From Stappia sp. MMSF_3263 (GTDB taxonomy: Bacteria; Pseudomonadota; Alphaproteobacteria; Rhizobiales; Stappiaceae): DNA of 64,000 nucleotides. The DNA lies in contig NZ_JASHIK010000001.1 in the NCBI RefSeq assembly GCF_030733745.1, positions 62,001 through 126,000 on the forward strand. Direction: 5' to 3'. The notes below the pieces were generated by a model that was not told the origin of the DNA, did no database searches, and saw only the letters and a program-made list of their open reading frames with translations. The stretch's first letter is position 1; each line of letters opens with the position of its first letter. Positions 1 through 64,000 of this stretch are shown here, piece after piece. The translations under genes were made by a program, and so were the position numbers.

Positions 1-34
1 ACGTCGAGCCAACCTGCGGACGGGAGCGAGACGC

Positions 35-667
35 ATGGACATCCCCTTTTTCCTCAAGGCCTTCGCGGCGCTGTTTGCGATCATGAGCCCGATTGCGAAC
101 CTGCCGGTCTTTCTCGCGCTGACCGACGATCGCGATGCCGCCGGCAAGCGCTCGGTGGCGGTCACGGTGGCGGTGGCGCTGTGTGTCGGCGCGGCGGTCG
201 TCTTCGTCGGCGGCGAGGCCATCCTGGCGCTGTTCGGCATCAGCATCGACGGGTTCCGCCTTGCCGGCGGACTGCTCATTCTCTTCATTGCGCTGTCGAT
301 GCTGCATGGCGGCGAGAGCGCGGCCCATGCCGGCTCCGATGCGGAGAAGGAACATCACCGGTCGGTGGACAATCCGGGTATCTATCCGCTGGCCGTGCCG
401 ATGCTGCTCGGCCCCGGATCGATTTCCACCATCGTTATCTTCCGGGAACAGGCGCGGGAGCCGGGGCAGGAGATCGCCCTGATCGCCGCGCTCGCAACGA
501 TCGTGGTCCTGCTCGGCGTGACGTTTCTCGCCGCCCCCTTGCTGTCGCGCCTGCTCGGCCGCACCGCGGTCAGCATCATGAGCCGGCTGATGGGCATGCT
601 TCTGGCGGCTATTGCCATGGAGATGATGGTGGCGAGCCTCAAGGTTCTGCTGCCGGGGCTGGCATGA
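35..667 (+). CDS. MarC family inner-membrane protein
   Basis: A 210-residue polytopic membrane protein. The N-terminus ([19 protein letters not shown]) and the [12 protein letters not shown] stretch are typical of the MarC/UPF0056 family, and about six hydrophobic segments can be seen. A soluble loop near residues 95-115 ([13 protein letters not shown]) separates two repeats, the second beginning [15 protein letters not shown], as in the family's internal duplication. Its length equals the family norm. The molecular role of MarC proteins is unsettled, and the old link to antibiotic export is not supported. It lies 43 bp upstream of fmt on the same strand and may be co-transcribed. The promoter is outside the window. 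Confidence 0.9.
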
Positions 668-710
668 TGCGGCAATGTCAACAAAGCGACCGGCAACTGA
701 AGGACAAGCC

Positions 711-1664
711 ATGAGCCTGCGTATCGTCTTCATGGGAACGCCGGAATTCTCCGTTCCGACCTTGATGGAGATCGTCGGCCAGGGGCACGATGTCGTCGCA
801 TGCTACACCCAGCCACCGCGCAAGGCGGGCCGCGGCATGGATGAGCGCCGCTCGCCGGTCCACGAGGCGGCCGAGACGCTTGGTATCGAGGTGCGCGCAC
901 CCGCCTCGCTGAAAGGCGAGGGAGAGCGTGCCGCACTCGCCGACCTTGCCCCCGATGTCGCCGTCGTGGTCGCCTACGGGCTGCTGCTGCCGCAGGCTGT
1001 GCTCGACATCCCCGTCCATGGCTGCCTCAACCTGCATGCCTCGCTGTTGCCGCGCTGGCGCGGAGCCGCTCCCATCAACCGGGCGATCATGGCGGGTGAT
1101 AAGGAGACCGGCATTGAGGTGATGCGGATGGAAGCCGGTCTCGACACCGGTCCCGTCTATATGGCCGAGAAGGTTGCCATCGACGAGGCGATGACGGCGG
1201 GCGAGCTGCATGACCACCTGTCGGTGCTCGGCGCTGACCTGATGGTACGCGCGCTTGCCGCCCTGCCGCGCGGCGGCCTTGTGCCGATACCACAGGCGAA
1301 AGAAGGTGTCACATATGCGCGCAAGCTCGACAAGGCCGAGACCAGGATCGACTGGTCGCGGCCGGCGCGCGAGGTGCATGACCATGTTCGCGGTCTCTCG
1401 CCTTTTCCCGGCGCCTGGTGCGAGATCGCCATCGGCGGACGCAACGAGCGGGTCAAGGTCCTGCGCAGTTCTTGTGCCGATGCCGTGGCGGCGGCCGCGC
1501 CGGGCACGCTGCTCGACGCGGATGCGGCGGAGGGATTGCTGGTCGCTTGCGGTGATGGCGGCGCGTTGCGGTTGGTGCAGTTGCAGCGGGCCGGCAAGAA
1601 GGCGATGCCGGCGGCCGAGTTCCAGCGCGGTGCCCAGCTCGCTGTCGGCGCCTGCCTGTCCTGA
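711..1664 (+). CDS. fmt: methionyl-tRNA formyltransferase
   Basis: Transfers a formyl group from 10-formyl-tetrahydrofolate to initiator Met-tRNA in the cytoplasm. The 317-residue protein starts [16 protein letters not shown] and contains the [18 protein letters not shown] block with the catalytic Asn-His pair region, plus a C-terminal tRNA-binding OB-fold from about residue 205. The open frame extends 36 bp upstream, but the ATG at 711 matches the conserved N-terminus and follows AAGGAC. The usual neighbour def is not in this window; marC sits immediately upstream instead. truA follows after one GNAT gene, a common alphaproteobacterial arrangement. Confidence 0.97.
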
Positions 1665-1777
1665 TCCCGGCCGGCATGGCGTCGCCAAGCCCACGGCCGG
1701 CGGTCTATGATGTGCAAACGAACCGAAAACGATCGAAGCAACCGCTGTGGCCATAGCGCAAAACGGAACGCCCCGAC

Positions 1778-2305
1778 ATGACCCATCCCGCGCTTGAACC
1801 CGAGATCCGCCCGGCCACGCCTGCCGATGAGGCGGACATTTCCCTGGTCACCGCCACCGCCTTCGGCGACGAGGCGGAAGCGCGACTCGTCCGTGAGCTT
1901 CGTTCCTGCGGCGCGTTGGTCCTGGAGCGCGTCGCTGTCGACCGTGACGGCCGCGTGGTCGGCCATGTCGCCTTCTCCCGCGTGACCGGAGCCGGGGCCG
2001 GCCATCGCCTTGCCATTACCTGCCTGGCGCCGATCTCCGTCAGCCCCGACCGCCAGCGCGGCGGCGTCGGCTCGGCATTGATCCGCGCCGGTCTGGAGGC
2101 GCTGCGCGAGCAGGACGAGGATCTCGTCCTGGTGCTCGGCCATCCCGACTATTATCCGCGCTTCGGCTTTGACCCGAAGCTTGCGCAAAAGGTTGCGGGC
2201 CCCTATGCGGGAGCGGCGTTCCAGGCGCTGGCACTCAAGGACGAGGCTGTCGCCGCACTTCCCATCGAGGTGACGTTCGCCACGCCCTTCCAGGTATTCG
2301 AGTAG
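1778..2305 (+). CDS. GNAT family N-acetyltransferase
   Basis: A 175-residue single-domain GNAT protein. It begins with IRPATPADEADI, and the acetyl-CoA pyrophosphate-binding loop appears as SPDRQRGGVGSALI (about residues 88-101). The VLGHPDYYPRFGF segment is typical of the YhbS-like subgroup. The acceptor substrate cannot be read from the sequence. It lies between fmt and truA on the same strand, 113 bp after fmt and 19 bp before truA, so it is probably co-transcribed with truA. Confidence 0.88.
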   Translation: MTHPALEPEIRPATPADEADISLVTATAFGDEAEARLVRELRSCGALVLERVAVDRDGRVVGHVAFSRVTGAGAGHRLAITCLAPISVSPDRQRGGVGSALIRAGLEALREQDEDLVLVLGHPDYYPRFGFDPKLAQKVAGPYAGAAFQALALKDEAVAALPIEVTFATPFQVFE

Positions 2306-2324
2306 GACGGATCTCTGCTGCGCC

Positions 2325-3131
2325 ATGCCCCGGTACAAGCTCACGGTTGACTATGACGGCCGGCCCTTTGTCGGCTGGCAGCGCCAGGACAACGGCCCTT
2401 CCGTCCAGGCGGTGATCGAGCGCGCGGTGCTGGCGTTTTCCGGCGAGAGGGTAACCATCGGCGGCGCCGGACGCACCGATTCCGGTGTGCATGCGACGGG
2501 ACAGGTGGCCCATCTTGATCTCGAGCGCGACTGGCCCGCGGCGACGGTTCTGGGCGCGCTGAACTTCCATTGCCAGCCCGATCCGGTCGCGATCCGTGCC
2601 TGCCAGGTGATGCATGAGGGTTTCGATGCGCGCTTCTCGGCGATCCGCCGGCACTATCGCTTCCGCCTCGTCAACAGGGTGGCGCCGCTCACCCATGATC
2701 TCGGTCTTGCCTGGCATGTGAAGAAGCCGCTCGATGCCGATGCGATGCATGCGGCCTCGCAGGTCTTTGTCGGTCATCACGACTTCACGACCTTCCGCCA
2801 CTCGCGTTGCCAGGCAAAAAGCCCGTGGAAGACGCTTGAGGCCTTTTCCGTTCGCCGCGACGGTGAAAATGTCATCGCCGAGTGTTCCTCGCGCTCCTTT
2901 CTGCACAACCAGGTGCGCTCGATGGTCGGCACGCTGCGTCTCGTCGGCGAGGGACGATGGGGGGCGGACGAGGTGGCAGAGGCACTCGCCGCACGCGATC
3001 GCGAAGCTTGCGGACCTGTTGCCCCGCCCGACGGGCTCTACCTGACGCAGGTGGACTATCGCTCCGCCGAGGAGGACCGGGCCTCGCTTGCCGCCTATCT
3101 CGCGGAGACCGGATCGGCTGCGGAGAGCTGA
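2325..3131 (+). CDS. truA: tRNA pseudouridine(38-40) synthase
   Basis: Converts uridines 38-40 in the tRNA anticodon stem to pseudouridine. The 268-residue protein has the family N-terminus MPRYKLTVDYDGRPFVGWQRQ and the catalytic aspartate in GGAGRTDSGVHA (Asp near residue 51). The conserved FLHNQVRSMVGTL motif appears in the C-terminal half. Its last 37 bp overlap the 3' end of the convergent DUF2189 gene. Confidence 0.97.
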   Translation: MPRYKLTVDYDGRPFVGWQRQDNGPSVQAVIERAVLAFSGERVTIGGAGRTDSGVHATGQVAHLDLERDWPAATVLGALNFHCQPDPVAIRACQVMHEGFDARFSAIRRHYRFRLVNRVAPLTHDLGLAWHVKKPLDADAMHAASQVFVGHHDFTTFRHSRCQAKSPWKTLEAFSVRRDGENVIAECSSRSFLHNQVRSMVGTLRLVGEGRWGADEVAEALAARDREACGPVAPPDGLYLTQVDYRSAEEDRASLAAYLAETGSAAES

Positions 3132-3967
3132 TCTTCCGCCGCCTTGGCCTCAGCCGGGGGTACGAGTTTGCGGTAGAGATGCCAGGTCGTGTGCCCGAGC
3201 ACCGGCAGCGTGACGACCAGCCCGATGAACAGTGGCAGCATCGACACGAGCAGCGTAGCCGTGACGAGGATGGCCCAGCCGATCATCGGCCCCGGACTGG
3301 TTACCACCGAGCGGACGCTGGTGATCATCGCGGTGATGAAATCGACGTCCCGGTCGAGCAGCATCGGGAACGAGACGACTGTCAGCGAGAACAGGATCAC
3401 CGACAGGACAGCACCGACAATATTGCCGATGAAGAGAAACATCAGGCCTTCAGGAGTGGTCACCACCACCTCGGCGAAGGCGCTGAACGATGCGAAGGAT
3501 TTGAAACCGAGGAACAGGGCGAGTAGCAGTCGCACCTGGTACATCCACATGATCTGGACGAAGAGCACGACGAAGGCCATCCAGGCGATCTCGCGTCGGC
3601 GTTGTTCCCAGATGACGCCGAGCACACCGCCCCATGCAAGAGGTTCACCCGTTTCCAGGCGCCGACTGACCTCGTAAAGACCAACGGCGACGAAGGGGCC
3701 GGCCAGCCCGAAAGTGATTGCAAGCGGATAGCTCAGGTAGCTCATGTGCAGCACGGAGGCTGTCAGCAGCACGACGATGCCGCCAAGTGCGTAGACGCCG
3801 CCGAAGAACAGGCCGAAGCGTGGCGCCTTGCGGAAATCGCGCATGCCTTCGCCAAGCGCATCGACGATGGCATCGAAGCCGATGGCGTTGACCCGTGTCG
3901 GGTCGGGCCGGCGTTGCGGTTCGACGCCAGCTTGCCCTGTCTCGGTTTCGACCGTTTCACCTGTCAT
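3095..3967 (-). CDS. DUF2189 family membrane protein
   Basis: A 290-residue membrane protein with a charged N-terminal tail and about six hydrophobic segments. The entry block (FDAIVDALGEGMRDFRKAPRF) followed by a Gly-rich first helix is characteristic of DUF2189, an alphaproteobacterial family of unknown function. A second conserved stretch reads SFPMLLDRDVDFITAM. It is convergent with truA, with a 37-bp overlap, and sits about 100 bp downstream of dapE on the same strand. No catalytic residues are evident. Confidence 0.85.
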   Translation of the reverse strand: MTGETVETETGQAGVEPQRRPDPTRVNAIGFDAIVDALGEGMRDFRKAPRFGLFFGGVYALGGIVVLLTASVLHMSYLSYPLAITFGLAGPFVAVGLYEVSRRLETGEPLAWGGVLGVIWEQRRREIAWMAFVVLFVQIMWMYQVRLLLALFLGFKSFASFSAFAEVVVTTPEGLMFLFIGNIVGAVLSVILFSLTVVSFPMLLDRDVDFITAMITSVRSVVTSPGPMIGWAILVTATLLVSMLPLFIGLVVTLPVLGHTTWHLYRKLVPPAEAKAAEDQLSAADPVSAR

Positions 3968-4067
3968 CGGCCTCTCCTCCGCCGCAGTTGTTCCCTTTCA
4001 GTGAAACAACATCTGGGCTGAAGCGTCACCTTCGCAATGTTACGAGGGCGGTGCCCGGGGGACCGCT

Positions 4068-5243
4068 TCAGCCTGCGCGCAGGTAGTCGTCGAGGAAGCG
4101 CTTGTAGATCGCGGCAAGCCGGTCGAGATCGGCGATGGCGACCCGTTCGTCGACCTGGTGCATGGTCTGGCCGACGAGGCCGAACTCGACCACGGGGCAG
4201 AAATTCTTGATGAAGCGGGCATCCGAGGTGCCGCCGCCGGTGGAAAGCTCGGGCCGCCGGCCGGTCTCTGTTTCGATGGCGTTGCCGAGCGCTTCGATCA
4301 GCCCGGTGTCATGGGTGAGGAAGCTGTCGCTGGCATCGTCGGTGAACTCGAGCCGCCACTCGCAGGCAAGCTCGTTGATGCCGGCCAGTTCGGTGCGCAG
4401 GCGCGACTTGAGGCTCTCCACCGACCAGGTGTCGTTGAAGCGCACGTTGAACTTCGCCTCCGCCTTGCGCGGGATAACGTTGAACGCGCTGTTGCCGACA
4501 TCGATGGAGGTGATCTCGAGATTGGACGGCTGAAACCGCTCGTTGCCCTTGTCCAGTTCCAGCCGGTCGAGTGTGGCCGCAAGGCGCAGAAGATCGGAGA
4601 CTGGGTTCCTCGCCAGATGCGGATAGGCGACATGGCCCTGCACGCCGGTGACGGTGAGGGCGCCGGAGAGCGAGCCGCGCCGGCCGACCTTGATCGCGTC
4701 GCCGAGCCTCTCCGGATTGGTCGGCTCACCGACGATGCAGGCATCGAAACGGTGGCCGCGTTCGGCCGCCCAGTCGAGCAGCTTCACAGTTCCGTTGATC
4801 GCGGGGCCTTCCTCGTCGCCGGTGATCAGGAAGGAGATCCGTCCCGGCAGACTTGGGCCGTTTTCAGCCACCCAGGCAAGGGCGGCGGCGGCGAAGGCGG
4901 CGATGCCCCCCTTCATGTCGACGGCGCCGCGGCCGAACAGGATGCCGTCCTCGATACTGCCTTCGAACGGATCGTGCCGCCAGGCGTCCAGGTCTCCGGC
5001 AGGCACCACGTCGGTATGACCGGCGAAGGCAAGGTTCGGCCCCGTGTCGCCGATCGTGGCGAAGAGGTTTTCGATATCGGGAGTGCCCGGGGCGGAAAAC
5101 ACCATCCGTTCGACCGCAAAGCCCGCCGCCGACAGCCGCGCTTCCAGAAGCGCCAGTGCGCCGCCCTCCTCGGGCGTCACGGACGGGCAGCGCAGCAGTT
5201 CGCGGGCAAGTTCTGCGGCGGGAGACAGTGTCTGGTCGGTCAT
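4068..5243 (-). CDS. dapE: succinyl-diaminopimelate desuccinylase
   Basis: An M20-family di-zinc amidohydrolase that hydrolyses N-succinyl-LL-2,6-diaminopimelate in lysine and meso-DAP synthesis. Metal-binding and catalytic motifs are visible: AFAGHTDVVPAGD near residue 75, GAVDMKGGIAA, and TGDEEGPAING with the catalytic Glu. The terminal block reads LVGQTMHQVDERV. The open frame runs 51 codons further upstream, but the ATG at 5243 (MTDQTLSPAAEL) gives the usual 391-residue length. dapD, the enzyme two steps earlier in the pathway, is encoded 0.6 kb upstream on the same strand with a DUF805 gene between them. Confidence 0.96.
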   Translation of the reverse strand: MTDQTLSPAAELARELLRCPSVTPEEGGALALLEARLSAAGFAVERMVFSAPGTPDIENLFATIGDTGPNLAFAGHTDVVPAGDLDAWRHDPFEGSIEDGILFGRGAVDMKGGIAAFAAAALAWVAENGPSLPGRISFLITGDEEGPAINGTVKLLDWAAERGHRFDACIVGEPTNPERLGDAIKVGRRGSLSGALTVTGVQGHVAYPHLARNPVSDLLRLAATLDRLELDKGNERFQPSNLEITSIDVGNSAFNVIPRKAEAKFNVRFNDTWSVESLKSRLRTELAGINELACEWRLEFTDDASDSFLTHDTGLIEALGNAIETETGRRPELSTGGGTSDARFIKNFCPVVEFGLVGQTMHQVDERVAIADLDRLAAIYKRFLDDYLRAG

Positions 5244-5307
5244 GCGGGCAAGTCCGGATGGTGCGGAAGGAAGGCGTCGCTGCGACACGAGCCGGGAGGT
5301 GTACGGC

Positions 5308-5736
5308 TTACTTCGGCCGCGCCCAGCGGCCGTTGGGCCAGGGGCCATAGGCGTTGGGGCCAGGGGTTCCCGGCATGAAGCCAAGACCGATGACAAAGAG
5401 GATGTTGAGATATGGCATGAACACGAGGATCGCGAGCAGTCCGCTCAGGCCCCGGTCCTGCAGTCGCTTGATCACCAGCGCCAGTTCCACCCACTGAAAG
5501 GCGATCAGCATGAAGGGCATCAAGGGATTGGCATTGATAAAATCGCCGAGATAGCTCGCCATGTCCCGGCCTTCGACGACCTCGACGGTGCGCGCCCAGA
5601 TGGCGACGGGGATCATGAACAGCACCCAGGTCAGCGCCAGCGCCAGCCAGTAGGGCTCCCGCGAGACGCGGCCGATCGGGCTGAACAGCAGCCAGAGTGG
5701 GCCGAGCGGGCCGGGATGGGGAACGGGGGCGGTCAT
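5308..5736 (-). CDS. DUF805 family membrane protein
   Basis: A 142-residue protein with the DUF805 layout: the LLFSPIGRVSREPYW motif near residue 16, several hydrophobic helices, and VIKRLQDRGLSGL between helices. It ends in a Pro/Gly/Asn-rich tail (PGTPGPNAYGPWP). Its function is unknown; E. coli YhaH-type relatives are inner-membrane proteins. It lies between dapD and dapE on the same strand. The frame stays open for over 130 codons upstream without further homology, so the ATG at 5736 is the sensible start. Confidence 0.88.
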   Translation of the reverse strand: MTAPVPHPGPLGPLWLLFSPIGRVSREPYWLALALTWVLFMIPVAIWARTVEVVEGRDMASYLGDFINANPLMPFMLIAFQWVELALVIKRLQDRGLSGLLAILVFMPYLNILFVIGLGFMPGTPGPNAYGPWPNGRWARPK

Positions 5737-5846
5737 GGGTCTCCTTGCCGGACGGACGGCTTCCCATCCTATCTGGGGTGCGTGCCGGCATTTTGAAGGC
5801 GTGGCATGGAAGCGCAGGGACGCAATGCCCCCGCGCTCTCCCGTGA

Positions 5847-6704
5847 TCAGTCGCGCAGCAGCTCGTTGATCGAGGTCTTGGAGCGCGTCTTCTCGTCGAC
5901 GCGCTTGACGATGACGGCGCAGTAAAGGTTCGGGCCCGGCTCGCCGTTCGGCATCGGCTTGCCCGGCATCGTACCGGCAACGACCACCGAGTAGGACGGC
6001 ACTTCGCCATAGAAGACCTCGCCGGTGGCACGGTCGACGATCTTGGTCGACTGGCCGATGAAGACGCCCATGCCGAGCACCGCGCCCTCGCGCACGATGC
6101 AGCCCTCGACGACCTCGGAGCGGGCGCCGATGAAGCAATTGTCCTCGATGATCACCGGACCGGCCTGCAGCGGCTCAAGCACACCGCCGATGCCGACACC
6201 GCCGGACAGGTGCACGTTCTTGCCGATCTGGGCGCAGGAGCCGACCGTTGCCCAGGTGTCGACCATCGTGCCTTCGCCGACATGAGCGCCGAGATTGACG
6301 AAGGACGGCATCAGGACGACATTCTTGCCGATATGGGCCGAGCGGCGGACGATGGCGCCTGGCACGGCGCGAAAGCCGGCTTCCTCGAAGTCGACACCGC
6401 GCCAGCCGTCGAACTTCGACGGCACCTTGTCCCACCATGTGGCATCGCCCGGACCACCCTTGATGATCTCCATCGGGTTCAGGCGGAAGGAGAGCAGCAC
6501 GGCTTTCTTCAGCCACTGGTTCACCTGCCAGTCGCCACCCGACTTTTCCGCCACCCGAGCATGACCTCGGTCCATCAGGTCCAGCGCCGCGTTGACCGCG
6601 TCGCGGATCTCGCCCGTGGTGCGCGTGTCGATATTGGCGCGGTCCTCGAAGGCGGCGTCGATGATGGCGGCGAGCTTCGCCTGGTCGGTATGGGCGTGGT
6701 TCAT
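5847..6704 (-). CDS. dapD: 2,3,4,5-tetrahydropyridine-2,6-dicarboxylate N-succinyltransferase
   Basis: Succinylates tetrahydrodipicolinate in the succinylase branch of lysine/DAP synthesis. The 285-residue protein has the N-terminal helical domain ([14 protein letters not shown]) and a central left-handed beta-helix of hexapeptide repeats ([23 protein letters not shown]). The [15 protein letters not shown] segment forms the C-terminal part, and the length is standard. It is first in a same-strand group with the DUF805 gene and dapE. Confidence 0.97.
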
Positions 6705-6840
6705 GCGCGCGGGTCTCCAGCAAGTCTCGGGGATCGTGGCGGGAATTCTGTGCGCGGACCTAAGACCCGTGGCGGCGCGAAGTCAAGGCCGGGCGGGCCT
6801 TGCCCCCGTTGCCGGGCGGCATGCGCGGTAGGGCCTGCCA

Positions 6841-7398
6841 TCAGGAATGGGGGAGTGTCATGTCGAGCAGAAGCGCATGCAGGCCGGCGCGCCCGTGAAG
6901 CGCGATGCCCGTCAGGTCGGCAAGCCAGATGCCGTCGGCGGCTGCGCGCACGGCGGCGAGCTGCACCGTGTCGTCGGTGGCCTGGTGCCGTTCGAGGCGG
7001 GCCTCGTACCATCCTGCCCACAAGGCCCTGAGGTCCGGGTCTGCGAGCATGGAAACGTAGAGGGCCGCCCAGGGGCCGCCACTGGCACCGGGTATCATGT
7101 CGAGAACGGAGCCGAGATAGGCGCGGGTGAAGGCGCCGGTGGCCTCGGGATCGGCTTCGATCCGGGCGTCGAGATCCTGGTCGAGCGTGTCGAGAAGCTC
7201 CCGGAACACCGCATCGATCAACGCCTGCTTGCTCGGGAAGTGATGCATGAAACCTCCCTTGGTGACGCCCGCCGCGTCCGCCACGGCCTGCACCGTGACG
7301 GCGGCAAGCCCCTGTTCGACGGCGAGTTCCGCCGCACGGTCGAGAAGGGCGCGGCGGACCAGTTCGGGCTGCTTCTTTCGGGTATGGGCGTTTTCCAT
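6841..7398 (-). CDS. TetR/AcrR family transcriptional regulator
   Basis: A 185-residue regulator with an N-terminal TetR helix-turn-helix (AVADAAGVTKGGFMHHFPSKQAL, about residues 36-58) and a divergent ligand-binding C-terminal domain. The ATG at 7398 follows the SMR gene's stop as TGA-g-ATG, which suggests translational coupling. A GTG at 7413 would add five residues and overlap the SMR gene. It probably represses the two-gene SMR operon; an imperfect palindrome lies inside the SMR promoter. The inducer is unknown. Confidence 0.9.
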   Translation of the reverse strand: MENAHTRKKQPELVRRALLDRAAELAVEQGLAAVTVQAVADAAGVTKGGFMHHFPSKQALIDAVFRELLDTLDQDLDARIEADPEATGAFTRAYLGSVLDMIPGASGGPWAALYVSMLADPDLRALWAGWYEARLERHQATDDTVQLAAVRAAADGIWLADLTGIALHGRAGLHALLLDMTLPHS

Positions 7399-7399
7399 C

Positions 7400-7744
7400 T
7401 CAGTGCACGGCACTTCGGGAGAAGACGTTTATGACGATGACCCCGGAAACGATCAGCGCCATGCCGATCAGTGCCGCGGCATCGAGCGTGAAGCGGAACA
7501 CGACGACGCCGATGATCGCCGTCAGAACGATGCCGACGCCGGCCCAGATGGCATAGGCGATGCCGAGCGGGATGACCTTCAACGCGTGGGACAGGAAGAA
7601 CAGCGCGGCGACGAAGCAAAGCCCGGAGGCGAGCGAGGGAAGGAACCGGGAGAATTGCTCGCTCTTCTGGAGCAGGGACGAGCCCGTCACCTCGCAGACG
7701 ATGGCAAGGGCGAGCGAAGCATAGGCGACCAGGATCGGATTCAT
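7400..7744 (-). CDS. SMR family multidrug/guanidinium exporter
   Basis: A 114-residue four-helix small multidrug resistance protein. The membrane-embedded Glu that couples protons and substrate lies in AIVCEVTGSSLL near residue 14, and the family signature PLGIAYAIWAGVGIV follows around residues 55-69. The start at 7744 matches the family N-terminus; the frame opens 15 codons earlier. Drug exporter (EmrE/QacE type) versus guanidinium exporter (Gdx/SugE type) cannot be settled by eye. It is co-transcribed with the TetR regulator. Confidence 0.92.
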   Translation of the reverse strand: MNPILVAYASLALAIVCEVTGSSLLQKSEQFSRFLPSLASGLCFVAALFFLSHALKVIPLGIAYAIWAGVGIVLTAIIGVVVFRFTLDAAALIGMALIVSGVIVINVFSRSAVH

Positions 7745-7779
7745 GTCGGCGTCTCGATTGACGGGGAAGCGGTTCCATA

Positions 7780-7808
7780 AAGATACCAACTGTTCGGTTT
7801 CTTTTCAA
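7780..7808 (-). promoter_or_regulatory. promoter of the SMR-tetR operon with candidate operator
   Basis: On the minus strand TTGAAA (7803-7808) and TATCTT (7780-7785) are separated by exactly 17 bp, placing the start site about 30 nt before the SMR ATG. The spacer contains an imperfect palindrome, ACCAACTGTTCGGT (7785-7798), in the position expected for a TetR-family operator. Confidence 0.5.
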
Positions 7809-7965
7809 GTGCGGCCGTGCCTGGCATCGTGGTTCATTCGGGGCAGGCCGACATGTCGCAATCGAATGAGCCGCTTACGTCGTGCGGGTCCCGCCTCTCG
7901 CCGAAGTGCGGCCATGGCGTTTTCGCGCTACCGCATCTGTCACCCATGCTGTATGTGCCAATGCC

Positions 7966-8871
7966 ATGGAACTCTGGATCCCCGTCACGATTTTTGCCGC
8001 CTTTTGCCAGAATGCGCGCTCCGCTCTTCAGAAGCACCTGAAGGGTCGGCTCGGCACGACCGGCGCCACTTTCGTGCGTTTTGGCTATGGCTTTCCCTTC
8101 GCGCTCGCCTATCTGGCCTTCCTGCACCATGGTCTCGACCATCCGTTGCCCTCGCCGGGAGCGGATTTCTGGGCCATCGGCGCGGCCGGCGGGCTTGCCC
8201 AGATCGCGGCCACCTTCCTGCTGGTGCATCTCTTCAGCTACCGCAACTTCGTCGTCGGGACCGCCTATTCGAAGACCGAGCCCGTGCAGGCGGCCGTCTT
8301 CGGCCTGGTTTTCCTCGGGGAGACGGTGACCCCGATCGCCGCGTTCGCGATCGCCATCGGCGTTGCCGGCGTCGTAATGATCTCGCTCGCCGGCCAGCGC
8401 GTCGGGTTGAAAAGCGTCTATGCCGCTCTTGCCGGACGGGCGGCCCTGATCGGCCTCGCCTCGGCGGCGCTCTTCGGCGTCTCGGCGGTCTGCGTGCGTG
8501 GTGCCTCGCTCTCCCTGGGCGGGCCGAATTTCCTTATGCAGGCCGGCTTCACGCTCGCCTATGTGACCGTTTTCCAGACGATTGCCATGGGATTGTGGAT
8601 GGTCTGGCGCGAACCCGACCAGCTGGCCGCCAGCATCGCCAGCTGGCGCACAGCGATCTGGGTCGGCCTGTCGGGCGTTGCCGGTTCGGCCGGCTGGTTC
8701 ACGGCGATGACCCTGCAGCAGGTCGCCTATGTGCGCGCTCTGGCCCAGATCGAGCTGGTCTTCACCTTCCTCGTTTCCTGGCTCATCTTTCGCGAACAGG
8801 TCCGCACGGTCGAAGCCGCCGGCGCGGTGTTGATCGTCGCCGGTATCATCGTGCTGTTGCTGGGAGTATAG
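7966..8871 (+). CDS. EamA/DMT family permease
   Basis: A 301-residue transporter-like protein with about ten hydrophobic helices in two EamA repeats. The motif FSYRNFVVGTAYSKTEPVQAA ends the first repeat, and FLVSWLIFREQV marks the second (about residues 265-276). The frame extends 28 codons upstream, but the ATG at 7966 (MELWIPVTIFAAF) begins directly with the first helix. The substrate is unknown; relatives export amino acids, metabolites or drugs. It is divergent from the SMR-tetR operon, with a 221-bp region between the start codons. Confidence 0.86.
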   Translation: MELWIPVTIFAAFCQNARSALQKHLKGRLGTTGATFVRFGYGFPFALAYLAFLHHGLDHPLPSPGADFWAIGAAGGLAQIAATFLLVHLFSYRNFVVGTAYSKTEPVQAAVFGLVFLGETVTPIAAFAIAIGVAGVVMISLAGQRVGLKSVYAALAGRAALIGLASAALFGVSAVCVRGASLSLGGPNFLMQAGFTLAYVTVFQTIAMGLWMVWREPDQLAASIASWRTAIWVGLSGVAGSAGWFTAMTLQQVAYVRALAQIELVFTFLVSWLIFREQVRTVEAAGAVLIVAGIIVLLLGV

Positions 8872-8898
8872 CCGGCGGCGTGTTGCGCTTGCCCGGTC

Positions 8899-9432
8899 TC
8901 AGGCCTTCTTCACGAACTGGCAGAGAATGACGATGCGCTGTCCCTCTACCCGGCCCTCAAGCTGCGCCGCATTGTCGGGAACCAGAGCGATCTTGCGCAC
9001 GGCGGTGCCGCGCTTGGCGGTGAAGCCTGCGCCCTTGACGGGAAGGTCCTTGATCAGGGTCACCGTATCGCCGGTGGCAAGCACCGTGCCGTTGCAATCG
9101 ACATGGACGACCGCGTCCGTGCCGCCGCCGGCTTGCTGTTGCGCCCAGTCGAGCACGTCCGGCTCCAGATAGGCGAGTTCCAGCACGTCACGCGCCCAGA
9201 CCGCTTCCGGCAGAGCCGCGAGCAGCCTCCAGGCGAGGACCTGCACCGCCGGTTCAGGGCTCCATATCGCCTCGTTCAGGCACTGCCAGTGCGGCCCGTC
9301 CTCCAGCGAGCCCGTCGTCCTACTCTCCTCCAGTCCCTGTCGGCAGGCGGCGCAAACCGGCACGCTGTCCGCTCTCGGGGCGACCTCGTAAGGGGCTGCG
9401 TCTTCGGTGTTGCAAAGGGCACAGGACGGCAT
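8899..9432 (-). CDS. PhnA/YjdM family zinc-ribbon protein
   Basis: A 177-residue protein with a zinc-ribbon N-terminus (CALCNTEDAAP, then CAACRQGLEE) and a C-terminal PhnA domain (GDTVTLIKDLPVKGAGFTAKRGT). Despite the historical name it is not phosphonoacetate hydrolase, and its biochemical role is uncertain. The ATG at 9432 is chosen because it starts just before the first Cys pair; the frame extends 28 codons upstream without homology. It is convergent with the DMT gene and stands alone. Confidence 0.88.
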   Translation of the reverse strand: MPSCALCNTEDAAPYEVAPRADSVPVCAACRQGLEESRTTGSLEDGPHWQCLNEAIWSPEPAVQVLAWRLLAALPEAVWARDVLELAYLEPDVLDWAQQQAGGGTDAVVHVDCNGTVLATGDTVTLIKDLPVKGAGFTAKRGTAVRKIALVPDNAAQLEGRVEGQRIVILCQFVKKA

Positions 9433-9594
9433 GAGGGATCCATTGGTCGGGAGGGCGAGAAGGAGCACGGGGTTGGCGGTTGGCGAGGCATACGCCCCGC
9501 CCGCCATCCTGTCCATCGCCTCGAAGCGAAGTCCGTGGCGATACGGACCTGCTCCCGATCTCCGTTCCGGTCCCGTGACGGCGACCGTGCCGGT

Positions 9595-10605
9595 TCAGAA
9601 ACCCTCGACGACGATCTTGCCGCGCGCGGTTCCTGTCTCGATCCGCCGGTGCGCCTCGCGCAGGTTTGCGGCATTGATCGGCGACAGCGTCTCGGAAACC
9701 GTGCTGCGCAGCCGCCCGGCATCGACCTCGTCGGCAACGAAGTCGAGCAGCCGGTTCTGCTCGATCATGTCCGGCGTTTTAAACATCGACCGTGTGAACA
9801 TCAGCTCCCAGTGCAGGCTCGCCGCCTTGGTCTTCATCTGCGCCATCGGCATTGGCAGGTCGGTATCGTCGATGGTGACAATGGAGCCCTGCGGCCGGAT
9901 CAGTTCGACCGCGTCGCTCCAGTGACGCATGTCGTTGAAGATCGCCACATGGTCGACATGCTCGATGCCGAGTGCCCGCACCTGCGGGGCGAGCGGCTCG
10001 CGGTGACTGACGACATGGTCCGCGCCAAGCTCGCGCACCCAGGAGACTGTCTCCGGCCGCGAGGCCGTGGCAATGACTGTCAGGCCGGCGCGCTTGGCCA
10101 GCTGGATGCCGATCGAGCCAACACCACCCGCTGCGCCAATGATCAGGAGTGAGCGGCCGGCATTCGCGCCGTCCCGGCCGATGCCGAGCCGGTGGAAGAG
10201 CGATTCATAGGCGGTAATCGTGGTCAGCGGTAGGGCGGCTGCTTCGGCAAAGGACAGGCTTGCCGGCTTGCGCCCGACGATGCGCTCGTCGACCAGATGG
10301 AATTCCTGGTTGGTGCCGGGCCGGGTGATGTCGCCGGCATAGTAGACCTCGTCGCCCGGCCTGAAGAGCGTGACCTCGGGGCCGACGGCCTCGACCACGC
10401 CGCTGGCGTCATAGCCGATGACACGCGGCGCCTCTTCGACCGTGTCCTTGGGCGCGCGGACCTTGGTGTCGACGGGGTTGACGGCGACGGCGCGCACGGC
10501 GACGAGAATGTCGCGGCCCTGCGGAGCCGGTTTCGGCAGGTCGAGATCGACCAGCGACTGCGGATCGTCGATGGGCAGGTAACGGGTGAAGCCGACGGCT
10601 TTCAT
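9595..10605 (-). CDS. zinc-type alcohol dehydrogenase-like (quinone reductase) protein
   Basis: A 336-residue medium-chain dehydrogenase of the zinc-free quinone reductase type. It shows the GroES-like N-terminal domain, DASGVVEAVGPEVTLF, a Rossmann fold (LIIGAAGGVGSIGIQLAKR), and the terminal RRIETGTARGKIVVEGF. No structural-zinc Cys cluster is present. AAGGA lies 8 nt before the ATG at 10605 and overlaps an earlier in-frame ATG at 10614, so 10605 is preferred. It is the last gene of a three-gene operon with the cupin-like ORF and the ene-reductase, which suggests handling of electrophilic carbonyls or quinones. Confidence 0.9.
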   Translation of the reverse strand: MKAVGFTRYLPIDDPQSLVDLDLPKPAPQGRDILVAVRAVAVNPVDTKVRAPKDTVEEAPRVIGYDASGVVEAVGPEVTLFRPGDEVYYAGDITRPGTNQEFHLVDERIVGRKPASLSFAEAAALPLTTITAYESLFHRLGIGRDGANAGRSLLIIGAAGGVGSIGIQLAKRAGLTVIATASRPETVSWVRELGADHVVSHREPLAPQVRALGIEHVDHVAIFNDMRHWSDAVELIRPQGSIVTIDDTDLPMPMAQMKTKAASLHWELMFTRSMFKTPDMIEQNRLLDFVADEVDAGRLRSTVSETLSPINAANLREAHRRIETGTARGKIVVEGF

Positions 10606-10619
10606 GCTTGTCATCCTTG

Positions 10620-10850
10620 TTAGTGAGAATCGAATTCGACGGTGACGAAGACAAGCTCCGTCGTGCCGGTATTGGTCAGATCGTGGACGAAGGCCGTGTC
10701 CGGACCAAGATGGGGGAAATGCCCCGTGTCGCCGGGGGCGAGGCGCAGGTGCCAGACCCGCATCGCCCGGTCCTCAAGCACCAGGACCGTGCCGATGGTC
10801 GCGTTCGCCGCTCCGGCCAGGGCTTCTTCGGTCGTCAGTGGCATGTTCAC
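10620..10850 (-). CDS. short cupin-like protein, apparently missing the metal-site half
   Basis: A 76-residue protein between the ene-reductase (4-bp overlap) and the dehydrogenase (14-bp gap). WHLRLAPGDTGHFPH and the final strand NTGTTELVFVTVEF resemble the beginning and end of single-domain cupins. The central region with the HxH-Glu metal ligands that a 110-130 residue cupin would have is absent. It could be a naturally short fold or an internally deleted cupin that still translates. The assignment rests on motif resemblance only. Confidence 0.6.
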   Translation of the reverse strand: MNMPLTTEEALAGAANATIGTVLVLEDRAMRVWHLRLAPGDTGHFPHLGPDTAFVHDLTNTGTTELVFVTVEFDSH

Positions 10851-11950
10851 GCCGCCGTCCCCCAGGCTGGATAGGTCGAATAACCCTGCTCATCGCCTCC
10901 GAACAGCGTCGCGGGATCGAAGGAGGCGAGCGGCAGGTTCTCCCTGAGCCGGCGCGGCAGGTCCGGGTTGGCGATGAACGGCCGCCCGAAGGCGACAACA
11001 TCGGCAAGCCCGCGCGCCAGGATGTTGTCGGCGCGCGCCTTGTCGTACTTGCCCGCGACGATGATGCGGCCGGAAAACGCCGCCCTCAACTCGTGCCGGA
11101 AGCTTTCCGGCGTCTCCGGCGCGTCATCCCAATCGGCTTCCGCCAGATGGATATAGGCAAGCCCGATGCGGTCGAGCTCGCGTGCCGCCGCCAGCATGGT
11201 CGGAATGATCTCGGTATCGGCCATCCCGCGCTGGGTGATCACCGGTGACAGCCGGATGCCGGTTCGGCCAGGGCCCGCGGCGGCTGCGACGGCTTCCGCC
11301 ACCTCGACAAGGAAACGGATACGGTTTTCCTGGCTGCCGCCATAGCGGTCGTCGCGCAGGTTGGAGGAACGACGCAGGAACTGGTCGATCAGGTAGCCGT
11401 TGGCACCATGGATCTCGACGCCGTCGAAGCCGGCGGTCATCGCGTTGGTCGCGGCCTTGGCGAAATCCTTGACGATCCCGTCGATCTCGGACGTTTCCAG
11501 GGCACGCGGCACGGGACTGTCGACCATGCCGGTCTCGCCGGTTGCCGGGTCGGCGATCCAAACCTTGGCATCGGGGGCGAGCGCCGACGGTGCAACCGGC
11601 AACCCGTCCTCGTGAAAGATCGCATGGCTCATCCGGCCCACATGCCAGAGCTGCAACACGATGCGCCCGCCGGCCGCATGCACCGCGTCGGTAACCAACC
11701 GCCAACCGGCGACCTGCTCGTCGGAATGAATGCCGGGGGTGAAGGAGTAGCCCTGGCCCTGCGGCGAGATCTGTGTCGCCTCGGTGATGATCGTCGCAGC
11801 ACTTGCGCGCTGGGCGTAGTAACGGGCCATCTCCCTGCTGGGAACATTGCCGGGCTGGATGGATCGGGCGCGCGTCATCGGCGCCATGGCGATGCGATGC
11901 GGCAGCGACAGGTCGCCGAGCGTCAAGGGGTCAAAAAGGGAAGAGGTCAT
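10847..11950 (-). CDS. Old Yellow Enzyme family ene-reductase (alkene reductase)
   Basis: A 367-residue FMN-dependent TIM-barrel enzyme that reduces activated C=C bonds, and often nitro or nitrate esters, with NAD(P)H. The opening LFDPLTLGDLSLPHRIAMAPMTR and the substrate-binding His/Asn pair in GVEIHGANGYLIDQFL are visible. RSSNLRDDRYGGS and the FMN-phosphate region near GRPFIANPDLPRR follow. It heads the operon with the cupin-like gene and the quinone reductase, and is divergent from a LysR gene that probably controls it. Confidence 0.93.
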   Translation of the reverse strand: MTSSLFDPLTLGDLSLPHRIAMAPMTRARSIQPGNVPSREMARYYAQRASAATIITEATQISPQGQGYSFTPGIHSDEQVAGWRLVTDAVHAAGGRIVLQLWHVGRMSHAIFHEDGLPVAPSALAPDAKVWIADPATGETGMVDSPVPRALETSEIDGIVKDFAKAATNAMTAGFDGVEIHGANGYLIDQFLRRSSNLRDDRYGGSQENRIRFLVEVAEAVAAAAGPGRTGIRLSPVITQRGMADTEIIPTMLAAARELDRIGLAYIHLAEADWDDAPETPESFRHELRAAFSGRIIVAGKYDKARADNILARGLADVVAFGRPFIANPDLPRRLRENLPLASFDPATLFGGDEQGYSTYPAWGTAA

Positions 11951-12038
11951 GGGAAGCGGTATCCTGAGCGAATGGGGTGCGGCAGCGCCGTGTGGGTCGT
12001 TCAGGATTTAGGTGTTGCGGATCTCCCGGATAATCATC

Positions 12039-12061
12039 TAATTTCCGAAATTATAATTCGG
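12039..12061. promoter_or_regulatory. candidate LysR operator between OYE and lysR
   Basis: The 123-bp divergent gap contains a perfect inverted repeat, TAATTTC-C-GAAATTA (12039-12053). It overlaps a second one, CCGAA-N7-TTCGG (12045-12061). These AT-rich dyads lie 13-35 bp before the lysR start, the usual place for LysR autoregulation and divergent activation. Confidence 0.5.
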
Positions 12062-12073
12062 ATAAATCGAACA

Positions 12074-12997
12074 ATGATGCTCGACTCTCTGGCTCTCTTC
12101 CTGCGGATCGTTGAAAAGGGCGGGCTGGCTGCCGGAGGGCGTGATTTCGGCCTCTCGCCCGCCACGGTTTCCGAGCGGCTTGCGGCGCTCGAGCGTCACT
12201 ACGGAGCGACCCTGTTGTTGCGCACGACACGCAGGATCACGCTCACCGACGAGGGCACGCTGCTTGTCGAGGGTGCGCGCCGGTTGCTCGCCGAGGCCGA
12301 GGAACTCCAGGACAGCATCCGGCACGGGACGGAACGGATTTCCGGGCCGATCCGCATGACCGCGCCGGAGGACCTTGGCCGCCGCCGCATCGTGCCGATC
12401 CTCGATGCCTTTCTCGAACGCCACCCGGACGTCACCGTCGATCTCGATCTCACCGACGGCTACGTCGATCTCGTCGGGCGCGGCCTGGATCTGGCCGTCC
12501 GCCACGGAATGCTCGCCGACAGCGCATTGCGGGCGCGGCCGCTGGGTCAGAACCGGCGCGTCGTCTGCGCGGCGCCTGCCTATCTGGAGGTGCACGGGAC
12601 GCCGGGCCATCCCGATGATCTCGCCGGCCATGACTGCATTCTCATGCGTTTCGGCGGCAATCTGGACCGCGAATGGCCGTTTGTCATCGACGGTGAGACG
12701 CGCAAGATTGCGGTGCGTGGCCGCCGCATTGCAAATGACGGCGGGCTCGTCCGCCAATGGTGCCGGGAGGGCAGGGGGATCGCACTGAAGTCGATCCGCG
12801 ACGTCGACGAGGACCTTGCCACAGGCGCGCTGGTCGAGTTGCTCGCGGACTATTCCTCGGGCAGCACGGGGCTGCAGATCGTCTATCCGCCGGCCGCTGT
12901 GCAGCCCTGCCGGGTGCGCGTTTTGATCGAGTGCCTGGCCACCGAACTCTCGGCCTTCATCGATCCGCAGTCTTCCCTTCCGTCCTCGGTCGGTTGA
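12074..12997 (+). CDS. LysR family transcriptional regulator
   Basis: A 307-residue regulator with an N-terminal winged helix-turn-helix (DFGLSPATVSERLAALERHYG, about residues 24-44) and a periplasmic-binding-protein-like effector domain from about residue 90. Two adjacent in-frame ATGs (12074, 12077) can both serve as start. It is divergent from the ene-reductase operon, the classic LysR arrangement, so it most likely senses a substrate of that operon. The 3' end overlaps the convergent DUF817 gene by 41 bp. Confidence 0.92.
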   Translation: MMLDSLALFLRIVEKGGLAAGGRDFGLSPATVSERLAALERHYGATLLLRTTRRITLTDEGTLLVEGARRLLAEAEELQDSIRHGTERISGPIRMTAPEDLGRRRIVPILDAFLERHPDVTVDLDLTDGYVDLVGRGLDLAVRHGMLADSALRARPLGQNRRVVCAAPAYLEVHGTPGHPDDLAGHDCILMRFGGNLDREWPFVIDGETRKIAVRGRRIANDGGLVRQWCREGRGIALKSIRDVDEDLATGALVELLADYSSGSTGLQIVYPPAAVQPCRVRVLIECLATELSAFIDPQSSLPSSVG

Positions 12998-13856
12998 CGA
13001 GTGTCACCAGCACGAAGGAAATGATCATCAAGAGCACCCAGGCGTTGAGCTTGGCCAGGGAGACGAGCGTCCAGCCGTCCGCCTGGTCGGGATAGTGCCA
13101 GGCCCGCGCGAAGGTGCCGATATTCTCGGCCAGCCAGATGAACAGCGCCACCAGGAAGAAGCCGAGCACCAGAGGCATGCGATGCCGGTAGCGATAGACG
13201 GAGTAGTGCACCCAGGTCCGGCCGTAGAGCAGGAAGAGGGCGGCGAACAGTCCGAGCCGGATATCGATCGTGTAGTGATGGGAGAAGAAGTTCACGTAGA
13301 TCGCCAGAGCCAGCAGCCAGGTCGTCCATAACGGCGGGTAGCGGGAATAGGCGAAATCGAAAATGCGCGAGACGCGGGCGAGATAGCTGCCGACCGCGGC
13401 ATACATGAAACCGGAAAAGAGCGGCACGCCGCCAATGCGGAAGAAGCTCTCCTCCGGATAGATCCAGGAGCCGGCGGCTGTCTTGAAAACCTCCATGGCC
13501 GTGCCGACGACATGGAAGATCAGGATGACCTTGGCCTCGTCCAGCGTTTCCAGCCGTGCCGCGAGCAACCACACCTGGATGGCAAGAGCCGCCAGGAACA
13601 GGAAATCGTAGCGGGCAAGCGCGGTTCCCTCGGGATACCAGAAGCGGGTCGCCAGGATCAGCGCCAGCAGCAGCGCGCCATAGATGCAGGCATAGGCCTG
13701 TTTGATGCCAAAGGCGAGGAACTCGACGGCCGCCCGTGCCAGCAGTCCCTTGCCCAGGCGCCGATAGACGAGCGGCAGCGCCCTGTGAAGCAGGCGTTCG
13801 GTGCGCGAGGTGGCGCTTGCCGGCCGGCCGAGCCTGTGAACCAGGTTCAGTCCCAT
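12957..13856 (-). CDS. DUF817 family membrane protein
   Basis: A 299-residue protein with about seven hydrophobic segments. The family block EFLAFGIKQAYACIYGALL occurs near residue 66, followed by FHVVGTAMEVFKTAAGSW and NFFSHHYTIDIR. The conserved His, Glu and Asp residues inside membrane segments hint at an enzyme or metal site, but no function is established for the family. It is third in a same-strand run after argB and the HAD gene, with a 12-bp gap to the latter. Confidence 0.88.
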   Translation of the reverse strand: MGLNLVHRLGRPASATSRTERLLHRALPLVYRRLGKGLLARAAVEFLAFGIKQAYACIYGALLLALILATRFWYPEGTALARYDFLFLAALAIQVWLLAARLETLDEAKVILIFHVVGTAMEVFKTAAGSWIYPEESFFRIGGVPLFSGFMYAAVGSYLARVSRIFDFAYSRYPPLWTTWLLALAIYVNFFSHHYTIDIRLGLFAALFLLYGRTWVHYSVYRYRHRMPLVLGFFLVALFIWLAENIGTFARAWHYPDQADGWTLVSLAKLNAWVLLMIISFVLVTLVNRPRTEGKTADR

Positions 13857-13868
13857 CTTCTGTTTGGC

Positions 13869-14606
13869 CTACGCGTTGATGGCACCGAGCACGGCGTTCA
13901 GGAAGCCGGTGAGGTCGTCGGTGACGAAGTCGACATGCGGCGCGTTGCGGCCCTCCAGTTCCCATTCCTCGCGAAAGACGGCGCGCGTGCCTTCCGGCAC
14001 CAGGAGAATGGAGCGCATGCCGAGCCCGTGCGGGACAACGAGATTGCGGGAAAGGTCCTCGAACATGGCCGCGCGCACCGGCGACACGCCGGTTTTCTCG
14101 ATGAACAGGTTGTAGGTTTCCAGGTTGGGCTTCGGCAGCAGGCCGGCGGCGACGATGTCGAAAATGTCGTCGAAATGCTCGGCGATGCCCAGTCGCGCCG
14201 CCGTACGTTCCGCATGCGGGCGGTCGCCATTTGTGAAGATGTACTTCTTGCCCGGCAGCCGGGCGATGGCGCGGCCGAGCGCCGGGTTCGGCACAACCGG
14301 CGAATAGTCGATGTCATGGACATATTCGAGAAAGGCGTCCGGCTCGATGTCGTGCTCGATCATCAGCCCACGCAAGGTGGTGCCGTAGTCCCGGTAGAAC
14401 GCCTTCTGCTTCAGGCGCGCATCTTCCGCCGAAAGGCCCAGGTGACGGGCGATATAGTCGGAAATGCGCACGTCGATCTGCGAGAACAGGTCGGAGCTCG
14501 GCGGGTAGAGCGTGTTGTCGAGGTCGAAGACCCAGGCCTCAACGCCGGTAAAGACGCGCAGGTCCTGCTCGTGCGCCTGGAGGCCTTCCCTTTCGTCGGG
14601 GGTCAT
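13869..14606 (-). CDS. HAD family pyrimidine 5'-nucleotidase-like hydrolase
   Basis: A 245-residue haloacid-dehalogenase-like phosphatase. Motif I is [10 protein letters not shown] (nucleophile Asp near residue 29), motif II is [14 protein letters not shown], and motif III/IV is KPNLETYN...MFEDLSRNL. The DNTLYPP form and length are typical of the Sdt1/Phm8-like pyrimidine 5'-nucleotidase subgroup common next to argB in Rhizobiales. The start overlaps the argB stop as ATGA (14603-14606), so the two are translationally coupled. The natural substrate is not determined by sequence. Confidence 0.9.
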
Positions 14607-15490
14607 GGACGCAGGAGCGTCCCCGCGCCCTGGTCGGTGAACAGCTCGAGCAGCACCGCATGCGGCACCTTGCCGTTGAGGATTACGACGCCCTCGACGC
14701 CTCGCTCCAGCGCCTCGATGCAGGTTTCCACCTTGGGGATCATGCCTCCGGATATGGTGCCGTCCTCGATCAGCGCGCGAGCCTGGCTGACGGTCAGCTC
14801 CTTGATCAGCTTGCCATTGGCATCGAGCACCCCTGGCACATCCGTAAGGAACAGCAGCCGCTTGGCGTCGAGCGCGCCGGCGATCGCCCCGGCGAATGTG
14901 TCGGCGTTGATGTTGTAGGTCTCGCCGTCGGCGCCCGGCGCCACCGGCGCCACCACGGGGATCAGCTCTTCCTTCATCACGAGGCGCAAGACGGTCGGGT
15001 TGACCGATGCGGGTTCGCCGACGAAACCGAGGTCGAGAACCTGCTCGATGGCGGAATTCGGATCGCGTACCCGCCGCTGCAGCTTCTCCGCCGTGACCAT
15101 GTTGCCGTCCTTGCCGCACAGGCCCACGGCCTTGCCGCCCTCGGCATTGATCAGGTGGACGATTTCCTTGTTGATCGAGCCCGCCAGGACCATTTCGACG
15201 ATCTCCACCGTCGCCTTGTCGGTGACGCGCAGGCCGTTCTTGAACTCGCTCTTGATGCCGAGGCGGTCGAGCATCGAGCCGATCTGTGGACCGCCGCCAT
15301 GCACCACCACCGGCAGGACGCCGGCCAGGCGCAGCAGGGTGATGTCCCGTGCAAAGGCGTTGCCCAGTGCCGGGTCGCCCATGGCATGGCCGCCGTACTT
15401 CACCACCACGACCTGGTCGTCGTAGCGCAGCATGTGCGGCAGGGCCGTGGAAATCACCTTGGCGGGATTGATCGGAGCGGTGTCGGTCAT
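14603..15490 (-). CDS. argB: acetylglutamate kinase
   Basis: Phosphorylates N-acetyl-L-glutamate with ATP, the second step of arginine biosynthesis. The 295-residue cytoplasmic enzyme shows the glycine-rich loops [10 protein letters not shown] and [24 protein letters not shown], and the ATP-site Lys in [10 protein letters not shown]. Its position downstream of the rpmH-rnpA-yidC-engB block is conserved in Rhizobiales, but here a GGDEF-EAL gene lies in between. It heads an operon with the HAD and DUF817 genes. Confidence 0.97.
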
Positions 15491-15601
15491 GTCGGGAAGG
15501 AGCTCTCGGGCTGGTTCGCGGGCCGCGCACAGGCGCTTGACCGGTCTATAGCTGCTTTCACAAAAGGGCTCAATGATGGCCCGGCGATGTGGCCTGCCGG
15601 A

Positions 15602-17896
15602 TCAGGCGGCGCCGATCTTCAGCGCGTCGTCGCTCTGCGGTTCATGTCGCAGCGCTTGTGCCGGCATGAGCGCGGGATCCGGCCCCTCGTCTTGCGTCCG
15701 CGAGAAGGAGCCGGCCTCGATCAGGCGCGGAATGCTGTTCGCCGCGACCGGACGGGAGAAATGGAAACCCTGCAGGTCGCTGCAGCCGATCTGGGCGAGG
15801 AAGTTCTTCTGTTCCTCTGTCTCGATCCCTTCGGCCGTCACTTTCAGGCCAAGATCGACGGCGAGTTTCACGACCGCATGGGTCACGGTGTTGTAGTCGA
15901 CACGTTCGCCCAGACCGCGGACGAATTGCCGGTCGACCTTGATCCGGTCGATCGGGAACTGCAGCAGGTGATTGAGCGACCCGTAACCGGTGCCGAAGTC
16001 GTCGAGCACGATCGAGATGCCGAGCCGCTTCAGCTTCGACAGCGTCTCGACAAGATCGGCACTCGGCGTGAGCAGGATGTTTTCGGTGATCTCCAGGTCG
16101 AGGTTGCGTCCGTCGAAACCGGTACTCTCGAGAATGGAGCGTACCCGGTTGACCAGGCGCGAGTCGCGCAACTGGCCGGAGAACAGGTTCACCGAAAGGC
16201 GGAAGCCGTTTGGCGCGCCTAGTGCCCAGGGCCGCGCGGTGCGGCAGGCCTCCTCCAACACCCAGTAGCCGACATCGGCGGCATGGCGGCTGCCGTCGAG
16301 CGCGCCGATAAAGGCACCGGGCAGCAGGCAGCCCCGTTCTGGATGGTCCCAGCGGATCAGCGCCTCCGCGCCGATCACGACCTCGTCGGTGATACGGACC
16401 ACCGGCTGGTAGTCGAGATGGAATTGCTTGCCGTCCACCGCTTCGGTCAGCTCGCGTGCCAGCGTGTTGCGATGATCCGCGTCGCGGCGCATCGCCGCGT
16501 CGAAGATCATGAAGCGGCCGCGGCCCTTTGACTTGGCCTCATAAAGCGCGAGATCGGCGTTGCCCATCAACTGGCTGAAGGAGCCGCCGTGATCGGGCAG
16601 GACGGCGATGCCGAGGCTGCAGCCGCATTCGACGCTCTCGCGGCCGGTCGGAATGGGGCGGCCGATCGCCTGGGCAAGGGCCGCGGCATATTCCGCGATG
16701 GCGCCGTCGCGCGAAAGGTCCGGCTCCAGGACAGCGAACTCATCGCCGCCAAGCCGTGCAACGGTTGCCTTCGGGCCGACGCTGGCGGTAAGCCGTTCCG
16801 CCACCTCCATCAGCAGCGCATCGCCGCTGGAATGGCCAAAGGTGTCGTTGACGAGCTTGAAATGGTCGATATCGAGCAGGAACAGCGTTGCCTCCGCGCC
16901 TGTTTCCTGCCAGCAGCGGAACGCGTCGGTGACACGGCTTTCGAAGGTCGAGCGGTTGACCAGGCCCGTCAGCGGGTCGTGCCGCGCCATATGCTCGATC
17001 TCGCGGTGTACCTGCTCGATCTCGGTGACGTTCCGCGCGGTGCCGCGATAGCCGAGAAAGCCGCCGTCATGGGCGAAGATCGGCCGTCCGCTGATTGAAT
17101 AGATGCGCTCCTGATCGCCGGAGAACCAGCGAAAGCGCAGGTCGCGGAATGATTTTTGGGCCTTCAGAAGCTCGTGATGAGCTTCCCAGAAGGCTGCGCT
17201 CTCGCCGTTGCCGCTCTCGGCTTCCCAGCGGGTCTTGCCGAGGAAGCGGTCGATGACGATGCCGTTGTCCCGGGCGCTGGGCGACAGGTAGGTGAAGCGG
17301 AAATCGGCATCCTGCTCCCAGATCCAGTCCGAGGCGATCTCCAGATAATCGGCGAAACGGGCATCGCGTCGGCGGCCCTCCAGCACCCGGACGGTGAGCG
17401 CGGTCAGTGCCTGCATGCTCGAGAATTCGTCCGCGGTGAGGCCTTCCTCGCGCGTCTTTCGGTCGATGACGCAGAGCGTGCCGATGGGAAAGCCGCTTTC
17501 CACGCGAACGGGGAAGCCGGCATAGAAGCGGTTGCCCTTGTCGATGTCGACATAGGGATAGGTCTTGAAGCGCGGATCGATCGCCAGGTTGGCGACGATC
17601 AGCGGGGTATCCTCGCGATAGGCGACGCCGCAGACCGAGGTTGCCGCCGGTGTCTGGGTGACGTCGCTGCCGACGGCGGCGAGCACATGCACGTCGTCGC
17701 CATGCACAAAGGTCACGAAGGCCTTTTCGCAACGGGTGATCCGCGCGGCGGCCTTGACGATATGGTCGAGGGCGAGGTCGGGGGCATTGCCGGCAAGGTG
17801 TAGGCTGGCGAGCTCCGCGCGCAAACGCGCTTCTTCCCGCGCGGTTGTCGCCGGGACGGCAATCTCGTCCGTGGCACTCCTGCCTTCCACGTGCAT
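15602..17896 (-). CDS. GAF-PAS-GGDEF-EAL bifunctional c-di-GMP signalling protein
   Basis: A 764-residue soluble protein. A GAF domain spans about residues 40-175, with the typical CGVAYREDTPLIV and GFPIGTLCVID stretches. A PAS domain follows (about 190-300). The GGDEF domain has an intact RLGGDEF motif (383-387), but no RxxD inhibitory site at the usual spacing. The EAL domain has intact EALIRW (511), LEITENILL, DDFGTGYGSL, KVDRQFV and GIETEEQ. Both cyclase and phosphodiesterase activities are therefore possible, tuned by a cytoplasmic signal. No membrane segment is present. It stands between engB and argB, which usually adjoin in this order. Confidence 0.93.
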   Translation of the reverse strand: MHVEGRSATDEIAVPATTAREEARLRAELASLHLAGNAPDLALDHIVKAAARITRCEKAFVTFVHGDDVHVLAAVGSDVTQTPAATSVCGVAYREDTPLIVANLAIDPRFKTYPYVDIDKGNRFYAGFPVRVESGFPIGTLCVIDRKTREEGLTADEFSSMQALTALTVRVLEGRRRDARFADYLEIASDWIWEQDADFRFTYLSPSARDNGIVIDRFLGKTRWEAESGNGESAAFWEAHHELLKAQKSFRDLRFRWFSGDQERIYSISGRPIFAHDGGFLGYRGTARNVTEIEQVHREIEHMARHDPLTGLVNRSTFESRVTDAFRCWQETGAEATLFLLDIDHFKLVNDTFGHSSGDALLMEVAERLTASVGPKATVARLGGDEFAVLEPDLSRDGAIAEYAAALAQAIGRPIPTGRESVECGCSLGIAVLPDHGGSFSQLMGNADLALYEAKSKGRGRFMIFDAAMRRDADHRNTLARELTEAVDGKQFHLDYQPVVRITDEVVIGAEALIRWDHPERGCLLPGAFIGALDGSRHAADVGYWVLEEACRTARPWALGAPNGFRLSVNLFSGQLRDSRLVNRVRSILESTGFDGRNLDLEITENILLTPSADLVETLSKLKRLGISIVLDDFGTGYGSLNHLLQFPIDRIKVDRQFVRGLGERVDYNTVTHAVVKLAVDLGLKVTAEGIETEEQKNFLAQIGCSDLQGFHFSRPVAANSIPRLIEAGSFSRTQDEGPDPALMPAQALRHEPQSDDALKIGAA

Positions 17897-18056
17897 GCGG
17901 TTATCCCCTCATTCCGCAGGCATAGCGCAAGTAAATTTACGCTACGTTAAAAATGAGGAGATTCGCCACGCATGTCGACAGGTAAAACTGTCGGGTACGT
18001 CAGTAAACTCCCCGGTGCCGATCGGTTCACCGCTGCCTCTTGATTGATCTTGTCGG

Positions 18057-18725
18057 TCAGTCGATCGAAAGCTTGTAAATCTCCGCTCTGACATCCGCGA
18101 TGCCTGCCCCCTTTTCGGAGGAGGTGTCGATGATGTTCGGATGGGCGGCAGGCCTCTTTTTCAGGCTTTCGGCCGTGTCCTGCCGGATGCGCAACAATTG
18201 ACCCGGCTTTATCTTGTCCGTCTTGGTGAGAACGACTTGGTAGCTGACGGCCGCGCGGTCGAGCAGCCCCATGACCTTGAGGTCGACCTCCTTGAGGCCA
18301 TGGCGGCTGTCGATCAGGACGAAGACGCGGCGCAAACGCGCGCGGCCCTGGAGATAGGTGAAAACCAGCTCCGTCCACGCATCCACGAGCGACTTCGGGG
18401 CCTGAGCGTAGCCATAGCCGGGCATATCGACAAGAGTGACAGGGGACTCCGGCGCCGCGAAGAAATTGAGCATCTGTGTCCGACCCGGCGTGTTCGATGT
18501 TCGCGCCAGTCCTTTCACCCCCGTGAGGGCGTTGATCAGGCTCGACTTGCCGACGTTGGACCGGCCTGCGAAGGCAACCTCGGTGGCGGCTTCGGGCGGC
18601 AACTGCTCGAGATGGGCGACGCTGGTGACAAAGCCCCAAGGGCGGCGGAACATCAGCCGGCCGGCCTCGATCTCCCCTTCGGTATAGGGGGCGTCGGGCT
18701 TGGAAGAATTGTCCGGCTCGCTCAT
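18057..18725 (-). CDS. engB: ribosome biogenesis GTP-binding protein EngB/YsxC
   Basis: An essential TRAFAC GTPase needed for assembly of the large ribosomal subunit. The 222-residue protein carries G1 [14 protein letters not shown] (about residues 54-67), G2 around [10 protein letters not shown]3 DMPGYGYA, and G4 LTKTDKI. The length is normal for alphaproteobacteria, with a short acidic N-terminal extension. It is downstream of yidC, but an acetyltransferase gene and a strong terminator separate the two. Confidence 0.96.
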
Positions 18726-18797
18726 TGCGTCTCGCTTCGCATGGTGTGTGCCGGGTCGCGGCGGGCAGTCCGGTCCGCTGCGACCCGGCCTGATCCT

Positions 18798-19436
18798 CTA
18801 GCGGGCCTGCGCAAGCTTGTCGAGATCGGCGCCGCGTATGGCGGCGAGATTCCGCGCAACCTTCTCCGCAGGCCAGTTCCACCAGGCGATCTCCAGCAGG
18901 GTGTCGATGGTGGATTCGTCAAAGCGCATTCGAACCACCCGCGCCGGATTCCCGGCGACGATGGCGAAGGGCGGCACGTCGGATGCGACCATAGAGCCGG
19001 CGCCGATCACCGCGCCGTCGCAGATGGTGACGCCGGGCATGATCGTCGCTTCGCGGCCGATCCACACGTCATTGCCCACCAGCGTGTCACCACGATGCGC
19101 GCTGGCCAGCCCGGCCATGTCGAAGCCCTTCTCCCAGCCTTCGCCGAAGATTGCGAATGGATAGGTGGAGAAGCCGTCCATCGGGTGATTGGCCCCGTTC
19201 ATGATGAAGCGGACGCCCGTCGCCAACGCGCAGAACCGCCCGATCCTGAGCCGGTCGCCGATGAAGTCGAAGTGATAGAGAACGTTGCGGTCCTCGAACT
19301 CCGCCGCGTGATCGGGGTCGTGATAGTAGCTGTAGGCGCCGACTTCGATAGTCGGGCGGGTGACGACCGCATTGAGAAAAACGGTGTGGGGTGCGCCGGC
19401 AAGGGGGTGCCGGGTGCTCGGATCTGGGCCGTGCAT
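18798..19436 (-). CDS. CatB/Vat-like xenobiotic O-acetyltransferase
   Basis: A 212-residue left-handed beta-helix acetyltransferase. The signatures [13 protein letters not shown] (catalytic His near residue 83), [18 protein letters not shown] and [17 protein letters not shown] are those of the Vat/CatB family, which acetylates streptogramin A or chloramphenicol. Many chromosomal members act on other hydroxyl compounds, so a resistance role is not proven. It sits between yidC and engB, which are usually adjacent, and downstream of the yidC terminator, so it probably has its own promoter in 19437-19644. It looks like a lineage-specific insertion. Confidence 0.88.
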
Positions 19437-19644
19437 GGGGATGTCTCCGGATCGGGAATAGGTTCGCGTGTCGCGGCCGGGGCCGTCTGGGCCAGGTGCC
19501 GCTGCGGGCAGGGCGCGAGGCGGCTATGCCGTCGCTCGCGCCATCTTCAGGCGATCCTGTTCATCGATCCTCTCCCCGAATTCGTCTCGCTTCTTAATGG
19601 GAGTGAGGGACGGTTGTCGCAACCCTCGAACAGCGGGGGGCAAA

Positions 19645-19674
19645 CAAAAAGGCCCCGGGGGTGTCCCCGGGGCC
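19645..19674 (-). terminator. rho-independent terminator after yidC
   Basis: A perfect 10-bp stem, GGCCCCGGGG (19651-19660) and CCCCGGGGCC (19665-19674), closes a 4-nt loop. On the minus strand the stem is followed at once by TTTTTG (19645-19650). It lies 33 bp beyond the yidC stop and ends the rpmH-rnpA-yidC transcript. The rest of 19437-19706 shows nothing further. Confidence 0.9.
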
Positions 19675-19706
19675 ACAGTCATCGCGGGCCTTTGGCGCCG
19701 ACAGCG

Positions 19707-21533
19707 TCACTTGGACTTGCTGTCGGCCTCCCCCTTCTTTCGACTGAAGGAGCCTTTCAGGTTATCCCAGAGTTCCACCTTCACGCCCTGGCGCCGCATG
19801 ATCACGTATTGCTGGGCGATCGACAGCGAGTTGTTCCACGCCCAGTAGATTACCAGGCCGGCCGGGAAGGACGCCAGCATGAAGGTGAACAACACCGGCA
19901 TCCAGGTGAAGATCATCTGCTGGGTCGGGTCCGGCGGGGCCGGGTTCATCTTCATCTGGACGAACATGGTGACGCCCATGATCAGCGGCCAGATGCCCAG
20001 CATCAGCATCTGCGGGGGATCCCAGGGGATCAGGCCGAAGAGGTTGAACAGCGACGTCGGGTCCGGCGCGGAAAGGTCCTGGATCCAGCCGAAGAACGGC
20101 GCGTGCCGCATCTCGATGGTGACGAACAGCACCTTGTAGAGCGCGAAGAAGACCGGGATCTGGATCAGCACCGGCAGGCAGCCGGCGAGCGGATTGATCT
20201 TTTCCTTCTTGTACAGCTCCATCAGCGCTTGCTGCTGCTTCTGCTTGTCGTCCTTGTAGCGGTCCCGGATCTCGGTCATCTGCGGCTGGACGAGCTTCAT
20301 CTTGCTCATCGAGACATAGGACTTGTTGGCCAGCGGGAAGAACAGCGTCTTGATCGCGACCGTCACGAGAAGAATGGCGACGCCGAAGTTGCCGACCACC
20401 TTGAACAGGTAGTCGATGACGAAGAACAGCGGCTTGGTGAGAAAGTAGAACCAGCCCCAGTCGATCAGCAGTTCGAACTGCTTGATGCCGAGGTTTTCCT
20501 CATATGCGTCGAGCTTGGCCGTTTCCTTGGCGCCGGCGAATAGGTGCGTCGTCGAGGTTGCGCTTGCGCCTGCTTCGACGCGGATCGGGTCGCCAAGGAA
20601 GTCGGCCTGGAAATTGTCGGTTGCCTGGGCATAGGAGAACTGCGGCTGGAAGCCGCTGCCCTGTGCCGGGATCAGCGCCGATGCCCAGTACTTGTCGGTA
20701 ATGCCGAGCCAGCCCGTGCTGACGGCGGCGGGGCGCACCCGGCCGTCTTCCTGGACATCCTCGTAGTCGACCTCGGAAAGCCCGGTATCGCCGAAGACGC
20801 CGATCAGGCCCTCGTGAAGAATGTAGAAGCCGGCGGTCGTCGGCGTGCCGTTGCGCACGATCAGGCCGTAGGGATAGAGCTGAACGGCCTTGCCGCTCTC
20901 GTTGCGCACCCGCTGCTCGACGGTGAACATGTAGTCGGCATCGATCGCGATGACGCGCTCGAAGACAAGGCCGGCACCGTTGTCCCAGGTCAGCGTGACC
21001 GGGGACTGCGGCGTAAGTTTCGCACCGTCCTGCGCCGTCCACACCGTGGTCGCCTGGGGCAGCGCGACATCAGCACCCGGATCGGCGGTGACACCGAAAT
21101 CGGCGTAATAGGGAGCCGGCGCGCCCTTCGGCGAGAAAAGCACGATGGTAGGGCTCGTGGCGTCGACGGTCTCTCGATAGTCCTTCAGTCGCAGGTCGTC
21201 GATGCGCCCGCCGGTGAGGTTGATCGAACCGCTGACACGCGGCGTGTCGATGACGACGCGCGGGGTCGCCTCGATCGCAGCTTCACGGGACATGGCCGTC
21301 GTTGCAGGTGCCGTGCCGCCCGGCACGCTCGCCGCGCCGGTTGCCGTGCTGCCTGGCGCGCCAGGGGTCTGCGGAGCGGCATCTCCCGTGGCCGGCTGCC
21401 CCTGTTCGGCTGCCTGCTGCTCGGCAACCTGACGCTGCTGCTCGAGCTGCGGCTTGGCAATGAAGTACTGCCAGCCAAGCAGGACGATCAGCGACAGGAC
21501 GATAGCCAGGATCGTGTTACGGTTGTCGGCCAT
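19707..21533 (-). CDS. yidC: membrane protein insertase YidC
   Basis: Inserts and folds inner-membrane proteins, alone or with SecYEG. The 608-residue protein has an N-terminal membrane anchor ([19 protein letters not shown]), an Ala/Pro/Thr-rich linker, a large periplasmic beta domain, and the conserved C-terminal five-helix core. Core landmarks include [19 protein letters not shown] with the hydrophilic-groove region, and [20 protein letters not shown]. The C-terminus ends in a Lys-rich tail. It lies 9 bp after rnpA in the rpmH-rnpA-yidC operon. Confidence 0.97.
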
Positions 21534-21542
21534 AATCGGCGT

Positions 21543-21965
21543 TCACCTTTGGTTTTTCGCTGGTGTTTTGGATGGGGTGCGGCCCTTGCGGCGCCTGTCC
21601 TGCGCCGGGTCGGCTGTCAGTGGCGCCTTGGCCAGGCAATGTCCGATTTCGCGTACCAGGATGTCGAAATCCATGGACAGTCCGGCCCTGCGGCCGATCA
21701 GCACGTAGTCGACGCCGGTGCGCGCTTGGCCGGCCGCCGCGCGCACCGCCTCGCGGAAGCGCCGGCGGATGCGGTTGCGCTCGACAGCGTTGCCCGTCTT
21801 CTTGGTGACCGTATAGCCCATGCGCGGCGTCGCCTCGGCCCGCGGGGCGGGCGCGGCCTGCAAGACAAAGGCGCGCCGTGCGCTCCGGCCACCCTTTGCG
21901 GTGGCCAGGAACTCGGCGCGCTTCTTCAGCGTTGGCAATGTCGCGGTCGGCGGGGACTGGATCAC
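21543..21965 (-). CDS. rnpA: ribonuclease P protein component
   Basis: The protein cofactor of RNase P, which matures tRNA 5' ends. The 140-residue basic protein includes LKKRAEFLATAKGG near the N-terminus and the RNR signature AVERNRIRRRFREAVR (about residues 61-76). The best start is GTG at 21965 (VIQSPPTATLPTLKKR), preceded at 8 nt by GGAGGAG. An ATG far upstream at 22208 would make the protein run through rpmH and is not credible. It lies 38 bp after rpmH and 9 bp before yidC. Confidence 0.94.
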   Translation of the reverse strand: MIQSPPTATLPTLKKRAEFLATAKGGRSARRAFVLQAAPAPRAEATPRMGYTVTKKTGNAVERNRIRRRFREAVRAAAGQARTGVDYVLIGRRAGLSMDFDILVREIGHCLAKAPLTADPAQDRRRKGRTPSKTPAKNQR

Positions 21966-22003
21966 GTAAACGACTCCTCCACCGCCAGCCCGGCCGGGCC
22001 TGC

Positions 22004-22138
22004 TTAGGCGCTCAGCCGCTTGCGGCCCTTCGCGCGACGGCGGGCAAGGACCTGACGGCCATTCTTGGTCGCCATGCGGCTGCGGAAGCCATGGCGGCGC
22101 TTGCGGACGAGGCGGCTCGGCTGATATGTGCGCTTCAT
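22004..22138 (-). CDS. rpmH: 50S ribosomal protein L34
   Basis: A 44-residue, highly basic ribosomal protein, complete from [18 protein letters not shown] to the terminal [16 protein letters not shown] precedes the ATG. It is the first gene of the rpmH-rnpA-yidC operon, and a near-consensus promoter lies about 150 bp upstream. Confidence 0.97.
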
Positions 22139-22281
22139 TGTGTCTTCTCCCGCGCGCGAGGGGCGCGCGGCCCTGGTTCTTGAATTGTCTGGTGGTCGAT
22201 ATCCCCACCCGTCCGGGCAGCGACCCGTCTAGGCAAGGATGTCGTGGGCGCCGGATAAGTCAGCACGACCCGATTGCGGGG

Positions 22282-22310
22282 CTTATACGGGCCGAGCATC
22301 GCGAAGTCAA
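22282..22310 (-). promoter_or_regulatory. sigma-70 promoter of rpmH-rnpA-yidC
   Basis: On the minus strand TTGACT (22305-22310) and TATAAG (22282-22287) are separated by exactly 17 bp. Transcription would start near 22275, giving a leader of about 137 nt before rpmH. The remainder of 22139-22555 contains only this leader and the short upstream region of the divergent DUF547 gene; I see no other gene in it. Confidence 0.75.
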
Positions 22311-22555
22311 CGACAAGCGGGCGTCCCGCGACGGGAAACCGCACCGCAGCGATTGGCTCTTTCCTCCCGGTTTCCCGCAAGCTGCCGCGCACGTCGCGGT
22401 GAGCCGGCTTCACAGGAGGGTGACAGGCCGTCCGGCCCCTTTCACTTCCCGGTGAGAGCGCCCGATTCCGCCTCGCCGAACCCCAGATAGAAGGTAGAAC
22501 GCAAGAGGCTGACCCGCCCCGGCGCCCCGATGTTTGAGATTTGGAGACCGATCGC

Positions 22556-23401
22556 ATGCGAAACTTGACAGGCCGCCCGCACGGCGGGTTTTTCAAGGCG
22601 GACAAGGGCGCTTGCAACGCCGCGCCGCATTTGTCGCGCCGGTCCCTCGTTGCCGGGCTGGGCGCAGCATTCCTTTTACCGGCGCACGCTGCCCGGGCCG
22701 CGGCTCCCGCACACGGTCCCTTCACCGATCTGCTGCAGCGCTATGTCGTTGCCGGCCGCGACGGGCTCAACCGGGTTCGCTATGCGCGCTTCAAGGCGGA
22801 GGCGGGAGCTTCCCTTGACCGCTATATCGCCTCGCTCGCCGAAACCCGCGTGTCGGGACTTGGACGCAACGATGCCTTCGCCTTCTGGGTCAATCTCTAC
22901 AATGCAGTGACCCTTCAGGTGGTGCTTGCCCATTATCCCGTCCGTTCGATTCGCGAGATTGACCTTGGTGGGGGCTTTTTTGCTCGTGGCCCCTGGCGCA
23001 AGAACCTTGTCGCCGTCGAGGGGCGTGATCTGTCCCTTGACGACATCGAGCACGGGATTCTGCGCAAGCGCTGGTCGGAGCCGCGCGTTCACTACGCCGT
23101 CAACTGCGCCTCCATCGGTTGCCCGAACCTTGCCCGCGAGGCCTGGTCCGGCGCGACGCTGGAGCGGATGCTGGACGAAGGCGCGCGGGACTTCGTCAAT
23201 CACCCGCGCGGCGTTGCGATCACGTCCGCGGGCGTGCGGGCCTCGCGGATCTACAGCTGGTTCTCCGAGGATTTCGGTACTGCGACACAGTTGCGCGAGC
23301 ACTGGCGCTCTCATGCCCGGCCCGCCCTGCTACGCGGGCTCGATGCCAATGAACGAATAGCCGGTTATGATTACGACTGGGGGCTGAACGATGCGGCTTG
23401 A
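22556..23401 (+). CDS. DUF547 domain protein with Tat-like signal peptide
   Basis: A 281-residue probably exported protein. SRRSLVAGLGAAFLLPAHAARA near residue 30 combines a twin-arginine and a hydrophobic stretch with an AxA-like cleavage site, after an unusually long n-region. The DUF547 core shows FAFWVNLYNAVTLQVVL, HYAVNCASIGCPNL and RIYSWFSEDFG; the Cys and Asn residues are conserved in the family and suggest an enzyme. Its function is unknown. The ATG at 22556 follows GGAGA by 8 nt; a TTG at 22541 is less likely. It heads a run with TVP38 and a flavin disulfide reductase. Confidence 0.88.
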   Translation: MRNLTGRPHGGFFKADKGACNAAPHLSRRSLVAGLGAAFLLPAHAARAAAPAHGPFTDLLQRYVVAGRDGLNRVRYARFKAEAGASLDRYIASLAETRVSGLGRNDAFAFWVNLYNAVTLQVVLAHYPVRSIREIDLGGGFFARGPWRKNLVAVEGRDLSLDDIEHGILRKRWSEPRVHYAVNCASIGCPNLAREAWSGATLERMLDEGARDFVNHPRGVAITSAGVRASRIYSWFSEDFGTATQLREHWRSHARPALLRGLDANERIAGYDYDWGLNDAA

Positions 23402-23450
23402 CCGGGACACACACGGTCAGAGCGCGGCCGGGCAAACGGGGGAGAGCGCA

Positions 23451-24245
23451 ATGCCGCAACGCGAGGAAGGCGACGCACACGCTCCGCCGCCGGCAGGCCG
23501 CAGCGTTCTGCGCCGTTTCGCGCCGCTTGCGCTGATTGTCGCAGCAATGGGGCTCGGCTACGCACTCGGCCTTCACCACTATCTCGGCCTGTCGCACCTG
23601 ATCCGCGAACGTATGGAACTTGCCGCCTTCGTTTCGGACAACATGCCGCTTGCCGTTGCGGTTTTTGTCGTGGTCTATGTGGTCGCGGTCGCCCTTTCCT
23701 TCCCCGGCGCCTCGCTTCTCACCATCATTGGCGGCTTTCTCTTCGGCTGGGCGCTTGGCGGCACGCTCGTCGCCTTTGCCGCGACTGCCGGCGCTGCGCT
23801 GATCTTCCTGGCTGCTCGCAGTTCGCTCGGCGAGGCGCTGAAGCACCGCGCCGGGCCGTTCCTGTCCCGGCTTGCGGCGGGCTTCCGGGAAGACGCCTTC
23901 AACTATCTCCTATTCCTGCGGCTCGCCCCGGTCTTTCCCTTCTGGCTGGTCAACATCGCTCCGGCGCTGTTCGGCATGAGCCTGCGCCCTTATGTGACGG
24001 CGACGTTCATCGGCATCCTGCCGGGTACATACGCCTATGCCTTCATCGGCGCCGGCCTCGACAGCGTCATCGCCGCGCAGGAATCGGCCTCTCCCGGCTG
24101 CGCCGCCGCCGGCACCTGCAGCATCGAGCTGTCGGCGCTGGTCACCCGCGATCTGGTGCTCGCCTTCGCGGCGCTCGGGATCGCGGCCCTCATTCCCGTT
24201 CTCGTCCGCAAATTGCGGGCGAAGAGCCGCCTGCCGCGCGAGTGA
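23451..24245 (+). CDS. TVP38/TMEM64 family (DedA superfamily) membrane protein
   Basis: A 264-residue membrane protein with the SNARE-associated (VTT) domain. SFPGASLLTIIGGFLFGWALGG and the FLRLAPVFPFWLVNIAPALFG motif are the family's paired re-entrant segments. An Ala/Cys-rich periplasmic loop (ASPGCAAAGTCS) and a last helix follow. The ATG at 23451 has GGGGGAG 6 nt upstream; an in-frame ATG at 23391 overlaps the DUF547 stop and is the alternative. Relatives are lipid scramblases or transporters of uncertain substrate. Pairing with a MerA-like reductase, as here, recurs in bacteria. Confidence 0.9.
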   Translation: MPQREEGDAHAPPPAGRSVLRRFAPLALIVAAMGLGYALGLHHYLGLSHLIRERMELAAFVSDNMPLAVAVFVVVYVVAVALSFPGASLLTIIGGFLFGWALGGTLVAFAATAGAALIFLAARSSLGEALKHRAGPFLSRLAAGFREDAFNYLLFLRLAPVFPFWLVNIAPALFGMSLRPYVTATFIGILPGTYAYAFIGAGLDSVIAAQESASPGCAAAGTCSIELSALVTRDLVLAFAALGIAALIPVLVRKLRAKSRLPRE

Positions 24246-24330
24246 CCGCGCCGGTTGCCATATCCTGTTCAAAGGGGCCGGTTGCGTCCCGCACGGCAGT
24301 GCCTGCCGTGACAAACCCGGAGCAAGCACG

Positions 24331-25761
24331 ATGACCCGCATCCTGACGCCCGATATCTGTGTCATCGGCGCCGGCTCCGGCGGCCTGTCGGTTGCCGCGG
24401 CCGCGGCCGCCTTCGGAGTCGAGACGGTTCTTGTCGAAAAGGGCGAGATGGGCGGCGACTGTCTCAACTATGGCTGCGTGCCCTCCAAGGCGTTGATCGC
24501 CGCGGGCAAGGCCGCCCACCACGCCGCCCACTCGGTGGAACTCGGTGTCGGCGCGCCGGGTGTCGAGGTCGATTTCGCCGCGGTCAACGATCATGTCCGC
24601 TCCGTCATCGCGGCGATCGCCCCGCATGATTCACAGGAGCGTTTCGAGGGACTTGGCATCACGGTCCTGCGCGCTTCCGCCCGCTTCCGCGATGCGGACA
24701 CGGTTGTTGCGGGCGAAACGGAAATCCGTGCCCGCCGCTTCGTGGTCGCCACCGGGTCCTCGCCGCTGGTGCCACCGATCCCCGGTCTCGACACCGTTCC
24801 CTTCGACACCAACGAGACGATCTTCACCCGCCGCGAATGCCCCTCGCATCTCCTCGTGATCGGCGGCGGGCCGATCGGCCTGGAGCTGGCCCAGGCGCAT
24901 CGCCGGCTCGGCGCGCGCGTCACCGTCGTCGAGGCGGCGAAGGCGCTTGCAAAGGAGGATCCGTCGCTTGCCGCGATCGTGATCGAGGCGCTTCGGGAAG
25001 AGGGAGTTGAATTCCTTGAGCAGGCAAAGGTCACGCAGGCGTCCGGTTCGGCGGGGGACATACACCTCATGCTGGAAGACGCCTCCGGCACCCGCGAGAT
25101 CTCCGGCACCCACCTGCTCCTTGCGGCGGGGCGCAAGGCCAATGTCGAGGGGCTGGGGCTGGAGGAGGCCGGAATCGCCTTCGACCGGCGCGGCATCAGC
25201 GTCGGTGCCGACCTGAGGACCACCAACCGTCGCGTCTATGCCATTGGCGATGTCGCCGGAGGGCTGCAGTTCACCCATGTCGCAGGCTATCATGCCGGCA
25301 TCGTCATCCGTGCGCTTCTGTTCCGTCTGCCGGCAAAAGAGAACCGCGACATCATTCCCTGGGTCACCTTCACCGATCCGGAGATCGGACATGTCGGCCT
25401 GACCGCCGACGAGGCACGCGGCCGCTACGGCGCGGAGCGGGTGAAGGTGCTGGAGGCGCCGTTCTCCGGAAATGACCGCGCCCAGGCCGAACGACACACC
25501 CGGGGACTGGTGCGTCTCGTCGTCGGCAAGGGTGGCAAGGTGGTCGGCGGCGATGCCGTCGGCGCTGGCGCCGGCGAGATCGTCAACATGCTGTCGTTGA
25601 TCGTCGCGCGCGGCCTTACCGTGCGCGACATTGCCGGTTTTGTCTCTCCCTATCCCTCCCTTTCGGAAGCGGTTCGCCGCGCGGCGATTTCCTATTATGC
25701 TGAAAGCGCGCGCAACCCGTGGATTCGTCGTCTGGTCCGCTTCCTCGCCCGTTTCGGCTAG
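24331..25761 (+). CDS. MerA/dihydrolipoamide-dehydrogenase-like flavin disulfide reductase
   Basis: A 476-residue class I pyridine nucleotide-disulfide oxidoreductase. FAD binding is at ICVIGAGSGGLSVAAAA, and the redox disulfide is at GGDCLNYGCVPSKALI (Cys pair near residues 47 and 52). NAD(P) binding is at LLVIGGGPIGLELAQAHRRLG, and the second FAD motif is VYAIGDVAGG. The C-terminal interface lacks the His-Glu pair of true lipoamide dehydrogenases (the tail reads YPSLSEAVRRAA) and has no paired Cys as in MerA. The substrate is unknown. It lies 85 bp downstream of TVP38. Confidence 0.9.
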   Translation: MTRILTPDICVIGAGSGGLSVAAAAAAFGVETVLVEKGEMGGDCLNYGCVPSKALIAAGKAAHHAAHSVELGVGAPGVEVDFAAVNDHVRSVIAAIAPHDSQERFEGLGITVLRASARFRDADTVVAGETEIRARRFVVATGSSPLVPPIPGLDTVPFDTNETIFTRRECPSHLLVIGGGPIGLELAQAHRRLGARVTVVEAAKALAKEDPSLAAIVIEALREEGVEFLEQAKVTQASGSAGDIHLMLEDASGTREISGTHLLLAAGRKANVEGLGLEEAGIAFDRRGISVGADLRTTNRRVYAIGDVAGGLQFTHVAGYHAGIVIRALLFRLPAKENRDIIPWVTFTDPEIGHVGLTADEARGRYGAERVKVLEAPFSGNDRAQAERHTRGLVRLVVGKGGKVVGGDAVGAGAGEIVNMLSLIVARGLTVRDIAGFVSPYPSLSEAVRRAAISYYAESARNPWIRRLVRFLARFG

Positions 25762-25880
25762 CGGCCGGCGGCATCTTCCGGTCATGCGCGCGGGGGGCGT
25801 TGAACAGCGTCGGACGTGGCAGCGTCCGGACGGACAGGCGACAGGCCGGCTGCGGGGACGCGGCTGCGAGAGGGTGGCTA

Positions 25881-27410
25881 GTGACGGCGCCGCAGATGAT
25901 CGACGACCCGCGCGAGAACTCCGTTACAGGGGCGGAGATGCCAGGTGAAAGCAGGAGGCGCTGGGGCGGCCTGTCCGGCAAGCTCCTCATTCTCACTGTA
26001 CTTTTCGTGATGCTGAGCGAAGTCCTGATCTTTGTTCCCTCGATCGCCAATTTCCGCAATACATGGCTCACCGACAAGCTGACGGTGGCCGGTGTGGCGG
26101 CGGCGATCCTGGTGGAGACCGACATGGTCTCGCCCGCCGTGCAGGCCGAATTGCTGCGCACCACCGGGGCGTTGGCCATCGCCCTTGATGACGGCGAGCG
26201 CCGCCGGCTCATCGCCATGTCCGGTTCGCCCGGTGAGGTCGACCGGATGGTCGATATGGGCAAGGCCGATCCGATGAGTTCCGTCCTCGACAGCTTCTCC
26301 ACGCTGCTTTTCGGCGGCGAGGGGCAACTTCGCGTGGTCGGACCCTCCCAGATGGGGCTCGGCGGACGTGTCGACATCGTCCTGCCCGAGGCGCTTCTGC
26401 GCGATGCGATGCTCGCCTTCTCGGTCCGCATCCTTGCCCTGTCGCTGGTGATTTCGGCGATCACGGCCACGCTGGTCTATCTGTCGCTGCGCTGGCTGCT
26501 GGTGCGGCCCATGCAGAAGCTCACGCGCTCGATGGCCCGTTTCCAGGAGGCGCCCGAGGACCCGTCCCGGGCGATCGTTCCCTCCGGGCGCAACGACGAG
26601 ATGGGCGACGCCGAGCATCGGTTGGCCGCCATGCAGGCGACCCTGACCGAGACGCTGCAGAGCCGGCGGCGGCTTGCCGACCTGGGGCTGGCGGTGTCCA
26701 AGATCAACCACGACCTGCGCAACATCCTCGCGTCCGCCCAACTCTTCTCCGAACGCCTGGAGCATGTCGCCGACCCGACGGTGCAGCGGCTGGTGCCGAA
26801 GATCATCGCCACCCTCGACCGGGCCGTTGGCTACACCCAGTCGGTGCTTGCCTATGGCAGCGCGCGGGAGGCGCCGCTTGCCCGTCGGCTTGTGCGCCTC
26901 GACGCGGTCGTGCGCGATGTCGGCGACGTGCTCGGCCTTGCGCCCGATGGCGACATCTCCTTCGACAACCGGGTGCCGGAAGGGGTGGAGATCGACGCCG
27001 ATCCGGAGCAGCTCTTTCGGGTCTTGATGAACCTGTGTCGCAACGCGGTGCAGGTGCTCGAGCAGAACGGCGCCGATGTGCTCGTGCGCCGGGTCGTCGT
27101 CGAGGCGCAATGCGGAGCGGAGGGCGCGCTGATCCGGGTGAGGGATACCGGGCCCGGCATTCCTCCGGCCCTGCGCGACAAGCTGTTCAAGCCTTTCCAG
27201 TCGGCGGCGAAAAGAGGCGGCACGGGTCTTGGCCTTGCCATCGCGGCCGAACTGGTGCGTGCCCATGGCGGCAGGATACGCCATGTCGCGCGCGATGGTC
27301 CGGGAGCCGAATTCGAGATCGTGCTGCCGGTGCGCCTGCCGGGCGAGCGGTCCGGCAACTTGCCGCAAGCGCATGGCGCCGGTGTTTCCGGACGCGATGC
27401 GGCGATGTAG
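25881..27410 (+). CDS. membrane sensor histidine kinase
   Basis: A 509-residue two-helix sensor kinase. The first helix (LLILTVLFVMLSEVLIFV) is followed by a periplasmic domain of about 150 residues, a second helix, and a HAMP-like linker. The phosphoacceptor box is SKINHDLRNILASAQ (His 277), with N box LMNLCRNAVQVLEQN, G1 VRDTGPGIP, and GGTGLGLAIAAELVRAHGG. The GTG at 25881 has GAGAGGG 6 nt upstream; the ATG at 25896 lacks a good site. No response regulator is adjacent, so it is an orphan kinase here. It follows the flavin reductase by 119 bp and may sense the same stress. Confidence 0.88.
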   Translation: MTAPQMIDDPRENSVTGAEMPGESRRRWGGLSGKLLILTVLFVMLSEVLIFVPSIANFRNTWLTDKLTVAGVAAAILVETDMVSPAVQAELLRTTGALAIALDDGERRRLIAMSGSPGEVDRMVDMGKADPMSSVLDSFSTLLFGGEGQLRVVGPSQMGLGGRVDIVLPEALLRDAMLAFSVRILALSLVISAITATLVYLSLRWLLVRPMQKLTRSMARFQEAPEDPSRAIVPSGRNDEMGDAEHRLAAMQATLTETLQSRRRLADLGLAVSKINHDLRNILASAQLFSERLEHVADPTVQRLVPKIIATLDRAVGYTQSVLAYGSAREAPLARRLVRLDAVVRDVGDVLGLAPDGDISFDNRVPEGVEIDADPEQLFRVLMNLCRNAVQVLEQNGADVLVRRVVVEAQCGAEGALIRVRDTGPGIPPALRDKLFKPFQSAAKRGGTGLGLAIAAELVRAHGGRIRHVARDGPGAEFEIVLPVRLPGERSGNLPQAHGAGVSGRDAAM

Positions 27411-27621
27411 CCTTGCTTCCGGACGGTGCGCGCCCTGACCTTCCCTGCCGGTCTCCGGGCTTATCAACAGGCATGTTCGGCGGGTTCGAAAAATGCGCCA
27501 AAAACGCATCGCCTCGCTTGCAATCGGCAAAGGACCGGAGTAGAGGTACCGCCCTGTTCGAAAGGCATCGCCTTGGAACGGAACGCCTCGCCTCGCGCCA
27601 TGCGATGGCCTGACGGCAAAA

Positions 27622-27698
27622 GCACCGGTAGCTCAGCTGGATAGAGCACCAGACTACGAATCTGGGGGTCGGGAGTTCGAATCTTCCCCGGTGCGCCA
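27622..27698 (+). tRNA. tRNA-Arg (anticodon ACG)
   Basis: A 77-nt cloverleaf with acceptor arms GCACCGG (27622-27628) and CCGGTGC (27688-27694), discriminator G, and encoded CCA (27696-27698). The D arm is AGCTCAGCTGGATAGAGC. The anticodon stem CCAGA/TCTGG encloses loop CTACGAA, with ACG at 27656-27658. The T arm contains GTTCGAAT. A34 would be deaminated to inosine to read CGU/CGC/CGA. Confidence 0.97.
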
Positions 27699-27892
27699 TT
27701 TCACAACAGAACATGAACGCCGAGCGCTGCCGTTTCCACGCTGGAAGTGGTGATCACGGTTCGCAGCAAGTCCGACGTCGTTCCCACGATCCGAACCTCG
27801 TCGTTGGCACCCTCGACGCGCTGCGTCTCGAGCACCTTCTTCAGGTCCTCCGACTGCGCCGCCCGATGCATCTTCTACGGCGTCTTCAGACC

Positions 27893-28167
27893 GGGCCAGG
27901 GCGACCGCATTGACCCGGATGCCGCGCGGCAGCAACTGCCCGGCCGGCGACTTGGTGAAGGTGTGGATGCCGCCCCTGGTGATCGCGTAGTCGAGCAGCT
28001 GCGCCTTGCCCTCGAGCCCACCACCGAGCCGGTGTTGTCGATTGTCGCGCCGGTCTTGCTTCTCCACCAGCGCGGCGGTGTCCTTGGCATACCGGTCTTC
28101 GCCGATAATTGGAGATCACCACATCCGTCTCTTCCCGCGCGACGCTGGCCGATGTCCCTTGGTTCAT
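27893..28167 (-). pseudogene. degraded short-chain dehydrogenase (SDR) remnant
   Basis: Pieces of one SDR protein follow in order but in different frames. They are VAREETDVVISN (about 28108-28145), YAKDTAALVEKQ (about 28070-28105), TIDNTGSVVG (about 28020-28050), and LDYAITRGGIHTFTKSPAGQ leading into LLPRGIRVNAVA (about 27905-28000), the catalytic Tyr-Lys region. The cofactor-binding N-terminus, about 90 residues of the middle, and the C-terminus are missing. Relatives are YghA-like SDRs. The rest of 27699-28273 holds only a 56-codon minus-strand ORF (27701-27871) of no recognisable family. Confidence 0.8.
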
Positions 28168-28273
28168 AGCTTCGCGGAAATGGCGTTATGGCCAAGCCAG
28201 AAGTTTGATAGTACGTTTCGCAACGGATCGGGGGGTAAACGTCTAGCCGGAAAGGGGTGTTGTCTGTCGGGCC

Positions 28274-30046
28274 GTGCGTGGGGCATGTGCGGGCTTGGGG
28301 CGGCGCCGGACACGTTTGCGCAAACTGTCTTTTGTGTTCTCGCTTACGCCGGCAACGGCGTCCATAACGTCGTATCTGACGTTGCTCGCGGCTGCCATCG
28401 CGATTCCCTTGATTGCGTTTGCGACCTTTCTCTTCCTGGAGATCGAGACGAACGAGCGAAAGGATCTGCGCGAACGGGCGACCACGGATGCGCGTTCGCT
28501 CGGGCGTATTGTCGAACGCCATCTCACCGACATGACGTCGACGCTGCGGTTGCTCGCGGTCTTTCCGGAACTGGAGGAGGGTGACCTTCGGGGTTTCCAG
28601 AACCGGACGCAGCACATCCTGTCGTCGTATTCGATCTATCTCATCCTGGTGGACGAGACCGGACAGCAACTGCTCAACACCCGCGTTCCCTACGGCACGC
28701 CGCTCGGCCCAACGTCCAATGTCGCCGCGCTGGAGGCAACCCTGGCCAGTGGCAAGACCACCGTCTCGGACATTTTCTTCGGCAAGACGGGCGGCGAGTG
28801 GGTGTTCAACGTCATCATGCCGCTGCCGGAGGGGCAGCGCGATGTGGGTGCAGCGCTTATCCTGACCCAGAGCACCGAGCATGTTCAGACCGTGCTGTCG
28901 CGGGAGATGATCCCGCCCGGCTGGAGCGCTGCCGTTGTCGACCAGAACGACATGGTCATCGCCTCCAGCGGCGCCAATGGGCCGCCTTCTGCTTCGGCCT
29001 TTCCCGCCGATCCGCATTACGGGTTCAATCGCTTCAGCGGTTCCGTGGGATACGAGCAGAACGGAGAAGCGATGGTGAGCGGCTATGCGAAGCTGCCGAG
29101 CTTTCCCTGGGTGGTGGTCGTGTCGGGGCCGGTCGCCTCGGTGCAGTCTTCGGTCGTGACATGGAAGCTGCTGGTTTTCGGCAGTATCGCTTTCATCGCC
29201 ATGAGCATGCTGCTTGCCTATCTCGTGGCCCGCCAGCTCAGCCGTTCCGTGCGGCAGTTGTCGCGGATGGCGGAGCGGATGGGGCGCGGCGAGGTCGTCG
29301 CGCCGCTGGAGACGCGGGTGCTGGAGGTCAACCAGATCGCCGTGGCGCTGTGCAATGCCTCCTTCGACCGCAGCGAGGCCGAAAACCGCGTCCATCTGCT
29401 GCTGCGTGAACTGGTTCATCGCACCAAGAACGTACTGGCCCTTGTGCAGGCGATCCTGCGGCAGATCGCGCGCCAGTCCGCCACCAAGGAAGAGTTCCAG
29501 GAGGCGGCGGACACCCGGCTGCAGGGCCTTGCCCAGTCCGTCGGGCTGCTTGCCCAGGAAAACTGGTACGGCGTGTCGATGCACAGCCTGATCGACCAGC
29601 ATTTGTCGACCGTCGGCGTCTCGCTCGATCAGCGGGCAATCGACGGCGAGGATTTCGTTCTCGGGGTCAGCGCGGTCCAGAATCTCGGTCTCGTGCTGCA
29701 CGAGCTTGCCACCAATTCCATCAAGTACGGGGCGCTGCAGAGCCCGCTCGGCTGCATCCGCATCTCCTGGACTGGCGCCGGCGACCGGCGGGACGAGCCG
29801 GGCGTGCTGCTGGAGTGGCGGGAGGAGGGCGGCCCACCGGTCACGCCACCCGAGCGGAGCGGCTTCGGCTCGGTGATCATCGAGCGGCATGCGGCGGCGG
29901 CTTTCTCGGCCAGCGTAACGCTGGAGTATCGGCCAGACGGGCTCTACTGGTCGTTGCATGCGCCCTGGTCGGCGCTGCGCAAGGAGGGGACATCCAATCC
30001 GCTCGACGCGGTTGCGGAGAACCTCACCTACAAGGCTGCCGAATAA
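28274..30046 (+). CDS. HWE/HisKA_2-type membrane histidine kinase with extracytoplasmic sensor
   Basis: About 590 residues. The first helix (LLAAAIAIPLIAFATFLFL) leads to a periplasmic double-Cache-like domain (about 60-300, ending YAKLPSFPWVVVVSGPV), a second helix, and a HAMP-like segment. The kinase core is HWE/HisKA_2 type: ELVHRTKNVLALVQAIL with phosphoacceptor His 382, and N box LHELATNSIKYGAL. The last G-box is reduced to SGFGSVII. The start is uncertain: GTG at 28274 is the longest, and later GTG/TTG codons before the first helix are possible. No response regulator is nearby. HWE kinases in alphaproteobacteria often serve general stress or light signalling. Confidence 0.87.
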   Translation: MRGACAGLGRRRTRLRKLSFVFSLTPATASITSYLTLLAAAIAIPLIAFATFLFLEIETNERKDLRERATTDARSLGRIVERHLTDMTSTLRLLAVFPELEEGDLRGFQNRTQHILSSYSIYLILVDETGQQLLNTRVPYGTPLGPTSNVAALEATLASGKTTVSDIFFGKTGGEWVFNVIMPLPEGQRDVGAALILTQSTEHVQTVLSREMIPPGWSAAVVDQNDMVIASSGANGPPSASAFPADPHYGFNRFSGSVGYEQNGEAMVSGYAKLPSFPWVVVVSGPVASVQSSVVTWKLLVFGSIAFIAMSMLLAYLVARQLSRSVRQLSRMAERMGRGEVVAPLETRVLEVNQIAVALCNASFDRSEAENRVHLLLRELVHRTKNVLALVQAILRQIARQSATKEEFQEAADTRLQGLAQSVGLLAQENWYGVSMHSLIDQHLSTVGVSLDQRAIDGEDFVLGVSAVQNLGLVLHELATNSIKYGALQSPLGCIRISWTGAGDRRDEPGVLLEWREEGGPPVTPPERSGFGSVIIERHAAAAFSASVTLEYRPDGLYWSLHAPWSALRKEGTSNPLDAVAENLTYKAAE

Positions 30047-30263
30047 CGGGCGGCGGCGGTCCGGTCTTGCCGTCGGCCGTCAGTATTCGGCGGTTGCCCT
30101 TCGGTCGCCGTCGGTTGCGTCCTTCCGGCAAAGCTCACCGGTCGCCTCTTCGCCGGGGACGTTCCGTCAGCCCGGCTCGCTGCGCCGTGCATCCAGCCTC
30201 GGCCCAATGCGCCTGAACTTCAGCGGAAGGCCTGCGCGCCCAAAAAGATGGGCCGCCTTCTAG

Positions 30264-30902
30264 CTATCTCTGCAGGCTGTCGACGATCAGCCACAGGCCG
30301 GAGAGCGAATAGACGGCGACCAATGCGTATTTGAAGCCGGCGGAACCGGCCACTGTCTCGCGTGTCAGCATCCTTGAGGAGAACAGCAGCACGTAGCTGG
30401 AGAAGATGACGGCGCCAAGGACGAGGCAGCCGAGAACGATCGCCAGCGGCACATACCAGGGGGAGTCCTGGCGCACGCCCGTTGCGATGATCAGGATCCA
30501 GCCGACGACGGCCTTCGGGTTGAGGATCTGGATGAAGAACCCGCGCCGGAAATTGCCGGCAAGGCTGGTTCCGGCAGTGCCTGCCTCGCCGGCCGTGCCC
30601 GCAGGGCGGCGCATGTTCGTCTTCCAGGCCAGCCACACCAGGTAGAGCCCACCCGCGATGCCGATCGCCGTCATCGCCGCGGGCATGGCGGCAAGCACTG
30701 ATGACAGTCCGATCGCGGCAAGCAGCGCCCATGTCTGGCCTGCGGTCATGACGCCGGCCGTCACCGCAAAGCCGGGCAGGCGGCCCTGCTGGATCGCCGT
30801 GGTGGCGATGGTCATGTTGCCCAGACCCGGGCTTGCCGCGCCGACAATGTAGACGAGGAAGGCGGACAGCATATTCGCCAAATCATGGGGCATGACCGAC
30901 AT
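30264..30902 (-). CDS. LysE family amino-acid exporter
   Basis: A 212-residue six-helix LysE/RhtB-type exporter. The conserved entry IVGAASPGLGNMTIATTAIQQGR lies near residue 18, and NFRRGFFIQILNPKAVVGWI occurs around residues 116-135. An Ala/Gly/Thr-rich linker (RPAGTAGEAGTAGT) separates the two halves. The substrate is unknown; the family exports amino acids or homoserine lactones. It is convergent with the HWE kinase and divergent from the biosynthetic cluster, with 424 bp between start codons. It might serve that cluster, but nothing in the sequence proves this. Confidence 0.88.
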   Translation of the reverse strand: MSVMPHDLANMLSAFLVYIVGAASPGLGNMTIATTAIQQGRLPGFAVTAGVMTAGQTWALLAAIGLSSVLAAMPAAMTAIGIAGGLYLVWLAWKTNMRRPAGTAGEAGTAGTSLAGNFRRGFFIQILNPKAVVGWILIIATGVRQDSPWYVPLAIVLGCLVLGAVIFSSYVLLFSSRMLTRETVAGSAGFKYALVAVYSLSGLWLIVDSLQR

Positions 30903-31094
30903 GTGCCAGGAGATCCGGTAGCGGGTTGAAGGGGAGGGGAAGCGGACGGCGCATTATAGCAAGGTCGCCGCAATCCCAGATAGTCGATATTTGTCTCCAG
31001 CCCGCAATCCGGGTGGCTCCTCGCCTTTCACACTGACAGGAAACGCGTCTTTCAGGGCGTACGCGGCGCACCCTCTAAATTCTTACCCTGATAA

Positions 31095-31272
31095 ATTTAC
31101 GTAAATGTCGGAATGCATATGCATTTGGTCGTCTATTATATAGATAGTGACTCACATGATATATTTAAAGAATTTCGTATTAATCTGTCTTTATGATAGA
31201 TAATACAAAACAAATACTTTGAATATCATGCCAATTTATATGAATTGGCCGGATTTTTGGTGAATCTATACA
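31095..31272 (+). promoter_or_regulatory. AT-rich promoter island with three palindromes upstream of the biosynthetic cluster
   Basis: Within the 424-bp gap 30903-31326, bases from about 31070 to 31310 are strikingly AT-rich against GC-rich surroundings. Perfect palindromes are ATTTACGTAAAT (31095-31106), AATGCATATGCATT (31112-31125) and GCCAATT-N6-AATTGGC (31230-31249). A plausible promoter is TTGGCC (31245-31250), 16 bp, TATACA (31267-31272). The third dyad overlaps its -35 box, centred near -40 as for an activator site. No gene is seen in the gap. Confidence 0.5.
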
Positions 31273-31326
31273 AAATCCCGAGCGTCACGTGTCGACGAAA
31301 CACCATATATGTTTGGAGGATGAAGC

Positions 31327-32304
31327 ATGCTGAACCGGGACGACCAGATCGCTCATGAGATGTTCCAGGAGATCCAGTCTCCGGATCAGCCGCGCCAGAA
31401 GGTGCTCGACAGCCCGCATCTGCACAAGTTGCAAAGGATGCATTTCCTTCTCTTCGACGTGCTGCCGATCGTCGGAACGGTCTGCGCGGTCGCGCTGCTC
31501 TTCTTTCATCCGGTCTCGGTGGTCGACATCGCGCTCTTCGCGGTCATGTGGATACTGACGGGGCTGGGCGTTTCGGTCGGCTATCACCGCCTGTTCACCC
31601 ATCGCAGCTTCAAGACCACGCCGGTGGTGCGTGCGCTTTTCGGCATCTTTGGCTCGATGGCCGGACAGGGCGGTGTGATCTCCTGGACGGCCATGCATCG
31701 CAGACATCATGAGCTGGGCGACCAGGACGGCGACCTGCACTCACCCAACCTGCATGGCAGCGGTCTTGTCGGCAAGCTCAAGGGCTTCGTGCACGCACAT
31801 TTCACCTGGATGGTCGCGCATCCCTATCCCAACGTCGTCCACTATGCCCCGGACCTTCTGAGGGATCCTGTGATCATCTGGGTCAACAGGCACTATTACA
31901 CTTGGATTGTTCTGGGGTTGCTGGCTCCCACGCTGATCGGTGCGCTTGTCACGCAGACCTGGATGGGGGCGGTGACCGGCTTCCTGTGGGGGGGCATGGT
32001 GCGCATGTTCGTCGTCGAGCAGGGGATCTTCTCGCTCAATTCGCTCTGTCACCTGATCGGACGGCGTCGCTTCGTCACCGATGACCAGAGCACCAATATC
32101 AGCTGGCTGGCACCGTTCATCTTCGGGGAATCCTGGCATCACAATCACCATGCCTTCCCCGGTTCCGCGTCGTTCGGCCTTGCTTGGTACCGCATCGACC
32201 CCGGTTACTGGGTCATCTGCATGCTGTCTCTCCTCGGACAGGCCTGGGACGTCAAGGTCCCCACGAGGGAGCAGATCAGCCGCCGGGAAATCCGCGCGTC
32301 CTGA
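31327..32304 (+). CDS. membrane fatty-acid/acyl-ACP desaturase
   Basis: A 325-residue di-iron membrane desaturase of the stearoyl-CoA/JamB-like family. The three histidine boxes are intact: HRLFTH (87-92), HRRHH (124-128) and HHNHH (271-275). About four membrane helices flank them. GGAGGA lies 6 nt before the ATG. It is the first gene of the cluster and sits directly before a stand-alone ACP. With the fatty-acyl-AMP ligase further down, this reproduces the ligase-desaturase-ACP set that makes terminal alkenes or alkynes in jamaicamide-type pathways, or double bonds on ACP-bound chains. Regiochemistry, and desaturase versus acetylenase activity, cannot be read. Confidence 0.9.
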   Translation: MLNRDDQIAHEMFQEIQSPDQPRQKVLDSPHLHKLQRMHFLLFDVLPIVGTVCAVALLFFHPVSVVDIALFAVMWILTGLGVSVGYHRLFTHRSFKTTPVVRALFGIFGSMAGQGGVISWTAMHRRHHELGDQDGDLHSPNLHGSGLVGKLKGFVHAHFTWMVAHPYPNVVHYAPDLLRDPVIIWVNRHYYTWIVLGLLAPTLIGALVTQTWMGAVTGFLWGGMVRMFVVEQGIFSLNSLCHLIGRRRFVTDDQSTNISWLAPFIFGESWHHNHHAFPGSASFGLAWYRIDPGYWVICMLSLLGQAWDVKVPTREQISRREIRAS

Positions 32305-32340
32305 CATTCTCGACCAGCAGTGAAAGAGGAGGGAGATCCC

Positions 32341-32628
32341 ATGGATCATGTCCAGATTGCAGAACAGATCGACGAAGCGGCCGTTGCCGCCTGGCTGAAG
32401 TCCTACATCGCAAATGTGCTCGGCATGGAAGATGCCGCGATCAAGGGCAGCGACGGGCTTGACTCCCTTGGCCTGGACTCGGCGCTGACCACGGCCCTGG
32501 CGATGGACATGGAAGGATGGCTCGGCATCGAGATCCCTCTGGCCATCCTGTTCGAGGCGGAGACGCTCGACAAGATCGCCGAGGGCGTCACGCTCGAGAC
32601 CCAACGCCAGCAGGTAACCGCAGGATGA
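32341..32628 (+). CDS. stand-alone acyl carrier protein
   Basis: A 95-residue acidic carrier protein. The phosphopantetheine serine is Ser47 in SLGLDSALTTALAMD, followed by WLGIEIPLAILFEAETL as in acyl carrier domains of modular clusters rather than housekeeping AcpP. GGAGGGAGA precedes the ATG at 32341. It probably receives a fatty acyl group from the cluster's fatty-acyl-AMP ligase and presents it to the desaturase, methyltransferase and P450. The cluster's own phosphopantetheinyl transferase would activate it. Its stop overlaps the next start as ATGA. Confidence 0.92.
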   Translation: MDHVQIAEQIDEAAVAAWLKSYIANVLGMEDAAIKGSDGLDSLGLDSALTTALAMDMEGWLGIEIPLAILFEAETLDKIAEGVTLETQRQQVTAG

Positions 32629-33524
32629 GCACCGCCATGAAGAACGACCAGCAGGACTATGGCGGCTCGATGGCCGCCGTCCAGTACCACTACGATGTCA
32701 GCCGGGAATTCTACAGCCTCTGGCTGGACGAGAGCCTGACCTATTCCAGCGCTCTTTGGGAAGGCGAGGACGATACCCTGGCCGCAGCCCAGCAGCGCAA
32801 GATCGACCATCACCTGAGCGAGGCGCGGGTCGCGCGGGCGACCTCGCTTCTCGACATCGGTTGTGGCTGGGGCGCGCTCGTGCGCAAGGCCAGCGCCTTT
32901 CCCGCGCTCGAGCGCATCGTCGGGCTGACGCTGAGCGAGGACCAGGCAGACCAGGTCCGCGGCTTCGCGATCCCGAAGATCGAGGTGCGCCTGGAGAGCT
33001 GGACGCAGCACAAGCCGGATCAGCCTTATGACAGCATCATTTCCGTCGGCGCCTTCGAGCATTTCGCCAAGCCCGAGGACAGCCGGGAGGTGAAGATCTC
33101 CACCTACCGGGATTTCTTCTCCACCTGTTCGGGATGGCTGACGCCGGGCGGGCGGCTTTCGCTCCAGACCTTCGTCTACGGCACGATGCGCAACGAGGAG
33201 GCGAGCGAGTTCATCAACGAGGAAATCTTCCCGGCCGCCGACCTTCCCCGGCTGGAGGAGATCGCCGCGGCAATCGACGGCGTGATGGAGATGACCTACC
33301 TGGTCAATCACCGCCTCCACTATGCGCGCACCTATGACGCCTGGGCGCGCAACCTGCGCCGCCGGCGGGACGATGCGGTTCGCCTTGTCGGCGAGGAGGT
33401 CACCGAGCGCTACGAGCGGTACCTGAAACAGACCTCGATCGGTTTCTACACGGGCAAGATCGGCCTGCTTCGCATGTCGCTTCGTCCCACGGACCGTGGC
33501 GTGTCCGTCCTGGCGAAGATCTAG
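32625..33524 (+). CDS. cyclopropane-fatty-acid/mycolate-type SAM methyltransferase
   Basis: A 299-residue enzyme with only the catalytic domain of the CFA synthase family. The SAM site is SLLDIGCGWGALV (about residues 74-86). SVGAFEHF matches the mycobacterial CmaA/PcaA/MmaA form rather than bacterial phospholipid CFA synthase. The N-terminal YHYDVSREFYSLWLDESLTYS is the family substrate-gate segment, and the C-terminus has HYARTYDAWARNL. Mycobacterial relatives act on chains bound to a carrier protein, which fits the coupled ACP (4-bp overlap). The product could be a cyclopropane or a methyl branch placed on the double bond made by the desaturase. Confidence 0.88.
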   Translation: MSTAMKNDQQDYGGSMAAVQYHYDVSREFYSLWLDESLTYSSALWEGEDDTLAAAQQRKIDHHLSEARVARATSLLDIGCGWGALVRKASAFPALERIVGLTLSEDQADQVRGFAIPKIEVRLESWTQHKPDQPYDSIISVGAFEHFAKPEDSREVKISTYRDFFSTCSGWLTPGGRLSLQTFVYGTMRNEEASEFINEEIFPAADLPRLEEIAAAIDGVMEMTYLVNHRLHYARTYDAWARNLRRRRDDAVRLVGEEVTERYERYLKQTSIGFYTGKIGLLRMSLRPTDRGVSVLAKI

Positions 33525-33633
33525 GCCGGCAGGCCTCACCGCTTCTCATCGCGGCATGACAACACGGCGGCGGCGCGGGTCCCGCGTCGCCGGTCGCTCT
33601 CCCCTTGCGTGACCAGGATCAGGGAACAGTGCA

Positions 33634-34923
33634 ATGACCCTCACGGCCCCAACCCAGAGCAAGGTTCCGAACCCGGCCGCTGCGGGACGCGCCGCTGCGG
33701 ACATCGTGTTCAACCCGCTCGATCCCGCCTTCCGGGAGGATCCCTATCCTGTCTATGCAAGGCTGCGCGCGGAGGCGCCGGTCCTGCGGACGAAAGGCAC
33801 GCTGATCCTGTCCCGCTACGAGGACGTGCTTGCCGTCCTCCGCAGCCGGAAATTCAGCGTCAGCCTGATACCCGACACCGTGGTCAAGCAGGCCTCGCGG
33901 CTTCGCTTCACCGAATACGGCCAGATGCTGCGCTTCCTGCTCGCGTCTATCGTCTTCACCGACAATCCCGACCACATGCGGCTGCGCCGGCTGGTCAACC
34001 AGGCCTATTCGAATGAGGTGGTCAACGCCCTCCTGCCGGTGATGACGGACCGGATCGAGCGGCTGCTGGCCGGGCATGCTCGCAACGGTGCCTGCGAGAT
34101 CATCGGCGACATTGCCGAGCCGCTGCCGATCCACATCCTGTGCGACTGGATGGCGGTGGAGGAGGAGGCCCGCCCCGGCATCGCCGAGAAGGTGCACGCG
34201 GTGCGATACCTTCTCGATCCCGGCATGATGAACCGGGCGAGCTTCGAGACCGCCGCACGCAGCATGCAGGAGCTGACGGGCTATTTCGGCGAGCATGCAG
34301 CGCGCCTGCGCAAGTCCGGCAAGGACACGCTGGTGGCCCGGCTCCACGAGGCCCGTTTCGACGGTCAGGGCCTGTCGGACGAGGAAATCGCCTTTGCCTG
34401 CGTGATGTCCTTCGTCGCCGGCACGGAAACGACGCAATGCCTGATCGGCAACATCACGGACGCCCTCCTGAACGAGCCCGGCCAGTTTGCGGCGCTCGCC
34501 GGAGATGACGCCGCGATCCGGGCGGCCATCGAGGAGGTGACGCGGCACGAGACGCCGCTGCAATTCACCAAGCGGCTCGCCGTCGAGGACTGCAACGTCG
34601 GCGGCATCGACATCCAGGCGGGCGAGCAGATCCTGCTGTGTCTTGGCGCTGCCAACCGGGACGAAACCGTTTTCGAGGACGCGGACGCGCTGCAACTGCA
34701 AAGGTCCGGGCCTGCTCATGTCGGCTTCGGCTTCGGCATGCATTCCTGTCTCGGCGCGCTTTTGGGACGCGTGCAGAGCGTCACCTTCCTCAAGGTGCTT
34801 CTGGACGGCTACGAGGCGTTCGAGCGCGTCGAGCAGCAGCGTACCTGGCAGGCCAACAGCCTCATCCTGCGCGGTCCGGCGCGGCTCGACCTGCGCTTCG
34901 CGGCAAGACGGGGGATCGCGTGA
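33634..34923 (+). CDS. cytochrome P450
   Basis: A 429-residue soluble bacterial P450. The I-helix oxygen-binding motif is FVAGTETT (about 260-267), the ExxR salt-bridge motif lies in AIEEVTRHETPLQFTKR, and the heme loop is FGFGMHSCLGALLGR with the heme-ligand Cys at 372. AGGGAA precedes the ATG. No ferredoxin or reductase gene lies in the cluster, so electrons must come from shared partners. It is placed to hydroxylate or epoxidise the ACP-bound acyl chain or the final product, similar to the P450s of polyyne clusters. Confidence 0.92.
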   Translation: MTLTAPTQSKVPNPAAAGRAAADIVFNPLDPAFREDPYPVYARLRAEAPVLRTKGTLILSRYEDVLAVLRSRKFSVSLIPDTVVKQASRLRFTEYGQMLRFLLASIVFTDNPDHMRLRRLVNQAYSNEVVNALLPVMTDRIERLLAGHARNGACEIIGDIAEPLPIHILCDWMAVEEEARPGIAEKVHAVRYLLDPGMMNRASFETAARSMQELTGYFGEHAARLRKSGKDTLVARLHEARFDGQGLSDEEIAFACVMSFVAGTETTQCLIGNITDALLNEPGQFAALAGDDAAIRAAIEEVTRHETPLQFTKRLAVEDCNVGGIDIQAGEQILLCLGAANRDETVFEDADALQLQRSGPAHVGFGFGMHSCLGALLGRVQSVTFLKVLLDGYEAFERVEQQRTWQANSLILRGPARLDLRFAARRGIA

Positions 34924-35699
34924 GGGCGTGCACCGACATATTCGCGAGCGATCGCAAGGAAAGCGCGCTCGATCTCTATGCCTTCCATCACGCGGGCGGC
35001 AGTCGTCATTCCTTTGCCGCCTGGCAGAACCGCTTTCCCGATGCCATCGCCCTCCACCGGGTGCAGCTTCCCGGGCGAACCGCGGAAACGAGCGACCTTC
35101 TACCGAAATGGGCGGGGGGATTGATCCCGGACCTGGCGCGCAGCTTCCTGCGCGAGCGCGCGGGAACGCAAAGGCCGTATGTCTTCTACGGCCACAGCCT
35201 CGGTGCGCTGATCGCCTTCGAACTGGCCCGGTTCTTACGCCTGCTCGGTGAGCAGATGCCCGTCGGGCTTGTCGTTGCCAGCCGGCGTGCGCCGCAATGC
35301 CAGCTCACCCATGGCGAGCTTTTCAGCCTGCCCGACGGGGATCTCGTCGCCGCGCTGCATCGTCTGGGCGGCGTTCCCGCGCATATGCGCGGCAAGGACG
35401 ACTGGCTGCGACAGATGCTCCCGGTCATCCGGGCCGACCTGATGCTCTCCGACATCTACCGCTATGCCGGCCAGCCGCCGTTTGCCTGCCCGATCCTGGC
35501 GGTCAAGGGATTCGACGATCCGATCCTCTCGCGCGACGAGCTCGCCGCCTGGTCGACCCACACGACACGGGAGTTCGTCTGCGCAGAACTGTCGGGCGCG
35601 CATTTCTTCGATGCCGCGGGAACGGCGCAACTGCAGGAAATTCTCGTAGAGACACTGGCCCGCTGGGTCGAATTCGAGCCCGCGGCCGTGCCCGCGTAA
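34920..35699 (+). CDS. type II (GrsT-like) thioesterase
   Basis: A 259-residue alpha/beta hydrolase of the external thioesterase family. The nucleophile is Ser93 in YGHSLGAL, with acid and base candidates Asp in KGFDDPI and His in SGAHFF. LYAFHHAGGSRHSFAAWQ at the N-terminus and LPGRTAETSD are family signatures. The GTG start at 34920 overlaps the P450 stop (GTGA). Such enzymes clear misloaded carrier proteins. Because the NRPS here has no thioesterase domain, it could also release the product. Confidence 0.9.
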   Translation: MRACTDIFASDRKESALDLYAFHHAGGSRHSFAAWQNRFPDAIALHRVQLPGRTAETSDLLPKWAGGLIPDLARSFLRERAGTQRPYVFYGHSLGALIAFELARFLRLLGEQMPVGLVVASRRAPQCQLTHGELFSLPDGDLVAALHRLGGVPAHMRGKDDWLRQMLPVIRADLMLSDIYRYAGQPPFACPILAVKGFDDPILSRDELAAWSTHTTREFVCAELSGAHFFDAAGTAQLQEILVETLARWVEFEPAAVPA

Positions 35700-35721
35700 A
35701 CAGCCTTTCCGGAGGGACACC

Positions 35722-37497
35722 ATGCTGGACAAGAGACACGAGTTGAGCGCCCCGGCCGTACCGACCTTGTGGGGCCTTCTGGACGGGTTCGCCGCCGCGC
35801 GGCCCGACGAGCGGGCATTCCTGTATCTTGGCCCGGACAATGTCGAGCAGGAGGTCCTGACCTATGCCGAGCTGCTTCGCCTGGCGCGGGTCTATGGCCA
35901 GCGCCTGCGGCAGCACTCGCGCCCCGGCGACCGGGTCATCCTGATGTTCCCCTCGGGACTTGCTTTCGTCGTGGCCTTCTTCGCCTGTCACTTTGCCGGC
36001 GTCGTTCCCGTGCCCATGGTGCCGCTGAAGGGGCAGCGGTTGCGCAACACGGTGCATGCCATCGCCGAAAATTGCGCGGCATCTATCGTTCTCAGCAATG
36101 TCGAGCAGGCCGAACTCGTTCACGCCCAGCTCAGCCCGTTGCCGAGCTACCGGGAGGCGACCTATATCGCGGTCGATCTCGACGACGGCTCTCCGGCGCC
36201 GGTGGCGGACGCCCATGAGGCCTCGCCGGAAGAACTCGCCTTCATCCAGTACACGTCCGGATCCACGTCGGTTCCCAGGGGCGTCATGGTCAGCCATGCC
36301 AACCTGGCGGCCAATCTGGAGATGATGGCCGAAGCCTTCGGCAATGACGACACGCCCACCTATGTCGGCTGGGCGCCGCTCTATCACGACATGGGACTGA
36401 TCGCGAACGTGCTGGAACCGTTCTATCTCGGGTCCTTCTGCATCCTTATGTCGCCGAACCTCTTCGCCCACCGGCCGTGGCTGTGGCCCAAGGCGATCAG
36501 CGACTACCGCGCCGTCGTCAGCGGCGGGCCGAACTACGCCTATGATCTTTGCATCGAGCGGCGCGACCAGATCCTGGAGGCCGGCTTTGACCTGTCGTCC
36601 TGGAAGCTCGCATTCAACAGCGCCGAGCCGGTGCGTGCCGGCACGCTGGAGAAATTCGCCAAGACCTTCGCGCCGATCGGCTTCCGGCCGCAGACCTTCT
36701 ACCCCTGTTTCGGGATGGCGGAGGCGACCTTGCTGATCACGGGCGGCAGCCGCAAGGAGGAACCGATCATTCGCTCGGTGAGCCGCGGCGGCCTTGCCCG
36801 GGGAAGCGCGGGCCCGCCAGTCGACGAGAAGGACGAAACCCTTGCGGTCGGCTGCGGCCGGGCGCTGCGCGACGAGACGCTGCGTATCGTCGATCCGGAG
36901 ACCTCGGTGGCACTGCCCGACGGTGAGGTCGGCGAGATCTGGGTTGCGGGGCCGCATATTCCCGAAGGCTACTGGGGCCATGCGAAGGCCTCGAAGGAGA
37001 CGTTCCATGCGAAGGTCGACGGCGAACCCGGTCCCCGCTTTCTAAGGACAGGGGATCTCGGCTTCATCCTTGACGACGAGCTCTACGTCACCGGGCGGCA
37101 CAAGGACCTGATTATCGTCCGCGGCCATAACGTCTACCCGCAGGACATCGAGTACATGGCCGAACGGGCCTGGCCGGGGTTGAAGAAGAATTCCGGTGCG
37201 GCGTTTGCCGTGGAGGATCCGGAGACCGGCATCCAGACTCTGGTCCTTGCCCAGGAGGTGATGATGGGCAACCGGCAGGCGATCGACATCGACGCGGCGA
37301 CCAAGGCGATCCGCCAGGAGATCCTGAAGGAGGCGGACGTGACGGTTCACAAAATCGTCCTGCTCGACCCGGGCTCTATCCCCAAGACGTCGAGCGGCAA
37401 GATCCGCCGCGCCGAGACGAGAACCCGCTACCTGGACGAGACGCTGTCGATCTTGACGAGGCGCTCGCCGGCCACGGCGGCGGCCGGCAGCGACTGA
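35722..37497 (+). CDS. fatty-acyl-AMP ligase (FAAL)
   Basis: A 591-residue ANL-superfamily enzyme. The P-loop is FIQYTSGSTSVPRGVMVSH (about 174-192), and the aromatic/acid motif is FYPCFGMAEATLLITGG. The stretch following (SRKEEPIIRSVSRGGLARG) corresponds to the FAAL-specific insertion that blocks CoA ligation, so transfer to a carrier protein is expected. The hinge-region GDLGFILDDELYVTGRHKD and C-terminal Lys in PKTSSGKIRR are present. GGAGGG precedes the ATG. It should adenylate a free fatty acid and load the cluster's ACP. Chain length cannot be read. Confidence 0.92.
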   Translation: MLDKRHELSAPAVPTLWGLLDGFAAARPDERAFLYLGPDNVEQEVLTYAELLRLARVYGQRLRQHSRPGDRVILMFPSGLAFVVAFFACHFAGVVPVPMVPLKGQRLRNTVHAIAENCAASIVLSNVEQAELVHAQLSPLPSYREATYIAVDLDDGSPAPVADAHEASPEELAFIQYTSGSTSVPRGVMVSHANLAANLEMMAEAFGNDDTPTYVGWAPLYHDMGLIANVLEPFYLGSFCILMSPNLFAHRPWLWPKAISDYRAVVSGGPNYAYDLCIERRDQILEAGFDLSSWKLAFNSAEPVRAGTLEKFAKTFAPIGFRPQTFYPCFGMAEATLLITGGSRKEEPIIRSVSRGGLARGSAGPPVDEKDETLAVGCGRALRDETLRIVDPETSVALPDGEVGEIWVAGPHIPEGYWGHAKASKETFHAKVDGEPGPRFLRTGDLGFILDDELYVTGRHKDLIIVRGHNVYPQDIEYMAERAWPGLKKNSGAAFAVEDPETGIQTLVLAQEVMMGNRQAIDIDAATKAIRQEILKEADVTVHKIVLLDPGSIPKTSSGKIRRAETRTRYLDETLSILTRRSPATAAAGSD

Positions 37498-37566
37498 CCC
37501 TCGCGGGCGGCGCTGAAAATGCCGCTGCCCGCGGTACCAACCCGAAATGACGAGGCGGATCAGACC

Positions 37567-37992
37567 ATGTCCGAGGACCAGGCACCGGCACTCTCCCGTG
37601 AGGAGATCGAGGCGATCATCGCAAAGACGCCCTTCGCGGTCTGGGTGGGCGCACGCCTCGACATCTACCGGCGGGGCGAGGTCGAGATCAGCATCCCGAT
37701 GCGCCGCGACCTGACGCAGCATCACGGCTTTGGCCATGGGGCCATCATCGGCTTCCTTGCCGACAGTGCCTGTGCCTGGGCGGGGGCCTCGGTGGCCGGC
37801 GACGTCGTGACGTCGGAATACAAGCTGAACCTGGTGGCGCCGGCCGTCGGTCAGACTCTCGTGGGATGCGGCTCGGTCGTCCATGCCGGAGGGCGTCAGG
37901 TCGTCTGCCGCGCCGATCTCTACGCCATCGCGTCCGAACGGCGAAAGCTCGTGGCGACCGCGCTTGCCACGATCGTTCAGGTCAAACGGTAA
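37567..37992 (+). CDS. PaaI-family hotdog thioesterase
   Basis: A 141-residue single hotdog domain. The motif QHHGFGHGAIIGFLADSACAWAG (about residues 50-72) matches PaaI-type thioesterases, with a Gly-His-Gly turn and a catalytic Asp. The last strand is TALATIVQVKR. The ATG at 37567 is used; the upstream frame adds no homology. It could hydrolyse acyl-CoA or acyl-ACP to supply the free acid for the ligase, or act as a dehydratase-like tailoring enzyme. It lies 26 bp before the oxygenase gene. Confidence 0.82.
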   Translation: MSEDQAPALSREEIEAIIAKTPFAVWVGARLDIYRRGEVEISIPMRRDLTQHHGFGHGAIIGFLADSACAWAGASVAGDVVTSEYKLNLVAPAVGQTLVGCGSVVHAGGRQVVCRADLYAIASERRKLVATALATIVQVKR

Positions 37993-38018
37993 CAACAAAC
38001 CGCCTGGGAGGTTGCACT

Positions 38019-39044
38019 ATGTACCACACCGAAAACCCGCTCGGCTCCGACATGCCGATCATCGTCTGGTCGCCCGCCAACGGGCGCGGTTTCGACCTTG
38101 ACGGCCTTACCCGCTATCTCGCCGACAGCAAGGACCGCCTGTCGACCCAGCTCGACGAGCACGGCGGCGTGCTGCTGCGCGGCTTCGACTGCGTTCGCTC
38201 CTCCGACGACTATCAGAAGGTTCTCGATGTCGTCGCGCCGGATCTGATGGACTATGTCGGCGGCACCTCGCCGCGCAAGGTGGTCAACGGCCGGATCATG
38301 ACGGCGACCGAGATCCCCGGCACCTATTCAATCCCGCTGCACCAGGAGATGTCCTACACCGACAACTCACCCGATCGCATCTCCTTCTTTTGCGAGCGCC
38401 CGGCCACGGAAGGCGGCGAGACGACCATCGGCGACATGCGTGCCATCACCCGGAACATGGACGCCGCGGTCCGGGACCGTTTCGAGGCGCATGGCGGCGT
38501 TCAGCTCTGCCGCAACCTGCCGCTTCCCGACCGGGTCGACGCGCGTCCCGGCGTGCCCAAGACCTGGCACGAGGTCTTCGCGACCAAGGATCGCAGCGAG
38601 GCTGAAAAGGTCGCCGAGAAGTCAGGCTGGCGTTTCGAGTGGATGGAGGACGGTTCCATGCAGCTCTGGCAGGAGGTGCGACCCACCACCCGCCTGCACC
38701 CCAGGTCCGGCGACGAGGTCTGGTTCAACCAGGTTCACATCTTCTCGCCTGCCTCCGCCCTGAAGTGGGCGCGCGAGGACGGGCGTACAGAGGCGGCGGA
38801 CAGGCTGGCCCGGGCGCTCGAGGAGGCGCCGCAGTTGCTCGACCACATGCGCTATGGCGATGGAACGGAGATCGAGGAAGCCGACGTGCTGCACATCTAC
38901 GACGTGCTCACGGCCAATGCCCGGCCGGTCAAGTGGCAGGCCGGCGACGTGCTCATCCTCGACAACATCCTGGTGGCCCACGGTCGTCGCAAGTTCGCCG
39001 GTGACAGGAGCGTGCTGACCGCGCTCATCCAGCACGCCCACTAG
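38019..39044 (+). CDS. SyrP-like Fe(II)/2-oxoglutarate dioxygenase (TauD/TfdA superfamily)
   Basis: A 341-residue non-heme iron oxygenase. The facial triad is HxE (LHQEMSY, His108 and Glu110) with distal His321 in VAHGRRKF. The context FFCERPATEGGETTIGDMR is characteristic of the SyrP-like branch of Fe(II)/2-oxoglutarate oxygenases, which hydroxylates carrier-bound or free amino acids (SyrP makes 3-hydroxyaspartate). GGGAGG lies 8 nt upstream of the ATG. It probably hydroxylates the beta carbon of the amino acid loaded by the NRPS. The Glu in place of Asp argues against an isonitrile-forming ScoE-type role. Confidence 0.86.
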   Translation: MYHTENPLGSDMPIIVWSPANGRGFDLDGLTRYLADSKDRLSTQLDEHGGVLLRGFDCVRSSDDYQKVLDVVAPDLMDYVGGTSPRKVVNGRIMTATEIPGTYSIPLHQEMSYTDNSPDRISFFCERPATEGGETTIGDMRAITRNMDAAVRDRFEAHGGVQLCRNLPLPDRVDARPGVPKTWHEVFATKDRSEAEKVAEKSGWRFEWMEDGSMQLWQEVRPTTRLHPRSGDEVWFNQVHIFSPASALKWAREDGRTEAADRLARALEEAPQLLDHMRYGDGTEIEEADVLHIYDVLTANARPVKWQAGDVLILDNILVAHGRRKFAGDRSVLTALIQHAH

Positions 39045-39123
39045 GTATTGCTCGCGGCTCCGGGAGGGCTTCGTCCGAACGGCTCTCCCCGGTCCCGTTG
39101 CCCCATCTTATCGGAAGAAGACC

Positions 39124-39933
39124 ATGCTGAAGACAGTATCGAACCAGAACACTGACCGCTCGAACGCAGACGGGCACCAGGAGGAGGCCTTGCTGCGCGT
39201 TCAGCTTGCCGAATTCTACCATCTCGTCGCCTATCTCGGCTGGACGGAGATGATCTTCAATCACATCTCCCTGCGGGTGCCCGGCCCGGACGGGCATTAC
39301 CTCGTCAATCCCTTCGGCCTCCATTACGAGGAGGTGACACCGGACAATCTCGTCAAGGTCGACGTGGAGGGCAATCTCGTCGGAACGTCGGACTACCCGC
39401 CGAACCGCACCGGATTCGCGCTGCATGGGGCGATTCACGAGGCGCGCGACGACATCCACTGCATTGCCCACACGCATACGACGCCGATCTCCGCGATTGC
39501 CCTCAAGGAAGACGGCTTCACCTATGACGACTTCTACGGCGCTCAGCTTTACGGCCGGGTGGGCTATCACGCCTTCGAGGGGGTCACGGTCTTTGCCGAA
39601 GAGCGGCCGCGCATGATCGCCAGCCTTGGCGACAGGAACGTGCTCGTTCTGCGCAACCACGGCATCGCGGTTGGCGAGCGTGATGTGCCGCGCACCTTCT
39701 GGCTGCTCTACACCGCGCAGCGCGCGGCCGAGATCCAGTGCCAGGCGGGCACGCTCCCCGGCGCCAACACCGGTCTGGGCGTCGACGTGCGCGAACGCTG
39801 CTCGCAGGTCGCGGAGGAACTTATTGCCGGCGATGCCTTCGCCGCCAAGCTGTTCGACGCGATGATGCGCAAGGTCCGGCGCGACAAGGGCCCCCTTTGG
39901 GCCGGAGATACCGCGCCCGACCGGCTGCGGTAG
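39124..39933 (+). CDS. class II aldolase/adducin family protein
   Basis: A 269-residue protein. The zinc-binding block CIAHTHTTPISAIAL (about residues 115-129) and the third His in VLRNHGIAVGE are intact, and FNHISLRVPGPDGHYLVNPFG is typical of the branch found in secondary-metabolite clusters. Catalytic members cleave or epimerise hydroxy-carbonyl compounds through a zinc enediolate. In NRPS clusters the role is mostly undefined. Its place next to a probable amino-acid beta-hydroxylase makes retro-aldol or epimerisation chemistry on a beta-hydroxy acyl group a reasonable guess, no more. Confidence 0.85.
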   Translation: MLKTVSNQNTDRSNADGHQEEALLRVQLAEFYHLVAYLGWTEMIFNHISLRVPGPDGHYLVNPFGLHYEEVTPDNLVKVDVEGNLVGTSDYPPNRTGFALHGAIHEARDDIHCIAHTHTTPISAIALKEDGFTYDDFYGAQLYGRVGYHAFEGVTVFAEERPRMIASLGDRNVLVLRNHGIAVGERDVPRTFWLLYTAQRAAEIQCQAGTLPGANTGLGVDVRERCSQVAEELIAGDAFAAKLFDAMMRKVRRDKGPLWAGDTAPDRLR

Positions 39934-40057
39934 GGCCGGTCACCCTGATCTGGAGTTCGTTCGATTTTCCGGCAGGCCTTGGACGAGCTTCACATCCGCC
40001 ACACTGGTGCGAACGCGCCTGCCGCGCGTTCTCCGAGATTGCGGAGGTTCACGTCCC

Positions 40058-41032
40058 GTGTCACTTGCAGAAAAAAGCACAAGCCAGGTCCCCAGGGAGC
40101 GACCGGGCGTATGGGCCAGCAGCTTCCGGGTGCAGCTCGGTATGCCGCATCTCGCGTTCAGTGGCCTGTCCGAGGCCTGGCTGCTCAAGGAACTGGGGCA
40201 TCGCCACTGGAGGCAACTGGCGCGCATGGCCGCATCCGGGTTGCCCGATTTCTACGACGCGGCCGGCAACATCGTCTATGCGGCCTTCCGTTCCGTGCAG
40301 ATCGAGGATGCCCGCTTCGATCTGGCCAAGGAGAACGACACGCTCGTCATCCGCTCGAACCTGGTGCGGATCTCGCGCACGCAGGTGCAGAGCGAGCACC
40401 GCCTGACCATAGGCGGCGCCTTGATCGGGACCATCCGGATGGTGTCCGTCTTCGTGCACCGCAACGGCAAGTCTTCGAACCGCTCCGTTGTCCGGGTCGA
40501 GATCCAGGGCCTGCCGCCGATTTCGCAGGCGCACAGGTCGGCGCTGATCAGGCCCTCCGTCGAAGGGACGATCTGGGATATGGACGCTGTCGAGACCGCA
40601 GGCCGCCGGCCGCAGGTTTTCTTTCCGTGCCCCTCGCAGGATTTCAACGGCGCGGGCTTTCTCTACTTTGCCAATGTGCCGGCCTTCGTCGACCGCGCGG
40701 AATGGAATGTCGATCAGGACTTCGCCCGCAATGCCGTCACCCGCTGGCGGCATGTCACCTATCTCGCCAACATCGATCCCGGCGAGGCGATTTCGATCGA
40801 GGTGGTCGATTTCGAGCGCAGCCCCGTCCTGTGGCGGCACAAATGCCGGGTCACCCGCGCCACGGATGGCAAGCACATGGCCGATGTTCTCACCGTGCGG
40901 AGCCGGGTAGAGGTTGCCGGCTCCAGACGAATCGCCGCCCCTCGGCAAGTCGGTTGCGTCGGCGGTCCGAACTGTCCTGGAAAGCAGCGCTGTGCCGCGA
41001 TGCCGGCCGGATGCGGTTCTGTATCTTCGTGA
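40058..41032 (+). CDS. LnmK-like double-hotdog biosynthetic protein (Pnap_2097-type)
   Basis: A 324-residue protein resembling the LnmK / Pnap_2097 biosynthetic families. The entry LGMPHLAFSGLSEAWLLKEL, the ELGHRHW follow-on, and the later AEWNVDQDFARNA with RWRHVTYLANID are the features I recognise. LnmK is a bifunctional methylmalonyl acyltransferase/decarboxylase that loads propionyl groups on a carrier protein for beta-alkylation. Here no polyketide synthase or HMG-type cassette is present, so the substrate is open. The GTG at 40058 has GGAGG 11 nt upstream; a GTG at 40007 is the longer alternative. The name is from memory of the family, not a search. Confidence 0.7.
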   Translation: MSLAEKSTSQVPRERPGVWASSFRVQLGMPHLAFSGLSEAWLLKELGHRHWRQLARMAASGLPDFYDAAGNIVYAAFRSVQIEDARFDLAKENDTLVIRSNLVRISRTQVQSEHRLTIGGALIGTIRMVSVFVHRNGKSSNRSVVRVEIQGLPPISQAHRSALIRPSVEGTIWDMDAVETAGRRPQVFFPCPSQDFNGAGFLYFANVPAFVDRAEWNVDQDFARNAVTRWRHVTYLANIDPGEAISIEVVDFERSPVLWRHKCRVTRATDGKHMADVLTVRSRVEVAGSRRIAAPRQVGCVGGPNCPGKQRCAAMPAGCGSVSS

Positions 41033-41097
41033 CAAGGCTGTGCAGGCCCGGATTTTACACCCTGGCGGGATCGTGATATCCGGCTTGCATGTATGTG

Positions 41098-41129
41098 TTG
41101 GAGTATGCAGCGATTATTACTGGTATATT
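41098..41129 (+). promoter_or_regulatory. possible internal promoter before the NRPS gene
   Basis: The 205-bp gap 41033-41237 breaks the otherwise tight spacing of the cluster and becomes AT-rich near 41100-41150. An extended -10, TGGTATATT (41121-41129), is visible, with TTGGAG (41098-41103) too far upstream (20 bp) to be a normal -35. If real, it would let the NRPS and the phosphopantetheinyl transferase be expressed separately. Confidence 0.3.
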
Positions 41130-41237
41130 TTACAATAAGAACATGTGGAACCGGATCGCTCTCCGGTTCTTTGCTTTTCTTCGAGCGATATCCGTTTGTT
41201 TCGACGGTACCCCGGTCGCGATGACGAGGGAAGATTC

Positions 41238-44210
41238 ATGACATTTTCGGTGCTGCGGCGGATCGAGGAGACCGCCCTGGCGCATGGCGACCTCATCGCC
41301 ATGGAGGAAGGAGACCGACGGCTCTCCTATGCCGGACTTGTCGAATGCATCCGCCATGTTGGACGGCAGGGGCTGGCGATGCCAGGCCCGGGGCTTGTCG
41401 GCATCAACGGGCGGCCGTCGATCGAGGCCGGTATCGGCATCCTGGCGGCGATGGCGTCGGGCGACGTCGCCGTGCCGGTCGACGCACGGCTGCCACCCGC
41501 GCGCCAGCAGGCGCTGCTTGACTGGTGCGATGTCGCGCAGGACCGTGGTGCAGTCTCTGCGATCCTGGCGGATCCGGCCGGCGGGACAAAGGTTCCCGGC
41601 GCAGCGGCAAGTGTGGTTGCCGCCCGCATCGAGCGGCAGCCGGCCTATGTCACCTTTACCTCCGGCACGACCGGCGAGCCCAAGGCCATCGAGGGAACGA
41701 TGGAGGGCATCGACCATTTCATGGCCTGGCAGTCGCAACTTGTGGGCGCGTGGATCGACCGCCCCCGCGTCTCCTGGCTGACGCCGCTTTCCTTCGACGT
41801 TATGTATCGGGACCTGCTGCTGCCGCTGTGCACGCAAGGGACGCTGGTGATCCCGCACAGCGGATCCGGTTTCAACATCGCCTCCGGCTGGAACTGGCTG
41901 ATCGGGCAGGATATCGACATCGTCCATGTGGTGCCCTCGATCATGGGGGCCTGGCTTGCCGGTGGCGACTTGCCGCCGCTTCCCGCAGCTGCCCTGTTCT
42001 TTGCCGGCGAACCGCTGAAGCAGCATCTGGTCGACGACCTGAAGCCTCGCTACGCGGGCCGCATCTACAATCTTTATGGTCCCTCCGAGACGACGATGGC
42101 CAAGTTCTGCCGCCGCGTTGATGACGGCTGCCCGACACGCGGCGGGCTCTATCCGGTCGGTCGGCCGATTGACGAGGCGGTCACCTACACAGTGTCGGGG
42201 GAGGGGGAGGTCATCATCCGCTCGCCCTTTCTCACCAATGGCTACCGGAAGAAGGACGGCACGGTGACGCCCTTTTCCGCTGCCTCGCCAGGCTGGCGCA
42301 GCTATCCGACCGGTGACCGTGGTGAAGTGATCGACGGCGAGCTCTACCTGCTCGGCCGGATCGATGGCCAGATGAAGGTCAACGGCATCCGCATCGAGGC
42401 CGGCGAGGTCGAGCGGCTGGCGGAAAGCTGCGTGGGGGTCGCGCGCGCCGTCGTCGTCAAGCTGGCGCCGCCCGAGGCTCCGCTGGAGACGCTGGCGCTG
42501 TTCCATCAGGGCGACAAGGCCTGCGAGGCAACGTTGCGCGCGCATCTCGCTGACAACCTGCACCCCGCCATTGTCCCGACATTCTATGCTGCTCTGGCCA
42601 GCTTCCCCGTCACCATCAACGGCAAGGTGGATCGCAAGGCGCTTGCCGCGCTGGCGATCGGGCGGCTCGCCGCTCCCTGCAACGCGAAGGCGGGCGGGGC
42701 GTCCTCCAGTGAGGCTGCAAGCCATGTCCAGGCGGTGATTTCGAAAGTGCTGCGGCGCCCTTGCGGCCTCGACACGGATTTCGTCAGCATCGGCGGCAAC
42801 TCGCTGATGTCCGGCCTGATCGCGCTGGAACTGGAGACCGCCTTCGGCATATCGCTCCCGCAGGACCTGTTCTACCGGTCCGGCACGCCGCGTGCGATCG
42901 CCGGCTGGCTGGAGCGCAACGGCGGCGCCTACCGGCCGCCGGTGACGGAGACGCCGCGCGCGGCCGCACGCCAGGTGGAGGGGCGGGACTGGCCGCTGAC
43001 CAGTCGGCAGCAGACCATCTACAACATCTTCTGCAAGGACCTGTTCGGCGCTGCCATCAACATGATCCTGCAGGTGCCGTTTCCCGCCGGCGCGGCCGGT
43101 CGGATCCGCGAGGCGGTGTCGCAGGTCATCGCCGGCAACGACTGCTTCCACCTTCGCTTCCGCCAGGGCGAAGGCGGCCTGTGCCAGTATTTCGTGCCGA
43201 CCCGGTGCGGACCAGGGGATTTCGAGGAGGTCGAGGCGCGGGAAGCGGATTTCGACCGACTGGCCACCGCCTTTGCCGAGCGGGTCTTCGACATCGAGAC
43301 CGAGTGCCCCTTTCGCCTGCTGCTGCTGACCGCCCCCTCCGGCGCCGGACGTCTCGTCCTGTCGATGCATCACCTGATCAGTGACGGCATGTCGCGCGAA
43401 TACATCCGGCGCGACATCGAGGACGGGCTTGCAGGCGTCACTGTGGCGCCGCGCACACCCTTCAGCTCGGTGCTTGGCTCCCAGCGCGAGGGCGAGAAAT
43501 CCCGCTCGACCGCCTATTGGCTGAGGCATATCGGCGCCGCGCCGCCAATGAAGCGGTTCATCGCCGAGGTCGACAAGCACGATATGTCTGGCCGGTCGCT
43601 GACGGTGCCGCTTGGCTGCGATCACGCTGCCCTGCTCTCGACGGCGAAGGAGATGCAGACCGGCGTCTTTCCCTATCTCATGTCGCATTTCTACCGCGCC
43701 ATGGCGGGGCATGTCGGCATCGACGATCTTATCATCCGGGTTACCACCCACGGTCGCTATCGGCCGGAACTGCTCGACACGCTCGGCCTTGTCTTCAGCG
43801 CCGTGCCGCTGCGTCTCGATTGCGCGGCAGCGCCGACACGCGAGATCGTCGCCTATCTCGACCGCTTGCTCGACGAGGCGCGCGAGCACCAGGATATCGG
43901 CTTCGAGGACCTGGCGCGGCTGACCGGCCAGGCGCTCGACGAGCGCATCCACCCGATCACCGGCATCAGCTTCGCCCTCGACGGTTATGACGTGAGCGAG
44001 CGCATGCCCGCCGGCCTGGCGATGGCGCCAAGAGGCGGAGCGATCCGCGCCTCGCTGCCGCACGAGATGCTGGCCTTCGCCCGGCCCTATGCCGACGGCT
44101 GCGCCCTGCGGTTCCTCTATCGCACCAGGGCCTTCTCGGATGACGACATTCTCGCCATCGTGTCGCGGATGAGAAAGGCGATCGAGGGTGAGCTTGTCAT
44201 CGGGGCTTGA
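41238..44210 (+). CDS. non-ribosomal peptide synthetase, domain order A-T-C
   Basis: 990 residues. The adenylation domain (about 1-470) has A3 TFTSGTTGEPKAI, A5 YGPSETT (about 280), A8 QMKVNGIRIEAGE and A10 NGKVDRK; SFDVMY keeps the Asp that binds an alpha-amino group. The thiolation domain (about 490-570) carries IGGNSLMSG with the pantetheine Ser near 521. The condensation domain (about 600-985) has an intact HHLISDG (about 710). No thioesterase, reductase or epimerase domain follows. One amino acid is loaded in cis, and the terminal C domain most likely joins it to the ACP-bound acyl chain. GAGGG lies about 7 nt before the ATG. Confidence 0.93.
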   Translation: MTFSVLRRIEETALAHGDLIAMEEGDRRLSYAGLVECIRHVGRQGLAMPGPGLVGINGRPSIEAGIGILAAMASGDVAVPVDARLPPARQQALLDWCDVAQDRGAVSAILADPAGGTKVPGAAASVVAARIERQPAYVTFTSGTTGEPKAIEGTMEGIDHFMAWQSQLVGAWIDRPRVSWLTPLSFDVMYRDLLLPLCTQGTLVIPHSGSGFNIASGWNWLIGQDIDIVHVVPSIMGAWLAGGDLPPLPAAALFFAGEPLKQHLVDDLKPRYAGRIYNLYGPSETTMAKFCRRVDDGCPTRGGLYPVGRPIDEAVTYTVSGEGEVIIRSPFLTNGYRKKDGTVTPFSAASPGWRSYPTGDRGEVIDGELYLLGRIDGQMKVNGIRIEAGEVERLAESCVGVARAVVVKLAPPEAPLETLALFHQGDKACEATLRAHLADNLHPAIVPTFYAALASFPVTINGKVDRKALAALAIGRLAAPCNAKAGGASSSEAASHVQAVISKVLRRPCGLDTDFVSIGGNSLMSGLIALELETAFGISLPQDLFYRSGTPRAIAGWLERNGGAYRPPVTETPRAAARQVEGRDWPLTSRQQTIYNIFCKDLFGAAINMILQVPFPAGAAGRIREAVSQVIAGNDCFHLRFRQGEGGLCQYFVPTRCGPGDFEEVEAREADFDRLATAFAERVFDIETECPFRLLLLTAPSGAGRLVLSMHHLISDGMSREYIRRDIEDGLAGVTVAPRTPFSSVLGSQREGEKSRSTAYWLRHIGAAPPMKRFIAEVDKHDMSGRSLTVPLGCDHAALLSTAKEMQTGVFPYLMSHFYRAMAGHVGIDDLIIRVTTHGRYRPELLDTLGLVFSAVPLRLDCAAAPTREIVAYLDRLLDEAREHQDIGFEDLARLTGQALDERIHPITGISFALDGYDVSERMPAGLAMAPRGGAIRASLPHEMLAFARPYADGCALRFLYRTRAFSDDDILAIVSRMRKAIEGELVIGA

Positions 44211-45066
44211 AGATGCCCACTCCCCGACCTGGCATCGGTGGCCCGGCGAAGGCGCGGTGCGCGGCGGCCTGTCGGTCTGGCTCTGTCGCGACGCGGAGCC
44301 GGACGCAGCGGCTGCCATCGCCATTTGCCGTGATTGCCTGAGCGACGAGGAACTGGCCCGCATGACGCGCTTCCGGTTTCCCGCTCTGCGGCAACAGTTC
44401 GCCATCGCTCATGGCTTTGTCCGTCATGTTCTCTCGCTCTTCCATCCGCAGGTGGCGCCGCGCGACTGGCGCTTCGACACCGGCGCGCAGGGCAAGCCGG
44501 AGGTCGCCACCGGCCTGCCGCGTGTCGGATTCAACCTGTCGCACGCCACGGGGCTTGTCGCGCTTGCGGTTGCGTATGACGAGACGGGGGTTTTTAGCGG
44601 CGACCCGGTCGGCGTGGATGTCGAACAGGCCACCCGCAACATCGGTCCCGGCATCGCGCGGCGCTATTTCGCACCCGAGGAAGTGACGGATCTGGAAGCC
44701 TTGCCTGAACCGGAACAGCGTGATCGCTTCTTCGCTCTCTGGAGCCTGAAGGAGAGCTATATCAAGGCGACGGGCTATGGCCTGTCGATGCCGCTAGACA
44801 GTTTTTCCTTCGCCTTCGATGCACCGGGCTGTGTCTCCTTCCGGCGCCATCCCGATCGTCTCCCGCCGGAATTTGCGACCGATCATTTCACTCCTGTCTT
44901 CTGGCAGACGATGCTGTCCTCGCCGGCAGGCGAGCGCCATTCGCTTGCCTTGTGTACCGGCGCGGGCACCCTTCAGGACGATGCCATCACGGTCTTCGAG
45001 ACCGTTCCAGGACGCGCGGTACGCCGTCTCGATCCCGTCTGGGACAGGCGCCCGGCCGAAACCTGA
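44188..45066 (+). CDS. Sfp-type 4'-phosphopantetheinyl transferase
   Basis: Transfers phosphopantetheine from CoA to carrier-protein serines. The 292-residue enzyme has the magnesium-binding VGVDVEQATRN and the FFALWSLKESYIKATGYGL motif with catalytic Glu/Lys. The N-terminal half includes FVRHVLSLFHPQVAP and GKPEVATGLPRVGFNLSHA. The GTG start at 44188 lies inside the NRPS 3' end (23-bp overlap), so the two are coupled. It should activate both the stand-alone ACP and the NRPS thiolation domain. It is the last gene of the cluster and is followed by a strong terminator. Confidence 0.93.
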   Translation: MSLSSGLEDAHSPTWHRWPGEGAVRGGLSVWLCRDAEPDAAAAIAICRDCLSDEELARMTRFRFPALRQQFAIAHGFVRHVLSLFHPQVAPRDWRFDTGAQGKPEVATGLPRVGFNLSHATGLVALAVAYDETGVFSGDPVGVDVEQATRNIGPGIARRYFAPEEVTDLEALPEPEQRDRFFALWSLKESYIKATGYGLSMPLDSFSFAFDAPGCVSFRRHPDRLPPEFATDHFTPVFWQTMLSSPAGERHSLALCTGAGTLQDDAITVFETVPGRAVRRLDPVWDRRPAET

Positions 45067-45086
45067 AGGCAAGGCTCCCATGCGAA

Positions 45087-45115
45087 ACGGGCCCGGCATA
45101 CACTGCCGGGCCCGT
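45087..45115. terminator. bidirectional terminator hairpin
   Basis: A perfect 12-bp stem, ACGGGCCCGGCA (45087-45098) and TGCCGGGCCCGT (45104-45115), has a 5-nt loop. It lies between the convergent ends of the phosphopantetheinyl transferase (45066) and the sugar-binding protein (45141). The flanks contain short T runs on both strands (TTTC on the minus side, AATTT on the plus side). Confidence 0.8.
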
Positions 45116-45140
45116 GGGGAATTTCAGGGAGTGTCGAGGC

Positions 45141-46076
45141 TCAGAAGGCGGGTTCGACGCTGTCGACATTCTCGCTGGTCACCACCGTCAGCGGGATCGG
45201 GCGGCGGGCCTCCACCTCCTTGCCGTCGAGGATTTCGGCGATTGTCTCGATCGCCAGCCTGCCGTCCTCGACAGGCGACTGCACGATGGTCGAGTGCATT
45301 TCGCCGGACTTGATCGAGGCGAAGGCGTCCTTCTGGCCGTTGATGCCGACGATGGGCGGGGTCGGCTTGCCGGGATTGGCTTCCTTCCAGGCATCGATGA
45401 AGCCACGCGCCATCGTGTCGTCATTGGCATAGACGCCGTCGATCTTGTCGCCGAAGCGGGTGATCAGGTCTCGGCTCACGACCAGCGCCTTCTGCTGGTC
45501 AAAATCGGCGTTGACCGTGTCCAGAACTTCGACCTTGCTGCCGATCTCGGCAAGCCGGTCGACGAAGCCGCCGACGCGGCCGATGGTCGTGCCGTTTCCG
45601 GCCTGCCCGGCGATGATGATGACGGAACCTTCGCCGCCGAGTGCGCCGTTCAGCGAGTCTGCAGCCATCTCGCCTTCCTCGTAGACGTCCGGGCCCGTGA
45701 ACGACTTGATGAACTGGTTTGCCTGCGAGTCCATCGGCGAGTTGATCAGGATTGCGGGAATGCCGGCCTGCTGGGCGCGGGCAAGGCCCGGGATATAGGC
45801 CTGCGGGTCGAGCGGCCAGAGAATGATGCCGTCGACGCTGCGCGCAATGCAGGTGCCGAGCTGTTCGGTGCCGGTCTGCACGTCGAAATTCTGGCTGAGC
45901 GTGATCATCTCGATGCCCAGTTCTTTCGCGCGCGCTTCCAGTGCCTCGTTGGCCGGGGTCGCGTACGCGTGAGCGTCAGCGGCCGTGACGTAACAGACGG
46001 TTTTGGCCTGTGCCCAGCTGGCGGATGCCAGTAGCGCCAGCGTCCCGACAAGCAATCTACGTTTCCAATTGGCCAT
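45141..46076 (-). CDS. ABC transporter sugar-binding protein (ribose-type, PBP1)
   Basis: A 311-residue periplasmic binding protein with signal peptide MANWKRRLLVGTLALLASA ending SWAQA. The mature part has the type I fold: VDGIILWPLDPQAYIPGL, GIPAILINSP, IDGVYANDDTMARGF and IVGINGQKDAF. It is the last gene of the importer operon, 27 bp after a permease. Given the neighbouring deoxy-sugar pathway, it probably binds L-fucose or a related hexose. Confidence 0.92.
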   Translation of the reverse strand: MANWKRRLLVGTLALLASASWAQAKTVCYVTAADAHAYATPANEALEARAKELGIEMITLSQNFDVQTGTEQLGTCIARSVDGIILWPLDPQAYIPGLARAQQAGIPAILINSPMDSQANQFIKSFTGPDVYEEGEMAADSLNGALGGEGSVIIIAGQAGNGTTIGRVGGFVDRLAEIGSKVEVLDTVNADFDQQKALVVSRDLITRFGDKIDGVYANDDTMARGFIDAWKEANPGKPTPPIVGINGQKDAFASIKSGEMHSTIVQSPVEDGRLAIETIAEILDGKEVEARRPIPLTVVTSENVDSVEPAF

Positions 46077-46103
46077 CGTCTCCTCCTTCGAATGGCTAGA
46101 AAG

Positions 46104-47069
46104 TCAGTGCGTGCCGCCTGTTGCGGCATGGCTGCGGGGGCCGGGCCGCACGGTGCGGTCCAGAACGACAAGCAGAATCAGGATGCAGCCGGCAACGACC
46201 TGCTGGACGTAGGCGGGCACCGACTGGAACTCCATCGCGGTGGTCAGCGAGGCTATGGTCAGCACGCCGCCCAGAGTGCCGAGCGCCGAGCCGCGCCCCC
46301 CTTCGATGCGGGTGCCTCCGACGACGACGGCCGCGATCACCGCGACAAGCAGCTCCGACCCGAAGACCGGTGAGCCGGTGTTGGTGGTCAGGCTTTGCAG
46401 GACCCCGGCGAGGCCGGCGAACAGGCCGGCGAAGATGAAGCCCAGGAACACGGTACGCCCGGGCGAGATGCCGCTTGCCTTCGCGGCTTCGGCATTCGAG
46501 CCGACGGCGAACAGGTTGCGCCCGGCGACGGTGCGGGTCAGCCACACATGCAGGAGCAGCACCGCGCCGATGAAGAGTGCGCTGCGCAATGTGAAAATGC
46601 CGAGGTGGATTTTCGACAGTGAGACCGACAGCATGATGTCGGTACCCGGCACCGGCTGGCTGTCCGTGAGCCAATGGGCGGCGGAGCGGAAGATCAGCAT
46701 GGTGGCGAGGGTCGCCACCAGCGGGTTCACCTTGAAGGTGACGACGAGCAGGCCGTTGATGGCGCCGGCCGCCGCGCCCGCGATGAGGCCGGCCATCGCC
46801 GCCGGCCAGATGCCGAGGCTCGGCTGCAGCATCACCGCGACGATGCCGGCAAGGGCGAAGGTCGAGCCAACCGAAAGGTCGATCTGCCGGGCGATGAGCA
46901 GCACTGTCATGCCTATGGCGATGAGGCCGACCGTCGCGCCCCGGTCGAGACCGAGGCTCAACGTGGTTGCCCCCAGGAAACCCGGCACCAGCAGGGAGGC
47001 GCACAGCAGCGTCAGCCCGAGAATGACTGCGACGCGGAAGCGGACGATGGTTGCACCGAGGTTCATCAT
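46104..47069 (-). CDS. sugar ABC transporter permease (RbsC family)
   Basis: A 321-residue membrane permease with about eight to ten hydrophobic segments. Family blocks are IAIGMTVLLIARQIDLSVGST and the cytoplasmic EAA-like loop GRNLFAVGSNAEAAKASGI, followed by VVVGGTRIEGGRGS. The frame is open far upstream, but tandem ATGs at 47069/47066 follow GAGGAGG and overlap the preceding permease's stop. It is the second of two permeases, which form the heterodimeric channel of this CUT2-type importer. Confidence 0.92.
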   Translation of the reverse strand: MMNLGATIVRFRVAVILGLTLLCASLLVPGFLGATTLSLGLDRGATVGLIAIGMTVLLIARQIDLSVGSTFALAGIVAVMLQPSLGIWPAAMAGLIAGAAAGAINGLLVVTFKVNPLVATLATMLIFRSAAHWLTDSQPVPGTDIMLSVSLSKIHLGIFTLRSALFIGAVLLLHVWLTRTVAGRNLFAVGSNAEAAKASGISPGRTVFLGFIFAGLFAGLAGVLQSLTTNTGSPVFGSELLVAVIAAVVVGGTRIEGGRGSALGTLGGVLTIASLTTAMEFQSVPAYVQQVVAGCILILLVVLDRTVRPGPRSHAATGGTH

Positions 47070-48064
47070 GCGCCTCCTCGGCGGCGAAGGGCGACGTCGA
47101 GCGCCACCGCGCCGGCAATCAGCAGGCCGAGCACCAGGCCCTGGACCGGCGTGCGCACCCCTTGCAGCACCATCACGTTGGTCAGCAACTGGACGAAGAC
47201 GAGGCCGGCGACAGCGCGTGGCACGGAGCCCGCACCGCCCATGATGGAGACGCCGCCGACCACCACGGCGGTGATCGCGCTGAACTCGTATCCGGTGCCG
47301 ACCAGCGGCCGGGCGCTTTGCAGGGTCAGGCCCAGCAGGGCACCGCTCAGGCCCGAGCAAAGCCCGGTGATGACGAAGGCCCCGGCCTTGACCGCCCGAA
47401 CCGGGACGGCCGCCGCCTCTGCGGCCTTCGGGTTGCCGCCCGTGGCAAAGGTCCAGCGTCCCCACCATGAACGCGCCAGCAGGAAGTTGCCGGCTAGCGC
47501 CACGGCAAGAAAGATCAGCACGATCGTGGGGATGCCGAACAGCCGGCTCTTCACCAGCATCGCCGTCTCGGGATTGGTTCCGTAGACGATCACGCCGCCG
47601 ACGGAAGCCTGGACGATGCCGAGCACGATTGTGCCGATGCCGAGCGTCGCGATGATCGGATTGATGCCGACATAGCCGACCAGCACGCCGCTCACGAGGC
47701 CGCACAGCCCGGCCAGCCCTATGGCCGCGACAAAGGCGGGAACAGGTCCGATCATCGGTTGCAGCGCCAGCGAGAGAATGGCGCCGCAGGCGATCGTCGC
47801 AGGCACGGACAGGTCGGCGAGCCCGCCCACCACCAACACGAAGGTCATGCCGACCACGACGATGCCGATGATCGCCATCGAGGTCATCACGTTGACCAGG
47901 TTGCCGGTTGTGAAGAAGACCGGGCTGACGGCGCTGCCATAGGCGATCACCGCCAGGATGGCGATGGAAAGCCCGGCGCGTGAGAGCAGGGCGGCCCACC
48001 TGCCATCCTTGCGGAAGCGCGTGCTGCCGGTTTCTTCGCTCAAGGCGGCCGATGCGTCCGTCAT
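47066..48064 (-). CDS. sugar ABC transporter permease (RbsC family)
   Basis: A 332-residue membrane permease. Landmarks are VVGMTFVLVVGGLADLSVPAT, the coupling loop TFATGGNPKAAEAAAVPVRAVK, and AVVVGGVSIMGGAGS. A cytoplasmic N-terminal tail of about 20 residues precedes the first helix. The ATG at 48064 overlaps the stop of the ATPase gene as ATGA, and its own stop overlaps the next permease, so the operon is translationally coupled throughout. Confidence 0.92.
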   Translation of the reverse strand: MTDASAALSEETGSTRFRKDGRWAALLSRAGLSIAILAVIAYGSAVSPVFFTTGNLVNVMTSMAIIGIVVVGMTFVLVVGGLADLSVPATIACGAILSLALQPMIGPVPAFVAAIGLAGLCGLVSGVLVGYVGINPIIATLGIGTIVLGIVQASVGGVIVYGTNPETAMLVKSRLFGIPTIVLIFLAVALAGNFLLARSWWGRWTFATGGNPKAAEAAAVPVRAVKAGAFVITGLCSGLSGALLGLTLQSARPLVGTGYEFSAITAVVVGGVSIMGGAGSVPRAVAGLVFVQLLTNVMVLQGVRTPVQGLVLGLLIAGAVALDVALRRRGGA

Positions 48065-49560
48065 GCCGCCGCCTCTCCCGTGGCCAGCGCCATGATCCGC
48101 TCCTCGCTGAACTCCGCGCGCGCCACTGGCGGCGAAGCACGTCCATCGCGCATCACCACCACCCGGTCGCATACGCCAAGCACCTCCGGCAGTTCCGACG
48201 AGATCATCACGACCGCCATGCCCCCGGCGACGAGTTCGCCGATGATGCGATGGATTTCTGCCTTGGCGCCGACATCGACGCCGCGTGTGGGCTCGTCGAG
48301 GATCAGCACGGAAGGGCTCGTCGACAGCCAGCGCGCGATCACCGCTTTCTGCTGGTTGCCACCCGAAAGCTGCTCGATGCGGCGCTCGGGGTCGGGGGGG
48401 GCGATGGCGAAGTCGCGCGTGTACTTGGTCGCCAGCCGGCGGTCGGCGCTCATGCTGACGCGGCCCAGCCGCGACAGCCGTCGCAGCACCGGCAGGCTGA
48501 TGTTTTCCCGAACGCTCATCGAGGGAATGATGCCGCTGTCCTTGCGGTCTTCGGGCACATAGGCAATGCCCGCTTTCACCGCCGCCGCCGGTGAGGTGAT
48601 CGCGGCCGCCATGCCGTTGATCTCGATCCGGCCCTCGCTTGCCGGCGTGAGGCCGAAGATCGCCCGCGCCAGTTCCGTGCGGCCGGCGCCGACAAGGCCG
48701 GTCAGGCCGAGGATCTCGCCGGCGCGGACCTCGAAGCTGATGTCCTGGAAGTCGCGTCCGTCGCCAAGACCGACGACCTTCAGGACCGGAGTGCCGATCT
48801 CCGAGGGGGTTTTCGGAAAGACATTGGTGACTTCGCGCCCGACCATGAGGCGGATCATCTCCGCCGCGGTGATGCCGGCAGCCGGCCTTGTGTCGATCAG
48901 GCGCCCGTCACGCAGGACGGTTACGTCATCGGCTATTTCCAGAACTTCCTTGAGCCGGTGGCTGATATAGATGATCGCGATCCCGGCCGCCTTCATCGTC
49001 CGCAGGATGCGAAACAGCGCCGCGGTCTCGTGTTCACTGAGGCTGGAGGTCGGCTCGTCCAGTACGATGATGCGCGGCCCGGCCGAATAGGCCTTGGCGA
49101 TCTCAACGAGCTGCTGCTGGCTGATCGACAACTCGCCCAGCCGCACCTTGGGGTCGATGGCGGCGCCGAGCTCTTCCAGAACGGCCTTCGTGTCGCGCAG
49201 CATCGCCGCGCGGTCGACGAAGCCCCGGCGTCGGGGCATCCGGCCGAGATAGACGTTCTCCGCGACGCTCAGGTCCGGCACCAGGTTCAGCTCCTGGTGC
49301 ACCATCCGGATGCCGAGCTTCTGCGCGTCCGCCGGCTTGCGCATGCGTACCTCCGCACCGTCGACTTCCGTCGTGCCGGCGCTGGGCGGATAGGCGCCGC
49401 TCAGGATCTTCATCAAGGTGGATTTGCCGGCGCCGTTTTCGCCGACAATGGCGTGAACTCGGCCGTATTCCGCGCAAAGGCTGACGTCGGAGAGCGCCTT
49501 GACGCCCGGAAACGTCTTGCTGATGCCCCGCATGCGCAAGGCGCTGCCGGATGCGGCCAT
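48061..49560 (-). CDS. sugar ABC transporter ATP-binding protein (RbsA/MglA type)
   Basis: A 499-residue duplicated ATPase. The N-terminal half has Walker A GENGAGKST, signature LSISQQQLVEIAKA and Walker B IIVLDEPTSSLS. The C-terminal half has the degenerate Walker A GLVGAGRTE, signature LSGGNQQKAVIARWL and Walker B VLILDEPTRGVD. This layout defines CUT2 monosaccharide importers. It is first in the importer operon; a promoter with a candidate GntR operator lies 75-100 bp upstream. Confidence 0.94.
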   Translation of the reverse strand: MAASGSALRMRGISKTFPGVKALSDVSLCAEYGRVHAIVGENGAGKSTLMKILSGAYPPSAGTTEVDGAEVRMRKPADAQKLGIRMVHQELNLVPDLSVAENVYLGRMPRRRGFVDRAAMLRDTKAVLEELGAAIDPKVRLGELSISQQQLVEIAKAYSAGPRIIVLDEPTSSLSEHETAALFRILRTMKAAGIAIIYISHRLKEVLEIADDVTVLRDGRLIDTRPAAGITAAEMIRLMVGREVTNVFPKTPSEIGTPVLKVVGLGDGRDFQDISFEVRAGEILGLTGLVGAGRTELARAIFGLTPASEGRIEINGMAAAITSPAAAVKAGIAYVPEDRKDSGIIPSMSVRENISLPVLRRLSRLGRVSMSADRRLATKYTRDFAIAPPDPERRIEQLSGGNQQKAVIARWLSTSPSVLILDEPTRGVDVGAKAEIHRIIGELVAGGMAVVMISSELPEVLGVCDRVVVMRDGRASPPVARAEFSEERIMALATGEAAA

Positions 49561-49632
49561 GTCCTCCCTCCCGGTTCCGTGCTCCGGCGCCGCCGGTCTG
49601 TCGCCGCTTCCGCCGGGTGGATGACTAATCTA

Positions 49633-49660
49633 TTACACTAATATAATAATGAGTGCAAGA
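49633..49660 (-). promoter_or_regulatory. promoter and candidate GntR operator of the sugar ABC operon
   Basis: TTACACTAATATAATAAT followed by GAGTG (49633-49655) nearly repeats the site at 52292. On the minus strand TTGCAC and TAATAG lie 17 bp apart across it, giving a promoter for the ATPase gene starting at 49560. The rest of the 128-bp gap 49561-49688 shows nothing else. Confidence 0.5.
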
Positions 49661-49688
49661 CTTGACCCGCCCACTCTTGCAGCCGGCC

Positions 49689-50558
49689 CTAACCGGGCAG
49701 GCTGTAGAAGCGTGCGGCGTTCGCGCCGTAGACGCCCGCCCGTTCGTCGGCGGAGAGTTTTCCTTCCAGCACCGTGCACAGGGCGTTGAGAACCTCGGCG
49801 TAGCTGCCCGCCAGCAGGCAGACCGGCCAGTCGCTGCCGAACATCAGCCGCCCCGGGCCGAAGGCCGACAGCACATGGTCGACATAGGGTTCGAGGTCGG
49901 CCGGTCGCCAGGAAGCGTGGTCGGCCTCCGTGATCATCCCGGAGAGCTTGCAATGGACGTTCGGCAGGGCCGCGAGACGCGAAATCCCGGTGGCCCAGCC
50001 GTCGAACTCCCGCGCGGCGATTGCCGGCTTCGACAGGTGGTCGACGACGGCCCTGAGTTGCGGCACCGCTTCCAGCGCGCGCGTGACGTTGGCGAGGTGC
50101 CGGGGGAAGCTCAGCACGTCGAAAGCCACCCCGCGCTCGGCCATGCGGGCGAGATTGTCCCGCACGCGCGGCCGCAGGATATAAGCATCGTCGTCGAGGT
50201 CCTGCAGCATCGGACGCAGGCCGACGAATTTCGGCCGCGCCATCAGGCGGTCCAGCTTGCCGGCAAAACCGGCATCCTCCATGTCGAGCCAGCCGACCAC
50301 CCCGGCGACGAAGCCGGCCCCGTCGGCAAGGTCGAGAAGGAAGTCCGTCTCGGCCTCGCTTTGCGCCGCCTGCACGACCACCGTCCTGTCGACGCCGGCC
50401 TTGCGTAGCAGCGGGGCGAGGTCTTCGGGCAGGTAGTCGCGGCGGAGCGGGAGACCCGTCTCCGCCGTCATCCAGTGATAGTCGCCGCGCGCCACCTGCC
50501 AGAAGTGGTGATGGGCGTCGACGACCGGGGCCGGTTTCTCGTCGGAGCTGGCGGACAT
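49689..50558 (-). CDS. amidohydrolase-family sugar lactonase (L-fuconolactonase type)
   Basis: A 289-residue TIM-barrel hydrolase of COG3618. Metal and catalytic motifs are VDAHHHFW near residue 14, the His in RAVVDHLSKP, and FGSDWPVC near residue 242. Members hydrolyse L-fucono-, L-rhamnono- or related 1,4/1,5-lactones. It lies 9 bp after the FAH-type hydrolase gene and in one operon with an SDR, the set expected for oxidative L-fucose breakdown. An exact sugar assignment needs assay. Confidence 0.88.
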   Translation of the reverse strand: MSASSDEKPAPVVDAHHHFWQVARGDYHWMTAETGLPLRRDYLPEDLAPLLRKAGVDRTVVVQAAQSEAETDFLLDLADGAGFVAGVVGWLDMEDAGFAGKLDRLMARPKFVGLRPMLQDLDDDAYILRPRVRDNLARMAERGVAFDVLSFPRHLANVTRALEAVPQLRAVVDHLSKPAIAAREFDGWATGISRLAALPNVHCKLSGMITEADHASWRPADLEPYVDHVLSAFGPGRLMFGSDWPVCLLAGSYAEVLNALCTVLEGKLSADERAGVYGANAARFYSLPG

Positions 50559-50567
50559 GGGGCGACC

Positions 50568-51413
50568 TCAGGAGTCGGCGTGCACGGACTGCTTCTGGGA
50601 ACCCAGCCCCTCGATCTCCAGTTCGACCACGTCGCCCGCCTTGAGGTAGCGCGGCGGCTTCATGCCCATGCCGACACCCGGCGGCGTGCCGGTGGAGATG
50701 ATGTCGCCGGGCTGCAGCGACATGAACTGCGATAGGTAGGAAACGAGGAAGGAGACGCCGTAGACCATCGTCTTCGTCGAGCCGTTCTGCATCGTCTCGC
50801 CGTTGACGCTGAGCCGCATGGCAAGGTTCTGCGGGTCGGCGATCTCGTCGCGCGTCACCAGCCAGGGCCCGATGGGGCCGAACGTGTCGCAGCTCTTGCC
50901 CTTCGTCCACTGGCCCTGGCGCTCCGCCTGGAAGGCGCGCTCCGAAACGTCATGGGCGACGCAATAGCCGGCGACGTAATCGAGCGCGTCGGCCTCGCTC
51001 ACATATTTCGCGGTCTTGCCGATGACGACGCCGAGCTCGACCTCCCAGTCGGTCTTGGTCGAGCCGCGCGGGATCAGAACGTCGTCATTGGGGCCGGTGA
51101 TGGCCGAGGTCGCCTTCATGAAGACGACCGGCTCGCTCGGAACGGCCATGCCCGATTCCGCTGCGTGGTCGGCATAGTTGAGGCCGATGCAGATGAATTT
51201 GCCCGTGCCGCTGACGCAGGGCCCGAGCCGCGGATTGCCGGCAACGAGCGGCAGTGTTGTCGTGTCGAGCGTTGCGAGCCTTGCCAGCGCGTCGGGGTGG
51301 AGATGCGCGCCGCCAATGTCGCCGATCACGCCGGAAAGATCGCGGATCTTGCCGTCCGCATCGAGGATGCCGGGCTTTTCATTGCCTGCTTCGCCATGGC
51401 GCAGAAGCTTCAT
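50568..51413 (-). CDS. FAH-family 2,4-diketo-3-deoxy-sugar-acid hydrolase
   Basis: A 281-residue fumarylacetoacetate-hydrolase fold protein. FICIGLNYADHAAESG, TKTDWEVELGVVIGK with the metal-binding acidic residues, and DIISTGTPPGVGMGMKPP are diagnostic. In the L-fucose pathway this enzyme cleaves 2,4-diketo-3-deoxy-L-fuconate to pyruvate and L-lactate. It is placed between the SDR (46-bp gap) and the lactonase (9-bp gap) on the same strand. Confidence 0.88.
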   Translation of the reverse strand: MKLLRHGEAGNEKPGILDADGKIRDLSGVIGDIGGAHLHPDALARLATLDTTTLPLVAGNPRLGPCVSGTGKFICIGLNYADHAAESGMAVPSEPVVFMKATSAITGPNDDVLIPRGSTKTDWEVELGVVIGKTAKYVSEADALDYVAGYCVAHDVSERAFQAERQGQWTKGKSCDTFGPIGPWLVTRDEIADPQNLAMRLSVNGETMQNGSTKTMVYGVSFLVSYLSQFMSLQPGDIISTGTPPGVGMGMKPPRYLKAGDVVELEIEGLGSQKQSVHADS

Positions 51414-51459
51414 GTCATGTCTCCGGAAAAGTTGGAAAGATCGGATAGGGGGGGAGGGA

Positions 51460-52206
51460 TCAGTAGGTGGCGCGTCCGCCCGACAGGTCGAAGACGGCGC
51501 CGGTGGTGAAGCTGTTCTCCTTCGACACCAGCCAGGCGACCATGTTGGCGGCCTCGTCCACCTCCAGGAAGCGTCCGCGCGGGATCTTCGACAGCATGTA
51601 GTCGATATGCTCCTGGCTCATCTGGTCGAAGATCGGCGTGCGGGCGGCGGCCGGCGTCACGCAATTGACAGCGATGTCCTGGCCGGCAAGTTCCTTGCCC
51701 AGCGACTTGGTTAGGCCGATCACCGCCGCCTTGGAGGCGGAGTAGGCGGAGGCGTTGGGGTTGCCTTCCTTGCCGGCGATCGAGGCGACATTGACGATGC
51801 GGCCGTAGCCCTGCGCCTTCATCGAGGGGACGACGGCACGGTTGACGTGAAAGGTGCCGTTCAGGTTGATGTCGACGACCCGCCGCCAGTCCTCCAGCGG
51901 GTAGTCCTCCAAACGGTGGTTGGGACCCGCGATGCCGGCCGAATTGACGAGGATGGACACCGGGCCGAGGCGCTGCTCGGTCTCGCGATGCGCTGCGACC
52001 ACGGCCTCCGCGTCCGTGATGTCGACGACCACGCTTTCAACGCTGCTGCCCAGCTCCCGGCGGGCGGCAGCAAGGCGCTCGGCGTTCATGTCCCACAGGG
52101 CGACTTTGGCGCCGGACGCCAGGATGCGGCGGGCGAAGGCCAGTCCGAGCCCTTGCGCGCCGCCCGTGATGACAGCCGACTGGCCGCCCAGATCAATCGT
52201 GTTCAC
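51460..52206 (-). CDS. SDR family NAD(P)-dependent sugar/sugar-acid dehydrogenase
   Basis: A 248-residue classical short-chain dehydrogenase. The cofactor site is TGGAQGLGLAFA, NSAG is present, the catalytic Ser lies in NVASIAGKEG, and the Tyr-Lys pair is in YSASKAAVIG. The best start is GTG at 52206, with AGGAGG 10 nt upstream. It is the first gene of the operon with the FAH hydrolase and lactonase, and is divergent from a GntR gene across a candidate operator. It could oxidise L-fucose, or 2-keto-3-deoxy-L-fuconate as the second SDR at 60173 might. Confidence 0.88.
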   Translation of the reverse strand: MNTIDLGGQSAVITGGAQGLGLAFARRILASGAKVALWDMNAERLAAARRELGSSVESVVVDITDAEAVVAAHRETEQRLGPVSILVNSAGIAGPNHRLEDYPLEDWRRVVDINLNGTFHVNRAVVPSMKAQGYGRIVNVASIAGKEGNPNASAYSASKAAVIGLTKSLGKELAGQDIAVNCVTPAAARTPIFDQMSQEHIDYMLSKIPRGRFLEVDEAANMVAWLVSKENSFTTGAVFDLSGGRATY

Positions 52207-52278
52207 CTTGGAAGTTCCTCCTGTTGCAAGGGCCGGGCCGCCGTCCGTCGCCGCCCTGCGGCCCGTCCGCATTGCGGA

Positions 52279-52320
52279 TTGTTCTTTTATGTTACACTAG
52301 TATAATAATAGAGTGAACAA
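52279..52320 (+). promoter_or_regulatory. gntR promoter and candidate operator, divergent from the SDR operon
   Basis: On the plus strand TTGTTC (52279-52284), 16 bp, and a perfect TATAAT (52301-52306) form a promoter for the GntR gene. The overlapping TTACACTAGTATAATAAT with AGAGTG (52292-52315) matches the site at 49633 and has CACT/AGTG ends in inverted orientation. Repressor binding here would block both directions. Confidence 0.55.
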
Positions 52321-52415
52321 GGATGACGCCCGCGATTTGATTGACGCATGCTATTTTTCGCGACAATCCGAGGTCAATCGGTCAAGACGGCCGCGGACAA
52401 ATTGGGGTTTGGAAC

Positions 52416-53156
52416 ATGGCTGCGAAAATGCGGGAAGAGGCGGACAAGCTCAAGCTCTCGGGGTTCCTGGACGGCGTGACGCTCAACCGCACCATCCCCC
52501 TGCGCGACCAGGTCTATGCCCTTGTGCGCAAGGCGATCGTCATCGGCAAGCTGGAACCGGGCGCTCCGATCAACGAGATCGAGATCGCCAACAAGCTCGG
52601 CATTTCGCGCACGCCCGTGCGCGAGGCGGTGAAGAAAGTCAGCGACGAGGGGTTGATCGAGGTTTTTGCCCAGCATGGCACATTCGTCTCCGCGATCAGT
52701 CGCAAGCAGGTCGAGGAGGCCTACATCATTCGCATCGCGCTGGAGTTGGAGAGCATCAAGCGGGCGGCGCTGGTCATCGAACCGTCCCAGATCCACGATC
52801 TCGAGGACATTATCCACGCCCAGGAAGTTGCGGTAAAACGTGAGCGCTACGACGAGGCGATCGCGCGTGATGACGACCTGCATCGCTATATCGCCGAGGT
52901 GAACGGCCTCACCATGCTGTGGAAGGCGGTCGACGTCTCCAAGGCCCAGATGGATCGCTGCCGGTTGCGCACCATTCCCTCGCCGGGGGCCGCCCAGGAA
53001 ACCATTGCCCAGCATCGCGCCATCCTGGCGGCACTGGAAAAACGGGACCAGGAGGGCGCCATGACCGCCTTGCGCGAGCATCTGGAGACCTCGCTGCGCA
53101 ATACGCTGGCCTATCTCGACACAGATCCCGACAGCCGCGCTGTGCCGTCAGCCTGA
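52416..53156 (+). CDS. GntR family (FadR/FCD-type) transcriptional regulator
   Basis: A 246-residue regulator. The N-terminal winged HTH includes EIEIANKLGISRTPVREAVKK (about residues 48-68). The all-helical FCD effector domain follows, with metal-ligand-type residues in RDDDLHRYIAEVNG and QHRAILAAL. It is transcribed away from the SDR-FAH-lactonase operon and 26 bp ahead of the aldo/keto reductase. It is probably the local repressor, with a sugar acid as inducer. The ATG at 52416 is preceded by GGGG at 8 nt; a longer frame opens at 52341. Confidence 0.91.
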   Translation: MAAKMREEADKLKLSGFLDGVTLNRTIPLRDQVYALVRKAIVIGKLEPGAPINEIEIANKLGISRTPVREAVKKVSDEGLIEVFAQHGTFVSAISRKQVEEAYIIRIALELESIKRAALVIEPSQIHDLEDIIHAQEVAVKRERYDEAIARDDDLHRYIAEVNGLTMLWKAVDVSKAQMDRCRLRTIPSPGAAQETIAQHRAILAALEKRDQEGAMTALREHLETSLRNTLAYLDTDPDSRAVPSA

Positions 53157-53182
53157 TCCGGACAAGAAGAGAGAGGCAGCCC

Positions 53183-54202
53183 GTGAAGGTATCGGACCGC
53201 AGGACGTTGAAAAGGGCCGGTCTGGAGGTGACCGCACTCGGTCTGGGATGCGCCGCCTTTGGCGGCCTTTACAGATCGGCAGGGGCGCCGCAGGCGCTCG
53301 CAACCCTCGCTGCTGCCTGGCAGGCGGGCATCCGTCATTTCGATGTGGCCCCCATGTACGGGCTCGGCCGGGCCGAGCATCTTCTCGGCCATTTCCTGCG
53401 TGAGGAGGCGGGCGACAGCGGCGATGCCGTGGTCAGCACCAAGGCGGGACGGCTGATGGCGCGCGCCCGTCCCGGCCGTGATTTGCCGCCGCCGGCACCG
53501 GCTAATCCCTTGGATTCCGGTTGGTGCAACGGCCTGCGCTTCCAGGAGGTTTTCGACTACGGCTATGACGGCATCATGCGCAGCTTCGACGACAGCCAGC
53601 AGCGGATGGGCCGGCCGGAGATCGACCTTCTCTTCGTGCATGACATCGGCCGCCTCACCCATGGCGAGCGGCATGAAGGCCACTGGACCGCGCTTGTGTC
53701 GGGCGGCGGCTTCAGGGCGCTTTCGGAACTGCGCTCGGCCGGGCTGATCAAGGGTTTCGGGCTTGGCGTCAACGAGGCGGAGGTGATCGATGCGGCCATG
53801 AACGAGGCCGATCTCGACTGCTGCCTGCTGGCCGGGCGCTACACGCTGCTCGACCGCAGCGGGGCGGCGCTTCTCGACAGGGCGAAGGCGCGCGATGTCG
53901 CGGTCGTCATGGGCGGTGTCTACAATTCGGGAATTCTGGCGTCGGCAACCGGCGGCGACCGCAAGTTCAACTATGCCGACGCCCCGCCCGAAATCCTGCG
54001 CAAGGCCGACAGGCTGGCCGGGATCTGCGCCCGCTTCGAGGTTTCGCTCGGCGCGGCGGCGATCCGCTTTCCTCTTCGCAACGCCGCCGTTGCCTCCGTC
54101 CTCGTGGGTGCGCGAAGCCCGCAGGACGTCACGGCCAGCATCGACTGGTTCGAGCGCGACATTCCCGATGAACTCTGGAGCGCCCTCGAGGCGGTGGAAT
54201 AG
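53183..54202 (+). CDS. aldo/keto reductase (L-fucose/D-threo-aldose 1-dehydrogenase type)
   Basis: A 339-residue AKR barrel. The catalytic tetrad is visible: Asp and Tyr in FDVAPMYGLGRAE, Lys in VVSTKAGRL, and His in LLFVHDIGRL. VLVGARSPQDVTASIDWF at the C-terminal end marks the NAD(P)-binding part. This subgroup oxidises L-fucose or D-threo-aldoses at C1 to the lactone. The GTG start at 53183 has GAGAGG about 7 nt upstream. It is co-transcribed with the GntR gene. Pyridoxal dehydrogenase is a less likely alternative given the context. Confidence 0.88.
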   Translation: MKVSDRRTLKRAGLEVTALGLGCAAFGGLYRSAGAPQALATLAAAWQAGIRHFDVAPMYGLGRAEHLLGHFLREEAGDSGDAVVSTKAGRLMARARPGRDLPPPAPANPLDSGWCNGLRFQEVFDYGYDGIMRSFDDSQQRMGRPEIDLLFVHDIGRLTHGERHEGHWTALVSGGGFRALSELRSAGLIKGFGLGVNEAEVIDAAMNEADLDCCLLAGRYTLLDRSGAALLDRAKARDVAVVMGGVYNSGILASATGGDRKFNYADAPPEILRKADRLAGICARFEVSLGAAAIRFPLRNAAVASVLVGARSPQDVTASIDWFERDIPDELWSALEAVE

Positions 54203-54265
54203 CCGGCGCGGAGGAAGCCAGGGCCCCCCGGAACCGGTCGGGCCGCGTTTCGCGAAAGGGCGGGA

Positions 54266-55825
54266 CTACATCGTCGCGCCGACCTGCCAGGGCACGAATT
54301 CGCTGTCGCCATAGCCAAGCGCTTCCGACTTGGTCCGCTCCCCGGATGCGACGGCGAGGACCCGTTGCAGGATCTCCTCGCCCTTGTCGGCGAGCGTGAC
54401 GCCGTCGAGGATGTCACCGCAATTGATGTCCATGTCCTCGTTCATCTGCCCGTAGATATAGGAGTTCGAGGCAAGCTTGATCGAGGGGGTCGGCTTGCAG
54501 CCGAAGGCCGAGCCGCGCCCGGTGGTGAAGCACAGGATGTTGGCGCCGCCGGCGACCTGGCCGGTGGCCGAGACCGGGTCGTAGCCGGGCGTGTCCATGA
54601 AGACCAGACCCTTGGTATCGACCGCCTCGGCATAGTCGAAGACGCCGGTCAGGTTGGTCGAACCGCCCTTGGCCGCCGCACCCAGCGATTTTTCAAGGAT
54701 GGTGGTCAGCCCGCCCGCCTTGTTGCCCGGAGACGGGTTGTTGTTCATCTCCATGTTGTGGCGGGCGGTGTATTCTTCCCACCAGCGGATCCGTCCGGCC
54801 AGCTTCTCGCCGATGGCGGCCTGTTCGGCGCGGCGCATCAGGAGGTGCTCGGCGCCGTAGATTTCCGGCGTCTCGGAGAGGATCGCCGTGCCGCCTTCCG
54901 CGACCAGAAGGTCGACCGCCATGCCAAGCGCCGGGTTGGCGGTGATGCCCGAATAGCCGTCAGAACCGCCGCATTGCAGCGCCAGCATCAGTTCCGAGGC
55001 GGGAGCCTTGCTGCGCGTCGCGGCATTGGCAATGGGCAGCATCTCCAGCACCGCCTTGACCCCGGCCTCGACGGTCTTGCGCGTGCCGCCGACCTCCTGG
55101 ATCGTCAGCGTGCGGAAGGCGCTGTCTTCCTTGATGCCGTAAGAATTCATCCAGCGCGGGATCTGGAACGCCTCGCAGCCGAGGCCGACCATCAGGACAC
55201 CGCCGATATTGGGGTTGGTGGCAAAGCCCCACTGGGTGCGCTTGAGAAGTTCGTAGGCCTCGCCATCGACGTCGAGCCCGCAGCCGGTGCCATGCACCAG
55301 CGAGATCACTCCGTCGACATTGGGATAGTCGTCGAGCACGCCGGAACGGGTGACCTCGTCTGCGATGAAGCGCGAAGCGCTCGCCGAGCAGTTCACCGAG
55401 GTCAGGATGGCGATGTAGTTGCGGGTGCCGTACCTGCCGCTGGCGCGCTTGAAGCCCTGGAAGCTGCGCCGCTTTTCCGCGGGGACATAGGTGGTCGGTC
55501 GGGCATCGCGCCCGAAATCGTAGTCCCGGTCGAAGGCGTGCAGGTAGACATTGTGCTCGTGAACCCAGTCGCCCGGTGCGATGGCGTCCCGGGCGAAGCC
55601 GATCACCTGCCCGTATTTGACGATGGCCGCGTCCTTGCCGATCGGCTCGATGGCCATCTTGTGGCCGCGCGGCACGCGTTGCGCGGCGCTGATCCCGCCC
55701 GCTGTCTCGCCGGGGCTGATGGCCTCGATCGCCACGACGATGTTGTCGGCATCGGTAAGTCTGAGAGCGCGGGTCATTGTGCCGTCGATGTTTTCGGGGT
55801 GAGCAGGGTCAGGTTGCGAAGCCAT
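54266..55825 (-). CDS. UxaA-family altronate/fuconate dehydratase
   Basis: A 519-residue two-part sugar-acid dehydratase. The SAF-like N-terminal domain (RALRLTDADNIVVAIEAISPGE, then AIVKYGQVIGFARDAIAPGDWVHEHN) is joined to the large C-terminal catalytic domain. Landmarks there are YGTRNYIAILTSVNCSASAS, VHGTGCGLD, LQCGGSDGYSG and TTGRGSAFGCKP. Cys and His residues would bind the metal. Here it would replace the enolase-type L-fuconate dehydratase, as proposed in Campylobacter jejuni. ATG 55825 gives the longest sensible protein; ATG 55777 (MTRALRL) is possible because the promoter is very close. It is divergent from rhaM. Confidence 0.88.
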   Translation of the reverse strand: MASQPDPAHPENIDGTMTRALRLTDADNIVVAIEAISPGETAGGISAAQRVPRGHKMAIEPIGKDAAIVKYGQVIGFARDAIAPGDWVHEHNVYLHAFDRDYDFGRDARPTTYVPAEKRRSFQGFKRASGRYGTRNYIAILTSVNCSASASRFIADEVTRSGVLDDYPNVDGVISLVHGTGCGLDVDGEAYELLKRTQWGFATNPNIGGVLMVGLGCEAFQIPRWMNSYGIKEDSAFRTLTIQEVGGTRKTVEAGVKAVLEMLPIANAATRSKAPASELMLALQCGGSDGYSGITANPALGMAVDLLVAEGGTAILSETPEIYGAEHLLMRRAEQAAIGEKLAGRIRWWEEYTARHNMEMNNNPSPGNKAGGLTTILEKSLGAAAKGGSTNLTGVFDYAEAVDTKGLVFMDTPGYDPVSATGQVAGGANILCFTTGRGSAFGCKPTPSIKLASNSYIYGQMNEDMDINCGDILDGVTLADKGEEILQRVLAVASGERTKSEALGYGDSEFVPWQVGATM

Positions 55826-55838
55826 GCTGAACTGTATA

Positions 55839-55869
55839 TGAATACTAATATAATAATAGAAAGTGTCAA
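55839..55869 (-). promoter_or_regulatory. promoter and candidate operator of the UxaA-type dehydratase gene
   Basis: On the minus strand TTGACA (55864-55869), 16 bp, and TAGTAT (55842-55847) form a promoter. The spacer holds ATACTAATATAATAATAG (55842-55859), close to the sites at 49633 and 52292. The 105-bp gap to rhaM probably serves both divergent genes. Confidence 0.55.
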
Positions 55870-55930
55870 GGTGAAAGCCTTCGTCATTCCGTTTGTTTCC
55901 TTGACGTTTTCCTGAGCGAGGAGGGTGTTG

Positions 55931-56260
55931 ATGACCAGGATGGGCATGTGCATAGGCCTGAAGCCGGGCGTGGTGGCGAGGTACCGCGAACTTCACGCTG
56001 CTGTCTGGCCGCAGGTGCTGGCCGCGATTTCGGCCGCCAATATCCGCAACTATTCGATCTTCCTGAAGGAGCCGGAGAACCTGCTTTTCGCCTATTGGGA
56101 ATATGTCGGCGAGGATTTCGCTCAGGACATGGAACAGATGAAGCTCGATCCCGCGATGCGTGAATGGTGGGAGATCTGCGATCCGCTGCAGCAGCCGCTT
56201 GAAACCCGCGCTGAGGGTGAATGGTGGGCGGCGATGGAGCCGGTGTTTTATCATCCCTGA
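55931..56260 (+). CDS. L-rhamnose/L-fucose mutarotase (RhaM family)
   Basis: A 109-residue ferredoxin-like mutarotase. RMGMCIGLKPGVVARYRELHAAVWPQVLA (with the conserved Tyr and His) and NYSIFLKEPENLLFAYWEYVG are the family core, and the tail WWAAMEPVFYHP is typical. It interconverts sugar anomers to feed the 1-dehydrogenase. The ATG at 55931 has AGGAGGG 5 nt upstream; GTG and TTG codons just before it are dismissed. It is divergent from the dehydratase and stands alone before a terminator. Confidence 0.93.
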   Translation: MTRMGMCIGLKPGVVARYRELHAAVWPQVLAAISAANIRNYSIFLKEPENLLFAYWEYVGEDFAQDMEQMKLDPAMREWWEICDPLQQPLETRAEGEWWAAMEPVFYHP

Positions 56261-56297
56261 ATGCGAGTGCCTGAAGGAGTTGCCTGAAGAACGGCGC

Positions 56298-56334
56298 CGC
56301 GCGGCCCCGGCAGGTGGTGTGCCGGGGCCGCGCG
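56298..56334. terminator. bidirectional terminator hairpin
   Basis: A perfect 15-bp GC-rich stem, CGCGCGGCCCCGGCA (56298-56312) and TGCCGGGGCCGCGCG (56320-56334), has a 7-nt loop. It sits between the convergent ends of rhaM (56260) and the TRAP large permease (56366). No clear T-tract follows on either side, so it may act as an insulator hairpin or mRNA 3' stabiliser. Confidence 0.7.
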
Positions 56335-56365
56335 CGCTGGGACATGCGCCGGGATCGCACGTGCC

Positions 56366-57646
56366 TCAGCGGTAGAGCAGGGTCGGCAGCCACATCGTCA
56401 CGGCCGGCACGAACGTCACCAGCACGAGCACCAGGAACAGCGGCACCAGGAACGGCAGCGTCGCCGAGACGCAGCGTTCGAAGGGCAGCTTGGCGACCCG
56501 CGACAGGACGTAGAGCACCATCCCGATCGGCGGCGTCAGCAGCCCGATCATCAGGTTCAGCACGACGATGACGCCGAAATGCACCGGGTCGATGTTCATC
56601 TTCAGCGCGATCGGCAGCAGCACCGGCACCAGGATCGTGATCGCCGCGACAGTCTCCATGAAGCAACCGACGATCAGCAAGATCAGGTTGATCAGCAGCA
56701 GCACGATGATCGGGTTGTCGGAGATCGTCAGGATAAGCGCCGCGAAATGCTCGGGCGCCCGCTGCGAAGTGAGGATCCATGCGAACACCGATGCAGCGCC
56801 GACAATGAACAGCACCACGGCGGTCGTCTCGATCGTGTCGAACGACACCCTGAGGAAGCGCCGCAGCGATAGCGTCCGGTAGACGAAGAGCCCCAGCACG
56901 AGCGCCCAGGCGCAGGCGGCGATGGCCGCTTCCGTGGGCGTGAAGGCACCCGACAGGATGCCGCCGACGATGATCACCGGCGTCATCAGCGACAGCGCCG
57001 CGCGCGACAGCGAGGTGCCGAGCACCGAGAAGCTGAATGCCTGATCGCGCGGGTAGCCGCGCCGCCGCGCATAGATCGCGATCATGATCATCAGCGCCAC
57101 GGCCATGATCAGGCCGGGGATGAAGCCGGCCGCGAACAACTGCCCGATCGACGCGCCGGCGACGACGCCGTAGATCACCATCGGCAGCGATGGCGGGATG
57201 ATCGGCCCTATGGTCGAGGAGGCGGCGGTGACGCCAACGGCGAAGCCCGGGTCGTAATTGGCGTCTCGCATCGCCTTGATCTCGATGGCGCCCAGTCCCC
57301 CGGCATCGGCGACGGCGGCGCCCGACATGCCGGCGAAGATCACCGAGGCCCCCACATTGACGTGGCCGAGACCGCCTCGCATCCAACCGACCAGAGCCTT
57401 GGCGAAGTCGAAGATCCTGGCCGTGATGCCGGCGGTGTTCATCAGGTTGCCGGCGAGAATGAAGAAGGGAACCGCCAGCAGCGGAAAGGAGTCCACGCCG
57501 TTGATCATGCGGTGGATGACGATGACGTCGGGCACCCGGCCGTCGAGCAGGATGAAGACGGCCGACGAGCCGGCCAGCGCGATGGCGACGGGAGCGCCCA
57601 TGGCGATAAGCAGGAACAGCAGCACGAAGAGCAGCGCGAGCAGCAT
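56366..57646 (-). CDS. TRAP transporter large permease (DctM)
   Basis: A 426-residue membrane protein with about twelve hydrophobic segments. Landmarks are AVPFFILAGNLMNTAGIT, GLGHVNVGASVIFAGMSGAAVADAGG, SSTIGPIIPPSLPMVIYG, and the C-terminal NLMIGLLTPPIGMVLYV. It forms the ion-coupled pore of a tripartite importer with the DctQ gene (10 bp upstream) and DctP. Judged by context, the cargo is probably a sugar acid or deoxy-sugar derivative. Confidence 0.94.
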   Translation of the reverse strand: MLLALLFVLLFLLIAMGAPVAIALAGSSAVFILLDGRVPDVIVIHRMINGVDSFPLLAVPFFILAGNLMNTAGITARIFDFAKALVGWMRGGLGHVNVGASVIFAGMSGAAVADAGGLGAIEIKAMRDANYDPGFAVGVTAASSTIGPIIPPSLPMVIYGVVAGASIGQLFAAGFIPGLIMAVALMIMIAIYARRRGYPRDQAFSFSVLGTSLSRAALSLMTPVIIVGGILSGAFTPTEAAIAACAWALVLGLFVYRTLSLRRFLRVSFDTIETTAVVLFIVGAASVFAWILTSQRAPEHFAALILTISDNPIIVLLLINLILLIVGCFMETVAAITILVPVLLPIALKMNIDPVHFGVIVVLNLMIGLLTPPIGMVLYVLSRVAKLPFERCVSATLPFLVPLFLVLVLVTFVPAVTMWLPTLLYR

Positions 57647-57656
57647 GCGGGGCCTC

Positions 57657-58205
57657 TCAGAGATTGGGGCCGGGAACGGCGGCCTCGTCGGGATCGACGA
57701 GGCGGCTTGTGCCGGAACGCCAGTGGCGCGCGAGCACTTGCAGCGCGTAGAGGGACATCGCGGCGAAGCAGGCTGCGACGATCCAGTAGACGGAGGATTT
57801 CGGCACGTCGATCGAGACCATCATCTGCTGGGTGTTGCCGGCGAGTTGGACGCACAGCCAGCCGGCGACGACGTAGAAGACGAGGCAGATGACATCGACC
57901 GTGATCTGCAGCGCGAAGCGGGCGCTCCGGCTGAGATAGCGGTAGCAGAACTCGACGGCGATATGGCTTTCCTTGCGCACCGCCATGAACGATCCGAGGA
58001 ACGTTACGCCGATCAGCAGGAAGCGCGCGATCTCCTCCGTCCAACCGAGCGAATCGTTGAGGACGTAGCGCGTGAAGAACTGCAGGAAGACGACGAAGGC
58101 GAGGATCCAGAAGACGGAAAGGACGATGCCGTCACCCCAGGAGATATCGGAAAGGTCTTCGGATGCGGCGTCGATGTCGCCGTCCGGCTGCTGCTTGGTG
58201 TCCAT
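57657..58205 (-). CDS. TRAP transporter small permease (DctQ)
   Basis: A 182-residue four-helix protein with the DctQ block LGWTEEIARFLLIGVTFLG (about 60-78) and RKESHIAVEFCY. An acidic cytoplasmic tail of about 25 residues precedes the first helix. The ATG at 58205 follows GGGAGGAG at 7 nt; the frame extends 48 codons upstream without family resemblance. It lies between DctP (88-bp gap) and DctM (10 bp) in one operon. Confidence 0.92.
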   Translation of the reverse strand: MDTKQQPDGDIDAASEDLSDISWGDGIVLSVFWILAFVVFLQFFTRYVLNDSLGWTEEIARFLLIGVTFLGSFMAVRKESHIAVEFCYRYLSRSARFALQITVDVICLVFYVVAGWLCVQLAGNTQQMMVSIDVPKSSVYWIVAACFAAMSLYALQVLARHWRSGTSRLVDPDEAAVPGPNL

Positions 58206-58293
58206 GAGTGACTCCTCCCATGCCGCCGCGCGATTGCCCGGTGGGGCGGCCGCGCGGCGGTCCGGCTTTAAGCGGATGCGGACGGGGTAAGGC

Positions 58294-59268
58294 CTACTTG
58301 ATGGCCTGGAGCTTGTCGTACGTGGCCTGGTCCCACGTGGCGTCGTCACCGTTGTGCAGCTTCATCGTCGCCTCGCGGAACGGCCCGCGATCCACTTCGC
58401 GCACATCGACGCCCTGGTCCTTGAACCACTGCACCAGGCTCTTTTCCTTGTCGATGATCTGCTGCGTGGCGCAGTCGGCCGCCTCGTCGAGGACCGTGCC
58501 GAGCGCGGCCCGGTCGGCCTCGTCCATCTGCTGCCAGGTCGGGTCGCCGACGATGGTCAGCAGCGCGTCGGTGATGTGGCCGGTCAGGTTGATGTGCTTC
58601 TGCACCTCGTAGAACTTCTTCGCCTGGATGGTGGGAAGCGGGTTCTCCTGCGCGTCGACCGTGCCCTGCTGCAGGGCGAGATAGACCTCGGCGAAGGCGA
58701 TCGGCGTCGGGTTGGCGCCTACCGCGCGCGGGAACATCATGTAGAGCGGGGCGTTCGGCACCCGGATCTTCAGCCCGGACATGTTCTCCGGCTTGTCGAC
58801 CGGCACGTTGGAGGTGACATGGCGTTCGCCGTAATAGGTCACCGACGTGATGTGGTTCTTGGTGGCGTCCTGGTAGCCCTTGGACAGCTCCTCGAACAGC
58901 TCCGAGTTGCGGTACTTGTCCCAGTGCTCGTAGTCGCGGAACATGAACGGCGCGCCGCCGATGGCAATCGGGCCGAAGGCGCGGCCGGCGAACAGCTGGC
59001 CGGTATAGATGATGTCGACGGTGCCCAGGCTCAGGCCTTCGTTGATGTCGACCTCCTTGCCCAGCGACGAGGCCGGAAAGACTTCGATCGAGTAGCGGCC
59101 GTCCGTTGCCGCCTTCAGCTTGTCCGAAGAGGCCACGGCACAGGTGTGGTACGGCTCGGTCGACTCGTAGACATGGGCCCATTTCAGGGCCGTCTCGGCC
59201 ATCGCGGCCGATCCCGAGAAGGCGAGCAGCGCGACGGTTCCGATGAGCGATTGCTTGAGGTTCTTCAC
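58294..59268 (-). CDS. TRAP transporter substrate-binding protein (DctP)
   Basis: A 324-residue periplasmic solute receptor with signal peptide MKNLKQSLIGTVALLAFSG ending SAAMA. The mature protein opens ALKWAHVYESTEPYH and includes the key Arg of the carboxylate site in GLKIRVPNAPLYMMFPRAVGANPTPIAFAEVYLALQQG. The conserved Arg normally binds a substrate carboxylate, so a sugar acid such as L-fuconate is more likely than the neutral sugar. It is first in the TRAP operon, with a palindromic operator upstream. Confidence 0.93.
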   Translation of the reverse strand: MKNLKQSLIGTVALLAFSGSAAMAETALKWAHVYESTEPYHTCAVASSDKLKAATDGRYSIEVFPASSLGKEVDINEGLSLGTVDIIYTGQLFAGRAFGPIAIGGAPFMFRDYEHWDKYRNSELFEELSKGYQDATKNHITSVTYYGERHVTSNVPVDKPENMSGLKIRVPNAPLYMMFPRAVGANPTPIAFAEVYLALQQGTVDAQENPLPTIQAKKFYEVQKHINLTGHITDALLTIVGDPTWQQMDEADRAALGTVLDEAADCATQQIIDKEKSLVQWFKDQGVDVREVDRGPFREATMKLHNGDDATWDQATYDKLQAIK

Positions 59269-59383
59269 TAGGTTTTCCTCCCTTTCTGACGAGATCCGGA
59301 CCGATGCGTTGCCGCATTGCAGTGACGGCCTCCCGGCGCAAATCGCGCCTCCGTCACAACTTTTCGGTTCCCAAACCCATGCC

Positions 59384-59412
59384 TGTATACTAACATATTA
59401 GTATGAATTCAA
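59384..59412 (-). promoter_or_regulatory. TRAP operon promoter with a perfect palindromic operator
   Basis: On the minus strand TTGAAT (59407-59412), 17 bp, and TATACA (59384-59389) form the TRAP promoter. ATACTAA-N4-TTAGTAT (59387-59404) is a perfect 18-bp dyad lying between the two boxes. On the plus strand it covers TATACT (59386-59391), a -10-like box for gntR, and runs into the gntR start codon. Confidence 0.65.
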
Positions 59413-60116
59413 TGCCGAATTCCACCATCCTGACACGGGCGCCGCAAACGCGGGCCTCGCGCACCAATGTCGGTGAGCTGATCGCCAATGCGTTGCGGCG
59501 CGAGATCGTCGCCTTGCGGCTGCGGCCTGGCGAGACGCTCGACAAGGGGGAATTGGCGCTGCGTTTCGGTGTGTCGCGCTACCCGATTTCCGAGGCCCTC
59601 AACCAGCTTCGTAGCGAGGGGCTGGTCGACATCCGCCCTCAGAGTGGATCCTGCGTTTCCCATATCCGCTTGGCGGACATGGAGGAGGACCTGCTCATGC
59701 GCCGGGCGCTGGAAGCGGAGATCGTCGCGCGGCTGGCGGTGCGAAAGGATGCTGGTCTCCTCGATGACCTGCACCGCAACCTGCGCTACCAGCGGACCGC
59801 CATCGAGGCGGATGACAGCGACGGATTCCACGAGCTCGACCTTGCCTTCCATGACGCGCTTGCCACCGCGCTGTCCTATCCGCGGTTGCGCGGTACGGTG
59901 GAGAAGCTGCGTCTGTCGCTCGACCGGGCGCGCCGGGTGGTCGGCTCGACACGGCGCCTGACGGCGACGCTGCGCGAGCACGAGGCGATCGTCGCCGGGC
60001 TGGAATGCGGCGATCCGGACATCGCCCGGCATGCAATGACCGCGCATATCGATACGGTCACCGGAGAACTGCGCGACTACGCTGCGCGCCATCGCGAGAT
60101 ATTTGCCAACGGCTAG
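59403..60116 (+). CDS. GntR family (FadR/FCD-type) transcriptional regulator
   Basis: A 237-residue regulator with winged HTH (LALRFGVSRYPISEALNQLRSEGL, about residues 48-71) and an FCD domain from about 95 (MRRALEAEIVARLAV, then FHELDLAFHDALATAL). It is divergent from the TRAP operon and 56 bp ahead of an SDR gene. The first ATG (59403) lies inside the palindromic operator; the next in-frame ATG is 59412. Neither has a Shine-Dalgarno sequence, so the mRNA may be leaderless and tightly autoregulated. Confidence 0.9.
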   Translation: MNSMPNSTILTRAPQTRASRTNVGELIANALRREIVALRLRPGETLDKGELALRFGVSRYPISEALNQLRSEGLVDIRPQSGSCVSHIRLADMEEDLLMRRALEAEIVARLAVRKDAGLLDDLHRNLRYQRTAIEADDSDGFHELDLAFHDALATALSYPRLRGTVEKLRLSLDRARRVVGSTRRLTATLREHEAIVAGLECGDPDIARHAMTAHIDTVTGELRDYAARHREIFANG

Positions 60117-60172
60117 AAAGCCTGACGTGCCCCACGCGGAGCGCCGGCACGACAACACGGGAGGAACGGGAC

Positions 60173-60910
60173 TTGAGTGGAAATCTGAACGGCAAGACGG
60201 TGCTGGTGACGGCAGCGGCGCAGGGAATCGGGCGCGCCAGCGCATTGGCCTTCGCGGCCGCCGGCGCAAAGGTGCTCGCCACCGACGTCAACACGGAGCG
60301 GCTGGCGGAGCTGCAGGCAACGTCCGGCATCGAAACCTGCCGGCTTGACGTGCTCGACGACAAGGACGTTGCCGCGGTCGTCGCCGCGCGCGGACCGTTC
60401 GACGTGCTGTTCAATTGCGCGGGCTTCGTCCATGCCGGCTCGATCCTGGAGATGCCCGATGCGGATCTCGATTTCGCGCTGGACCTCAACGTGCGCTCGA
60501 TGGTGCGCACCATCCGGGCCGTCCTGCCGGGCATGCTGGAGCGCGGCGACGGCGCCATCATCAACATGGCCTCGGTCGCCAGCAGCATGAAGGGCGTGCC
60601 CAACCGCTGCGCCTACACGCTGACAAAGGCGGCGGTGATCGGCCTGACGAAGTCCGTCGCCGCCGATTATGTCGGCCAGGGCATTCGCTGCAACGCCATC
60701 TGTCCCGGCACGGTGGAAAGCCCTTCGCTTGCCGACCGAATGCGTGCGCTCGGTGGCGATCTGGAAGCGGCGCGCGCGGCCTTCATCGCTCGCCAGCCGA
60801 TCGGCCGACTCGGGACGCCGGAAGAAATCGCCGACCTTGCCGTACACCTTGCCGGGGCCACCTACACCACCGGCCAAGCGTATGCCATCGACGGGGGCTG
60901 GGCGATGTAA
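60173..60910 (+). CDS. SDR family 2-keto-3-deoxy-L-fuconate dehydrogenase-like protein
   Basis: A 245-residue short-chain dehydrogenase of the DHRS6/BDH2-like branch, which includes characterised 2-keto-3-deoxy-L-fuconate dehydrogenases. The cofactor site is VTAAAQGIGRASALAF, with Asp in LATDVNTERL suggesting NAD. NCAG, the Ser in NMASVASSMKG, the Tyr-Lys pair in YTLTKAAVIG and the terminal YAIDGGWAM follow. The start is TTG at 60173 (LSGNLNGK), with GGGAGGAA 6 nt upstream. It is downstream of the second GntR gene and would oxidise the C4 hydroxyl before FAH-type cleavage. Confidence 0.87.
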   Translation: MSGNLNGKTVLVTAAAQGIGRASALAFAAAGAKVLATDVNTERLAELQATSGIETCRLDVLDDKDVAAVVAARGPFDVLFNCAGFVHAGSILEMPDADLDFALDLNVRSMVRTIRAVLPGMLERGDGAIINMASVASSMKGVPNRCAYTLTKAAVIGLTKSVAADYVGQGIRCNAICPGTVESPSLADRMRALGGDLEAARAAFIARQPIGRLGTPEEIADLAVHLAGATYTTGQAYAIDGGWAM

Positions 60911-61038
60911 CCGGACCACCTGCTGTCGCAGCGCTTCGTTCCCGGCGGCAAGGTTGCGACGACCCGTCGCTCCCTTCCCGGTTGCGGACGCGTCGTGCCG
61001 CGCGCATTCTGCATCCCTCAAAGGGCAGGGAGAGACGG

Positions 61039-61551
61039 GTGCGGGTCGTCAACATCCACGAGCGGATCTATGCGGCGGAACCGGACGCGCTGGGCGCGCT
61101 GCTCGACACGCTGTCGTCCCGCGCCGACCGGCTCTGGCCGGTTGGTGCCTGGCCGAAAATGGCCTTCGACCGTCCCTTGCAGGTTGGCGCGATCGGTGGT
61201 CACGGTCCGATCGGCTACCGGGTCGAGTCCTGGCAGCCGGGCCGTTCTGTCTGGTTCGCCTTCCTGCGCCCCGCCGGCTTTGCCGGCGGCCACGGGCTCG
61301 AGATCGAGGCGCTCGGCTGTGGCCGGAGCCTGCTGCGTCACAGGCTGGAAATGACGGTCTCGGGGGCAGCGCGCCTGTCCTGGCCGCTCGCCTTCCGTCC
61401 CTTGCACGACGCGCTGGTCGAGGATGCGCTGACCCGCGCCGAAGTCGAGCTGAGCCTGCCGCCAACGGCCCGCCGCTGGTCGCTCAGGGTCCGTGTCCTG
61501 CGCTGGTTTCTGTCCGGCGGCCGCGCCCGGCCGCAGGCGCCGGCCGGCTGA
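61039..61551 (+). CDS. SRPBCC-like hypothetical protein
   Basis: A 170-residue protein without membrane segments. VNIHERIYAAEPDALGALLDTLSS, GPIGYRVESWQPGRSVWFAFL and the paired-Trp/Arg tail resemble the SRPBCC (START/Bet v 1-like) hydrophobic-ligand fold, a tentative match by eye. The GTG at 61039 follows AGGGAGAGA; the frame stays open upstream through the SDR gene but without homology. It is separated from the sugar genes by 128 bp and is not obviously related to them. Confidence 0.68.
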   Translation: MRVVNIHERIYAAEPDALGALLDTLSSRADRLWPVGAWPKMAFDRPLQVGAIGGHGPIGYRVESWQPGRSVWFAFLRPAGFAGGHGLEIEALGCGRSLLRHRLEMTVSGAARLSWPLAFRPLHDALVEDALTRAEVELSLPPTARRWSLRVRVLRWFLSGGRARPQAPAG

Positions 61552-61563
61552 CGCCCGCCTGCT

Positions 61564-62085
61564 CTACTTGGCGCGAGAGACGTGCATCATGTCGGCGCTG
61601 ATCAACCAACCGTCGTCCTGTCGTTTGAAATAGACCAGCGAGCGCCCGTTCAGCCGGGTTTGCGTGCCGCCCTGTCCGTCGATCTGTGCCGACCATTCCC
61701 AGTAGGTGGCGGCCCGGTCGCCGCCCGTCTCGGTCTGCACCTTGGTGAAGACGATGCGGTTGCGGCCAAGCGAGAAGTTCCGCTGGAAGACGGCCCGGAT
61801 GGCGTCGCGGCCGGCAATCGGCGCGCTCCCGGGAGCGATGAACAGCGCCTTCGGGTCATACATGGCGGCAATCGCGTCGGCATCGCCGGCAGCCGTTGCC
61901 GCGACGAACCGCTGCACCGCGTCGGCAGGCGTTGCCAGCCCTTCGGCCGTCGCCGGACCTGCCCCGGAAAACACGCCCGCCAGCGCCGCGAGGGCTGCTG
62001 CCCGGGCCGCTCGCCGCAACCTTGCCGCGACCGACGTGCCGGGGACGATGCCGTCCGGGTTCACGGATACTGCGCTGCCTGGCAT
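61564..62085 (-). CDS. exported NTF2-like/DUF4440 (SnoaL-like) protein
   Basis: A 173-residue protein with a twin-Arg-containing hydrophobic N-terminus (RLRRAARAAALAALAGVFSG, ending GPATA) and a single NTF2-like cone domain. DAVQRFVAATAAGDADAIAAMYDPKA and PIAGRDAIRAVFQR are the usual SgcJ/DUF4440 features. The ATG at 62085 has GAGGAG 6 nt upstream; a start at 62118 is weaker. The role is unknown, though the family contains small-ligand binders and hydrolase-like proteins. It is convergent with the SRPBCC gene. Confidence 0.78.
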   Translation of the reverse strand: MPGSAVSVNPDGIVPGTSVAARLRRAARAAALAALAGVFSGAGPATAEGLATPADAVQRFVAATAAGDADAIAAMYDPKALFIAPGSAPIAGRDAIRAVFQRNFSLGRNRIVFTKVQTETGGDRAATYWEWSAQIDGQGGTQTRLNGRSLVYFKRQDDGWLISADMMHVSRAK

Positions 62086-62269
62086 GTTGTTCTCCTCACT
62101 CACGATGTCGGCCCGCATTGCCGTCCCTGACGCAGCGTCCGTCGCGGTCGCGGGGATGCCAGCCTAACCCGGGGTAGAGACGGCGAACAGGTCTTCATGG
62201 CGCGGGTCGTTCCTTTACCGTGCAGCCCTGCTTGACGCCTGCCGGACTTGCTCCTATCGTGCCGCGAAA

Positions 62270-62355
62270 TTCGTTGGGGTGCCTTAGCCGGCTGAGAGAC
62301 GCGACCGCGTCAACCCACTGAACCTGATCCGGGTCATGCCGGCGTAGGGAACGAA
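62270..62355 (+). promoter_or_regulatory. thiamine pyrophosphate (TPP) riboswitch
   Basis: The conserved THI-box elements appear in order: TCGTTGGGGTGCC opening P1, GGCTGAGA (62290-62297), ACCC, and the core CTGAACCTGATCCGGGTCAT followed by GCCGGCGTAGGGAACGA. P1 is closed by TCGTT (62271) against AACGA (62350-62354). It lies 163 nt upstream of thiD and should switch thiD-thiO off when TPP is abundant. No clear intrinsic terminator is seen in 62356-62517, so translational control is more likely. Bases 62086-62269 hold no gene that I can see. Confidence 0.95.
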
Positions 62356-62517
62356 TGTGACGGCCTGAAAGCTTCCACGGGAAGCGCGCAAAGGGCCACA
62401 GCCGCAAGTCCGGCCATCCGTTTCCTGCTTCTCATGTCCTGGATCCCGTATGTTCGCGGACGCTTTCGCGTGTCCGCAAAACGCGCCCGATGCGGCGCCT
62501 GGGGAGATGGACAGGCC

Positions 62518-63390
62518 GTGGCAGAGACGATTGCAGCAGCGCCCGGATCGGTGACAGGGATCGGTCGCCCAGGCCGCGACGCCCCGGCCATCGCACTGAC
62601 GATCGCCGGCTCCGACAGCAGCGGCGGCGCCGGCATCCAGGCGGACCTGAAGACCTTTTCGGCGCTTGGCGTCTACGGCGCCAGCGTCATCACGGCGGTG
62701 ACCGCGCAAAACACCCGCGTTGTCACCCACATTCATGACATCCCGCTCGATGTGGTCGAGGGCCAGATCGTCGCCGTGCTCGACGATCTCGATGTCGCGG
62801 CGATCAAGATCGGCATGCTGTCCTCGCCTGAGATCGTCGAGAGCGTGGCGCGCGCGCTGGACGGCTACGCCGGCCCCGTTGTGCTCGACCCGGTCATCGT
62901 CGCCAAGTCCGGCGCCAAGCTCCTGCGCGACGAGGCGATCGCGGCACTGAAGGAACGGCTCCTGCCGCGCGCGACCGTGATCACGCCGAACCTGCCGGAG
63001 GCCGCCGCCCTGCTCGACTGCGCCCCGGCCGGCGATGCGGAGGAAGTCGAACGCCAGGGCAGGGCGCTTCTTTCGCTCGGTCCGGCCGCCGTCCTGATGA
63101 AGGGCGGCCACGCGGAAGGGGAGGTCTGCACCGACCTTCTGCTTGTGGCGAACGGGCCGGCAATGACCTTCACTGCCGAGCGGCTCGACACACGCAACAC
63201 CCACGGCACCGGCTGCTCGCTTTCCTCGGCGATTGCCGCGGGCCTTGCAAAGGGTCTGGCGTTGCCTCAGGCCGTTGGCGAGGCACATGACTGGCTTCAC
63301 GGTGCAATCCGTGCCGCCGACATGCTTTCCGTCGGCTCCGGCCATGGTCCCGTCCATCACTTCCACCGGCTGTGGGAGGGCCTGCGATGA
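62518..63390 (+). CDS. thiD: hydroxymethylpyrimidine/phosphomethylpyrimidine kinase
   Basis: Phosphorylates HMP and HMP-P to HMP-PP for thiamine synthesis. The 290-residue ribokinase-fold enzyme has ALTIAGSDSSGGAGIQADLKT near residue 24, DPVIVAKSGAKLL, TPNLPEAAALL, VLMKGGHAEG, and the anion-hole/catalytic NTHGTGCSLSSAIAA. The GTG at 62518 follows GGGGAGATGG; the longer upstream frame runs into the riboswitch leader. It overlaps thiO by 4 bp (ATGA). Confidence 0.95.
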   Translation: MAETIAAAPGSVTGIGRPGRDAPAIALTIAGSDSSGGAGIQADLKTFSALGVYGASVITAVTAQNTRVVTHIHDIPLDVVEGQIVAVLDDLDVAAIKIGMLSSPEIVESVARALDGYAGPVVLDPVIVAKSGAKLLRDEAIAALKERLLPRATVITPNLPEAAALLDCAPAGDAEEVERQGRALLSLGPAAVLMKGGHAEGEVCTDLLLVANGPAMTFTAERLDTRNTHGTGCSLSSAIAAGLAKGLALPQAVGEAHDWLHGAIRAADMLSVGSGHGPVHHFHRLWEGLR

Positions 63391-64000
63391 AGGTCTCCGT
63401 CATCGGCGGCGGTGTCGTCGGTCTTTGCGTTGCGACGGTTCTCGCCGAGCGCGGGCTCAACGTGACGCTTTACGAACGCGCCGAGGCGCCGGGTCCGGCC
63501 GCCTGCTCCTGGTGGGCGGGCGGCATGCTCGCGCCCTGGTGCGAGGGCGAGAGCGCCGAGGAACCGGTCGTCCGGCTCGGTCGCGAGGCCATCACCTGGT
63601 GGTCGGAGCGTGTCGGCGGTGTCGTGCTCAACGGCAGCCTCGTGGTCGCGACGCCGCGCGATGCGGCAGACCTGCGCCGTTTCGCCCGGATGACCGAGTG
63701 CCATGAGGCGGTCGATGCGGAGCGCATCGCCGCGCTGGAACCGGATCTGGAAGGCCGCTTCCGCCGGGGGTTGTTCTTTGCCGGCGAGGGGCATCTCGAC
63801 CCGCGCCGGGCGCTTGCCGACCTTGTCGCGCGGCTACAAGGGCTTGGCGCCGAACTGCGCTTCGGCACGGAAGTGTCGCCGCAGGACGCTCCTGGCGACA
63901 AGGTCATCGACTGCCGCGGTCTTGGTGCGCGGGACGACCTGCCGGAGCTGCGCGGCGTCAAGGGCGAGATGCTGGTGCTGCATGCGCCCGACATATCGCT
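63387..64000 (+). CDS. thiO: glycine oxidase ThiO, partial at window edge
   Basis: A flavoenzyme that oxidises glycine to iminoglycine for the thiazole half of thiamine. The first 204 codons are present: MKVSVIGGGVVGLCVATVLAE forms the dinucleotide-binding fold, then ACSWWAGGMLAPWCEGE, a typical ThiO segment, and GEGHLDPRRALADLV. Translation continues in frame to base 64000 without a stop. The start overlaps the thiD stop by 4 bp, so both are under the TPP riboswitch; thiS, thiG and thiE may follow outside the window. Confidence 0.92.
   Translation, partial: MKVSVIGGGVVGLCVATVLAERGLNVTLYERAEAPGPAACSWWAGGMLAPWCEGESAEEPVVRLGREAITWWSERVGGVVLNGSLVVATPRDAADLRRFARMTECHEAVDAERIAALEPDLEGRFRRGLFFAGEGHLDPRRALADLVARLQGLGAELRFGTEVSPQDAPGDKVIDCRGLGARDDLPELRGVKGEMLVLHAPDIS

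Follow-up and report, generated by a model that had tools for sequence, protein, structure and literature searches.

A conserved Stappia gene cluster for a probable lipo-amino-acid pathway, with a recurrent acyl module and a divergent LysE-type exporter

A rare, well conserved, and orphan gene cluster was found in a stretch of 64,000 nucleotides from Stappia sp. MMSF_3263 (contig NZ_JASHIK010000001.1, positions 62,001 to 126,000; hereafter the window, to which all positions refer). It is probably one biosynthetic gene cluster of two modules and an exporter, serving a lipo-amino-acid pathway as proposed below. The conserved unit comprises eleven genes, running from a desaturase to an NRPS, together with a divergently oriented LysE-type exporter. 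Its most likely product would be an N-acyl amino acid that is exported and whose chain is oxidized and C1-branched; we infer all of this chemistry from sequence.

All twelve frames of the region 31327-45066 are present and intact on the plus strand and matched their named families by profile, in agreement with the twelve same-strand genes of a preliminary description. Genes 1-7 belong to the fatty acid desaturase, ACP, CMAS methyltransferase, P450, thioesterase, AMP-binding/FAAL, and 4HBT hotdog families, and genes 8-12 to the TauD, Aldolase_II, TIGR04099/TIGR04098 LnmK-type, AMP-binding with PP-binding and Condensation, and ACPS families. The combination of a FAAL, an ACP, and one A-T-C NRPS module described there was likewise recovered. 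Its treatment of the twelve genes as the unit did not stand: there is one co-inherited cluster, but the PPTase falls outside it and the LysE exporter inside.

The acyl module opens with a membrane acyl desaturase (31327..32304, plus strand; PF00487) that has its three His boxes intact and matched PDB 4ymk (acyl-CoA desaturase 1) with 80 bits. It is followed on the same strand by a discrete acyl carrier protein (32341..32628; PF00550) with its Ser in DSLGLDS, a CMAS-fold SAM methyltransferase (32625..33524; PF02353, 208.7 bits), a cytochrome P450 (33634..34923; PF00067) with the heme motif FGFGMHSCLG, and a type II thioesterase (34920..35699; PF00975) with the motif GHSLG. The frame of the latter was listed from 34929; its probable start at 34920 is a GTG that overlaps the P450 stop. 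Gene 6 (35722..37497, plus strand) is predicted to be a fatty acyl-AMP ligase (FAAL) rather than an acyl-CoA ligase, with 7r7e (named polyketide synthase, 438 bits) as top PDB match, then 3kxw (saframycin synthetase B), and further matches to chains named acyl-CoA synthase, FadD32, FadD23, and fatty acyl-adenylate ligase. Gene 7 (37519..37992, plus strand) encodes a PaaI-type hotdog thioesterase (PF03061, TIGR00369; PDB 3e1e, 69 bits).

When the methyltransferase was aligned to the mycolate methyltransferases 1l1e and 1tpy, Gln was found in place of the bicarbonate-site His that both of these have, a position which we take to be His167 of CmaA1. The site reads SLQT in all seven cluster loci, and Gln also occupies it in 5/5 distant relatives. 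Plain cyclopropanation is argued against because this site is altered; the cyclopropane-type methyltransferase implied earlier was confirmed in its CMAS fold but not in its bicarbonate site.

Genes 8-11 form what seems to be a module for making a single amino acid unit and attaching it. The Fe(II)/2-oxoglutarate oxygenase of the TauD family (38019..39044, plus strand, probable start ~38019; PF02668) carries HxE...H...R ligands that are invariant in 7/7 loci. Its PDB matches at E<=1e-3 were At3g21360 (127 bits) and 9yut (122 bits) and no others, and its predicted structure, with a mean pLDDT of 40, was set aside. The adjacent gene (39124..39933, plus strand) encodes a TqaM-like class II aldolase-fold metalloprotein (PF00596; NF005451 over cut-off), in which the H-T-H and R-N-H-G metal-ligand motifs are invariant in the seven loci. 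At the site of the aldolase catalytic Glu, presumably Glu73 of FucA, these loci and TqaM have N-x-x-GF and 3ocr has N-x-x-GY. The protein matched TqaM 9m09 with 82 bits (E 3.5e-22) and also shares IH-x-AR-x-DIH...H-x-H with it; higher scores than that of TqaM went to 3ocr and adducins, whose functions are different or unknown. “Class II aldolase”, as it had been named before, does not hold as an activity, the catalytic Glu being missing and TqaM, an oxidative decarboxylase, being among the nearest characterized relatives and the nearest oxidative one.

The third gene of this module encodes a LnmK-like/Pnap_2097-family protein (40007..41032, start uncertain, plus strand), which scored 283 bits against TIGR04099 (cut-off 125) and 234 bits against TIGR04098 (cut-off 100); no PDB chain was matched with phmmer at E<=1e-3. 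At a different locus, one TIGR04099 member was found within a nitrilase/radical SAM cluster. The A-T-C NRPS (41238..44210, plus strand) has its carrier motif GGNS intact, as is DSLGLDS in the ACP, and an intact HHxxxDG motif (HHLISDG) in the C domain (PF00668, 104 bits). In the NRPS of the Thalassospira locus the first His of this motif is Tyr and the second is kept, as it is in 5/5 aligned C domains. The A-domain code, DVRHFALMAK, is identical in 7/7 loci, where the A domains are 59-69% identical to that of the window. We take the pocket to be nearest to serine codes, and because of the Arg at code position 239 the side chain is perhaps small polar or acidic.

The exporter gene (30264..30902, minus strand; PF01810) was absent from the preliminary list. 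It is separated from the desaturase gene by a shared, AT-rich divergent promoter region (30903..31326, unstranded), in which an alignment of six Stappia intergenic regions revealed the invariant block GAC-CAC---ATA--TTTAAAG-ATTTCG; promoter-like sites were not in excess there (2 vs 2.0 in shuffles). A LysE orthologue with 74-78% identity occurred in 5/5 other cluster-bearing Stappia genomes, while the eight cluster-free genomes of the genus had either a paralogue of 30-34% (three genomes) or no LysE match at E<=1e-20 (five genomes). The orthologue is thereby distributed over exactly the six cluster-bearing Stappia genomes. Near the Thalassospira cluster, a LysE gene with 61% identity to that of the window was found with a LysR gene between. 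LysE exporters usually transport small amino acids rather than lipids.

The Sfp/HetI-type PPTase (44188..45066, plus strand; PF01648) adjoins the cluster and is not a conserved member. It had one match per genome in 14/14 genomes of the genus (E<=1e-10) and was located away from the cluster in 5/5 other cluster-bearing Stappia genomes. In the window genome the cluster-side copy is the sole one at this threshold and probably primes both carriers. Another PPTase lies ~5 kb from the Thalassospira cluster but was not counted as an orthologue because it had no blastp match to the window PPTase at E<=1e-3.

The eleven genes from desaturase to NRPS occurred in identical order in 6/14 Stappia-genus genomes, with 63-87% identity to the window in the five others, and in the same order on a Thalassospira marina plasmid with 53-76% identity. 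These seven loci were recovered through lnmK or the NRPS, and therefore clusters without those genes would escape detection. The recurrence of eleven genes in order is judged to be more than chance, and the pathway is probably mobile. Against one Stappia relative, dN/dS of the genes ranged from 0.14 to 0.35, by which all eleven are under purifying selection; the NRPS, with 0.35 vs 0.14-0.21 for the others, evolved about twice as fast in this comparison. At E<=1e-60, a threshold that excludes weaker matches, the TauD profile was found in 1/385 class genomes and the methyltransferase profile in 1/398 phylum genomes, each time in the own genome; both sets are even draws from larger groups, in which other carriers are possible.

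TIGR04099 was dropped as a cluster marker, as the examined family hits beyond Stappia do not represent this cluster. Searches with it returned the own locus, five Stappia loci, and 15 further loci. Twelve of these 15 were examined in stretches of 9.5-20 kb (E<=1e-6), of which eleven had a LnmK-like match alone and one a 30% thioesterase match alone, while the other three, weak matches, lay outside the stretch comparison.

In the proposed pathway, the FAAL would activate a fatty acid and load it onto the discrete ACP, where the desaturase would introduce a cis double bond for the CMAS-type methyltransferase to modify with a SAM carbon, giving a methyl branch or ring. The P450 would oxidize the acyl chain, and the hotdog and type II thioesterases may serve editing or release. 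On the NRPS, the A domain would load one amino acid onto the T domain, to be oxidized by TauD and the TqaM-like protein, and the LnmK-like protein would transfer an acyl group or decarboxylate it. Coupling of the ACP-bound chain to the amino acid would fall to the terminal C domain, and LysE would export the N-acyl amino acid. Several observations run against this pathway: N-acylation is not usually associated with an A-T-C order, there is no evident position for the LnmK-like step when no ketosynthase is present, and the faster-evolving NRPS is preceded in the window by a gap and a hairpin. The usual LysE cargo noted above and the unmatched Pseudonocardia hotdog described below also count against it. 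The gap amounts to 205 bases between lnmK and the NRPS, given the probable NRPS start at ~41238, and the terminator-like hairpin lies within it at 41147-41170; terminator-like sites were not in excess of shuffles (11 vs 8.8, sd 3.6).

Genes 1-7 resemble a putative mobile acyl module that is largely complete on plasmids of Pseudonocardia and Rhodococcus without the remaining genes. On pPaSha1 of Pseudonocardia alni the order desaturase-ACP-methyltransferase-P450-hydrolase-FAAL is kept, and on pRho-G13 of Rhodococcus opacus the order desaturase-ACP-methyltransferase-P450-FAAL-hotdog. Identity to the Stappia proteins was 54-56% for the desaturase and methyltransferase and 40-43% for the P450 and FAAL. 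In Rhodococcus the hotdog protein matched with 35% identity and the thioesterase place is taken by an unmatched frame, while in Pseudonocardia the hotdog is unmatched, including by the PaaI genes annotated near the module. Neither plasmid had a match to TauD, the aldolase-like protein, the LnmK-like protein, or the A-T-C NRPS within stretches of 28.9 kb, and the Pseudonocardia module is linked to additional P450, CoA ligase, carboxylase, and PKS genes. Smaller FAAL/desaturase/methyltransferase sets were found in Polaromonas and Tistrella. Plasmid pSRL2 of Sphingobium indicum B90A has an ACP (annotated), a Gln-type methyltransferase, and a FAAL in common with the Stappia cluster and no desaturase match; there, an annotated acyl-homoserine-lactone (AHL) synthase stands in the place of the NRPS as acyl acceptor enzyme. 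Since this ACP-methyltransferase-FAAL set adjoins the AHL synthase, an ACP-bound chain may feed N-acylation elsewhere too.

A similar acyl module occurs apart from genes 8-11 on two plasmids of actinobacteria, which would also suit two separate products: a modified fatty acid left free by the acyl module and, from the NRPS genes, a modified amino acid for export by LysE, the two parts being mere neighbours. This is unlikely, even though LysE transporters are generally known as amino acid exporters and the gap and hairpin precede the NRPS in the window. The hairpin was seen neither in one scanned Stappia relative nor on the plus strand of the Thalassospira locus, the second His of the C-domain motif is kept in the five aligned sequences, and the eleven genes stay together in 7/7 loci, these having been selected by lnmK or the NRPS.

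A different use of genes 8-11, to which we give a similarly low probability, is an aminomalonyl route on the carrier. TauD would form a β-hydroxy acid from NRPS-bound Asp (or Ser), the TqaM-like protein would oxidatively decarboxylate its α-hydroxy-acid end to aminomalonyl-T, and the LnmK-like decarboxylase/acyltransferase would act next on this malonyl-type thioester, with the nitrogen or the α-carbon as the point of attachment for the chain. The order TauD-aldolase-LnmK-NRPS, constant in 7/7 loci, would fit the order of reactions, and Arg239 and the LnmK-type model over cut-off agree with it. In addition to the TqaM similarity, the HOOC-CH(OH)-C(N) unit would be common to the β-hydroxy acid and the TqaM substrate as given in the available part of PMC11880133. 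The route is pure inference, however, with TqaM outscored by 3ocr and adducins and one other TIGR04099 member placed in the nitrilase/radical SAM cluster. Asp codes, as far as we are aware, also look unlike DVRHFALMAK. If true, it would be a new means of making and using an aminomalonyl or similarly shortened unit, attached to a cross-phylum mobile acyl module.

Compared with the lipo-amino-acid pathway proposed here, a small lipid siderophore of the acyl-β-hydroxyaspartate type is improbable. SyrP-type TauD enzymes hydroxylate Asp in lipid siderophores and Arg239 suits an acidic side chain, but no TonB receptor or iron-uptake gene was found among the examined flanking genes, and a single residue would be a weak chelator. 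An isonitrile lipopeptide-type pathway, in which the hotdog protein adds glycine and TauD forms the isonitrile, is equally hard to credit and was rejected as main identity. Actinobacterial isonitrile clusters contain FAAL, ACP, hotdog, TauD, and NRPS genes, and these types and the FAAL-hotdog-TauD order agree with the Stappia cluster, which has a desaturase, methyltransferase, P450, aldolase-like, and LnmK-like gene beyond that set. It is disfavoured because neither TauD (two PDB matches) nor the hotdog protein (four) matched a chain named as an isonitrile enzyme, of ScoE or ScoD type respectively, at E<=1e-3, though such chains are presumably present in the PDB. Moreover, the Rhodococcus hotdog match accompanies the acyl module with no TauD match in the 28.9-kb stretch, and the unit is without an acyl-CoA dehydrogenase.

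Among known systems, the FAAL-ACP-desaturase modules of jamaicamide (JamA/B type) and polyyne pathways are alike in that a FAAL loads a discrete ACP and the chain is modified by a membrane desaturase (jamaicamide comparison from the available part of PMC11837247). They also have a hydrolase and P450 nearby, as in the Stappia cluster, which differs in having a single desaturase instead of several, a CMAS-type methyltransferase in place of the alkyne-forming steps, and a single A-T-C NRPS as partner. The set of Streptomyces goshikiensis is, we assume, polyyne-like. A polyyne identity was rejected, as key genes differ. The Burkholderia AFC-BC11 (afc) cluster has a FAAL, a sole discrete carrier protein, desaturases, a methyltransferase, and an A domain, and its product is an N-acyl peptide with a dehydro-β-alanine trimer (PMC12186527, in the part available). 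By the same source it has no condensation domain; the Stappia NRPS has one, next to TauD, TqaM-like, and LnmK-like genes, and an AFC-BC11 identity was rejected on this ground.

A second likeness is to the fungal TqaL/TqaF/TqaM amino-acid pathway, which pairs an Fe/2OG oxygenase with an oxidative decarboxylase of the class II aldolase fold (parts of PMC11880133, PMC12192607, PMC10764440), TqaM being iron-dependent (PMC11880133). Both protein families are represented in the Stappia cluster, yet its TauD had no match to TqaL (7EEH per the available part of PMC11880133) at E<=1e-3, a TqaF-like gene is missing from the unit, and the substrate is likely carrier-bound, unlike in the Tqa pathway.

The earlier assessment of the cluster as apparently undescribed holds insofar as the matches listed from the open-access literature, in the parts available, include neither a described pathway that combines these genes nor a known compound that fits the entire cluster; it is qualified by the closeness of genes 1-7 to a module recurring on actinobacterial plasmids. 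In a published Stappia survey, the available main text gives MIBiG matches to the sesbanimide and ectoine families only.

The cluster represents a compact, conserved eleven-gene pathway in a little-studied marine genus. Two of its family names are misleading, as it has an aldolase-fold protein without the aldolase Glu and a cyclopropane-synthase relative in which Gln replaces the bicarbonate-site His, and its LnmK-like protein occurs without a ketosynthase. The recurrent FAAL-ACP-desaturase-methyltransferase module suggests an exchangeable route to C1-branched acyl carriers, which different clusters would pass to an NRPS, PKS, or AHL synthase. The carriers of the acyl module outside the own phylum, Pseudonocardia and Rhodococcus, are soil bacteria.

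All twelve frames of the preliminary description were present on the forward strand between 31327 and 45066 when the sequence was read, and profile matches bore out the family proposed for each. The three His boxes of the desaturase, DSLGLDS of the ACP, FGFGMHSCLG of the P450, GHSLG of the thioesterase, HxE...H...R of the TauD protein, and GGNS and HHLISDG of the NRPS were intact as read from the sequence. The genome holding the window is 5.02 Mb. Among the 14 genus genomes, a gene matching TIGR04099 (LnmK-like) over the cut-off occurred in six, the window's own included, and the five others were checked for all eleven genes from desaturase to NRPS. These occurred in identical order in all five (17 loci compared), with 63-65% identity to the window genes for the NRPS and 72-87% for the other ten. 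The same eleven genes in the same order were also found on plasmid pCSC3H3 of Thalassospira marina, a member of a different order of Alphaproteobacteria, with 53-76% identity. Purifying selection was found on all eleven in comparison with Stappia sp. TSB10P1A only, where dN/dS was 0.35 for the NRPS and 0.14-0.21 for the other genes. In three relatives, the sequence to the right of the cluster resembled window positions of about 62250-64000, and that to the left of LysE (up to 13 kb taken) had no counterpart within the window; the surroundings are thus shared in part and rearranged in part.

The exporter gene LysE (30264-30902, reverse strand) is transcribed divergently from the desaturase. Its orthologue, 74-78% identical, occurred in exactly the five other cluster-bearing Stappia genomes, while the eight cluster-free genus genomes held a paralogue (30-34%) in three cases and none at E<=1e-20 in five. 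The Thalassospira counterpart, 61% identical, lies upstream of its cluster with a LysR gene in between. LysE should be counted in, although the genomes compared are related rather than independent. The PPTase (44188-45066, forward strand) had no match inside the other five Stappia cluster loci, and each of those genomes carried one 43-45% relative away from the cluster; the gene should thus not be counted as a member. Each of the 14 genus genomes had one PPTase match whether it carries the cluster or not, the single match in the window's genome being the cluster-side copy. Thalassospira carries a different PPTase about 5 kb from its cluster. The proposed twelve-gene unit is therefore not supported as drawn; eleven of its genes recur together, the PPTase drops out, and LysE comes in.

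The conserved cluster is built of two modules, genes 1-7 (desaturase to hotdog) and genes 8-11 (TauD to NRPS). When single genes were searched one by one against the plasmid collection, methyltransferase and desaturase matches ranked after Thalassospira fell on Pseudonocardia alni pPaSha1, Rhodococcus opacus pRho-G13, and then Polaromonas JS666 plasmid 2; both genes also matched Tistrella pTM3. The gene order was PaaI-LysR-desaturase-ACP-methyltransferase-P450-hydrolase-FAAL on pPaSha1, whose PaaI genes did not match the window hotdog gene, and desaturase-ACP-methyltransferase-P450-(241-residue frame without match)-FAAL-hotdog-P450 on pRho-G13. TauD, aldolase-like, LnmK-like, and NRPS genes gave nothing above 45 bits in the 28.9-kb stretches of these two plasmids. 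Polaromonas carries FAAL-(transposase)-desaturase-ACP-methyltransferase-desaturase-ketosynthase genes, and Tistrella a desaturase, methyltransferase, and FAAL followed by an acyl-CoA dehydrogenase and an enoyl-CoA hydratase-like frame. On two Sphingobium plasmids the methyltransferase adjoins an FAAL/acyl-CoA synthetase gene. Genes 1-7 thus seem to form a transferable acyl module. Genes 8-11 occurred together only in Stappia and Thalassospira within the collections searched, and the best plasmid matches after Thalassospira were 36% identical for TauD and 28% for the NRPS.

Adjoining the acyl module of pPaSha1 (stretch L065, 19906-28903) are genes for CoA ligase, biotin carboxylase, carboxyltransferase, and type I PKS, which together are reminiscent of mycolate-type condensation. 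The set of Sphingobium indicum B90A pSRL2 (L069:12878-16758, record 70201-74081) is annotated as acyl-homoserine-lactone synthase, ACP, Gln-type CMAS methyltransferase, and FAAL, possibly a quorum-signal synthase supplied by an FAAL-loaded, SAM-modified acyl-ACP. The layout in Sphingobium sp. TomMM15 (L072) is similar, with two upstream frames annotated as hypothetical.

Two of the family labels require revision. Although a member of the CMAS family, the methyltransferase is misleadingly called mycolate-type, as the bicarbonate-site His found in 1l1e and 1tpy by alignment is replaced by Gln in all seven cluster loci and five distant relatives. The Cys near this site is retained in four of the five distant relatives; the fifth, Sphingobium indicum, has Ser there, as do the Stappia loci and Thalassospira. 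"Class II aldolase" likewise misleads: the metal His residues are kept, but N-x-x-GF stands at what we take to be the position of the FucA catalytic Glu. The top PDB match of this protein was the uncharacterised 3ocr (177 bits), followed by adducins (142 and 120 bits); TqaM ranked below these with 82 bits, ahead of a chain named fuculose-1-phosphate aldolase, 9n43, and NovR with 74, 68, and 52 bits, respectively. According to two papers, TqaM is a non-heme iron oxygenase converting 3-amino-2-hydroxy-3-methylbutanoate to 2-aminoisobutyrate by oxidative decarboxylation (PMC11880133, PMC12192607).

Fifteen TIGR04099 loci were counted outside Stappia, 12 of them examined with their surroundings. 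One such LnmK-like gene occurred in another genus of the family (L030:4595-11819), together with nitrilase, radical SAM, GNAT, AIR-synthase-like, flavoprotein, and nitroreductase genes. This set resembles the Nit1C cyanide-related cluster.

The A-domain code was read from its motifs as DVRHFALMAK in all seven loci, with Arg at 239; we assume the serine code DVWHFSLVDK to be the closest. With its dN/dS of 0.35, the NRPS (41238-44210) has evolved at roughly double the rate of the genes around it, yet its specificity code is unchanged. The best-supported product would be an exported N-acyl amino acid, all of its chemistry being read from the genes, in which a C1-branched, oxidised acyl-ACP would be joined to one NRPS-bound, oxidised amino acid. 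A putative aminomalonyl route for genes 8-11 is suggested by the gene order TauD, TqaM-like, LnmK-like, NRPS and by the HOOC-CH(OH)-C(N) unit shared by 3-hydroxyaspartate and the TqaM substrate, and is considered unlikely. In agreement with the preliminary description, no described pathway with this gene set was found in the openly accessible literature among the matches listed. FAAL-initiated lipo-amino acid clusters are known, and the combination seen here is not known to have been described. A 2026 Stappia survey of 17 assemblies gives 181 clusters in 52 families and 22 singletons, only two families matching MIBiG, sesbanimide and ectoine (PMC12997852).

Alignment of the LysE-desaturase intergenic region showed a short block invariant in six Stappia. 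An inverted repeat of 20 bases whose 7-base arms match perfectly also lies in the window's promoter region (31230-31249), and no repeat with the same arms was present in the regions of the five relatives. A gene for a Cache-domain HWE histidine kinase (28274-30046, forward strand) stops about 1.3 kb before the desaturase gene begins. A sugar-acid catabolic region (45141-57646, reverse strand) encodes a ribose-type ABC transporter, L-fuconolactonase-like and 2,4-didehydro-3-deoxy-L-rhamnonate hydrolase-like proteins (both below the NCBIfam cut-off), an altronate/galactarate dehydratase, and a TRAP transporter.
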